A stretch of 36,931 nucleotides of DNA, taken from positions 1 through 36,931 of the forward strand of contig JAHITX010000081.1 of NCBI GenBank assembly GCA_018817425.1, given 5' to 3'. The stretch comes from Pseudomonadota bacterium. GTDB taxonomy: Bacteria > Desulfobacterota > Desulfobacteria > Desulfobacterales > RPRI01. The first letter of the stretch is position 1. The number at the start of each line of letters is the position of its first letter. A program made the position numbers and the translations under genes. Of this stretch, positions 1 to 36,931 are shown piece by piece. The notes beneath the pieces were generated by a model. It saw only the letters and a list, made by a program, of their open reading frames with translations. It was not told the origin of the DNA and did not search any database.

Positions 1-141
1 AGCCACTTTCAAAACGTTTCAGTTTGGTCAAGCTCAAGGCGGGAGAAAATTTCAACCACAGGAATACATTTAGTATTTCGAGGATTGAAATTTGAGCCCA
101 ACGCAGAGATCGGCCAAAATGGGGCGTTTTGAAACTGGCTC
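1..141 (+). repeat. 142-bp palindromic MITE-like repeat, copy 1 (5' base cut off)
   Basis: This is one of four near-identical copies of a 142-bp element. The ends are inverted repeats: the left end reads GAGCCACTTTCAAAACG (first G lies outside the window) and the right end is the reverse complement of GAGCCAGTTTCAAAACG. Inside, most of the left half can pair with the right half, so a transcript would fold into one long imperfect hairpin with its tip near the TTTAGTATT region. It lies just beyond the 3' end of the amidohydrolase gene. It carries no coding frame of its own and, if mobile, would need a transposase from elsewhere. Confidence 0.9.
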
Positions 142-176
142 GAATAACCAAACAATTACAACTTGAAGCAGTATAT

Positions 177-193
177 TATTTTGAAACTGGCTC
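177..193 (+). repeat. Solo terminal fragment of the 142-bp repeat
   Basis: The bases TTTTGAAACTGGCTC here repeat the right terminus of the 142-bp element that ends 52 bases upstream. The rest of an element is absent, so this is either a remnant of an older insertion or a target-like half site. It lies only 16 bases before the stop codon of the reverse-strand amidohydrolase gene. Confidence 0.6.
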
Positions 194-208
194 AAACGTA
201 ATAAATTG

Positions 209-1030
209 TCAAAACACGTTTAGCAATTTATTGGCGTGCAGCCCTAGTATTCCTTCAATAATTGAAGGTTCGAGGGGCAGAGTCTTTATGTAGTCCACAT
301 TCTTTTTTATGGATGTTACATCAGGATAATCCGATCCGAAAATTATTTTGGAACCGATTTTTCCAAGCCGGGGAAAGTATTCAAGGAGTTTGGCCGGGGG
401 TAAGCCTGATATTTCAAGATATATGTTTTTATGCAAAGAAGCCAGGGTAAATGCCTTATCATACCAAAACCCCCTTCCGGCATGGGCCATAATAATATTA
501 AGCTTTGGGAAATCTGCTGCTACTTCATCTAGGTAAATGGGGTCACAATATTTAAGCTTTGTTCCCTCAAATACGGAAGTCCCTATATGATAAAGTATTG
601 GAATACCCAATTTCTGAGCGGTTGCATAAAGTGGGTAGATGTTTTGCTGATTCGGGTAGAAATGCTGATAGCTGGGCCACAGTTTTAATCCTTTAAAACC
701 GTCTTTAACAAGTTTTTCCAGCATAACATCCATATGAATATCTAAAGCAGGGTTGATGCTGCAAAAAGGAATCAGCCTGGGTTCTCCTTTGCATAGTGAA
801 GCAACAAACTCATTTGATACTATTCCCGTTACTGTTGGGATTCTTTCAGCAAGTAATACAGCATAGTCTATTTCTTCTTCATCAAGAAAAGAAAGTATAT
901 CGCGGGCAGTTGGAGTATTTGCGAATCGTTTGGCCCATGTAGGATTTCTTTTTTTCAACAATCCCATAGGTTGGGGTAAAAAGTCAAAAACGGGGCTTAG
1001 CGGATGATAATGGAAATCAATAATTTTCAT
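209..1030 (-). CDS. Amidohydrolase-family (Amidohydro_2, TIM-barrel) metal-dependent hydrolase
   Basis: A 273-residue protein of the Amidohydro_2/COG2159 type. Visible hallmarks are the N-terminal HxH metal motif (H7, H9 in DFHYHP), a barrel histidine H148 in LYHIGTS, a second H183 in MAHAGRG, and the late-strand aspartate D234 in FGSDYP. Lys in GLKLWP (about 114-119) could be a further active-site residue. There is no signal peptide, so it should act in the cytoplasm. The family covers decarboxylases and hydrolases of cyclic or carboxylated substrates; the substrate cannot be named from sequence. No strong ribosome-binding site precedes the ATG. It shares the strand of the Nudix/aldolase pair but is separated from it by about 315 bases holding two palindromic elements, so it is probably its own unit. 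Confidence 0.85.
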   Translation of the reverse strand: MKIIDFHYHPLSPVFDFLPQPMGLLKKRNPTWAKRFANTPTARDILSFLDEEEIDYAVLLAERIPTVTGIVSNEFVASLCKGEPRLIPFCSINPALDIHMDVMLEKLVKDGFKGLKLWPSYQHFYPNQQNIYPLYATAQKLGIPILYHIGTSVFEGTKLKYCDPIYLDEVAADFPKLNIIMAHAGRGFWYDKAFTLASLHKNIYLEISGLPPAKLLEYFPRLGKIGSKIIFGSDYPDVTSIKKNVDYIKTLPLEPSIIEGILGLHANKLLNVF

Positions 1031-1092
1031 AGACTATTTTAACCTAATTATATTTTGTTGTTCTATTGATAAAGTTGAAAAGTATTTTTATT

Positions 1093-1160
1093 GTCATTCC
1101 GGCTTAATCTGGAATTTAATAACTTAACAGGTTATGGATACCGGCTTTCGCCGGCATGAC
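1093..1160. repeat. REP-like palindromic intergenic element
   Basis: GTCATTCCGGC at 1093-1103 and GCCGGCATGAC at 1150-1160 are inverted copies with one mismatch, and a tight CCGGC-tttc-GCCGG hairpin sits at 1141-1154. This GTCATTCC...GGCATGAC pattern is a common type of dispersed bacterial palindrome. It lies between the amidohydrolase start and the Nudix stop and could help end transcription of the upstream Nudix gene. No second copy was seen in this window. Confidence 0.5.
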
Positions 1161-1217
1161 GAGTCCTGGAGTTTTTATTTTTTATCCTTTATGTTTATTT
1201 TAATAAACTTATGCGAC

Positions 1218-1344
1218 TATAGACTTACAGATAATGTTTTTGGCAAGGCCAGAAGGAGCACCCCTGAGTAAGACGTACAGATGGTACGTTGTCGAAGGGG
1301 GGCGACTGATAACGCAGTCCAAAAGCTTTATCTGTAAGTCTATA
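1218..1344. repeat. 127-bp element with perfect 17-bp terminal inverted repeats
   Basis: TATAGACTTACAGATAA at 1218-1234 is repeated exactly in inverse at 1328-1344. The interior has nested pairing: ACGTAC and GTACGT around a 5-base loop near 1274-1290, and a C-rich stretch (about 1260-1264) facing a G-rich stretch (about 1296-1303). The right end abuts the TCA that encodes the Nudix stop codon (1345-1347). The ends begin with TATA, compatible with a TA target duplication. It looks like a second, unrelated MITE-type or structured intergenic element. No other copy was seen in the window. Confidence 0.6.
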
Positions 1345-1848
1345 TCAGTCTCCATATGCTGCATAGTACATTCTGATAAAATTCAAGTGACTCTGGAATG
1401 CAATTTCGGGGATCTCTTTGTAATGAAACCATGCGGCATCCGATGCATCATAGCCGGTGCAAAGAATCCCGCTGTAGTTTTTTACAAGATATCCAACAAT
1501 AAGAACTGTATTATACTGCTGGTTCCGGTTTGAACTAACACCGAGAAGCGTCTTAATTTTACCTTTTAAGCCGGTTTCTTCTTCAAGTTCACGCAAAGCA
1601 CCTTCTTCAGGATTTTCACCAAGCTCAATAAAACCACCCGGCAGGCACCAGAACCCGGCTTTAGGCTCAACATTTCTCTTAACAAGAAGAACCCTTTTTT
1701 CTTCATCGATAGTTACAAGACAGGTTGCAGGAACAGGATTTTCGTAAATAGGCTCATTGCATTCTTCACAAAAAAGGCGCTGTCTGTCTTCAAAAAACTT
1801 CTTGGTTAGCTTTGCTCCACAGTAGTAGCAGTTTGTTTTTTCCCGCAT
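1345..1848 (-). CDS. Nudix hydrolase with N-terminal zinc ribbon
   Basis: A 167-residue protein. Residues 7-30 carry two Cys pairs (C7/C10 and C27/C30), an N-terminal zinc ribbon as in ADP-ribose/NADH-type Nudix proteins. Residues 72-94 match the Nudix box GX5EX7REUXEEXGU exactly (G72, E78, R86, E87, E90, E91, G93), so metal-dependent cleavage of a nucleoside diphosphate linked to another moiety is expected. The exact substrate is unknown. The ATG follows the aldolase stop by one base (TAA-T-ATG on the reverse strand), which implies translational coupling and one operon. The stop codon touches the inverted-repeat element at 1218-1344, which may supply the transcript end. Confidence 0.92.
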   Translation of the reverse strand: MREKTNCYYCGAKLTKKFFEDRQRLFCEECNEPIYENPVPATCLVTIDEEKRVLLVKRNVEPKAGFWCLPGGFIELGENPEEGALRELEEETGLKGKIKTLLGVSSNRNQQYNTVLIVGYLVKNYSGILCTGYDASDAAWFHYKEIPEIAFQSHLNFIRMYYAAYGD

Positions 1849-1849
1849 A

Positions 1850-3142
1850 TTAATCGTCGAAATTCCCTTCTGCTCCTTTGTCCGATGTTATCAAGGCAGC
1901 TTTTTCGGATATTTTTTCAGGTGTCCACTGTGACGGATCTTCAATTCTTTCTGTTTTTGCTCCCGGATCATATGTTCCGGCATCTATGATATTTTGTATG
2001 GTTAAAGGAGCTGAATCCTTACCATTGAAGACATTTACAAGAATTTTGTATACAAATTCTTCCACTCTTTTTGCCATTCTGTTTCTGATATTTTCGGGCT
2101 GACTCAGTATCTTGTTTTCAAAAACTATGTTAAGTTTTTTATAGTTTCCACCTTTTATTTCTTTTGAATTCGCATACTCCACCATTTGTTTCCATAAATC
2201 TTCAGTAACACCCTCGCCTTTTACTTTTATGAAGTTTCCATTACTGTCAAGTATTGCATTCCCGTAATCATTTACTTCAAGACCCCATGAAACCATCTGA
2301 AGCGCTGTAGCAACATTAGCCTTTGTTGTGCGTGTTTTTGATGCTATTTCTCTTAATCTGTCGGAGCTGTTTCCTGATGTTCCGTGCTGTGCACCGGAAA
2401 TTTTATATTTGGCCAAGGCGTCGTGTATGCTTACTGTTAGATCCACCTGAATTCCCTGATCGCTTGCTTCTATACCATGCGTTGTCCCGTTATTTAAAGC
2501 AATCCAATCAGGAAAAATATCATGCGCATTAAGACCCTGTATAAGAAATAAAGCTTCGTCAACAGTTGAGAGACCGGATTTGCCCTTTATTTCTCCGACT
2601 TCGGTTTCAAGACCTGCCCATTTGGGAATATACGGATTCAGTTCTATATTTGCCAAAAGATTTTTATCATCCGGCATATGTGACGCATCTATTGCAATTG
2701 AAGTCATGCCGGCTTCAAAAAGGGTAGGTATCTCAATTTTTGCAGCAGCAATGTCCTTCTCGTTTTTTATTCCGTAGTGATCCGCATGAATTGCAACAGG
2801 GATTGTAATTGACAGCTCATTGCAAAGGGCATCTACCTGCCTTGCTATATTCCAGTAATTGACAGCACAATATGCGCTTGCGCCACCTTCAGATTTTGCG
2901 ATTTCAATAATTATAGCGGAATTAGCTCTTTGTGCAGCCATCAATGCGCCACGGATTACTATATTGCTTCTGCCGTTTGCAGCCATTGAAATTGCGTTGC
3001 CTTTGGCTGTCATGGCTCTGTCGATAAATTTTCCACTGACTATAAGGGCCTTTGAATTTGGAAAGAGTTTTTTGATGTTTGGTGGTCGGCCTACATCTAC
3101 CGCCTTATCGAAATCAGAAACACTGCCTGTTTTATCTGACAT
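1850..3142 (-). CDS. fba: Class II (zinc-dependent) fructose-bisphosphate aldolase
   Basis: A 430-residue class II aldolase, cleaving fructose 1,6-bisphosphate to glyceraldehyde 3-phosphate and DHAP, or the reverse in gluconeogenesis. Key motifs are HADHYG (119-124), DASHMPDD (152-159), LETEVGEIKG (178-187), NNGTTHG (217-223) and AQHGTSGNS (251-259); the histidines at about 119/122, 222 and 253 are the expected metal ligands and the last motif binds phosphate. It is longer than the classic FbaA (about 360), with an extra C-terminal stretch of about 100 residues, so it belongs to a long-form subgroup. The start is well supported: AGGAGG (reverse strand, 3149-3154) sits 6 bases before ATG. It is first in an operon with the Nudix gene. 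Confidence 0.93.
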   Translation of the reverse strand: MSDKTGSVSDFDKAVDVGRPPNIKKLFPNSKALIVSGKFIDRAMTAKGNAISMAANGRSNIVIRGALMAAQRANSAIIIEIAKSEGGASAYCAVNYWNIARQVDALCNELSITIPVAIHADHYGIKNEKDIAAAKIEIPTLFEAGMTSIAIDASHMPDDKNLLANIELNPYIPKWAGLETEVGEIKGKSGLSTVDEALFLIQGLNAHDIFPDWIALNNGTTHGIEASDQGIQVDLTVSIHDALAKYKISGAQHGTSGNSSDRLREIASKTRTTKANVATALQMVSWGLEVNDYGNAILDSNGNFIKVKGEGVTEDLWKQMVEYANSKEIKGGNYKKLNIVFENKILSQPENIRNRMAKRVEEFVYKILVNVFNGKDSAPLTIQNIIDAGTYDPGAKTERIEDPSQWTPEKISEKAALITSDKGAEGNFDD

Positions 3143-3148
3143 AGTAAT

Positions 3149-3154
3149 CCTCCT
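3149..3154 (-). promoter_or_regulatory. Strong Shine-Dalgarno of the aldolase gene
   Basis: A perfect AGGAGG on the reverse strand, 6 bases before the ATG at 3142. It fixes the aldolase start and is among the strongest in the window, which fits a highly expressed central-metabolism gene. Confidence 0.75.
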
Positions 3155-3175
3155 ATAATTTATTCATAATGATGT

Positions 3176-3317
3176 GAGCCAGTTTCAAAACGCCCCATTT
3201 TGGCCGATCTCTGTGTTGGGCTCAAATTTCAATCCTCGAAATACTCAATGTATTCCTGCGGTTGAAATTTTCACCCGCCTTGAGCTTGACCAAACTGAAA
3301 CGTTTTGAAAGTGGCTC
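3176..3317 (-). repeat. 142-bp palindromic MITE-like repeat, copy 2
   Basis: Complete copy in the orientation opposite to copy 1. It is flanked by ATGT on both sides (3172-3175 and 3318-3321), which looks like a 4-bp target-site duplication. It differs from copy 3 at about five positions, several of them at the hairpin tip. It sits between the aldolase promoter region and the 3' end of the DUF4124 gene, so the aldolase promoter must lie within or very close to the element, or upstream of it. Confidence 0.92.
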
Positions 3318-3345
3318 ATGTGTTATAGTTTTTCTATTTTATCTT

Positions 3346-3996
3346 TTATTTCTTTTGTTTTTCTTTCCTATATTGTTCCAGAGAATTTTTAATGCTTTTT
3401 TCCGCCTCATTGTTATATACTTCAACTTCCGCTTCAAAGGATTTTATTTTTTCCCGGGAATTTTTTGCTTTTTCATTAAAGACATTAATTTTTAAATTAT
3501 ATTCATTTACCTGAGCTTGTGTTTTAGCCTTTCCTTTCAGGTCATCAAGGGCGCTTTTTTCTTTTTTCAGGTCATCAAGCTCTGTATCGATTTCCTGTTG
3601 TTTTTGATCCAGGCGTTTTTTTGTTGCATCCAAATCTTCCGCATTACTTATTGGAGCAGTTTCTTTGTCTTCTTCCGTTTCCTGCGTTATTTCAGGTGGG
3701 GACTCGGTATCAATTTCAGTATCTGTATCAGTATCTGTTTCTGTGGCGACTTCAGCATCATATTCTGATTCACTGTTATATTCGGTTTCTGTGTCATATG
3801 CTGTTGCTTCGTCAGAAAAACCGTTTTCATAGCCTTTATATTCGCTGGTAGAAGACCTCTGATTTTTAGGAACTTTGCTGTAATCATCGGTATATTTAAC
3901 CAAACCATCCTTATCAACATAGCGGAAAAATTCGGCTGATGCAGGAACAGCAAATATCAATACCATAAGAAATAACAAGAATTTTGTTTTTTTCAT
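3346..3996 (-). CDS. Secreted DUF4124-domain protein with acidic linker and coiled coil
   Basis: I start it at the ATG at 3996 (216 residues), because GGGAG lies 8 bases before it; a TTG two codons upstream is an alternative start. Residues 1-21 are a signal peptide ending VPASA, so the protein is exported. A DUF4124 segment follows (EFFRYVDKDGLVKYTDD, about 22-45), a short domain common in envelope proteins. About residues 60-115 form a very acidic Thr/Glu/Asp-rich linker, partly the repeat TDTDTDTE, and the remainder is a Lys/Glu/Gln-rich predicted coiled coil. The function is unknown; a periplasmic structural role is a guess. It diverges from the lipoprotein gene at 4291 across about 290 AT-rich bases. 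Confidence 0.8.
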   Translation of the reverse strand: MKKTKFLLFLMVLIFAVPASAEFFRYVDKDGLVKYTDDYSKVPKNQRSSTSEYKGYENGFSDEATAYDTETEYNSESEYDAEVATETDTDTDTEIDTESPPEITQETEEDKETAPISNAEDLDATKKRLDQKQQEIDTELDDLKKEKSALDDLKGKAKTQAQVNEYNLKINVFNEKAKNSREKIKSFEAEVEVYNNEAEKSIKNSLEQYRKEKQKK

Positions 3997-4290
3997 ATAC
4001 AATTCTCCCTATAATATTTCTCCAGATAAAGCGGATTAAAGACTACCTTAATTATTTTAAGTTTTTATGCTAAACCTAAAATACTTTAAGTTCAAGATTA
4101 TTTTGTGATTATGTGTTTATATGATATATTATTGATAAATTACTACAGCAAGAATTGCTTTTATTTTTTATCCGGTGAATCATTTACAGAGACATCATAG
4201 TTTCTTCAAACAATATCAAGAATTAATTGACAACCATTAAAAGTTATGTAACCTTTTTATAAAAAATAATATAAAAAGAGTGACGATAAA

Positions 4291-6249
4291 ATGAGATATT
4301 TCAGATTATTATTTGTTCCGGTTTTATTTGTTTTACTCGCCTGTATTCCCAAAACAGAAATTGTTAATGATACGGTTACAGATGATGATGCAGAAAGAAT
4401 AGTTTTGTTTTCAAGAGCTGAAAATTTCTTTTCCACACAAAAATATAGCGAAGCCCTTGAAGCTTATAATGAATATATTAAACAATATCCAGGAACTCAC
4501 CTCATTCCTTCAGCGTTGTTTCGGATAGGCGATATCTATGATAAACTTGGTGAAAACAATAAGTCGCGTATCAGCTACTTGAGTCTTATCAATGACTATC
4601 CGGAAAGTATGTATATTCCTGATGTAAAAATAAAAGTTCTTGAAGGATATTTTAAGCAAAAAATGTTTGAAGATGTAATAAAATACTCCGCAAGTATTTT
4701 TTCAGACAAGCTTACAGAGAAAGATATTTCCAAAACATATGTTTTAGTTGGAGATGCCCAGCTTGCTTTGAGTAATCCTTCGGATGCTGTGGTTTCTTAT
4801 TTCAATGCCCGCTTAAAAAGCACTGAATATGAAAATAATATTATTAATACAAAACTAAAAAATGCCGTATCGCAACTTGAAGAAAAAGACATAAATTTTC
4901 TCATAGAAAGCATAAAAGACAATAATTTAATAGGGTACCTTAAGTATCTGATCGGATTGCGCTACTATGAAAATCAGCAATATAAAGAGGCGGCAAGCAT
5001 TTTTACCGCTTTTATACAAAATATGCCTGATCATGAAAATGTTAAAGAAGCAGAGAATGTATTGCAGAAAATATATGAAACTTCAGCTGGCAAACCATTT
5101 ACAGTAGGTTGTTTGCTTCCTCTAACAGGAGCGCTTAATGTTTTCGGAAATAAAGCATTAAAAGGAGTCAAGCTTGCTTTAAGCAAATTTTCTGATGAAA
5201 GAGGGCTGGTTTTGGTAAACCTTGTGGTAAAAGATACCGAATCAAATCCTGAAAGTGCGGCACAAGCTGTGAATGATCTTGTGCTGGAAGATGTTTCTGT
5301 AATTATCGGGCCTATGGGATCAGATGAATCCGTTATCGCGGCTAAAGAAGCTCAGGCAGCTAAAATTCCGATAGTATTATTAACCCAGAAAGAGGATATT
5401 ACAGATACTGGAGATTTTGTTTTCAGGAACTTTTTAATGCCGGAAATGCAGGTAGGTTCCATTGTGAAATATGTAATGGAAAATAGAGGAATAAGAAGAT
5501 TTGCAATTTTGTATCCATTGGAAAATTATGGCGTAAAATATACGAGCCTGTTTTATGATGAAGTTTTGGCAAATGGCGGTACAATCGTAAGTGCAGAATC
5601 ATATAACCCGGACCATACAGATTTTACTGATACAATTAAAAAAATTATCGGAAGACAGGCTTTTTCCCACGAAAATATTGAAAAATGGAAGCCATCCGAT
5701 TCATTATCTTCAGATGAAGAAAATGATGAAAATATTGACAATGAAAACAAAGAACAAGACGAATTGCTGCTTGATTTTGATGCGATCTTCATTCCTGATT
5801 CACCAACAAAAGCCGGTCTTATTATTCCACAGTTAATCTATGAAGATATAAAGAATGTGTATCTGCTGGGTACGAATCTCTGGCACTCACAAAAAATGAT
5901 AAAAATGGCCGGTGAGTTTATGCAGGATAAGGCAATAATACCGGATGGTTTTTTTATCGAAAAAGATTCTGTTGATATTCGAGAATTTGCAAATGATTTT
6001 AAAATATATTTTGGTGAAGATCCCGGTTTTGTTGAAGCTGTTTCTTATGATACTGCTATGATGCTGTTTCAGACAATAAGCAAATCCGGCCTCCGTTTTC
6101 CTGAATCAGTAAGAAATGAACTTATTAAAATAAAAAATTATACCGGACTCACCGGTCTAACTTCTTTTGATGGTAATCAGGATGCACAAAAAGAATTATG
6201 CCTTATTACTGTAAAATGGAAAAGATTTATTGAGCTTGGTAAAGATTAA
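4291..6249 (+). CDS. LpoA-like lipoprotein: TPR repeats plus periplasmic-binding (Peripla_BP_6) domain
   Basis: A 652-residue protein with a lipoprotein signal (lipobox LLAC, lipidated Cys18). About residues 30-260 are tetratricopeptide-like repeats (e.g. YSEALEAYNEYIKQYPG), and about 266-650 form a type-1 periplasmic-binding fold starting FTVGCLLPLTGALNVFG, with IIGPMGSDES and FAILYPLENYG typical of the family. This order matches LpoA/LppC-type activators of penicillin-binding proteins, so a role in peptidoglycan synthesis at the outer membrane is likely but unproven. An acidic low-complexity insert (about 472-491) interrupts the second lobe. The ribosome-binding site is weak (GAGTGA). It converges on the phosphofructokinase gene with a 20-base gap. 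Confidence 0.82.
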   Translation: MRYFRLLFVPVLFVLLACIPKTEIVNDTVTDDDAERIVLFSRAENFFSTQKYSEALEAYNEYIKQYPGTHLIPSALFRIGDIYDKLGENNKSRISYLSLINDYPESMYIPDVKIKVLEGYFKQKMFEDVIKYSASIFSDKLTEKDISKTYVLVGDAQLALSNPSDAVVSYFNARLKSTEYENNIINTKLKNAVSQLEEKDINFLIESIKDNNLIGYLKYLIGLRYYENQQYKEAASIFTAFIQNMPDHENVKEAENVLQKIYETSAGKPFTVGCLLPLTGALNVFGNKALKGVKLALSKFSDERGLVLVNLVVKDTESNPESAAQAVNDLVLEDVSVIIGPMGSDESVIAAKEAQAAKIPIVLLTQKEDITDTGDFVFRNFLMPEMQVGSIVKYVMENRGIRRFAILYPLENYGVKYTSLFYDEVLANGGTIVSAESYNPDHTDFTDTIKKIIGRQAFSHENIEKWKPSDSLSSDEENDENIDNENKEQDELLLDFDAIFIPDSPTKAGLIIPQLIYEDIKNVYLLGTNLWHSQKMIKMAGEFMQDKAIIPDGFFIEKDSVDIREFANDFKIYFGEDPGFVEAVSYDTAMMLFQTISKSGLRFPESVRNELIKIKNYTGLTGLTSFDGNQDAQKELCLITVKWKRFIELGKD

Positions 6250-6269
6250 ACCCGGGCTTGCCGTATCTG

Positions 6270-7601
6270 CTAGTTTTTCAAAGGCCCCTGGCCTGTTGCT
6301 TCAAGTACGCTTTGCCACAGCTTTCCGTGCGGATTTACCTGTTTTCTCTTTTTTGCTGACTCAATCATAGGGATATGAACAAAATTATTGCTCCAGCTTC
6401 CGACAAGAAGCTTGGTTTTACCTGCCATTGCAGCATGCACAGCGTCTCTTCCGAGAAAACTGCAAAAAACATGGTCATTGGCGTTTGCAGGAAGGCTTCT
6501 AATAATGTAGCTTGGATCAATATGTTTCAATGATATTTCAATTTTCTTGGATTCGAAATAGTCCAGTATGGCATCTTTTAGAAACGAAGTGAAATCGTTT
6601 AACTTTATATTGCCTGATGCGTCAACTTCTTCTTCTTCACTTTTAACAAATCTTTGCCCGGCTCCTTCTGCAACAATTATTACTGCATGTTTTCTTTCTA
6701 TCAGCCGCTTTTCTAAAGATGATAAAAGTCCTTTTGGGCCATCGATATCAAAATCTATTTCGGGAATAAGAACAAAGTTTACATCCTGCTGGGCAAGAAC
6801 CGAAGTTGCAGCTATGAAACCTGAATATCTTCCCATGAGTTTAATAAGTCCTATGCCGTTTAAAAAACTGCTCGATTCGTTATGCGCGCTTTTTATCGCA
6901 AGCGTTGCTACATCAACGGCAGTATCAAATCCGAATGACCGGGAAACCATATAAATATCGTTATCAATAGTCTTCGGAATACCGACAACACTTATTTTAA
7001 GGCCTCTTTTTGAAATTTCGTCTGCAATCTTTATCGCTGCCCTTAGAGTTCCATCACCTCCTATCATGAAAAGAGCGCCGATTCCCATTCTTTCGAGACT
7101 GTCCACAATTTCATCAATTGCTTGCGGCCCTCTGGATGAGCCAAGAATAGTTCCGCCTATTTCAAGTATATGCAAAATATTATCTGGCTTAAGCTCCATA
7201 ATATCATGACCGTACTTAGGGATAAAGCCCTGAAGGCCATATCTGATACCATAGATATTACGCACTCCGTATCTGTGGTAAAGCTCTAAGACTATTGAGC
7301 GAATAATATCATTTAATCCCGGACAAAGCCCGCCGCATGTTACAAGTGCGCATCGTAGCTTGCTGGGATCAAAATAGATCATTTCTCTCGGTCCAGCCAT
7401 TTCAAATGAAGGAGGTTCTTTACCTTCTTTTATCATTTTGGTAATTTTATAAGGATTTACATCTATTAATACTTTGTCCTTATCTGAAATGAAAGTCTGC
7501 TTTACGTCTCCATTTTCATTATAATGAACAGGCGCCGGTATCTTTGCTTCTCCCAGTGCAGGAATTGTTGTGTCAATTTCATAATAGCTGGTATTATCCA
7601 T
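6270..7601 (-). CDS. pfkA: Atypical ATP-dependent 6-phosphofructokinase (TP0108-type)
   Basis: A 443-residue phosphofructokinase, phosphorylating fructose 6-phosphate. Motifs in order are VTCGGLCPGLN (about 87-97), LGSSRGPQ, MIGGDGTLRAA (about 180), GIPKTIDNDI (about 209) and GFDTAVD. The GGDG form (Gly where PPi enzymes have Asp) points to ATP, while PKTIDND keeps the Lys usual in PPi-dependent enzymes. That mixed signature and the N-terminal extension fit the atypical TP0108/trypanosome-like ATP group. It lies 36 bases behind kdsD on the same strand, so the two are probably cotranscribed. PPi as donor remains possible until assayed. Confidence 0.9.
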   Translation of the reverse strand: MDNTSYYEIDTTIPALGEAKIPAPVHYNENGDVKQTFISDKDKVLIDVNPYKITKMIKEGKEPPSFEMAGPREMIYFDPSKLRCALVTCGGLCPGLNDIIRSIVLELYHRYGVRNIYGIRYGLQGFIPKYGHDIMELKPDNILHILEIGGTILGSSRGPQAIDEIVDSLERMGIGALFMIGGDGTLRAAIKIADEISKRGLKISVVGIPKTIDNDIYMVSRSFGFDTAVDVATLAIKSAHNESSSFLNGIGLIKLMGRYSGFIAATSVLAQQDVNFVLIPEIDFDIDGPKGLLSSLEKRLIERKHAVIIVAEGAGQRFVKSEEEEVDASGNIKLNDFTSFLKDAILDYFESKKIEISLKHIDPSYIIRSLPANANDHVFCSFLGRDAVHAAMAGKTKLLVGSWSNNFVHIPMIESAKKRKQVNPHGKLWQSVLEATGQGPLKN

Positions 7602-7637
7602 AGTTGCTTTATTCCATCAAAACCGGTTATAATTTAT

Positions 7638-8612
7638 TTAATTCCCGTTAAATCTGAAACTGCCTTTGCCTAGTATATCATGAAGATGCAGCACCCCAAG
7701 AATTTTGTTGTCAGAATCCGTTATGGGAAGCACTGTAATAAGAAATTTTTCCATAAGATATAATGCGTCATAAGCCGGAGAATCGGGATTTGCCGTTCTG
7801 GGATTTTGGGTCATAATGTCTTCGGCTTTAAGTTTTTTGGGATTTTGATTTTTGGCTATCATGCGCCTTATATCTCCATCGGTTATTATGCCGGCAAGCG
7901 TGCCATCTTTTTCCAGAACAAGGGTTGCGCCCAGGCCGCCTGAATCGGCTTTCTGTATGGCCTCTGTAATGCCGGCCCCTTTAAATACTACTGGTAATGA
8001 TTCCCCTGTAAGCATTATATCTTTAACCATGCTGGAAAGTTGCTGGCCCAGCACCCCACCGGGATGAACCTTTTTAAAATCGCTTGATTTGAATTTCTTC
8101 TTTTTAATAAGAGTAACAGCAAGGGCATCGCCCATAGCAAGCAGGGCAGTAGTACTGGCAGTGGGAGCCAGTCCCAAAGGGCATGCTTCTTTCTCGACTC
8201 CGATGTCAATAACAATATCGCTGTATTTTGCCAGTGTGGAATTTGTTTTTCCGGTAAATGCTATTACTGTACATTTCATTTTCCGGATAGTTGGAATCAG
8301 TACATTCAACTCGTCTGTTTCACCGCTGTTTGAAAGCGCAAGAAAAATATCATCTTTGCATACAAGGCCAAGGTCTCCGTGCATGGCTTCAACAGGATGC
8401 AGGAAAAAAGATCGTGTTCCAGTACTATTTAAGGTTGCAACTATTTTTCTCCCGATGATTCCCGACTTTCCTATGCCGCTGACTATTACCCGACCTTTTG
8501 ATTTATAGATCAGTTCCACCATTTCGGCAAAATTGTGATCTATACGGTCAATTAAATTTAAAATTCCTTGTGCCTCAATTTTTAAGACTTCAATGGCTTC
8601 ATCTATTATCAT
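7638..8612 (-). CDS. kdsD: D-arabinose-5-phosphate isomerase (KpsF/GutQ family)
   Basis: A 324-residue enzyme that interconverts ribulose 5-phosphate and arabinose 5-phosphate, the first committed step to Kdo for LPS. It has an N-terminal SIS domain (VSGIGKSGIIGRK at about 43-55, then HPVEAMHGDLG and SNSGETDEL) and two C-terminal CBS domains (about 200-320, with GIITDGDIRR). I choose the ATG at 8612 because GGAAG lies 8 bases upstream; a TTG at 8627 would add five residues but has no ribosome-binding site. It leads an operon with phosphofructokinase. A Kdo-type pathway gene implies an LPS-bearing Gram-negative host. Confidence 0.92.
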   Translation of the reverse strand: MIIDEAIEVLKIEAQGILNLIDRIDHNFAEMVELIYKSKGRVIVSGIGKSGIIGRKIVATLNSTGTRSFFLHPVEAMHGDLGLVCKDDIFLALSNSGETDELNVLIPTIRKMKCTVIAFTGKTNSTLAKYSDIVIDIGVEKEACPLGLAPTASTTALLAMGDALAVTLIKKKKFKSSDFKKVHPGGVLGQQLSSMVKDIMLTGESLPVVFKGAGITEAIQKADSGGLGATLVLEKDGTLAGIITDGDIRRMIAKNQNPKKLKAEDIMTQNPRTANPDSPAYDALYLMEKFLITVLPITDSDNKILGVLHLHDILGKGSFRFNGN

Positions 8613-8766
8613 TATATTTTCTTCCAATATTCAAACAAGTATAATTAATCTAATATTGTCAATATACTGTCAATTATTCTTATAAAAATCAAGAACTCTT
8701 TTTGCATTCTAATCTGTATGCTATCTGTGGGGTGCTCTATGTTATAAAAAAACTATATTTTAGTAC

Positions 8767-8813
8767 AATCCAAATGCGGTTCCCCTGGTCTTACGGGTAT
8801 GCGCATTTGGATT
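8767..8813. other. Perfect 12-bp inverted repeat, 23-base loop, in comEA leader region
   Basis: AATCCAAATGCG at 8767-8778 is exactly complementary to CGCATTTGGATT at 8802-8813. The loop is C- and G-rich (CCCC and CGGG can pair weakly inside it). No T-run follows on either side, so it is not a standard terminator. It lies about 80 bases upstream of the comEA-like start and about 155 bases upstream of kdsD on the other strand. It could be an RNA leader hairpin or a small repeat. Confidence 0.55.
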
Positions 8814-8893
8814 AGCAGGATTGATATATCTGATGTCGTGGGTATTTGGTTATTTGTCAAGAACAAACAAACTGTTAACAAAGGAGAAATGAC

Positions 8894-9184
8894 ATGAGAA
8901 ACTTAAAGCGGTTTATTGGTCTGTGTGTTGTAGTTGCGTTTGTTTTAGCTTCAGGGGTTACTGCCTTTGCAAAAGATGAAGCCAAGATCAACATTAATAC
9001 GGCAACCGTAAAGGAGCTTGTAAAGCTCAAGAAAGTCGGCACTAAAGTTGCCCAAAAAATAGTTGATTACAGAGAAAAAAACGGCCCATTTGCCAAACCG
9101 GAAGATCTAATGAAAGTGTCCGGTATAGGGCAGAAAATCTACGATAGTAATAAAGATATTATAAGTGTTGAAATGCATAAATAA
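8894..9184 (+). CDS. comEA: Secreted ComEA-type helix-hairpin-helix protein
   Basis: A 96-residue protein: signal peptide at 1-26 (ending TAFA), then a double helix-hairpin-helix module, ININTATVKELVKLKKVGTK and FAKPEDLMKVSGIGQKIYD. These HhH motifs bind DNA backbone without sequence specificity. The domain is that of ComEA, which holds incoming DNA during competence, though short stand-alone versions are common in Gram-negatives and may act otherwise. GGAG lies 7 bases before the ATG. A strong terminator hairpin follows at once, so it is a single-gene unit. Confidence 0.88.
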   Translation: MRNLKRFIGLCVVVAFVLASGVTAFAKDEAKININTATVKELVKLKKVGTKVAQKIVDYREKNGPFAKPEDLMKVSGIGQKIYDSNKDIISVEMHK

Positions 9185-9202
9185 ATTTATAGTATTTTCC
9201 AC

Positions 9203-9246
9203 AAATCCGGTCACAGATAATATTCTGTGGCCGGATTTGAGTTTTA
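9203..9246 (+). terminator. Rho-independent terminator of the comEA-like gene
   Basis: A 15-bp stem, AAATCCGGTCACAGA (9203-9217) with TCTGTGGCCGGATTT (9224-9238), closed except for one G-T pair, with a 6-base loop. A short T-run follows at 9242-9245. It begins 19 bases after the stop codon. Confidence 0.85.
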
Positions 9247-9915
9247 TCTTCCTGCCTATATTCTAAATCATTATGTCTGTAAAACAAGTAATTAATTGAA
9301 AGCCATATAAATATTATATCTAATATTGTCAGACTGTTAATTCGTAATAGTAATTGTGAATTACTAACTATTTTTACAGATCCGTTAAATAGATTTCAGA
9401 TTCTGCTATTATATTGTTAGATATTAATGTTTTATAGTTCAGTAAGACAGGACCAATTTATACTTGACAAATGCTCTGATATGTTCAATATATGAACAAA
9501 AAAAATCCAGTTTTTTAAAGCACTTCAATAATCAGGTTGGTATTAGACAGGTGAGTTGGCAATATCAATTAATTACATAATATCCTTAAAAAATATCCAT
9601 TTTTGCCAAAAAATTAGTAAAGACGAAAAGATATAGTCGACAGACTACAATAAATATAAATTTGATTGCATATTATATTATCATTATTTCATGATTTCGA
9701 GTAGCAGCAGAGTAATACAGACAGATTAGCCAGAATCTGCCGCAAACCAGCTAAAAGAAATATTGTTTAGATGCATCATTTTGTAATTTACCGGGCGGAG
9801 CTGTCTGCAATAAATCTTCCGAACCAAAATGCAGTAATAATACCAAACTTTTGGGCTGTTTGTTAATTCTTCCCTTGAATCTGGTTTAATATCCTGATAA
9901 TTCTATAAAAGAAAA
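9247..9915. other. Long AT-rich non-coding leader of the polysaccharide locus
   Basis: About 670 bases with no supportable gene on either strand. It holds a promoter/palindrome candidate at 9464-9498 and a small inverted repeat CAGATT/AATCTG near 9722-9739. I looked for a JUMPstart/ops element and for a c-di-GMP riboswitch core and could not support either. Confidence 0.6.
9464..9498 (+). promoter_or_regulatory. Candidate sigma-70 promoter overlapped by a palindromic operator-like site
   Basis: TTGACA at 9464-9469 is a perfect -35 hexamer. AATATA (17-base spacer) or TATATG (19-base spacer) could be the -10. TGTTCA-ATATA-TGAACA at 9482-9498 is a perfect 6-5-6 palindrome lying over the -10, the usual place for a repressor site. 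A transcript from here would run about 570 bases before the regulator gene at 10075. The regulator itself is one candidate to bind it. Confidence 0.45.
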
Positions 9916-10057
9916 GAGCCAGTTTCAAAACGCCCCATTTTGGCCGATCTCTGCGTTGGGCTCAAATTTCAATCCTCGAAATACCCGATGTATTCCTGTG
10001 GTTGAAATTTTCGCCCGCCTTGAGCTTGACCAAACTGAAACGTTTTGAAAGTGGCTC
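9916..10057 (-). repeat. 142-bp palindromic MITE-like repeat, copy 3
   Basis: Complete copy in the same orientation as copy 2, flanked by AAAA on both sides (a possible 4-bp duplication, though the region is A-rich). It ends 17 bases before the start codon of the winged-helix regulator, so it forms most of that gene's immediate 5' untranslated region or carries its promoter. The hairpin tip differs from copies 2 and 4 (CCG against TCA and TAA). Confidence 0.92.
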
Positions 10058-10074
10058 AAAAATTATAAAAATTT

Positions 10075-10662
10075 ATGAGAACTCCGGATATACATACTTT
10101 AAAAATTCTTGAAGAAATTAATAAAGAAGAACTTCTAAGCCAAAGAGATATTGCTAAAAATCTCAATGTATCGCTTGGACTTGTAAATTCTTTTCTAAAA
10201 AGGCTTGCCCGAAAAGGGTATTTCAAGATTGTCAATATCCCTAAAAACAGAGTTATATATATTTTAACTTCAAAAGGTGCTGCTGAAAAAACCCGTCTGA
10301 CTTATCAGTATATTGAATATTCCTATCGTTTTTATAAAGATGCCCGAAAAAAACTTAAAAATCTGCTTGCCGCTCTTGCCGAACAAAATATTAAGCGAAT
10401 AGCTTTCTACGGAGCAACAGACTTTGCAGAAATTGCCTATTTGTCTTTACAGGAGACATCAATCAAGTTGATAGCAATATTTGATGAAGATAAAAAAGGC
10501 AAAGATTTCTTTGGTTTGACTATTGAATCAATGTATCGCATAAACGATTTTATATATGATAAGCTTCTTTATACAGATGAAAAACCGGTTGAACTGTTTT
10601 TTCAAGAAATAAAAATAAATAATATTTCAAAGGATAAAATAGTATTAACTTCAAAAGGATAG
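10075..10662 (+). CDS. EPS-associated MarR-type winged-helix regulator with C-terminal Rossmann-like domain
   Basis: A 195-residue protein. Residues 1-95 form a winged helix with LSQRDIAKNLNVSLGLVNSF as the likely helix-turn-helix and YILTSKGAAEKTRL as wing and linker, closely like the EPS-associated MarR family found at the head of exopolysaccharide loci. Residues about 103-195 (KRIAFYGATDFAEIAYLSLQ, then IFDEDKKGKDFFGL) resemble the Rossmann-like nucleotide-sugar sensing half of PglD-type proteins. A reasonable reading is a transcription factor that senses a sugar nucleotide or cofactor and controls this locus; that is inference. No Shine-Dalgarno is visible. The first Wzz-like gene follows after 6 bases. 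Confidence 0.75.
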   Translation: MRTPDIHTLKILEEINKEELLSQRDIAKNLNVSLGLVNSFLKRLARKGYFKIVNIPKNRVIYILTSKGAAEKTRLTYQYIEYSYRFYKDARKKLKNLLAALAEQNIKRIAFYGATDFAEIAYLSLQETSIKLIAIFDEDKKGKDFFGLTIESMYRINDFIYDKLLYTDEKPVELFFQEIKINNISKDKIVLTSKG

Positions 10663-10668
10663 ATAATA

Positions 10669-11598
10669 ATGGAAAGCCTTGAAAAGATGAGCCAGGAAGA
10701 TGAGATTGATTTACTTGATCTTCTTAGTGTGTTTTGGCGCTGGAAATGGATGATCGCAGGTGTTTGCATGGTTTTTACTCTGTTTGCATTGGTAATTACT
10801 TCAGCTATGCCGAAAGTATATCGTATTGTAACTGTTATTGAACCGGAAAAGAGGTTGACTTTTGATCAGGATAAACAAATACTAGATCAAAAGATCATAG
10901 TTTCTCCGGCTGAGATCAGCGATGTACTTCTTGGAGGAATTTTCAATAAAGAGATTGCAGAAAAATTATCACTAAATATTTCAGATATCCCAGAAATTAA
11001 AACCAAGATTATTGGCAGTACAAATTTACTGGAAATTTCAATTGAAAGCAGCGATACGCAACAAGGAATTGTTATATTAAATGAATTTGTGCCAAAAATC
11101 TCAAATTATATTCAGGCAAGGTACGAATCTGATTTAGTTATAGAAAAGCAAAAAAAAGCTTATGAGAATGAATACCAGAACAAAGTAATTAAGATGAAGC
11201 TTGCGAAACAACAGGAATCGCAGCTACAAAAAGATATAAATAGAATTGAAGCCGAATGCAAACAGGCTGTAAATAATCATGCGTATAGGAATATATTAAA
11301 ATTCCTTTGTTCCAAAGAAGTTCTTGATAAGCAGGTATATCTGAATTCACTTCAGGAAAAGGTTAAAGATTTAGAACTGGCAATCCAGAATTTAGAGATT
11401 ATGCTTGCAACACTACAGAAAGAAGCTGCTGCTGCTGCTGCACACAAAATTATAATACACTTATCTCCGACAATAGAGGATAAACCGGTTAGAACAAAAG
11501 CACTTGCTTCAACTATGATGGTTTTCTTTTGTTCGTTGATTTTAAGCAGTATTCTGGCAGTAATTATTGACAAATTCAGGTCTCGAAGATTGAAATAA
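10669..11598 (+). CDS. Wzz-family chain-length determinant / polysaccharide co-polymerase (1 of 3)
   Basis: A 309-residue inner-membrane protein of the Wzz type: short cytoplasmic N-terminus with the family signature DEIDLLDLLSVFWRWKW (11-27), transmembrane helix at about 28-47, long periplasmic coiled-coil region, and a second transmembrane helix at about 280-302 with a basic tail. Such proteins oligomerise around Wzy or ABC export machinery and set glycan length. There is no kinase domain. A run of alanines encoded by GCT repeats lies at about 252-258. AAGGA precedes the ATG by about 9 bases. It is cotranscribed with the regulator upstream. Confidence 0.85.
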   Translation: MESLEKMSQEDEIDLLDLLSVFWRWKWMIAGVCMVFTLFALVITSAMPKVYRIVTVIEPEKRLTFDQDKQILDQKIIVSPAEISDVLLGGIFNKEIAEKLSLNISDIPEIKTKIIGSTNLLEISIESSDTQQGIVILNEFVPKISNYIQARYESDLVIEKQKKAYENEYQNKVIKMKLAKQQESQLQKDINRIEAECKQAVNNHAYRNILKFLCSKEVLDKQVYLNSLQEKVKDLELAIQNLEIMLATLQKEAAAAAAHKIIIHLSPTIEDKPVRTKALASTMMVFFCSLILSSILAVIIDKFRSRRLK

Positions 11599-11711
11599 AG
11601 GGATTCAGATTGAAAATCTTAAAAACATAACGGATTCCGTGTATTTGCTTTTTAATTTTTTTAGCAAAGTTCTTGCTTTAAACCCTGTCTAAAAAAAGGA
11701 ATATAATAAAA

Positions 11712-13163
11712 GTGAATGAAAATCCCCAAACAGAGTTAAAAGAACATCAAAACATTTCCTGCGATGATGAAATTGATCTAATGGATTGTCTCTTGGTTCT
11801 ATGGAGAAGGAAGGTTTTGATTATTCTCATGACTATATTAATCACAGGTGTGGCAATCGGGACAGCAATGTTGCGATATCCGGCAAAGTATGTAACGAGC
11901 TGCGCCATTTCATTGGATTATCCGGGAATAGAAGAAAACAAAAATCCGGATAATACGATGTTTGCCAAGGAGCAGATCATTACACCTGATATTATTGCGA
12001 GAGCGACTTCCTTTCTTCAAAAAAGCAACAAGTCTTTTTCTGAAATAGATTTAAGAGCAATGATAGACATAGAATCGATAATTCCATATGAGATTCAGGA
12101 AAAGATGAAAAAGGCTGAAATAAAGAAAGAGTCATATAGTTTCTATCCTAACCGGTTCACCTTGACCTTCACTCAGGAAAAAGACGGCATTTTATCGAAC
12201 AAAGAAAGGGAAGAAATATTACTATCCATAATAAACCAATACAAAAAAGACTTTGAGATAAAATATGGACAAGAGCCGTTAGTTATGATGAAATTTCCCG
12301 ACAATTTTCTTAAAAATTCCGACTATATTGATGTCGTCAATACCTTTAAAACAAAAACAGATGATTTTATTAAGTTTTTAAATTCTAAAATAGCAAAAGC
12401 CGGTTTTTTCCGATCAAAAAAAACCGGCGAGTCGTTCATAGAGCTAAAAAGTTCGATAGAACTGCTTAACAATATTGAGATATCCCAAATTGAAGCAACT
12501 ATTCATACTTTACAACTTAGCAAGAATAAAAAGAATCTTATTAATTTATACAAACAAAAAATTAAAACAATTGAAGTTAAAAGAAAAAAGAGGGAAAAGG
12601 AAGCATTGGTTGCCAAGGAGCTGTTAAAATATATAAAGCAAGCAGAAGGATATACGGCACCAAAGAGTGTAGGCAATGATAAAGGAGAAACAAGGTTGGT
12701 TCTTGATACATCCTTTATAAAGAGTCTGGTCAAAGAGGATTCTTCTTCATTTCTTATAAAAACTGCTCTGGAGGCAGAAGTAGATGCAAAAAAAATGGAG
12801 GTTGATAAAGAATACCTGCAAGAAGAGATTGTTTGTTTAAAGGAAAAGGAAAAAGAAAAAGAAAAAGAAAACATTACCTATCTACAGGAAAATCTAAAGA
12901 ATATAAGCGAGAGAATTTTTATTCTGTCAAAAAAGGCAAATGATTTGAACATGGAATATCTTAGTACATTAGTAAGCAATGCCGTCAATATAGTAAGATA
13001 TCCCGAAACAAATAAAATTAGAGCAGTAAATATCAGAAAGATTGCGTTGCTTTTCGGTGTAATGGCTTTATTAATATCGATTTTCATCGCCTTCTTCATT
13101 GAATATATAAAAAATGTTAAACATAAGAGCCAATTTCAAAACGCTAAGAACTTTGCCTCATAA
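11712..13163 (+). CDS. Wzz-family chain-length determinant, long form (2 of 3)
   Basis: A 483-residue Wzz-like protein starting at GTG. It has the same head signature (DDEIDLMDCLLVLWRRK, 18-34), a transmembrane helix at about 35-55, a long lysine/glutamate-rich periplasmic region predicted as coiled coil, and a second transmembrane helix at about 447-468. It is about 150 residues longer than its neighbours, mostly in the coiled coil, including a KEKEKEKE run coded by a 6-base tandem repeat near 12840-12868. Its last codons (KSQFQNAKN) are encoded by a solo terminal repeat of the 142-bp element at 13127-13143. The next open frame after it is a transposase fragment. Confidence 0.83.
   Translation: MNENPQTELKEHQNISCDDEIDLMDCLLVLWRRKVLIILMTILITGVAIGTAMLRYPAKYVTSCAISLDYPGIEENKNPDNTMFAKEQIITPDIIARATSFLQKSNKSFSEIDLRAMIDIESIIPYEIQEKMKKAEIKKESYSFYPNRFTLTFTQEKDGILSNKEREEILLSIINQYKKDFEIKYGQEPLVMMKFPDNFLKNSDYIDVVNTFKTKTDDFIKFLNSKIAKAGFFRSKKTGESFIELKSSIELLNNIEISQIEATIHTLQLSKNKKNLINLYKQKIKTIEVKRKKREKEALVAKELLKYIKQAEGYTAPKSVGNDKGETRLVLDTSFIKSLVKEDSSSFLIKTALEAEVDAKKMEVDKEYLQEEIVCLKEKEKEKEKENITYLQENLKNISERIFILSKKANDLNMEYLSTLVSNAVNIVRYPETNKIRAVNIRKIALLFGVMALLISIFIAFFIEYIKNVKHKSQFQNAKNFAS
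13127..13143 (+). repeat. Solo terminal repeat of the 142-bp element inside a coding end
   Basis: GAGCCAATTTCAAAACG matches the 17-base terminus GAGCCAGTTTCAAAACG with one mismatch. The rest of the element is absent. It forms codons near the end of the long Wzz-like gene, directly before the IS66 fragment, and may mark the edge of a deletion or an old insertion. Confidence 0.55.
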
Positions 13164-13187
13164 AATTGCTTTTTACGAATCCGTCGC

Positions 13188-13427
13188 TGGAAGCCTTACT
13201 ATAAATTCGATTGCTCACACGCTTTGTGTAACGCTCACCATTTAAGGGAACTGGCGAGGGCTTGGGAGCAAGATGGTCAGCACTGGGGGGACAACCTGCA
13301 GAACCTACTTGAAACAATTAATCACAAGGTCAACGATATCGGCGGCGCGTTTGATGCTCAAGAATCAGAAAAATACCAGCTTAAACACGGAGCTATCTTA
13401 AAAAAAGGTGAAAGGGAGTTGTTTTAG
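13188..13427 (+). pseudogene. IS66-family transposase fragment
   Basis: An open frame of about 79 codons reading from WKPYYKFDCSHALCNAHHLREL to YQLKHGAILKKGERELF. The CNAHHLREL and downstream QHWGDNLQNLLE portions match the middle of IS66-type TnpC transposases (usually about 500 residues). Both ends of the transposase, TnpA/TnpB and the IS termini are missing. It is a dead remnant lying between the second and third Wzz-like genes, which may have been brought together or duplicated by past IS activity. Confidence 0.75.
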
Positions 13428-13463
13428 CCGGTTAATTACCCAAGGGCTTTTGGAGGACAAATC

Positions 13464-14495
13464 ATGACAGATACTGATATGAGATATGACGAAGATGAAA
13501 TTGAACTTATGGATATTTTTCTGGTTCTATGGAAAAAGAAAATCCTTATCATTGGTGGTACCTTGATCTGTATAATTTTTGCAGCGATATATAGCCTTTA
13601 CTCGCCCAAAATATATCAAGTGCAAATGAAAATACGACCTGGGTATGTTAAACTTGGGAGTGGATATCTGGAAGCGTTAGTATATATTAAAGGGAAAATT
13701 GATGCAAACATATATGATGAAGAAATAATAAGAGAAATACCAGCCTTGGGCTTAAAACAAAAACCAGATGATATTGATTTTAAGGTATCGATTCCGAAAA
13801 ACTCCGATATCCTTGATATTACTTTGGATATTTCAGACGTGGAATCAGGGAAAAAAATCTTACAGCATCTTTATTCTCTTATATTAAAAGAAGATAACAT
13901 CCTAATGGAAGGGATTATAAATGCCTATGATCAAGAGATCGGGCTGGAAAAAATTAAGTTGGATGAAAATAGCTTAATAGCAAAGTCAAAATTATTGGAA
14001 TTGGGGAACATTGATCAGAGAATAGCATCTTTAGAGGATATGGTTGCTGATGCAAAAGCAAATAGTGAAATTTTAGTAATAGAACAAAGGAAAATAGCAG
14101 CTTTAGCTGGAAAAAAGGATGAGAAATCACTAGAAGCACTTTTGTATATCGATACTATTCAGGGAGATTTGTCTGTTGTTAACAATTTTATGAATGCAAT
14201 AAACACGGCTTTACAAAAATGGGAGGTAATAAAAAAGGATAGGGATCTTCTTGTAGTTGAAAAAAATAAAATTTCTAAAACAATTTTAAAAATAGAAATT
14301 TTGAAAAGCCAGGTAAGTAAAATGACCATGGTGCTGGCACCAAAATCAGGTGAATATCCCATAAAACCCAAAAAGCGCCTAATAGTCATGTTAGCCGGAA
14401 TCGCAGGACTTTTTTTGATGGTTATGACAGCATTTCTACTTGAATATGTGAGCAACTATCAAAAGAAAAATATATCAGGTGACCCCGTGATTTAG
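13464..14495 (+). CDS. Wzz-family chain-length determinant (3 of 3)
   Basis: A 343-residue Wzz-like protein with the family head EDEIELMDIFLVLWKKK (10-26), transmembrane helix at about 27-46, periplasmic region with coiled-coil tendency, and a closing transmembrane helix at about 305-327. It begins at an ATG preceded by GGAGG (8-base spacing), the best ribosome-binding site of the three paralogs. The sequences of the three differ strongly outside the head motif, so they are old duplicates or separate acquisitions. It is followed by a decayed toxin-antitoxin pair and an insertion sequence, so the run of polysaccharide genes is broken here. Confidence 0.83.
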   Translation: MTDTDMRYDEDEIELMDIFLVLWKKKILIIGGTLICIIFAAIYSLYSPKIYQVQMKIRPGYVKLGSGYLEALVYIKGKIDANIYDEEIIREIPALGLKQKPDDIDFKVSIPKNSDILDITLDISDVESGKKILQHLYSLILKEDNILMEGIINAYDQEIGLEKIKLDENSLIAKSKLLELGNIDQRIASLEDMVADAKANSEILVIEQRKIAALAGKKDEKSLEALLYIDTIQGDLSVVNNFMNAINTALQKWEVIKKDRDLLVVEKNKISKTILKIEILKSQVSKMTMVLAPKSGEYPIKPKKRLIVMLAGIAGLFLMVMTAFLLEYVSNYQKKNISGDPVI

Positions 14496-14507
14496 AAGGT
14501 ATAAAAG

Positions 14508-14747
14508 ATGTTTATGATCCATACTGCCAAATATACAAAACTTAAGAATGGTTATATGGGGCAACTCATAGAATGGCCATAAATAATTACAGAAGGGGAA
14601 AACCTTGAAGACTGCCGTTCATTGCTCCGAGATGCCTTTTTTGAGATAGTCTTGGCATATAAGGAAATGAAAATGGAAATACCCCATGCCAATTGTTTGA
14701 TAGAGCAAATGCCGGTAGAGGTTGATGATGTCGGTCAAACGGCTTGA
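14508..14747 (+). pseudogene. hicB: HicB-like antitoxin gene with an in-frame stop codon
   Basis: One continuous frame of 79 codons reads like a short HicB: HTAKYTKLKNGYMGQLIEWP, then TAA at 14580-14582, then IITEGENLEDCRSLLRDAFF and on to VEVDDVGQTA. HicB relatives usually have WPE at this point, so GAA to TAA is the simplest change. Everything downstream keeps frame and conservation, which suggests a recent lesion. A functional HicB would bind and neutralise HicA and repress the operon. The frame overlaps the start of hicA, as in intact hicBA operons. Confidence 0.65.
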
Positions 14748-14916
14748 TTTGATAAGATTTTTTGAAAGCCTTGGTTTTTATCTGCTGATACAAGGTGGTA
14801 ATCATTCAATTTATTCCAATGGGAATAAAGTTATACCAATTAAGCGACATAGAAATCTTGATCGTATTACTGCTAATGCACTTTTCAAACAAGCAGGATT
14901 GAAACCAAAGTTTTAG
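14728..14916 (+). CDS. hicA: HicA-type mRNA interferase toxin
   Basis: A 62-residue protein from ATG 14728 (TTG 14722 and ATG 14725 are alternatives) with the whole HicA pattern: KRLDLIRFFESLGFYLL, then GGNHSIYSNG holding the catalytic His, then IPIKRHRNLDRIT and FKQAGLKP. HicA proteins are double-stranded-RNA-binding-like folds that cut mRNA. It overlaps the broken hicB frame by 20 bases. All conserved residues look intact, although its antitoxin frame is interrupted. The IS4-type element begins about 9 bases after its stop codon. Confidence 0.8.
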   Translation: MSVKRLDLIRFFESLGFYLLIQGGNHSIYSNGNKVIPIKRHRNLDRITANALFKQAGLKPKF

Positions 14917-14925
14917 AAACCCAGT

Positions 14926-16396
14926 GGTCAATGCCGTTGAATTAAGCAGGTTGCCTGTATGCTGAATGAAATTTTTTGTTTCGCTTTTTAAAATTACGTT
15001 TATAACTTCTGCCCGGCCGGACTGATTCAAGGCATTTTAGAAACAGGTCTTGCAGATTTGATATGATCTGACAGGTTGTTTCATAAGGATTTGTCATCAG
15101 CAGTACAATAGTATTTTTAAGACCCGAAAGAGCTTGAGTTATATTGATATGGTATTTGTATTTTCGTTTTGCAGTTTTTAAGTCTGCAAGAGGTTGTACG
15201 GAATTGACGATAATCATTGTCAGGTTCTTTGAAAACACTTTAGCATAAAAATCCTGATATACGGATCGAACCGTTTTGCCGGAGAAGTTTTCTATCTGGA
15301 CACGGCATTTCATGATCTTATAGTCTTCTTCAACGGGCCATCTCATATGGTAGAGTTCGGCAAAAACATCATGATCGAATCGATCTTTATCGAGAAGAGA
15401 GGTAATAAGAATTTCAGTTTCACCGGAAGGTAGTTCAATCCGGATGAGCCGAACCCTGATATCTGTTGTATCGAGCCCCATTTCTTTACACATTCTAATG
15501 GAAGGATAGGTCTGCGGCAGTTTAACGATTTTTTCCTTTTTGCCGGAATTAAAAAACTTTTTGATGATCTTCCATTGGGAGACTTTAACCCGCGCACAAA
15601 AATGTGCATCGAGGGATAAGATTAAACTGAAAAGCCATGCTGCCGGATAACCCCGATCCAGTAATACCAGATCAGATGGCATCAATTTTGTGAAATGAAG
15701 AGATGCCAGTTCTCTTTCTCCTTCTTTTTGGGCCTGATGAGCGCATCGAGTGTAAGGTGATTCAGGACATCAAACATTTGAGATATTCTGGCTTTAGGAC
15801 AAGGATCTCCATTGGTTCCATTCCAAACGCCAAAATGCTCTAAGATTTCTTGTTCATCCGGCACTGTACCCGTAGAACCATCAACGGCAATTAGTCTCAT
15901 TCCGTTCCAGGTTTTAAGAAATGTTGTTCTTTCGTATTCATTGATCATTTCCTTATTGAGTTCTACGAACACAGACGGTTTGAGCTTTTTTCGCGCTTTT
16001 GTAACAGCACTTTTGGTAGCATCTGGATTTGGGACCAGTTGATTATCTTTTGTTTTGAAAAACTCTTTTAGTTCAGTTTCGTACGACCCTTTATTAAGGT
16101 TTGCAAAGAAGGTTACTAAATTCTTAAAAGGAAGTGAACGTTTCCTGGTAAAGTCATTTGGAGATTCTTTGTGGCGGGCTTGAAAATCTTGTGATTCGAT
16201 AATATTTTCAAGATGTTTAACTAATTTTGGCACACTTATGGAAATTCATGATCCATGCCAACTTTGTTGATTTCCGATAATTTTTTTAACATTTTTGCTC
16301 CTCCTTGAGTATTGATTAAAGATGAGCTATTTTAGCATGTTATATTAAATTTGCAAGATCTTATTGAAATATTTTCTTAATTCAACGGCATTGACC
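14926..16396 (-). mobile_element. IS4-family insertion sequence, about 1.47 kb
   Basis: The ends are perfect 21-base inverted repeats: GGTCAATGCCGTTGAATTAAG at 14926-14946 and its complement at 16376-16396. CAGT lies directly outside each end (14922-14925 and 16397-16400) and may be a target duplication or part of a longer imperfect terminus. One transposase region fills the element on the reverse strand, and its stop codon lies inside the left inverted repeat. The element landed just after hicA. Confidence 0.85.
14942..16233 (-). pseudogene. IS4-family DDE transposase, split by a -1 frameshift
   Basis: Two reverse-strand frames join into one transposase. The upstream part (16233 to about 15712) has LIAVDGSTGTVPD with the first catalytic Asp. 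The downstream part (about 15720 to 14942) has LVLLDRGYP with the second Asp and YHMRWPVEEDYKIMK, the Y-R-E-K block with the catalytic Glu. The break falls at a run of five A on the coding strand: reading CCC AAA then slipping back one base restores RPKKEGERELASLHF. It may be decay or programmed slippage. The GTG start is also doubtful: a better start with GGAGGAG (MLKKLSEINKVGMDHEFP, about 16294) runs into TAA at the GTG, a possible second lesion. Confidence 0.75.
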
Positions 16397-16544
16397 CAGT
16401 GGTTACCCTATAATTCACCATTCACCATTAAAAAAAGCCCCAGGCCAAAACCTTAAAACCCACTTTTTGACCCCAAAAAGCAGGCACTAAGAGGAAAAAA
16501 CACTCCAGATTGGAAGGATTATCCCATAAAAACAAATACTTATC

Positions 16545-16757
16545 TTGGCCAGACCCCGCATTGCAAACCAGTCCCCGGGAAAGAACCAGAACGACCCTGC
16601 TGCCGTTTTAGAGTTTGCGCAAAAGAGGATGAAGAAAATCGGCAATATTGACACGACTGCCTGGACCAATGACGAGCATGAAAGCCTTCGTGCTGCCTTC
16701 ATTGATCTCAAAAATCAAATCGACGGTTTTCTGAACTCTAATCCCAGGCAGGCATGA
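16545..16757 (+). CDS. Hypothetical small protein
   Basis: A 70-codon frame beginning at TTG (MARPRIANQSPGKNQNDPAA) with a plausible amphipathic second half (FAQKRMKKIG, then SLRAAFIDLKNQIDGFLNS). I do not recognise it. No good ribosome-binding site precedes the TTG and no ATG is available upstream, so it may be a fragment of a longer lost gene in this decayed stretch. The amino-acid composition looks protein-like, which is the only reason to list it. Confidence 0.3.
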   Translation: MARPRIANQSPGKNQNDPAAVLEFAQKRMKKIGNIDTTAWTNDEHESLRAAFIDLKNQIDGFLNSNPRQA

Positions 16758-16958
16758 AGTATTCGCTAATGATAACATAAGGTTACTATTGGCGGTTGAC
16801 CGCCACTCCCCTGAAAAACAGGCGCAGTAGCTTTTCTTGCCGCAGTTAGGCTAGGCGGAGCAGAGGAATTCGGATTGTCATGTTCATGGGGATTCGCACA
16901 TAAATAAACTTTAAGCTTTGTTTCAAAAAAACGTGAGAAAAATTTACGTTTTTTCAGT

Positions 16959-18059
16959 TTACATATTCACCGCCAGGCCCTGTGTAATCTGGTTTAAGCC
17001 CTGATTGATGAGATTCAGCCCTTGTTCCAGAATGTATGGTTGCGTTGGAAAATTTTGAGCTCCTGTTTTGAAAGCAGCTGAATTTACAGGGTTTCTGAAA
17101 TAATGTTTTGATGTAATTGATGCCCAAAGCCATTTCTATTCAAGTTCTGTAACCAGCTAAAATGATAGATTTTTTTTTAATAGCGCCACGAACCAGCAAT
17201 TTTTTCATTTCATACCGAATTTGAGCGGAATTTCAAAAAAATTGATTTAGAGCACGTTTCAGGTCAGCCATTTTAAAACCATGGACGGAATATTTGGGCT
17301 TTAGTAGTTCCTGGCATAGGGTCAATTGTCGATCTTTTCTGAAATCGGGCGGTGTTACTTTTTGGTCATTATGGTCTATGATTGTATGATCAAAGGGATT
17401 TGTCTCACCATCGCAAATAGTGGACACATCAACATCGGCACAGCAACTCAACAGCCGTTTGTTGCATCCGAGACCGAACCACAGACAGGCCTGTAAAAAG
17501 AGGGCAGGCTTTTGAAGCCCCAGCGATTTGGGGTTATTGATGGTGGTTTCAGTTCGAATAAAGTATCCGGTCTTACGCGTGACCTTCAGGTTATTGTACT
17601 GGCTGCCTGCTGAAGAGCTGCTGGATCTGAGACATCTGTGAATGCATTCTCTTTCATTTTGTATGCTACTTCTTTTTGATGTAGTTGTGGCCATTGAAGT
17701 AGAATTTACAAGGAAAAGGGAGATACGATGAGATTTCAGATAACAGGGCCCGCCAAGAACAGCGTCATGGAAGTAGATGTAATACTGCTTAATCAGTTTT
17801 CTGCATTTGTAAAGCATCTGAAGTCTTCGGCCCTTTTTTGTGGTGAAATCTCTTGAGGCAATTATCCTGACAGGTTCTTTGTCAGTAATGATGTGATAAT
17901 TGAGCTGGTCTGTGAAAATCCCATAGCTTTTAGAAAAAGAACCACGCATGCAGTGGAAAAGAACTTCAGGATATAACCACGGATGATGACACGGTCAAAA
18001 CAGGTGTAATTAAATTTGATATTTTCTGAGGACTGATTTATAAATGCGTTGTTGTTCAC
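16959..18059 (-). pseudogene. Decayed gene of an uncharacterised deltaproteobacterial protein family
   Basis: Reverse-strand pieces in different frames line up as one former protein. It starts INQSSENIKFNYTCFDRVII from an ATG at 18057-18059, continues after a frameshift as FTDQLNYHIITDKEPVRIIA and LMQMLYKCR-like to FHDAVLGGPCYLK, is scrambled at 17600-17750, resumes GYFIRTETTINNPKSLGLQK and PDFRKDRQLTLCQELLKPKY, shifts frame again as FRNSAQIRYEMKKLLVRGAI, and ends NQGLNQITQGLAVNM before a TAA at 16959-16961. From memory the family has intact members of about 400 residues in related bacteria, often near mobile DNA; its function is not known to me. At least three frame breaks make this copy dead. 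Confidence 0.65.
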
Positions 18060-18088
18060 GGGTACCCTTTCCTATTAGTTGATTATGC

Positions 18089-18118
18089 TTGACACTCAAT
18101 TTCGATATAGAATATTAT
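18089..18118 (+). promoter_or_regulatory. Sigma-70 promoter upstream of pseB
   Basis: TTGACA at 18089-18094 and TATTAT at 18113-18118 are separated by 18 bases, a near-consensus promoter. It lies about 160 bases ahead of pseB, at the edge of the decayed region, and is the best candidate for driving the whole sugar locus to 36713. Confidence 0.6.
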
Positions 18119-18147
18119 CCGTTAACAATCAATAGCTTAGGAGCTCT

Positions 18148-18210
18148 ATGGGCATTTTTCGGAACTTTAGTTTGATAAATAATAAAGAATTATGGCGAGA
18201 ACGAATATAA
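18148..18210 (+). CDS. Possible 20-codon leader peptide in the pseB leader
   Basis: ATG at 18148 preceded by AGGAG (4-base spacing) opens a short frame, MGIFRNFSLINNKELWRERI, ending TAA at 18208-18210. It lies between the promoter at 18089 and pseB. It could be a translated leader, a leftover of a lost gene, or chance. Confidence 0.25.
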   Translation: MGIFRNFSLINNKELWRERI

Positions 18211-18279
18211 AATATAATTTTAATGTTTAAGAATATTAATCCCTCGCAGTTTGCGGTGATAAAAAAAAGGCTATAAACA

Positions 18280-19263
18280 ATGTTCAATGATAAAGTTATT
18301 TTAATCACAGGTGGTACTGGCTCTTTTGGGAAAAAATTTACAGAGATAATTCTTAAAAGATATAAACCAAAAAAACTTATCATCTTTAGTCGTGACGAAT
18401 TGAAGCAATTTGAGATGGCAATGGAATATCCTGAACATAAATATCCATGCATTCGGTTTTTTATCGGTGATATTCGAGATAAGGATCGTTTGTTTAGAGC
18501 CTTTCACAAGGTTGATTATGTAATTCATGCAGCTGCACTTAAGCATGTCCCTGCTGCTGAATATAATCCTTTTGAATCTGTGAAAACCAATATTATTGGT
18601 AGCCAGAACGTAATCAATGTTGCTATTGATAAGGGTGTTAAACGGGTAATGGCTCTCAGTACAGACAAGGCAGCAAATCCTATTAATCTCTACGGTGCTA
18701 CTAAACTTTGTTCCGATAAACTTTTTATTTCTGGTAATTCATATGTAGGTCAGGAGGAAACTATTTTCAGTGTTGTTCGATATGGAAATGTTTTAGGGAG
18801 CAGGGGGAGCGTGGTCCCATTTTTTCTCAAAAAGAAAGCTGAAGGAAAAATATTGCCGATCACTGATCCCCGAATGACGCGCTTCTGGATTACTGTGGAA
18901 CAGGGGGTGGATTTTGTTATTAACTGCTTCCGAACTATGGTTGGTGGAGAGCTTTTTATTCCTAAAATCCCAAGCATGAATATGAGGGATCTTGCTATTG
19001 CGATAGGTTCTGAATGCAAAACAGAAATAATCGGAATCAGGCCTGGTGAGAAACTTCATGAAGTCATGGTGCCCAAGGATGACGCACACAGAACTATTGA
19101 ATATGATGACAAATATATAATTCGGCCTGACCAAGAATTTTTCGGACGCCGTTTTAATTCCAATGGTGGAAAGCAGGTTTCGGAAGGGTTTGAGTATGAT
19201 TCAGAAACTAATCCCTGGAAACTTACTATTGACGAAGCAAGGGAAATGATCGCTCAATTATAA
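18280..19263 (+). CDS. pseB: UDP-N-acetylglucosamine 4,6-dehydratase (inverting), PseB
   Basis: A 327-residue extended SDR. It carries TGGTGSFG (10-17) for NADP binding and STDKAANPINLYGATK (127-142), in which D129, K130, Y138 and K142 correspond to the PseB catalytic set. The RYGNVLGSRGSVVPFF and FWITVEQGVDFV blocks are typical of PseB/FlaA1-type enzymes. It converts UDP-GlcNAc to UDP-2-acetamido-2,6-dideoxy-L-arabino-hexos-4-ulose, first step of pseudaminic acid and of several 6-deoxy amino sugars. No membrane helices, so it is the short soluble form. It is first in the locus; the next gene follows after about 100 bases. Confidence 0.93.
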   Translation: MFNDKVILITGGTGSFGKKFTEIILKRYKPKKLIIFSRDELKQFEMAMEYPEHKYPCIRFFIGDIRDKDRLFRAFHKVDYVIHAAALKHVPAAEYNPFESVKTNIIGSQNVINVAIDKGVKRVMALSTDKAANPINLYGATKLCSDKLFISGNSYVGQEETIFSVVRYGNVLGSRGSVVPFFLKKKAEGKILPITDPRMTRFWITVEQGVDFVINCFRTMVGGELFIPKIPSMNMRDLAIAIGSECKTEIIGIRPGEKLHEVMVPKDDAHRTIEYDDKYIIRPDQEFFGRRFNSNGGKQVSEGFEYDSETNPWKLTIDEAREMIAQL

Positions 19264-19363
19264 TTACCTTTGGGAAACAGGCAGTTGGTGAAGGCGAGAT
19301 AAAAATCGTATATGGTCAAAACTGAAGCAAAACGACTTAAAAGAAAAAAACTGCGATACACCT

Positions 19364-20254
19364 ATGGATCGATTAATATTGGGAACAGCTCAGCTAGGGA
19401 TGAATTATGGTATTGCAAATAAGCCTGGAAGACCTAATCCAGATCTTTCTCGTAAGATAGTGCAATCTGCTTGGGAGAACGGAATAAGAGAATATGATAC
19501 GGCTCAGGAATATGGTGAAAGCGAAAAGACATTGGGGAAAGCCTTGAGTTCTCTTGGCCTTAGTTCAAAGGCTAAGATAATTACCAAATTGAACCAAGAG
19601 CTTGACCATCTCGACAAAAAAACTATGACTCAAGCTGTGAGGGAAAGTATAGCTCAACTTGATGTTCCAGCTTTGCACGGGTTGATGCTTCGCCGGGAGG
19701 AATATCTCAATCTTTGGGAAAAAGGCCTTGGTGAGATATTTCAAGGTTTTGTCGCACAAGGATTAACCCGGTATTTAGGTGTCTCCGTTTATTCTCCTGA
19801 AATGGCAATCCTTGGGTTGAATACAGATGGTATTGATATGATTCAATTGCCTTCAAATATTTTAGATAGGCGATTTGAAAATGCAGGCGTGTTTGACCTT
19901 GCTAAAGAATTGGGAAAACAAATACATGTCAGGAGTGTGTTCTTGCAAGGTCTGTTACTAATGGACAGGTGCGAGATACCCTCGAATATGCAATTCGCAG
20001 GTTCTGTTTTGGAAAAATTGAAGCATGTGGAGCAGGAGACAGGCTTATCGAGGCAGAATTTGGCATTCGGTTATGCCAAACAGGCATATCCTGATGCAAA
20101 AATCGTTTTTGGAGTGGAAACTTCTGAGCAACTTAATGAAAATTTCATAAGTTGGGCAAAGGAGTTACCTCACGGTTTAATCGCTCGGATAAAGAATGAG
20201 TTCAAAAATGTCGAAAATAGAGTATTGAATCCAGTTTTATGGCCAAATAAATAG
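19364..20254 (+). CDS. Aldo/keto reductase of a sugar locus, catalytic His replaced
   Basis: A 296-residue (beta/alpha)8 aldo/keto reductase. Of the usual Asp-Tyr-Lys-His tetrad, D45 (REYDTA), Y50 (QEYGESE) and K75 (IITKLN) are present, but the His position reads Arg (LMLR110). LGTAQLGMNYGIAN at the start is typical of family members seen in nonulosonate and flagellin-glycan loci. It probably reduces a keto-sugar intermediate with NAD(P)H, or has shifted to epimerase-like chemistry. Context after pseB supports a sugar substrate. A 224-base gap with weak hairpins follows. Confidence 0.82.
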   Translation: MDRLILGTAQLGMNYGIANKPGRPNPDLSRKIVQSAWENGIREYDTAQEYGESEKTLGKALSSLGLSSKAKIITKLNQELDHLDKKTMTQAVRESIAQLDVPALHGLMLRREEYLNLWEKGLGEIFQGFVAQGLTRYLGVSVYSPEMAILGLNTDGIDMIQLPSNILDRRFENAGVFDLAKELGKQIHVRSVFLQGLLLMDRCEIPSNMQFAGSVLEKLKHVEQETGLSRQNLAFGYAKQAYPDAKIVFGVETSEQLNENFISWAKELPHGLIARIKNEFKNVENRVLNPVLWPNK

Positions 20255-20478
20255 CATCAGGATTTCTGGTGCCACATGGAAGAGTTTCTTGCTAAGAGAT
20301 GAAATTTGTTCAATAAAATTAGCAAGAATTTATTAAAATTAATTTTGGGTTTCCATGTTTTAGAAACCATATGAGGGTCTCTTTTTTGAGTTTTTTTAGC
20401 TTAAACCCTATTCCTCAATTTTCAATTGGTATTCTTTACAGAATAAGTTTATAAATATCAAACTAAAGAGAATAAAGC

Positions 20479-21598
20479 ATGAAAATAGGAAAAGATCGAC
20501 TAACATTTGCGAAAATTGGAAACCAAGAACATCCCTTAGTATCGAAGTTTTTCTTAAACGTTGAAAATGAGGAAGGCGTTGTTAGAGACTTTGAGAATGA
20601 GCGTATCAAGCCAGATGATGAAGATTTAGGGATAGCGGATGAAATATTAAGTCATTTTTCGAAATATTCATCAATAGGCGGGCCTAGTGATGAATGGTCT
20701 TGGATTGATGAAAATTGCAGAAAAGAATACATCTCTGCTCTGCTCAATGAAGATAGATATCAACTTGCGCTAATGTTAAGAAATATGTTCAGAAATTCTT
20801 CAACATTTGGCATAACATCTGCTCATATCGAAAGTTTATCCTTAAAAGATAAACGGAAAGAACTTCTTAACACAATACTTTTAGACATTGATACTTGGAA
20901 AGAGTTTACAAATAACAATGAGCTGGCAGCGCTTGATTGGACTAATTTTTTTGGAAATCCTTGTGGGTTAGAGGTTAATGGGGTTTTGATTTCTGCGGAC
21001 ACTCTTCGACATGATTATTTCGCTAAGAAAATTTCAGGCCTGTTAGAGACCTTTAGGGAGCATACTCATTACTCAATAATAGAAGTTGGGGGGGGGGTAT
21101 GGCGGGCTTGCCATGCAATTGATAAGGAACCTCAGAAATAATTTTTCATATACAAATATTGATTTAGTTGAAACATTGTATGTTTGTTATTATTTTTTAA
21201 AAAGAAATTCAAACAAAAAAGTTATTCTTTTAGACGAGGAAAAGATCAAGAACCAGGAGCTTTTTGGTGATATTTTATTGGTTCCAGAACGATTTAAAGA
21301 TAAAATAAATTGGAATGTCGATTTATTTTTTAACGCCTGTTCTCTTGCGGAGATGAATAAACAATATGTAAACGAATATATAAATTTAGTTAACACTGGA
21401 AAGCCAAAGATTATACTTCACTTAAATAGTAATTTTCTCGAATTCCCAGATTCAAAAAGGCACATTGAAACCCTGGCCTCGGAGTTCCACTTTGATTCTT
21501 CTTACTTTACTCTTCTTACTTTTTTTGTATCACCATGGGCGCCAGGTTATAGAGACAGGGAATTTATTTATTTTTCAAAAGATCTTATTAAAAGGTAG
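20479..21598 (+). pseudogene. Putative sugar O-methyltransferase, off-frame at a G10 tract
   Basis: Two overlapping frames form one protein of about 372 residues. The first part (from ATG 20479) holds the family's N-terminal region including FGNPCGLEVNGVLIS and ends in IIEVGGG; the second resumes YGGLAMQLIRNL and NIDLVETLYVCYYFL to the stop at 21596-21598. The break is exactly at ten consecutive Gs (21088-21097); nine would give EVGGGYGGLA, the SAM-binding glycine loop. It resembles the putative sugar O-methyltransferase family. As written, translation passes into a wrong frame and stops at 21141. Slipped-strand repair could switch it on and off, or one G is a sequencing error. I call it a phase-variable or frameshifted gene, not a fully decayed one. 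Confidence 0.8.
21088..21097 (+). repeat. Homopolymeric G10 tract in the methyltransferase SAM motif
   Basis: Ten Gs in a row, the longest G or C run I noticed in the window. It interrupts the reading frame of the methyltransferase gene; nine Gs restore it. Confidence 0.9.
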
Positions 21599-21859
21599 TC
21601 TGCCAAAAAGATAGTCTTCAATGGATGCGTTCAAAGAAAAGGTGATTTGCCTTTAATGGTCATGACTAAATACAATATCTTGCTATGAGATTAGTTCAAC
21701 ACACTTTAAGAAATAAGAACGGAAACGCTATATTAGGGAATACGCGAATACAAAACATCATTCGATATCAATTTTTTTCAAATTTTAGAGGTAGCGATTT
21801 TGATGGATTGGGTTGATAAGCATGAATAAATTTGCATAGGGGATAGGTGGTCGATATTT

Positions 21860-22594
21860 ATGACTAAGACAGATAGTAATGATCATTGTAGATCATGGTA
21901 TGAGGAGAGTTATAGTGATGCGGGGTTTAAGGCACAGCGGCTATACCCGAATGAAGAGTTATGTCGTTTTTTGGGCAGAGAGTATTTTCTAAAAACGGCC
22001 AAAGCAGAGCGGAATCAGGTTCGTATTCTGGAGTTAGGATGTGGTTCTTGCTCCAATTTGTGGATGATTGCCAAGGAAGGATTTGATGCATATGGCATTG
22101 ATCTTTCCTCCGAAGGTGTTTATCTTGGTAGAAAAATGCTTGAGTGTTGGGGAGTGGAAGCACAACTTGATTTAGGAACAATGAGCGAGTTGCCATATGA
22201 AACCAATTTTTTTGATGTAGTCGTGGATGTATTTTCTTCTTATTGTCTTTGTGAGGAGGAACTTCATCGCTGTATCAGTGAGATAAGTAGAGTTCTGAAA
22301 CCTGGCGGCAATTTTTTTTCTTATACCCCTGGAGCAAAGTCAGATGCGTTCATAAATCCTTTTCCCGCTAATAAAATTGATGATTGGACATTGGATGGAA
22401 TAAGAAGAGAGGATTCACCATACTATGGAAATTTTTATCCATTTCGTTTCATTGCCCCACAGAACTATAAGACACTCCTTGAGAAGAATGGCTTTAAAGT
22501 AAGCTATTTGGAAACTGTCAGCAGGACATATAACAATATGCAGGAATATTTTGAGTTTGTTACCATAGTTGGGGAAAAAAATGAAACTTACTAA
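21860..22594 (+). CDS. Class I SAM-dependent methyltransferase
   Basis: A 244-residue Rossmann methyltransferase. Motif I is ILELGCGSCSNL (56-67), followed by YGIDLSSEGV (motif II), FFDVVVDVFSSYCL (about 115-128) and ISRVLKPGGNFFSYTPG (motif IV-V). It lacks a recognisable substrate domain; by context it methylates a sugar or sugar-nucleotide of the locus. It opens the tightly packed run of genes and overlaps the next gene by 14 bases, implying coupled translation. The 261 bases before it show no gene. Confidence 0.82.
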   Translation: MTKTDSNDHCRSWYEESYSDAGFKAQRLYPNEELCRFLGREYFLKTAKAERNQVRILELGCGSCSNLWMIAKEGFDAYGIDLSSEGVYLGRKMLECWGVEAQLDLGTMSELPYETNFFDVVVDVFSSYCLCEEELHRCISEISRVLKPGGNFFSYTPGAKSDAFINPFPANKIDDWTLDGIRREDSPYYGNFYPFRFIAPQNYKTLLEKNGFKVSYLETVSRTYNNMQEYFEFVTIVGEKNETY

Positions 22595-23900
22595 GAGTTT
22601 GCGAATGCAAACGCATGCCAAAAAATTTATTCCTGGAATGACCCAGCTTCTTTCCAAACGGCCTGACATGTTCACCGAAGGAGTTTGGCCTGGGTATTTC
22701 GACAAAGCCAAAGGCATAGAAGTCTGGGATCTGGACGGCAATAAGTATATTGATATGAGCATTTCCGGAATCGGGGCCAATGTGCTTGGATATTCCGACC
22801 CAGATGTAGATGCTGCAGTTATAGAAGCTATTTCCAAAGGAACAAGCTGCTCTCTTAATTGTCCTGAGGAGGTTGAATTGGCTGAGTTGCTCTGTACTCT
22901 CCATCCTTGGGCTGAGATGGTGAGATATGCCCGCACAGGCGGAGAAGCCATGGCCATGGCAGTGCGTTTAGCCCGCGCCCACACGGGGCGAGATAAAATT
23001 GCTTTTTGTGGATATCATGGCTGGCACGATTGGTATTTATCCGCCAACCTTGGAACTGAAAACGCACTTGGGGAACATTTACTATCTGGCTTAAGCCCTG
23101 CTGGAGTTCCAAAAGGACTCAAAGATACTGCCTTCCCATTTCGGTACAATCAATTAGAAGAGCTGAAAGAAATTGTATCAAAGCACGCTGGTGACCTCGC
23201 GGCTATTGTAATGGAGCCCATTCGGAATGTGAAACCTGAACCTGGCTTTATCGAAGGTGTTAAGGCCTTGGCTGAGGAAACAGGCGCAGTATTTATTGTA
23301 GATGAGATTTCGGCAGGATTCAGATATAATACTGGTGGATCTCATATGGTTTTCTTCTCAGATATGCCGGATATGGCTGTCTTTTCTAAAGCACTCGGAA
23401 ATGGATATGCAATAGCTGCTGTTATTGGAAGTGCTAAGGTAATGGAGGCTGCACAAAATAGCTTTATCTCCAGCACCTGCTGGACTGAAAGGGTTGGTCC
23501 AACAGCAGCAATAGCGACAATTAAGAAACATAAGGCCGTTTCGGCTGGCCCTCATCTTATTATGATTGGGGAGAAAGTTCAGTCCGGCTGGAGGAAAATT
23601 TCGGAAAAACATAATCTCCCAATTCATATAAGCGGAATGAAACCGATGGGACATTTCGTCTTTGAGCATGAAAAAAAACAGACAATGAAAGCCTATTTTA
23701 TTCAACTCATGCTTGAATATGGCTTTTTGGCATCTAATATGTTTTATGCAATGTATGCGCATTCTGTAGGCGATGTTGAAAAGTATCTGGATGCAGCTGA
23801 CTTTGCATTTGAAAAAATCGCAAGATCAATAGCACAAAATGATATTGAAAAAAGATTAGTTGGAAAACCATCAACAGTTGGTTTTATGAGGCTTGCTTAG
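22581..23900 (+). CDS. Class III (glutamate-1-semialdehyde-type) PLP aminotransferase
   Basis: A 439-residue fold-type I aminotransferase. I start at ATG 22581 with GGGG just upstream; a TTG at 22569 is the alternative. Hallmarks are WDLDGNKYIDM, the phosphate loop RTGGEAMAMAVRLAR, FCGYHGWHDWY, VDEISAGFRY and VFSKALGNGYAIAA, with K270 as the PLP-binding lysine. It is HemL-like in sequence but stands among sugar genes, so it more likely aminates a keto-sugar or places an amino group on a side chain than makes aminolevulinate. Similar class III enzymes accompany SpsF and NeuB genes in other surface-glycan loci as I recall them. Confidence 0.88.
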   Translation: MKLTKSLRMQTHAKKFIPGMTQLLSKRPDMFTEGVWPGYFDKAKGIEVWDLDGNKYIDMSISGIGANVLGYSDPDVDAAVIEAISKGTSCSLNCPEEVELAELLCTLHPWAEMVRYARTGGEAMAMAVRLARAHTGRDKIAFCGYHGWHDWYLSANLGTENALGEHLLSGLSPAGVPKGLKDTAFPFRYNQLEELKEIVSKHAGDLAAIVMEPIRNVKPEPGFIEGVKALAEETGAVFIVDEISAGFRYNTGGSHMVFFSDMPDMAVFSKALGNGYAIAAVIGSAKVMEAAQNSFISSTCWTERVGPTAAIATIKKHKAVSAGPHLIMIGEKVQSGWRKISEKHNLPIHISGMKPMGHFVFEHEKKQTMKAYFIQLMLEYGFLASNMFYAMYAHSVGDVEKYLDAADFAFEKIARSIAQNDIEKRLVGKPSTVGFMRLA

Positions 23901-23901
23901 C

Positions 23902-24672
23902 ATGGGGCCAGGAGGCGTCGTTGCCATTATTCAAGGGAGAATGGGGTCCAGTCGTCTTCCTGGAAAACTTTTAATGGAGGTCATGAAAAGGCCTTTATTG
24001 TCCTATCAAATAGAGCGGTTGCGATTGAATAAGTGGATTACTCAGATCGTAGTTGCAACAACGACAAACACAAAAGATGATCCTGTCGTTGAGTGTGCTC
24101 ACGGAGAACAAGTGCAAGTTTATAGGGGGTCCGAGTACGATGTGCTGGACCGTTATTATCAGGCTGCAAAGACATTTTCAGCAGAACATGTCATACGTCT
24201 AACAGGTGACTGCCCATTAATTGATATAGACACCTGTGATAGAATTTTAAATGAATACTTCACAACAGGACTTGACTATGTCCGTACCGGGGAGAGTTTT
24301 GCGGAAGGACTGGATTGTGAAATTATGTCATTTGAAGCATTAGAATGCTCCTGGATGAGGGCCAAATTGAAATCCGAGAGAGAGCATGTGACTCTGTATA
24401 TTCGAAACCATACTGAACAATTTGCTATTAGAATTGTTGAGAATGAGACGGATGACAGCAAATATCGTATTACTATAGATGAAGAAGCAGATTTTCATGT
24501 TGTAAAGGCAATTTTCAATAGTCTTTATACTCAAGAGAACCCGTATTTTGGTATAGAGGCAATAAAGAAATTTCTTAATGCTAACCCAGATATTTACGCA
24601 TTGAATGCAAATATTATAAGGAATGAAGGGTTGTTGAAATCATTGGTGAAAGATCAGATAGTTATTGAGTAA
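23902..24672 (+). CDS. SpsF/NeuA-like cytidylyltransferase family protein (1 of 2)
   Basis: A 256-residue nucleotidyltransferase with VVAIIQGRMGSSRLPGKLL (about 6-24), the GT-A-like nucleotide-binding start, and HVIRLTGDCPLIDIDTCD (about 98-115) with the metal-site Asp. SpsF-type proteins are thought to activate nonulosonic-acid-like sugars with CTP. I start at ATG 23902, two bases after the aminotransferase stop; a TTG at 23893 would add three residues. The next gene starts 6 bases on. A second family member lies at 27907-28665. Confidence 0.87.
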   Translation: MGPGGVVAIIQGRMGSSRLPGKLLMEVMKRPLLSYQIERLRLNKWITQIVVATTTNTKDDPVVECAHGEQVQVYRGSEYDVLDRYYQAAKTFSAEHVIRLTGDCPLIDIDTCDRILNEYFTTGLDYVRTGESFAEGLDCEIMSFEALECSWMRAKLKSEREHVTLYIRNHTEQFAIRIVENETDDSKYRITIDEEADFHVVKAIFNSLYTQENPYFGIEAIKKFLNANPDIYALNANIIRNEGLLKSLVKDQIVIE

Positions 24673-24678
24673 GATGTT

Positions 24679-25602
24679 ATGAAACGTATCCTAATTACTG
24701 GTATTACTGGCCTCTTAGGTTCGAATCTCGCTTTATATTTTATGAATAAAAGTAGCGTGTTTGGAGTTTTGAACAAGAGCAAAATTTTTATACCAAATAT
24801 TTCGTTATTGAACGGAGATATTCAGAACGAGGATGATATTACGGATATCTTAAAGAAGATCAAGCCGGATATTATTATACATTGTGCTGCAGAGACAAAT
24901 GTTGATTATTGCGAAGAAAATATACCTCACGCCACCCTTTTGAACGCCACAGCCACAAAATATTTGGCCAATTACAGTAAAATATCCTCATGTAAATTAA
25001 TATATATTTCTACAGATGCAATTTATCGAGGGGACAGGGGGGATTACTTCGAATTTGAAACACCTGAACCACAAAATATATATTCGAAAACAAAGTTGGC
25101 CGGAGAATTTTTTGTTCAAGAAAATGCTTCTGATTACTTAATTATCAGAACCAATATTTATGGATGGAATGCTCTTCAAAAACTTAATTTTGCTGAGTGG
25201 GTTATTGATCAAATAGAAGTTGGAAAGGGGGGAATCCCCGGTTTTGTTGATGTCGTTTTTTCACCTATTCTAGTGAATGATCTTGCTGGTGTCATTGAAA
25301 AAATGATAAATATTGATCTTTCTGGCATATACAATGTGGGCGCAAGAGATAATTGTTCGAAGTATGAATTTGCACGAATGATTTGTAGGCTTTTTGGCAA
25401 GAATGAGGATTTTATTAAAAAAGCGACGATAAAAGAATTTTTGTTTAAGGCACCACGACCTGAAAACACAAGCCTGAATGTAAATAAAATTTCTGATATT
25501 TTAGGCGTTGAATCAATGCCGACCGTTGAACACGGTCTGATCAAATTCAAAAAGCTGAAAGATACAGGTTTTCTTGCGTATTTGAAGAGCATGGCGGTTT
25601 GA
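24679..25602 (+). CDS. RmlD-like SDR sugar-nucleotide reductase
   Basis: A 307-residue extended SDR. ITGITGLLGSN (5-15) binds NAD(P), IIHCAAETNVDYCEEN (about 71-86) and STDAIYRGD are typical of dTDP-4-dehydrorhamnose reductase relatives, and YSKTK (Y135, K139) is the catalytic pair. It probably reduces a keto-sugar of the pathway made here rather than dTDP-rhamnose, as no RmlA, B or C is present. Seventy-six bases separate it from the NeuB-family gene. Confidence 0.87.
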   Translation: MKRILITGITGLLGSNLALYFMNKSSVFGVLNKSKIFIPNISLLNGDIQNEDDITDILKKIKPDIIIHCAAETNVDYCEENIPHATLLNATATKYLANYSKISSCKLIYISTDAIYRGDRGDYFEFETPEPQNIYSKTKLAGEFFVQENASDYLIIRTNIYGWNALQKLNFAEWVIDQIEVGKGGIPGFVDVVFSPILVNDLAGVIEKMINIDLSGIYNVGARDNCSKYEFARMICRLFGKNEDFIKKATIKEFLFKAPRPENTSLNVNKISDILGVESMPTVEHGLIKFKKLKDTGFLAYLKSMAV

Positions 25603-25678
25603 AAAGATAAAGGTAGTCTCTTTACAGGAACAATTGGCGCGAATATAATTCATTCAAACTTAGTTTGGGGAGAATAAA

Positions 25679-26755
25679 ATGACAATAATTCGAATAGCAG
25701 ATCAGCTTATTGGAAAAGATCAACCTGCTTATTTTATTGCCGATATTGCAGCAAATCATGATGGGAGTATAAGTCGGGCAAAGGACTTGATTTCCTTGGT
25801 GAAAGAAGCCGGGGGGGATGCTGTAAAGTTTCAAAACTTTAGGGCGTCTAAGATTGTTAGTGAAAAAGGTTTCAAACTGATGGAAGGGCAAGTATCACAC
25901 CAGAATAAATGGCAAAAATCTGTATATGAGGTTTACGAAGATGCTTCAATTCCCTTCGACTGGTCGGAGGAACTACATGCCTATTGCCGTGATATTGGAA
26001 TCCATTACTTTTCGACACCATATGACTTCGAAGCCGTTGATATGCTTGAACAGTATGTGCTGGCTTATAAGATAGGATCCGGGGATATTACTTGGCTGGA
26101 AATGCTTGAAAGGATTGCCTTGAAAGCAAAACCAGTTCTACTTGCTACCGGTGCTTCTGCAATCGAAGAAGTTAAGCGAGCTGTGGCAACCATATTGTCC
26201 ATTAATCCTCAACTTGTTTTAATGCAATGCAATACGAATTATACTGCCAGTGCAAAAAATTTTCGATATATCAATCTTAGGGTGCTGAATCTTTATCATA
26301 AGATATATCCTGAGCTTATACTGGGGCTGTCAGACCATACCCTCGGGCACGCCACTGTGTTGGGCGCTGTAGCGCTGGGAGCAAAGGTTATTGAAAAGCA
26401 TTTTACTGATGATATATCCAGAAAGGGGCCGGATCACGCATTTTCCATGACACCCGCTACATGGAAAACCATGGTGGAGGGGACGAGAGAACTTGAAGCC
26501 GCCTTGGGAAATGAGGAAAAAAAAATTGAAGATAACGAACAAAATACAGTCATCATTCAAAGACGGTGTATTCGTGCTGCCCAGGATATCCCTATGGGGA
26601 CTGTTTTAGAAAAACATATGCTTGACGTTTTAAGGCCTGCGCCAGGGGATGGGATTCTTCCTTACGACTTGCAGAAAGTATTAGGACGGCACCTGGTCAA
26701 GAGCCTCGGAGTTGGCGACCAGTTGAATTGGGAAATGCTGGGCGATCCCAAATAG
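25679..26755 (+). CDS. neuB: NeuB-family nonulosonic acid synthase (NeuB/PseI/SpsE)
   Basis: A 358-residue enzyme that condenses a 6-carbon amino sugar with phosphoenolpyruvate to make a nine-carbon 2-keto sugar acid. Residues 1-285 are the TIM barrel (FIADIAANHDGS, GGDAVKFQNF, FSTPYDFEAVD, KIGSGDITW, GLSDHTLGHA, IEKHFTDD), and about 295-355 are the SAF/antifreeze-like domain (RRCIRAAQDIPMGTVL and following). Length and motifs are complete. The precise sugar (Neu5Ac, pseudaminic, legionaminic or another) cannot be read from sequence; with PseB in the locus a 5,7-diamino type is favoured. GGGGAG lies 6 bases before the ATG. It includes a run of seven Gs at 25811-25817 that keeps frame. Confidence 0.92.
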   Translation: MTIIRIADQLIGKDQPAYFIADIAANHDGSISRAKDLISLVKEAGGDAVKFQNFRASKIVSEKGFKLMEGQVSHQNKWQKSVYEVYEDASIPFDWSEELHAYCRDIGIHYFSTPYDFEAVDMLEQYVLAYKIGSGDITWLEMLERIALKAKPVLLATGASAIEEVKRAVATILSINPQLVLMQCNTNYTASAKNFRYINLRVLNLYHKIYPELILGLSDHTLGHATVLGAVALGAKVIEKHFTDDISRKGPDHAFSMTPATWKTMVEGTRELEAALGNEEKKIEDNEQNTVIIQRRCIRAAQDIPMGTVLEKHMLDVLRPAPGDGILPYDLQKVLGRHLVKSLGVGDQLNWEMLGDPK

Positions 26756-26758
26756 CCG

Positions 26759-27886
26759 ATGCGAATTTTATATTTTAGTAATGACTATACCACGCACGAC
26801 CGAAGGTTCCTTCAGAAAATGGGAGAATCCTCTCACGAAATTTATTACCTACGATTGTTCGATAGTGCTGGTTTTTATGAAAAAAGACAGCTCCCGGAAA
26901 AGGTTCGGGTTATCGAATGGAATTATGGGAAGTTTAGTCAAAATGAACCCGAGCACCTCTTGGCTCTCATGCCGGAGTTCAATGCGGTTTTGGAAAACAT
27001 TAAACCAGACCTCATTCATGCTGGGCCAATACAGTCGTGTGCTTTTATTGCAGCTCTGTCAGGATTTCATCCTTTTTTGGCAATGTCATGGGGATCGGAT
27101 CTGTTGTTACATTCAGAAGAAAGTCCTCTTATGAGATGGGTAACGTCATTTGTTCTGAATCAAATGGATTTTTTTTTGTGTGATTGTGATGCAGTTTCTG
27201 AAAAGGCAGGAAAGTTTGCACAAGTAGATAAAGAACAAGTTATTGAATTTCCATGGGGGATAGAACTTGACAGATTTTATAGGGAGCCTGAAAGGGGGCA
27301 GAGGCTGCTTGAAAAACTTGGTTGGTACGATTGTATAATTGTTCTATCAAATAGAAGTTGGGAACCGTTGTATGGAATTGAATCTGTACTTAAAGGCTTT
27401 GCTGAAGCTCATAAACAGAATCCAAGGATGAGGCTTTTCTTACTTGGAGATGGGTCGATGCGGCAAGAGGTTGACAAGTTTATAGAGAGCAGAGACCTAA
27501 ACGATAGTGTTTATAGACCCGGCGTGGTGCCTCAAAAAAAATTGTCGGCTTTTTATAGTGCTTCCAATATTTATCTAAGTTGTTCGTTCAGTGATGGTAC
27601 TTCTATATCTCTTCTTGAGGCCATGGCCTGTGAACTCCTCATTATTGTCAGTGATATTCCCGGAAATAGAGAGTGGATCAAAAGGGAAGAAAATGGTTGG
27701 TTAGTTCATCCTTCAAACATTGACGAAATTGTTGATTCCCTTCTCAACGCTGCAAGGACTTCAAAGGAAGAAAGTAAAAAGATGGTTCGTTTGAATCGAA
27801 AGAACATTTTGAGGTATGCAAATTGGGATGAAAATGTAAAAAAATTGTTGCGGTTATATAAGTCTATTGAAGGAAAAAAATTTTGA
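26759..27886 (+). CDS. GT4-family glycosyltransferase
   Basis: A 375-residue GT-B glycosyltransferase. The N-terminal half has DLIHAGPIQSCAF; the C-terminal donor half has FPWGIELDRFY, MRLFLLGDGSMRQEV, YRPGVVPQKKLSAFYSA and SISLLEAMACELLIIVSDIP, the EX7E donor-binding signature of GT4. It would add a sugar from a nucleotide donor to a lipid-linked or protein acceptor at the inner membrane. It starts 3 bases after the NeuB-family stop. Confidence 0.9.
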   Translation: MRILYFSNDYTTHDRRFLQKMGESSHEIYYLRLFDSAGFYEKRQLPEKVRVIEWNYGKFSQNEPEHLLALMPEFNAVLENIKPDLIHAGPIQSCAFIAALSGFHPFLAMSWGSDLLLHSEESPLMRWVTSFVLNQMDFFLCDCDAVSEKAGKFAQVDKEQVIEFPWGIELDRFYREPERGQRLLEKLGWYDCIIVLSNRSWEPLYGIESVLKGFAEAHKQNPRMRLFLLGDGSMRQEVDKFIESRDLNDSVYRPGVVPQKKLSAFYSASNIYLSCSFSDGTSISLLEAMACELLIIVSDIPGNREWIKREENGWLVHPSNIDEIVDSLLNAARTSKEESKKMVRLNRKNILRYANWDENVKKLLRLYKSIEGKKF

Positions 27887-27906
27887 AAAATTGAAGGCCT
27901 ATTTTC

Positions 27907-28665
27907 ATGTTTAAAAAGATAAAACAGAAAATTGTGTGTACCATAGAAGCCCGAATGACTTCTAACCGCTTGCCAGGAAAGGTGCTTCTTCCTCTGGCAG
28001 GAAAGCCCGCTCTGGAAAGACTAATAGAGCGTATTCGAAGAAGTACTTACGTCAATGATATTGTAGTTGCAACAACAATAAATAGAGATGACCAGCCGAT
28101 TGTTGCTCTTTGTGAAAAAATAGGATGTTTTTACCATAGAGGAAGCGAAGAGGATGTACTTTCAAGGGTTTTAGGTGCCGCAAAATCTGTAGACGGCAAC
28201 ATTATTGTAGAAATTACCGGTGATTGCCCGCTAATTGACCACAGGCATATTGATAAAACAATTGAAGTGTTTTTTTCTGGTGATTATGATTATGCGGCCA
28301 ATACAGTTGAGCGTTCTTTTCCAGATGGATTTGATGTACAGGTTTTTCCAGTTAATCTTTTAGAAAAGGTTGCTATGTTGACTCAGGATCCCATTGATCG
28401 GGTGCACGTTAGTTATTACATCTGGAACCATCCAAAGTGTTATAAACTTGCGAATTGGAAAGCTCAAGGGGATATGTACTGGCCAAGCCTTGGTCTTACC
28501 TTGGATGAGAAAGACGATTATCAATTAATAGATAAAATTTATAAAGAGTTGTTTTCAGAAAATAATGATTTTTCTGCAGAGGATATTATTGCTTTTCTTA
28601 GAAAGCGCCCCGATCTAACTGTAATTAATGCCCATGTTCGTCGAAAAGTTCCTGAGGAGGGATGA
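27907..28665 (+). CDS. SpsF/NeuA-like cytidylyltransferase family protein (2 of 2)
   Basis: A 252-residue member of the same family as the product of 23902-24672, with TIEARMTSNRLPGKVLLPLA (about 12-31), YHRGSEEDVLSRVL and IIVEITGDCPLIDHRHID. The two differ widely, so this is not a recent duplication; each may activate a different sugar acid. Its last codons contain the AGGAGG ribosome-binding site of the next gene, so the two are translationally linked. Confidence 0.87.
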   Translation: MFKKIKQKIVCTIEARMTSNRLPGKVLLPLAGKPALERLIERIRRSTYVNDIVVATTINRDDQPIVALCEKIGCFYHRGSEEDVLSRVLGAAKSVDGNIIVEITGDCPLIDHRHIDKTIEVFFSGDYDYAANTVERSFPDGFDVQVFPVNLLEKVAMLTQDPIDRVHVSYYIWNHPKCYKLANWKAQGDMYWPSLGLTLDEKDDYQLIDKIYKELFSENNDFSAEDIIAFLRKRPDLTVINAHVRRKVPEEG

Positions 28666-28669
28666 AATA

Positions 28670-29644
28670 ATGGCTGTTTTGTATACCGCTGCTATTATCG
28701 GGTGTGGAAGAATTGGATCCGGATTTGACTCAACAGAATCTGAAAATATTTTAACCCATGCGAAAGCCTACACCCTTAATCCAAAAATTGAGCTGATAGC
28801 AGTGATGGATGCAGATTTAGATAAGGCTAACGCAGCAGGTATAAAGTGGGAATGCGAAAGTTTTGATAATATTGATATTTTATTGGAGAAAAACCCCGAT
28901 ATATTAAGTATATGTACTCCAGATGCCTCTCACTATGAAATTCTATTGAAATGTCTTAATTATCGGCCAAAGGCTGTTATTGCTGAAAAACCTTTAACTC
29001 TGGATGTTTCAAAGACAAAGGAAATTGTCACACGCTATCAGGATCTTGATGTTCCACTTTTTGTCAATTTTTCGAGGCGGTTTGACTATATAATGCAAGT
29101 GGTTCGAGAAAGAATATACAATGATGAATTGGGCGGTATCCTTCATGCCTCCATCAAATACTCGAAGGGAATCATGCATAACGGATCGCATGCCATTGAT
29201 GCCTCGAATTTTTTATTTGGAAAATATATTTCCGGTTTCCCGGTGAATGATATTATTGATTATGATAAAAAGGATCCTACACTGGGTGCAGTTTTGTGTT
29301 ATTCAAAGTGTCCGGCAGTTTTCCTTATGGCCTGTGATGAGCGCGCCTATTCAATATTTGAAGTTGATATTGTCGGGGAAAAAGGACGTATTAAACTTGA
29401 TCAATCTGGAATGCAGTGCAGAGAGTATAAATTGAGGCGTGATCCTATCTTTGATGGATATATAGATATTGAAGAGGAACCGCCATACTCTACTAACTTG
29501 GGAAAGTCTATGCAAAAACTCGCAGAGAATGTTGTAGGCTACCTCGAGGGCAACGATTCGATTCTGTGTAGCGGGACAGATGCTCTTGCTGCACAGCAGA
29601 TTTGTCAATCTCTTCTATCTCAGTATCAAGGAAGATCGAAATGA
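28670..29644 (+). CDS. Gfo/Idh/MocA-family NAD(P)-dependent sugar oxidoreductase
   Basis: A 324-residue protein starting at ATG 28670, supported by AGGAGG 9 bases upstream; the more upstream ATG at 28628 lacks this. AAIIGCGRIGSGFD (about 5-18) is the Rossmann loop, LSICTPDASHYE and VIAEKPLTLD contain the conserved EKP lysine, and the C-terminal half has the family's sheet domain with SHAIDASNFLF. It would oxidise or reduce a nucleotide sugar or sugar acid; the substrate is unknown. It overlaps the next gene by 4 bases (ATGA). Confidence 0.87.
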   Translation: MAVLYTAAIIGCGRIGSGFDSTESENILTHAKAYTLNPKIELIAVMDADLDKANAAGIKWECESFDNIDILLEKNPDILSICTPDASHYEILLKCLNYRPKAVIAEKPLTLDVSKTKEIVTRYQDLDVPLFVNFSRRFDYIMQVVRERIYNDELGGILHASIKYSKGIMHNGSHAIDASNFLFGKYISGFPVNDIIDYDKKDPTLGAVLCYSKCPAVFLMACDERAYSIFEVDIVGEKGRIKLDQSGMQCREYKLRRDPIFDGYIDIEEEPPYSTNLGKSMQKLAENVVGYLEGNDSILCSGTDALAAQQICQSLLSQYQGRSK

Positions 29645-30648
29645 AAAACCTTGATTCAGTATCCAAAATTATCTCGATACTATCTGGTTTTGATAAATAC
29701 TATTTATATTGTGTAGACCCCGGTGCATATAATTGTATGCGGTATATTTATGATGCTCTTATACAGACCAACGTGGAAGTTTCCTGGATAGCAGAAGGTT
29801 GGTGTAAATCAAATATTATGGAAAAAGAGGAAACGATACAATGGCATGAATTTGAACAAATGATGTCTTGCCTCCCATCAAGGGCAAATATTTGCCTGCT
29901 TTTAGGGTCACAAAATTGTTTCAAAAAGACTCATCATGCCATAGGTTTTTGTAATCTCCATAATATCACTAATTTTTTTCTTTTAGATCATTGGCTCAAT
30001 TATGCTGAGCATTTTTTTGATTTTGAAACAAAGACTTCATTTTTACCGACAAAAATTGGTGTTATGGATGAAACTTCCCGGGATGGAATAGAAGATTCAC
30101 TGGTTACGACACCATCAGGGCAAAGGCCTGAAATTTATATTGTGGGTCATCCTAAAATGGAGGCGAGTGTTAAAACAATACAAAATATTTCACTTTATGA
30201 AATTGGTAGTTATAGAAAAATGATAGGTGCCAAAAATAAAAAATTATACCTTTTTTTACTTGAACCAGTATACAAAGATTTTGCCTTAAATGAAGTGGGC
30301 GAACCCTTACTTGGATATACCGAATACACCATACTGAAATATTTTTTTAGTAATTATTCCGTTCTAAATACAAAAGTGATAATAAAACCGCACCCTCGGC
30401 AAGATATTGATGAATTATTGCAATTTCTTGAAACAAATATCTCGCAATCACTTTACGATTACACTGTTGATATGGAGCACGACCTTGAATTTCTCATTTC
30501 AATTGCTGATGAAGTTGTGGGTATGACAACCGTGGCATTGATTTTTGCTTTAAAAGCTGGGAAAAAGATTAGAAGCATACAGGTGGGGAGAAATGAATAT
30601 GCTAGACAATTATCAAATAAGTATTTTGAAAACAATTTAACTGTTTGA
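29641..30648 (+). CDS. Putative GT-B glycosyltransferase, sialyl/CDP-transferase-like
   Basis: A 335-residue protein starting at the ATG overlapping the previous stop codon, with AAGGAAG just upstream. No close family was recognised. It shows IVGHPKMEA, then VIIKPHPRQDIDELL and DEVVGMTTVALIFALKAGKK, an arrangement like polysialyl-, capsule- and CDP-glycerol-transferases that use a KPHP/HP motif and an S/T-rich donor loop. Placed among CMP-sugar genes, transfer of the CMP-activated sugar acid is a good guess. There is no signal peptide or membrane helix. Confidence 0.55.
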   Translation: MKNLDSVSKIISILSGFDKYYLYCVDPGAYNCMRYIYDALIQTNVEVSWIAEGWCKSNIMEKEETIQWHEFEQMMSCLPSRANICLLLGSQNCFKKTHHAIGFCNLHNITNFFLLDHWLNYAEHFFDFETKTSFLPTKIGVMDETSRDGIEDSLVTTPSGQRPEIYIVGHPKMEASVKTIQNISLYEIGSYRKMIGAKNKKLYLFLLEPVYKDFALNEVGEPLLGYTEYTILKYFFSNYSVLNTKVIIKPHPRQDIDELLQFLETNISQSLYDYTVDMEHDLEFLISIADEVVGMTTVALIFALKAGKKIRSIQVGRNEYARQLSNKYFENNLTV

Positions 30649-30661
30649 ATAAGGGATATTT

Positions 30662-31975
30662 ATGAAACTGGCAATAAATGGTGGTAAATCTGTCCGGACA
30701 AAACTGTTTCCTCCATATCGTGTAATAGGGGCTGAAGAAAAAAATGCTGCAAACAGAGTTCTTGATTCCGGAGTTCTTTCTCGTTACCTCGGATGTTGGG
30801 ATGATGACTTTTATGGTGGGCCTGAGGTTCAGGCCTTAGAAAAAGAATGGGCCAAGCACTTTGGCGTAAAAAATGCTGTTGCAGTTAATTCATGCACTTC
30901 AGGGCTTTACTGTGCCGTTGGTGCCACAGGAGTGGAGCCAGGAGAGGAAATCATTGTGAGCCCATACACAATGGCAGTCTCTGCTACTGCGCCTCTTATT
31001 TTCAATGCAATCCCTGTTTTTGCGGATATCGAAGAAGATTATTATTGTCTGGATCCAAAATCAGTTGAAGATCGAATCACAGATAGAACAAGAGCAATTA
31101 TAGTTGTAAATATTTTTGGACAACCTTATGACGCAGAACGGATTAATGCCATTGCCCTTAAACATAACCTGTGTGTCATAGAGGACAATGCCCAGGCTCC
31201 AGGGGCATTGTACAAAGGCAAAAAAACAGGCACGCTTGGAGATATTGGCGTTTTCTCTCTTAATTATCATAAGCACATACATTGTGGTGAAGGGGGAATC
31301 GTGGTTACTAATAATGATGATTTAGCAGACCGAATCAGATTGATTCGCAACCATGCCGAAGCTGTTGTAGAAGATAAGTGTGTACAAAACATCGTGAATT
31401 TAATTGGTTTTAATTTTAGACTCCCTGAAATTGAGGCGGCTATCACAAGGTGTCAATTGAGAAAATTAGATCGGCTTGTAAAAGAAAGGCAGAAAAATTG
31501 TGAATATATTGCTGAAAAATTAAGTGGCATTCCAGCGATTATTCCTCCAAAGATCCGTGAAGGCTGTACTCATTCTTACTATGTTCATCCGTTTAAGTTT
31601 GACTATGAGATGGCGGGTGTTTCAAGGGATAGTTTTATTGCGGCTGTCTGTGCTGAACTACCGCCTACGGAACTTAGAGAAGCTGAAGGCCCTTTGATGA
31701 GCTGCGGGTATGTCAAACCGCTTTATCTACAACCTATGTTCCAGCAACGGATTGCATACGGATCTAAGGGGTTCCCATTTAATAACCCATGGTATGAAGG
31801 CGATGTTAAATATGAGAAAGGTCTATGCCCCATGACAGAAAAAATGTATGAAAAAGAGCTGTTTTTGCATGAAATGATGCGGCCAGGTATGATGAGAGAA
31901 GATTTGGATGATGTGGTAAGAGCATTTGAGAAGGTGTGGGTATTAAGAGATACGCTAAAAAAACATCATAATTAA
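30662..31975 (+). CDS. DegT/DnrJ/EryC1/StrS-family sugar aminotransferase
   Basis: A 437-residue PLP enzyme. VAVNSCTSGLYCAVGATG, PYTMAVSATAPLIFNAIPVF, VIEDNAQAPGALYKGKKTGT and FSLNYHKHIHCGEGGIVV are the family blocks, with K204 as the PLP lysine. It transfers an amino group, usually from glutamate, to a keto-sugar. It is about 50 residues longer than PseC and opens with AINGGKSVRTKLFPPYRVIG, closer to StrS/antibiotic-sugar types, so I do not call it pseC although it may serve that role. It ends 72 bases before the acetyltransferase. Confidence 0.9.
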   Translation: MKLAINGGKSVRTKLFPPYRVIGAEEKNAANRVLDSGVLSRYLGCWDDDFYGGPEVQALEKEWAKHFGVKNAVAVNSCTSGLYCAVGATGVEPGEEIIVSPYTMAVSATAPLIFNAIPVFADIEEDYYCLDPKSVEDRITDRTRAIIVVNIFGQPYDAERINAIALKHNLCVIEDNAQAPGALYKGKKTGTLGDIGVFSLNYHKHIHCGEGGIVVTNNDDLADRIRLIRNHAEAVVEDKCVQNIVNLIGFNFRLPEIEAAITRCQLRKLDRLVKERQKNCEYIAEKLSGIPAIIPPKIREGCTHSYYVHPFKFDYEMAGVSRDSFIAAVCAELPPTELREAEGPLMSCGYVKPLYLQPMFQQRIAYGSKGFPFNNPWYEGDVKYEKGLCPMTEKMYEKELFLHEMMRPGMMREDLDDVVRAFEKVWVLRDTLKKHHN

Positions 31976-32047
31976 GGTTTTCATATTGAATTATTAATGA
32001 ATGAAGAGAGTTTATCGTGAAGAAATGTTTTAATGCGGAGGAAAGAA

Positions 32048-32644
32048 ATGATGGAAATTCAATATGATATTTTTATTAAGGGAAATTTAATTGATTTAGT
32101 TTGTTTGAATGAAAGTATTGCATTAAATTCCAATTGGTATAATTGGTTCAACGATGAGGAAAATATGTATAATATGCAAAAGCATTATTTTCCAAGCACA
32201 AGAGAATCTCAGGTGAATTTTTTCCGAACTGTGATCAATAACAGCGCAACCATGTTGCAAGTGGGGATTTTTCATAAAAAAGATCAAATTTTGATTGGCG
32301 TGATTTCGTTATCGAAAATTGATTATCTGAATCGGAAGTGTGAAATTAGCGGTTTTATTGGAGAAAAAAAATATCAAAATATTCAAAATTTTCTTGAAGC
32401 TAACCGATTGCTAATATGCCATGCTTTTGAACAACTTAACATGAATAGAATATATGGTGGCGCAATTAAAAACGAGATTGCTGAATTATATTTACGCTCT
32501 CTTGGTTTTACACGGGAGGGTCTTTTGGTAGAGGATGTGTATAAAAATGGAATGTATAACGATGTTCACCTGATCGCAATTTCTCAAAAAAGATACAATG
32601 AATTTTTTAAAAAAAATGATGATAAAACAAATGAATTTTCATAA
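32048..32644 (+). CDS. GNAT-family N-acetyltransferase (RimJ/PseH-like)
   Basis: A 198-residue protein from ATG 32048, chosen for GGAGG 6 bases upstream; the ATG at 32033 lies before that site. The GNAT fold is visible in IGVISLSKIDYLNRKCEISG (strands 4 and 5 region), YQNIQNFLEANRLLICHAFE and LNMNRIYGGAIKNEIAELYLRSLGFTREG spread over about 85-165. It resembles PseH and related sugar acetyltransferases that acetylate an amino group with acetyl-CoA. It follows the DegT aminotransferase, the usual aminotransferase-acetyltransferase order. It overlaps the next gene. Confidence 0.82.
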   Translation: MMEIQYDIFIKGNLIDLVCLNESIALNSNWYNWFNDEENMYNMQKHYFPSTRESQVNFFRTVINNSATMLQVGIFHKKDQILIGVISLSKIDYLNRKCEISGFIGEKKYQNIQNFLEANRLLICHAFEQLNMNRIYGGAIKNEIAELYLRSLGFTREGLLVEDVYKNGMYNDVHLIAISQKRYNEFFKKNDDKTNEFS

Positions 32645-33536
32645 TATAGTTGATCAAATAAGCAATCGCTCTGCGTTTCAAAAAAAACGTCTTAATAGTT
32701 ATCTGGCAACCTGCGATGATACTTTTTTTCATCAAGCAGATGACTTTGTACTAAGGTATGAAGAATTTCTTGCTAAACGCCAAATTCCGATGGACTATGC
32801 AGTTGATGCCTATCTAAAGATGTGCAGCAACATGCTGCGTTGCCAAGTTGAATATCTGCGGTCTGGGCGCTACCCAAAAGTGACGGCAGAGCAAGCTAAA
32901 CAAGCTGTATATGAAAGTGAAACTGAGATGCTTTCTTACATGGTTGGTTTAGGTCTTTCACAGTTCTTGTGGCCAACGCATTATCAAATGTTCAGTTTTT
33001 TTAAAAAAGTAATTTATGATGAGGCTAAATCTGTCTCCTCATATCTTGAAATTGGTCCTGGTCATGGCCTCTACATGGAATATGCGTTATCTAAACTTCA
33101 TAAAGTCGATGTTGCTGTAGCTATTGACATCAGCTCCACATCTTTAGAACTATCGCGATCAATCATTCAATATTTTATTCCCAAAAAAAAAGAAGTTGAG
33201 TTTGTATTGGGTGATGTCACTAAAACAGATTTTGATAGGCATTTTGATTTCATCACAATGGGAGAGGTCCTTGAGCATGTTAATCAGCCAAAAGTACTTT
33301 TAAAGCAATTAAAGAAACTCTTGGCTCCAGGTGGAAAAGCATTTGTTTCTACATGTGCTAACAGTCCAGCGATTGATCATGTCGTTCAATTTGATAACGT
33401 GAAGCAAATGAGGGAGCTTATTATTAGCGCTGGTCTGACAATTCTTGTTGATCTTCCTTTGCCAGTGGAATCAATGTCGGTGAAAGAAGCTGAAGTTGAG
33501 CGTGTTACGATTAATTATTGTGCATTGTTGGAGTAA
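32631..33536 (+). CDS. Class I SAM-dependent methyltransferase with N-terminal helical domain
   Basis: About 301 residues from ATG 32631; ATG 32598 is an alternative that would overlap the acetyltransferase by 47 bases. An N-terminal helical region of about 130 residues precedes SYLEIGPGHGLYMEYAL (motif I), VAIDISSTSLELSRSI, FDFITMGEVLEHVNQP and KLLAPGGKAFVSTCANSP. It lies between an acetyltransferase and the MaoC-SDR/FkbH/ACP group. A carrier-bound or sugar-bound methyl acceptor is possible; FkbH systems often include an O-methyltransferase, but the fit is unproven. Confidence 0.8.
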   Translation: MNFHNIVDQISNRSAFQKKRLNSYLATCDDTFFHQADDFVLRYEEFLAKRQIPMDYAVDAYLKMCSNMLRCQVEYLRSGRYPKVTAEQAKQAVYESETEMLSYMVGLGLSQFLWPTHYQMFSFFKKVIYDEAKSVSSYLEIGPGHGLYMEYALSKLHKVDVAVAIDISSTSLELSRSIIQYFIPKKKEVEFVLGDVTKTDFDRHFDFITMGEVLEHVNQPKVLLKQLKKLLAPGGKAFVSTCANSPAIDHVVQFDNVKQMRELIISAGLTILVDLPLPVESMSVKEAEVERVTINYCALLE

Positions 33537-33539
33537 AAT

Positions 33540-34724
33540 ATGGCAAGAATAGAGGACATATATGTTGGGCAAATGGCAGAACTTCTACATGTTGTAACGA
33601 CAGACGACCTAAATCGATTTGTTGCGTTGACGGGCGATGACAATCGTTTGCATGTTGATCCGGTATACGCTGCTAATACAAGTTTCAAAAAACCTGTTGT
33701 TCATGGTATGCTGGGAGTCTCCTTTATTTCAACTGTTATAGGGACGAAACTTCCTGGTGATGGCGCACTCTGGTTTGCCCAAAATCTTGAATTTATCCTT
33801 CCTGTTAGGGTTGGTGATCATTTAACTATCCGTGTAGAAGTAATCAGCAAAGATGAACGTTCTAAAATTATAGAGTTGAAGACAGATATTCTGAATCAGC
33901 GGCGTCAGAAGGTGACAACAGGTGTTGCAAAAGTGAAAATTGTTGAGCATGAAACTGAAGAACCAATCCATGCTTCCCCTTCCACAAAACGGGTAGCCTT
34001 GGTAGTCGGTGGATCAGGAGGAATTGGCTCTGCCATTTGTCGCGCTATGGCTGTGGAAGGTTTTGATGTTGCCATTCATTATTGGAAAAATGGTAACTAT
34101 GCAAATCAAATTGCGGACCAGATTAAACCACATGGAAACAAAATATATGTTTGTCAAGCCGATATTCTCGATGAATCTTCTGTGAAAGAGATGGTGGAAC
34201 AGGTGGTTCGTCACCTAGGTCCCATTACCGTTTTAGTTAATTGCACGACCGCAAAGATTGCTGCAATTAAGTTTTCAGACTTGATTTGGTCAGATTTTGA
34301 AGAACATCTCGGAACGACGATTCATGGTGCTTTTTCTCTTGTGCGGAGCGTTCTACCTTTTATGGAGAAGGCCCGTTCTGGAAAGATTATTCACATCAAC
34401 TCTCTGTATGTTGACTCCCCGGAAACAAATCTTCTTCCCTATATTACTGCGAAAGGTGCGTTAATGGGATTTAGTCGTGCATTAGCATTGGATCTTGCGC
34501 CTAAAGGTATACAAGTTAATAGCGTTTCAGCAGGCATGACTGATACTGAACAGATTGCAGATGTTCCAGAGCGAGTACGATTGATGACGGCAGCCCAAAC
34601 GCCATTACGCCGTCTGGCAAAACCTGAGGATGTAGCCGACGCTGTTGTCTTTCTTGCTTCTGACCGAGCTAATTTTATGGCAGGAGAAACCATACGAGTC
34701 AACGGAGGCCAAGTAATGCTATGA
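33540..34724 (+). CDS. Fusion of MaoC-like dehydratase and SDR ketoreductase
   Basis: A 394-residue two-domain protein. Residues about 1-140 are a MaoC hot-dog domain (FVALTGDDNRLHVDPVYAAN with the Asp/His pair, then KPVVHGMLGVSF), as in R-specific enoyl-CoA/ACP hydratases. Residues about 147-394 are a FabG-like SDR (VALVVGGSGGIGSAI; S288, Y301 and K305 as catalytic residues in INSLYVDS and PYITAKGAL). Together they could reduce a 3-ketoacyl thioester and interconvert hydroxyacyl and enoyl forms. The FabG-like half has an intact tail (GETIRVNGGQ). It overlaps the FkbH-like gene by 4 bases (ATGA). Confidence 0.87.
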   Translation: MARIEDIYVGQMAELLHVVTTDDLNRFVALTGDDNRLHVDPVYAANTSFKKPVVHGMLGVSFISTVIGTKLPGDGALWFAQNLEFILPVRVGDHLTIRVEVISKDERSKIIELKTDILNQRRQKVTTGVAKVKIVEHETEEPIHASPSTKRVALVVGGSGGIGSAICRAMAVEGFDVAIHYWKNGNYANQIADQIKPHGNKIYVCQADILDESSVKEMVEQVVRHLGPITVLVNCTTAKIAAIKFSDLIWSDFEEHLGTTIHGAFSLVRSVLPFMEKARSGKIIHINSLYVDSPETNLLPYITAKGALMGFSRALALDLAPKGIQVNSVSAGMTDTEQIADVPERVRLMTAAQTPLRRLAKPEDVADAVVFLASDRANFMAGETIRVNGGQVML

Positions 34725-36466
34725 AATCTATGAAATATACAGAAATTTTAAAGAGTAATCGTGAATTGAAAACTCAATTGAGGGGTGAGAAGTATCAGAT
34801 AGTGCTACTTTCCAACATTGTTGTTAATCAATTAAAAGAGGTTCTTGAGTTTGCTTTGCGCCAGATGGGAATCAACGCCGATGTTAGTATAGGCGAATAT
34901 GACAATATTGTCCAAGATAGCAGTCGATATGTTCAAGCGGATGCTGTTGTTGTTTTTTGGGAGGCTGGCAATTTAGTTGAAGGGCTCCATTCAACTATAA
35001 CATTGTATAACTCACACAGCATAGTTGCTTTAGCAGATCGTTTTGAAAGTGAAATAGAAATTGTCTTGAAGAATCTTCGGCATGTTCCTTTGGTACTTGT
35101 TAACTCATTTTCATCATTGCTTTTTGGCACCGACGAATTGCGCAGCGGTGCGCTGAAGCTTCTTTGCAAGCGATTAAATGAAGCTCTTGAGAATAGAGCC
35201 ACACCTAATCAGCTTATTGTGGACTTGACTGCTATTCTGGCAAGAGTGGGGCTTGGGGCTGCTGCAGATTTTCGTCAGTTTCTGACCTCAAAAGCGCTTT
35301 ATTCTGTTGATTTCTTTAAAATGTATGCAGAGGTGGTGAAAGGCTCTTTTTGTAGTGTAACCGGACGGGCACGTAAAGTTCTTGTGCTTGATTGTGACAA
35401 TACCCTTTGGGCTGGTATTCTCGGGGAGGATGGTGAGGAAGGTATACAGATGGACACCACATCTTATAAAGGGAGAGTGTTTAGAGAAGTTCAGCAAATT
35501 CTTAAAGGATTTCGTCGGAAGGGGATTTTGCTAGCGCTTTGTAGTAAGAATAATTCTGAGGATGTTGAACGTATTCTGGCAACTCATCCTGACATTGTTT
35601 TGGCAGAAGAGGATTTAGTTGCAAAGAAAGTGAACTGGAACAATAAAGCAGCTAATATACGAGAGCTTGCTGATGAGTTGAATTTGGGTACCGATAGCTT
35701 TGTCTTTGTTGATGATTCGTCGTTTGAAATTGGGTTGGTAGAAAAAGAATTGCCACAAGTTAAGTGCATACAAGTGCCTGAAATATTATCAGAATATCCC
35801 GCTAAGATGCGTGAAGTAGAGCGGGACTTTTTTTTACTTTCTCAAACAGCTGAAGATGGGCTTAAAACTGAGCAATATCATCAAGAGCATCTGCGAAAAA
35901 GCCATGGGGTAAAATTCGATACAATAAATGATTATTTAACTTCACTTGGCCTGAATGTGAATATCATATTTGGAAAGGGTATTCCTATCCATAGGGTTTC
36001 GCAGATGACTCAGAAAACAAACCAGTTCAATCTTACCACGCGCCGCTACACAGAAGGCGATATACAGCGTATGTTAAAGACTCCAGACTGTTGGATATAC
36101 GTTTTTTCAGTTGAGGATCGCTACGGTGATTATGGTCATACTGGTATGGCTATAATCGAAAAAGAGCAAGATGAGTTACATACGGCGCGTATTTCATCAT
36201 TATTGATGAGCTGTCGGGTGATTGGGCGAAATGTCGAGTATGCTTTTTTTGATCGGTTAGTAGAAAGGCTATCACAAGCTGGTATAAAAACCCTGCGTGC
36301 GGAATATATAAGAACAGCAAAAAATGAACAGGTATCTCTTTTTTATAATGAATTAGGCTTCAACGTGGTGACATCGAATGACACACAAAGCAATTATGAT
36401 ATCAAACTTGATACCTATCAATACAGAAATATTTCTTATATTAATGTTACAGAAAAGGACAATTAA
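34721..36466 (+). CDS. FkbH-like HAD-IIIC protein (long form)
   Basis: A 581-residue protein. An N-terminal domain of about 215 residues typical of long FkbH proteins precedes a HAD-IIIC domain: VLVLDCDNTLWAGILGEDG with nucleophile D224 and D226, ALCSKNNSEDVERIL and FVFVDDSSFEIGLVEKELP. The C-terminus (about 410-570) is GNAT-like (NQFNLTTRRY, RYGDYGHTGMAII, LMSCRVIGRNVEYAF). FkbH proteins take 1,3-bisphosphoglycerate, remove phosphate and load a glyceryl unit on an acyl carrier protein. The ACP gene one base downstream fits that exactly. Long forms are also found in surface-glycan loci, where the product is less clear. Confidence 0.88.
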   Translation: MKSMKYTEILKSNRELKTQLRGEKYQIVLLSNIVVNQLKEVLEFALRQMGINADVSIGEYDNIVQDSSRYVQADAVVVFWEAGNLVEGLHSTITLYNSHSIVALADRFESEIEIVLKNLRHVPLVLVNSFSSLLFGTDELRSGALKLLCKRLNEALENRATPNQLIVDLTAILARVGLGAAADFRQFLTSKALYSVDFFKMYAEVVKGSFCSVTGRARKVLVLDCDNTLWAGILGEDGEEGIQMDTTSYKGRVFREVQQILKGFRRKGILLALCSKNNSEDVERILATHPDIVLAEEDLVAKKVNWNNKAANIRELADELNLGTDSFVFVDDSSFEIGLVEKELPQVKCIQVPEILSEYPAKMREVERDFFLLSQTAEDGLKTEQYHQEHLRKSHGVKFDTINDYLTSLGLNVNIIFGKGIPIHRVSQMTQKTNQFNLTTRRYTEGDIQRMLKTPDCWIYVFSVEDRYGDYGHTGMAIIEKEQDELHTARISSLLMSCRVIGRNVEYAFFDRLVERLSQAGIKTLRAEYIRTAKNEQVSLFYNELGFNVVTSNDTQSNYDIKLDTYQYRNISYINVTEKDN

Positions 36467-36467
36467 A

Positions 36468-36713
36468 ATGAATGATCATAAAAAACGTATAATAGGTGTT
36501 ATGAGTGCCGTATTTGAAATTGATTCATCCGAAATCACAGAAGATGCTGGGCCGGGCACTATTGGGAACTGGGACTCTTTGGGGCATATGAAGCTTGTGG
36601 TTGCTCTGGAGGAGGAATTCGACTATCGCTTCCCGGATGAAATGGTTGAGCAATTGATAAGTTTTAAATTGATTGAATTGACTCTGAAAGAGGCGTTAGA
36701 AATCGAAAAGTAA
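36468..36713 (+). CDS. Acyl carrier protein
   Basis: An 81-residue stand-alone carrier protein. NWDSLGHMKLVVALEEEF carries Ser37, the site for the 4'-phosphopantetheine arm, in the usual DSLGHM context; the following helix and acidic character fit the family. It starts one base after the FkbH-like stop, with AAGGA 9 bases before the ATG. It should carry the glyceryl or acyl unit handled by the FkbH and MaoC-SDR proteins. No ketosynthase or acyltransferase is seen before the window ends. Confidence 0.92.
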   Translation: MNDHKKRIIGVMSAVFEIDSSEITEDAGPGTIGNWDSLGHMKLVVALEEEFDYRFPDEMVEQLISFKLIELTLKEALEIEK

Positions 36714-36793
36714 AAACCTTCTCAGTATCATGACCCTAAGAAAATTATTTTAAGGTGTACATAAGGATTTGAGCTTTTGTATTCTATGCAAGA

Positions 36794-36931
36794 GAGCCAC
36801 TTTCAAAACGTTTCAGTTTGGTCAAGCTCAAGGCGGGCGAAAATTTCAACCACAGGAATACATTTAGTATTTCGAGGATTGAAATTTGAGCCCAACGCAG
36901 AGATCGGCCAAAATGGGGCGTTTTGAAACTG
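36794..36931 (+). repeat. 142-bp palindromic MITE-like repeat, copy 4 (3' four bases cut off)
   Basis: Same orientation as copy 1, with one base difference from it (C at 36839 where copy 1 has A). It starts 80 bases after the ACP stop codon and runs to the end of the window, missing the last GCTC. It is inverted relative to copy 3, so copies 3 and 4 face each other around the whole polysaccharide locus. Confidence 0.9.

Follow-up and report, generated by a model that had tools for sequence, protein, structure and literature searches.

The loading module of bryostatin biosynthesis combines an FkbH domain, a dehydratase (DH), a ketoreductase (KR), and an acyl carrier protein (ACP) to generate D-lactyl-ACP. 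Related FkbH enzymes are reported to load a carrier with glycerate in the biosynthesis of tetronates, corramycin/vioprolide, and suomilide (PMC4979870, PMC10099666, PMC8609519), with methylation of the glycerate proposed in the last case (PMC8609519). The first module of OocJ in the oocydin A pathway has the order DH-MT-FkbH-ACP, where MT is a methyltransferase, and was judged non-functional as its DH and MT lack their motifs (PMC4552970). A closer precedent comes from glycan biosynthesis. Flagellin of Campylobacter jejuni 11168 bears amide-linked 5-N-(2,3-di-O-methylglyceroyl) pseudaminic acid, and the published account of this sugar leaves the route to the di-O-methylglycerate open (PMC3068675). 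In this organism cj1301 is annotated as an epimerase and cj1302 carries an fkbH domain (PMC7099621); among the literature matches listed for FkbH in glycan loci, the word fkbH occurs only in that paper.

A carrier-protein gene block beside sugar genes

The window, the whole 36,931-nucleotide stretch of DNA analyzed here, carries an FkbH-ACP pair at the end of a sugar locus. The relevant genes are as follows.

28628..29644, + strand: Gfo/Idh/MocA oxidoreductase (Pfam)
29602..30648, + strand: polysialyltransferase-like protein (weak PF07388 match, just below cut-off)
30662..31975, + strand: DegT/DnrJ/EryC1 aminotransferase (Pfam)
32033..32644, + strand: GNAT acyltransferase (Pfam Acetyltransf_3; PseH match far below cut-off)
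32631..33536, + strand: SAM methyltransferase (MT), 301 aa (Pfam; family found at 82 distinct loci, counting the window)
33540..34724, + strand: fusion of MaoC (hotdog dehydratase/hydratase) and SDR (FabG-like ketoreductase), 394 aa (Pfam)
34721..36466, + strand: FkbH-like HAD phosphatase/acyl transferase, 581 aa (TIGR01686)
36468..36713, + strand: ACP, 81 aa, DSL serine (Pfam and NCBIfam matches below cut-off)

The tight packing of the last four genes described in an earlier note on this DNA is exact: successive spacings are +3, -4, and +1 bases, and GNAT overlaps MT by 14 bases. The MT start was set at ATG 32631 from aligned homologues (the mechanical ORF begins at 32598), and the ACP start was placed at 36468 (mechanical ORF, 36378). 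The contig stops 218 bases past the ACP. Its final ~140 bases are a dispersed repeat with at least 42 matches (40 scored of 285 candidates), many at contig ends; accordingly, the window's own genes downstream of the ACP are out of sight and there is no unique join past 36931.

FkbH belongs to its family by a wide score (290.3 bits to TIGR01686 against a curated cut-off of 146.65) and is the only match to this model in the window's draft genome. Across 70 aligned proteins, D224, D226, S275, K309, D331/D332, and C498 are kept in nearly all rows that cover them, and a DxDxT-type HAD motif lies at 224. The ACP carries the DS serine and scores just short of the Pfam PP-binding cut-off (20.0 against 20.8 bits) and likewise below that of NCBIfam acyl_carrier (8.7e-7); the genome has one match to an ACPS-type phosphopantetheinyl transferase.

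In the fusion, a MaoC domain (PF01575, residues 19-115) precedes an SDR domain that starts at residue 151 (PF13561/PF00106), and no other protein in the draft genome was matched across both parts. MaoC D33 and H38 and SDR Y301 and K305 are invariant in a 13-row alignment, arguing at the sequence level that both fused domains are catalytic. The SDR part is closest to FabG among sequences and structures, and a model of the whole protein (pLDDT 82.1) recovered SDR-family enzymes, FabG foremost, among the Foldseek matches listed. To our knowledge, no product or activity is known for any MaoC-SDR cassette. As read by eye from the alignment, the position of the SDR Asn-tetrad residue is apparently Thr in the window.

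The MT matches Methyltransf_23 and other Pfam domains and has a conserved N-terminal helical part; 21 residues are invariant in a 39-member alignment consisting of the window and 38 of 74 usable references. Searches with its structure model (pLDDT 95.7) returned DnrK-type O-methyltransferases and alpha-keto C-methyltransferases (SgvM, MrsA) at TM ~0.5 and, for residues 83-301, NodS and NNMT/PNMT at Z ~17-18. Because this is a generic class I fold, it does not fix the methyl acceptor atom. The MT is probably an O-methyltransferase that acts on the carrier-bound acyl group.

A homologous MT (34-35% identity), FkbH, and ACP lie in one block in the Campylobacter Cj1295-Cj1302 region, represented in our set by C. 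jejuni (L080) and C. volucris (L082). The Campylobacter block has a VOC epimerase (cj1301 in C. jejuni), whereas the window has MaoC-SDR between MT and FkbH and, unlike Campylobacter, a GNAT beside the cassette. No VOC match was found in the window, and the three PF13669 matches in its genome are on other contigs. We take the Cj1295-like hydrolase to be DUF2172/DUF4910. Neither DUF2172 (PF09940) nor AAC(3)-type (PF02522) domains had a match in the window's draft genome; among controls, PF09940 was detected in genome G005 and PF02522 in 5 of 14 genomes. Domains of these two kinds (DUF2172/DUF4910 and AAC(3)-like) accompany the cassette as one fused protein in L024; they are also present in L047 and L106, both of which are MaoC-SDR loci. 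The earlier note had regarded the block as the best candidate for an undescribed system. That description is not supported, since Campylobacter has a homologous ACP-MT-(VOC)-FkbH cluster and di-O-methylglyceroyl pseudaminic acid has been published (PMC3068675).

VOC and MaoC at the third gene

We compared the neighborhoods of MT homologues in 80 fetched loci, the best of 159, with counts based on 82 distinct MT loci including the window. A VOC or MaoC was called at E <= 1e-3 when it lay on the same strand no more than 7 kb from MT or FkbH. L049, which shares its contig with L024, was excluded from the counts, as were L030 and L031, which lack MT and were kept in the FkbH trees as 'none'; the careful tree was built without L046, L052, L072, L077, L106, L064, L109, and L049. 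VOC was present in 38 loci, MaoC with or without SDR in 22, and neither was detected in the other 22. The two were never found together (0 of 82 against 10.2 expected; hypergeometric P 4e-8 for loci that are not independent). The fewest VOC/MaoC changes on the FkbH tree was 10, both on the careful tree and on a quick tree with the dropped rows. With at least 10 changes and no co-detection, VOC and MaoC look like alternatives at one step. A tree-corrected sign test of this exclusion was underpowered and not significant (9 pairs: 0 same, 4-5 opposite, 4-5 with no difference; median p 0.125). All three VOC proteins checked are PF13669. Deprotonation of a 2-hydroxyacyl thioester at its alpha carbon is a possible first step for VOC-type and MaoC-type enzymes alike. 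Eight of the 22 MaoC loci have no fusion, and in six of these eight no SDR was detected; the MaoC of one non-fused locus (L114) scored only 15 bits. The VOC locus L076 has a weak opposite-strand MaoC match by blastp that is absent from the phmmer listing, and in L030 and L031 the MaoC part of a MaoC-X-SDR protein is more than 7 kb from FkbH.

A fused MaoC-SDR occurs in 14 of the 82 distinct loci, the window and 13 others. FkbH is the next reading frame after it in all 12 other fused loci in which FkbH was detected, and the thirteenth (L042) is cut by a contig end. This repetition argues that the fusion-FkbH adjacency is more than chance. The fusion, called uncommon in the earlier note, is unusual and also recurrent. 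The 13 other fused loci and the kept residues also rule out a one-off or assembly artefact.

These observations bear on whether the glycerate is kept. MaoC-SDR could invert or adjust C2 by oxidation and re-reduction, replacing the VOC epimerase; the product would then resemble that of C. jejuni, a (di-)O-methylglyceryl amide. Across loci, VOC and MaoC (the latter alone or with SDR) do substitute for each other, and di-O-methylglycerate is the one published product of a related cluster known to us (PMC3068675). However, inversion by an SDR needs no MaoC dehydratase dyad, yet the dyad is invariant, and a single MT of this family was found within the window against two in tandem in C. volucris. 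We consider retention of the glycerate unlikely.

The survey likewise addresses polyketide and fatty-acid chemistry. Sugar genes of the window's kinds are present in 11 of the 14 fused loci and a FabF-type ketosynthase in none, so the block does not occur mainly in sugar-less polyketide clusters, the outcome that the earlier note had named as refuting. With a FabF-type ketosynthase in just 2 of the 82 MT loci, neither of them with the fusion, a polyketide reading was rejected. A related idea, that FkbH and ACP supply a methoxymalonyl-type extender or start a tetronate-type polyketide and that the sugar genes are mere neighbors, draws on the known role of such pairs at the start of these paths (tetronates, PMC4979870; bafilomycin methoxymalonate genes). 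It is very improbable: neither an acyl-CoA dehydrogenase nor a 3-hydroxyacyl dehydrogenase of the FkbI/FkbK type was found in the ten proteins scanned at this locus end, and neither KAS III nor a FabF-type ketosynthase was found within the window. The tetronate set comprises FkbH, ACP, and a FabH-like protein (KAS III); with only 218 bases of contig left beyond the ACP, a KAS III gene further on would be out of view. The tetronate, corramycin/vioprolide, and suomilide pairs, as described, feed PKS or NRPS chains, and no such chain builder was found at the window.

In 6 of the 14 fused loci, KAS III does lie within 7 kb of the cassette, and extension is possible there. MaoC-SDR might then reduce and dehydrate a chain that KAS III or the host fatty-acid synthase had lengthened; the product would be a 3-hydroxyacyl or enoyl group. 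The FabG-like SDR fits such beta-keto processing, as do the longer MaoC-X-SDR proteins of L030 and L031, whose loci have KAS III, ACP, and FkbH; host fatty-acid enzymes are present in the window's genome. By contrast, neither ketosynthase type was detected in the window, L035, L036, L039, L045, or L051. Furthermore, five of the loci with KAS III (L037, L038, L042, L043, and L047) have a separate SDR near it, indicating that MaoC-SDR is dispensable as the reductase of KAS III; in the sixth (L040) the contig starts at KAS III. Chain extension followed by beta-keto processing is therefore a doubtful account, and we judge it distinctly improbable.

A putative route from glycerate to a lactyl amide

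Our preferred reading, to which we assign a probability of about 0.5, is that the block forms an autonomous acyl-ACP cassette, placed in a surface-glycan locus, whose product is a C3 acyl group derived from glycerate and used to N-acylate an amino sugar. Its broader part, a glycerate-derived N-acyl sugar formed by FkbH loading and GNAT transfer, is likely. Deoxygenation to lactyl by MaoC and then SDR is a closer call, which we put a little short of even. We infer the individual reactions, their order, and the acceptor as follows. FkbH is predicted to use 1,3-bisphosphoglycerate as the donor; it would remove the phosphate and attach glyceryl to holo-ACP. MaoC would dehydrate glyceryl-ACP across C2-C3 to the enol of pyruvyl-ACP, and the SDR would reduce pyruvyl-ACP to lactyl-ACP by the logic of the bryostatin loading module. 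The MT would O-methylate a hydroxyl, and GNAT would transfer the (O-methyl)lactyl group to an amine set by the DegT aminotransferase. The earlier note had suggested a hydroxyacyl, methylated, or glyceric-acid-derived group on an amino sugar; the occurrence of an FkbH/ACP cassette in sugar loci points to a methylated N-acyl group derived from glycerate, with the chemistry itself putative.

The four activities of the bryostatin module (glycerate loading, dehydratase, ketoreductase, and carrier) are predicted in the window too, where their counterparts are adjacent, keep their catalytic residues, and may act jointly. The window differs in encoding freestanding small proteins within a sugar locus and in having a dehydratase of the MaoC type; no PKS was found, nor any match to a FabF-type ketosynthase in the window. 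The first module of OocJ similarly has a dehydratase, a methyltransferase, FkbH, and ACP as neighbors, but these are PKS domains with no ketoreductase as described, whereas the window has an SDR (PMC4552970).

More broadly, and tentatively, we propose that a constant FkbH-ACP-MT core works with either of two interchangeable enzymes acting at the alpha carbon, a VOC epimerase or MaoC-SDR, and that this partner would set the C3 acid on a surface amino sugar as epimerized/O-methylated glycerate or (O-methyl)lactate, the latter by a freestanding, widespread glycerate-to-lactate pathway. The alternation of VOC and MaoC at the third gene across MT loci is new here. If the proposal is true, bacteria diversify surface amides by swapping one gene, the third gene present should predict the acyl group on the surface sugar, and polyketide starter chemistry would extend to glycan decoration. 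The comparison also provides a candidate enzyme set for the di-O-methylglycerate of C. jejuni flagellin. Relatives of this set are no pathogen oddity, given their spread to cyanobacteria, Nitrospirae, Ignavibacteriales, Pelagibacteraceae, and others. Carriers of the cassette include Pseudanabaena (L039) and two cultivated strains, Pseudanabaena sp. lw0831 (L045) and Phormidium tenue FACHB-1050 (L036).

On the sugar side, GNAT is a candidate for moving the acyl group onto the amino sugar, and a homologue (61% identical) adjoins the cassette in L039. The DegT enzyme is a candidate for supplying the acceptor amino group, with cassette-adjoining homologues in L039 (50% identical) and L051 (54%). 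Homologues of DegT, Gfo/Idh, and GNAT accompany the cassette in L039, and the same set minus GNAT in L051. L054 has MT, GNAT, DegT, and Gfo/Idh and no FkbH match in its 18.2 kb. In all three loci Gfo/Idh co-occurs with strong DegT matches, and polysialyltransferase-like homologues are weak in L039 and L051 (40 and 42 bits) and marginal in L054 (14 bits). The best matches of Gfo/Idh are weak and inositol-dehydrogenase-like, and among the PDB relatives of DegT are aminotransferases for Kdo8N, scyllo-inosose, and perosamine.

The gene run in the window

Five plus-strand genes make up the run that contains the cassette:

32033-32644, +, GNAT, overlapping the next gene by 14 bases
32631-33536, +, methyltransferase by Pfam/NCBIfam (MT)
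33540-34724, +, MaoC-SDR, with MaoC_dehydratas and adh_short(_C2) in one protein (Pfam/NCBIfam)
34721-36466, +, FkbH, with an FkbH domain at 290 bits against a cut-off of 146.65
36468-36713, +, ACP, with an acyl carrier match below the curated cut-offs and a DS serine present

The open reading frames bear out the positions and tight packing that the earlier note gave for the last four genes, with spacings of +3 (MT to MaoC-SDR), -4 (MaoC-SDR to FkbH) and +1 (FkbH to ACP), and GNAT belongs to the same run. The cassette is well-formed, recurrent and real. In the 5.12-Mb draft genome, FkbH and the combination of MaoC and SDR in one protein each occur once, and an ACPS-type transferase has one match. 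The window is the entire contig and closes in about 140 bases of a dispersed repeat, so genes downstream are unreadable. This repeat lies at both contig ends (36791-36931 and 1-137) and has at least 42 matches in the genome, many of them at contig ends. Elsewhere in the window, the overlapping frames 20479-21141 and 21086-21598 look like one gene split by a frameshift or sequencing error; the second matches the tail of a NanM-type sugar O-methyltransferase profile (157-273 of 273).

Catalytic residues were examined in alignments with homologues. In an alignment of 70 FkbH proteins, the window's among them and some incomplete, nearly every row that covers these positions retains the HAD residues D224, D226, S275, K309, D331 and D332 as well as Cys498 in the SCR motif. 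MaoC D33 and H38 and SDR Y301 and K305 are invariant in a 13-row fusion alignment that leaves out L042, whose gene is truncated where its contig stops, as well as the longer proteins of L030 and L031; a 16-row version was also made. The SDR serine position (288) reads as Ser or Thr. In the two longer proteins (L030, 6329-8122; L031, 1-1614), a stretch of about 200 residues with no Pfam match separates MaoC from SDR; both loci have ACP, KAS III and FkbH.

Distribution and sugar context of the fused loci

Of 395 genomes sampled from the phylum, 12 have FkbH at E <= 1e-60, counting that of the window. Among 40 near genomes, MT (E <= 1e-15) was found only in the one that carries the window, so the cassette is patchy. 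An MT alignment scan of a species-level genome collection gave 529 pattern hits and 159 relatives, the best 80 of which are comparison loci L035-L114; adding the window, L023 and L024 and dropping L049, which shares a contig with L024, leaves 82 distinct MT loci. In this sample of the best 80 of 159 relatives plus others, MaoC-SDR is fused in 14 loci (window, L035-L040, L042, L043, L045, L046, L047, L051 and L106). FkbH was found in 13 of these, in each case as the reading frame that directly follows the fusion, and ACP in 11, all with the DS serine. The fused loci come from Nitrospirae, Phormidium, Pseudanabaena, a MAG filed as Chryseobacterium gleum, Geobacteraceae, Ignavibacteriales, Pelagibacteraceae, Roseateles, Micavibrio and an unplaced bacterium.

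By the same note, its reading would fail if the block sat mostly in polyketide clusters that lack sugar genes. In this sample the fused block does not show that pattern: 11 of 14 fused loci have homologues of the window's sugar genes, and none has a FabF-type KS. The three loci without sugar-gene homologues are L106 and the short contigs L042 and L046. Across the 82 loci from the best 80 of 159 relatives plus others, FabF-type KS occurs in two (L041, L086), and homologues of the window's own gene kinds, the only ones this comparison recognized, occur in 14 of 38 VOC loci, 5 of 22 with neither VOC nor MaoC, and 0 of 8 with unfused MaoC. The sugar link is therefore clear in the fused loci but less strong in the family as a whole.

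The third gene and the Campylobacter link

In many non-fused loci a VOC protein of about 140 residues (Glyoxalase_4, PF13669, in the three checked) sits between MT and FkbH or adjoins them. Among the 82 loci (best 80 of 159 plus others), same-strand matches (E <= 1e-3) no more than 7 kb from MT or FkbH put VOC in 38, MaoC in 22, neither in 22, and both in none. Of the 22 MaoC loci, 14 have the fusion to SDR and 2 a separate SDR; in the other 6 no SDR was detected. By chance, 10.2 loci would be expected to contain both (hypergeometric P 4e-8), though the loci are not independent. The VOC locus L076 has a weak blastp MaoC match on the opposite strand that phmmer does not list, and in L114 MaoC matches at 15 bits. 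A careful FkbH tree of 63 rows requires at least 10 interchanges between VOC and MaoC, and its starred branches by themselves impose 9 changes when MaoC rows are set against all the rest; a quick MT tree needs at least 9 interchanges. Because the two genes were not found together and interchange repeatedly, we read them as probable alternative enzymes at one step. Nine VOC/MaoC pairs on separate branches, too few for significance, gave 0 differences the same way, 4-5 the opposite way and 4-5 without difference (median p 0.125).

The loci L080 (C. jejuni) and L082 (C. volucris) each contain ACP, MT and FkbH; VOC was found in L082 and none was detected in L080. The block that the earlier note called undescribed is thus better described as a variant of a Campylobacter-type glyceroyl cassette, from which the window differs in having MaoC-SDR instead of VOC. 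We found no account of the cassette in literature, mostly outside subscription journals, on FkbH with flagellar or polysaccharide glycosylation. Cj1299 and Cj1300 are presumably the ACP and MT, and our search found no experimental tests of Cj1299-Cj1302. PMC7099621 describes cj1301 as an epimerase gene and cj1302 as an fkbH-domain gene, and reports strains lacking one or the other. According to PMC3068675, the flagellin of C. jejuni 11168 bears 5-N-(2,3-di-O-methylglyceroyl) pseudaminic acid; the paper links this sugar to Cj1295 and proposes that Cj1295, with its aminopeptidase-like domain, frees the amine. Two tandem MT homologues lie in L082 (1597-3391), a pair that would fit a di-O-methylated product.

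In L024, an AAC(3)-DUF2172-DUF4910 fusion follows MT-FkbH-ACP, and DUF2172/4910 and AAC(3)-like segments also occur in L047, L048 and L106; we take the DUF2172/DUF4910 part to correspond to Cj1295. Neither DUF2172/DUF4910 nor AAC(3)-like domains had a match in the window's draft genome, where the overlapping GNAT would take the place of the AAC(3)/DUF2172 part.

Proposed chemistry and acceptor sugar

The bryostatin loading module is a precedent for a dehydratase and a ketoreductase turning glyceryl-ACP into lactyl-ACP, one that did not appear in the literature searched. By analogy, MaoC would convert glyceryl-ACP to the enol of pyruvyl-ACP, which the FabG-like SDR could reduce to lactyl-ACP. 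FkbH/ACP pairs are reported to load glycerate (PMC4979870, PMC10099666), methylation of carrier-bound glycerate is proposed for suomilide (PMC8609519), and the DH-MT-FkbH-ACP module of the oocydin PKS was judged non-functional by its authors (PMC4552970). MaoC-SDR might instead only invert C2, which is compatible with the VOC/MaoC swap, but the invariant MaoC dyad favours elimination. The swap and the forecast of lactate are the parts that deserve testing.

That MaoC-SDR processes a KAS III product could apply to the six fused loci with KAS III, but this explanation is weakened: no KAS III was found in the window, L035, L036, L039, L045 or L051, nor in L046 or L106, both short contigs, and a separate SDR lies near KAS III in L037, L038, L042, L043 and L047. 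An SDR and KAS III sub-block adjoins the cassette in L037, L038, L042 and L043; with it come a metallo-beta-lactamase-fold protein (L037, L038) and a 98-residue protein that has no Pfam match (L037, L043).

As for the acceptor, L039 (Pseudanabaena) carries Gfo/Idh, DegT (50%), GNAT (61%), ACP, MT, MaoC-SDR and FkbH in a row, L051 has MT, MaoC-SDR, FkbH, ACP, a Capsule_synth gene, Gfo/Idh and DegT (54%), and L054 has the DegT, Gfo/Idh, GNAT and MT set. From this recurrence of the DegT gene set with MT, we infer that the acyl group may go onto the amine that the DegT enzyme makes. FkbH had no match in the 18.2 kb of L054, where E1 and E2-lipoyl genes of a 2-oxoacid dehydrogenase lie downstream of MT (10863-13986), perhaps another route to supply the acyl group. 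The NeuB-like gene, two cytidylyltransferase genes and PseB, whose match exceeds its cut-off, suggest that the window locus as a whole handles nonulosonate-type acids. In the Pelagibacteraceae locus L043 (14034-20605), the cassette is followed by GNAT, KAS III, NeuB, a GSA-type aminotransferase (39% to the window gene 22569-23900) and a cytidylyltransferase-like gene.
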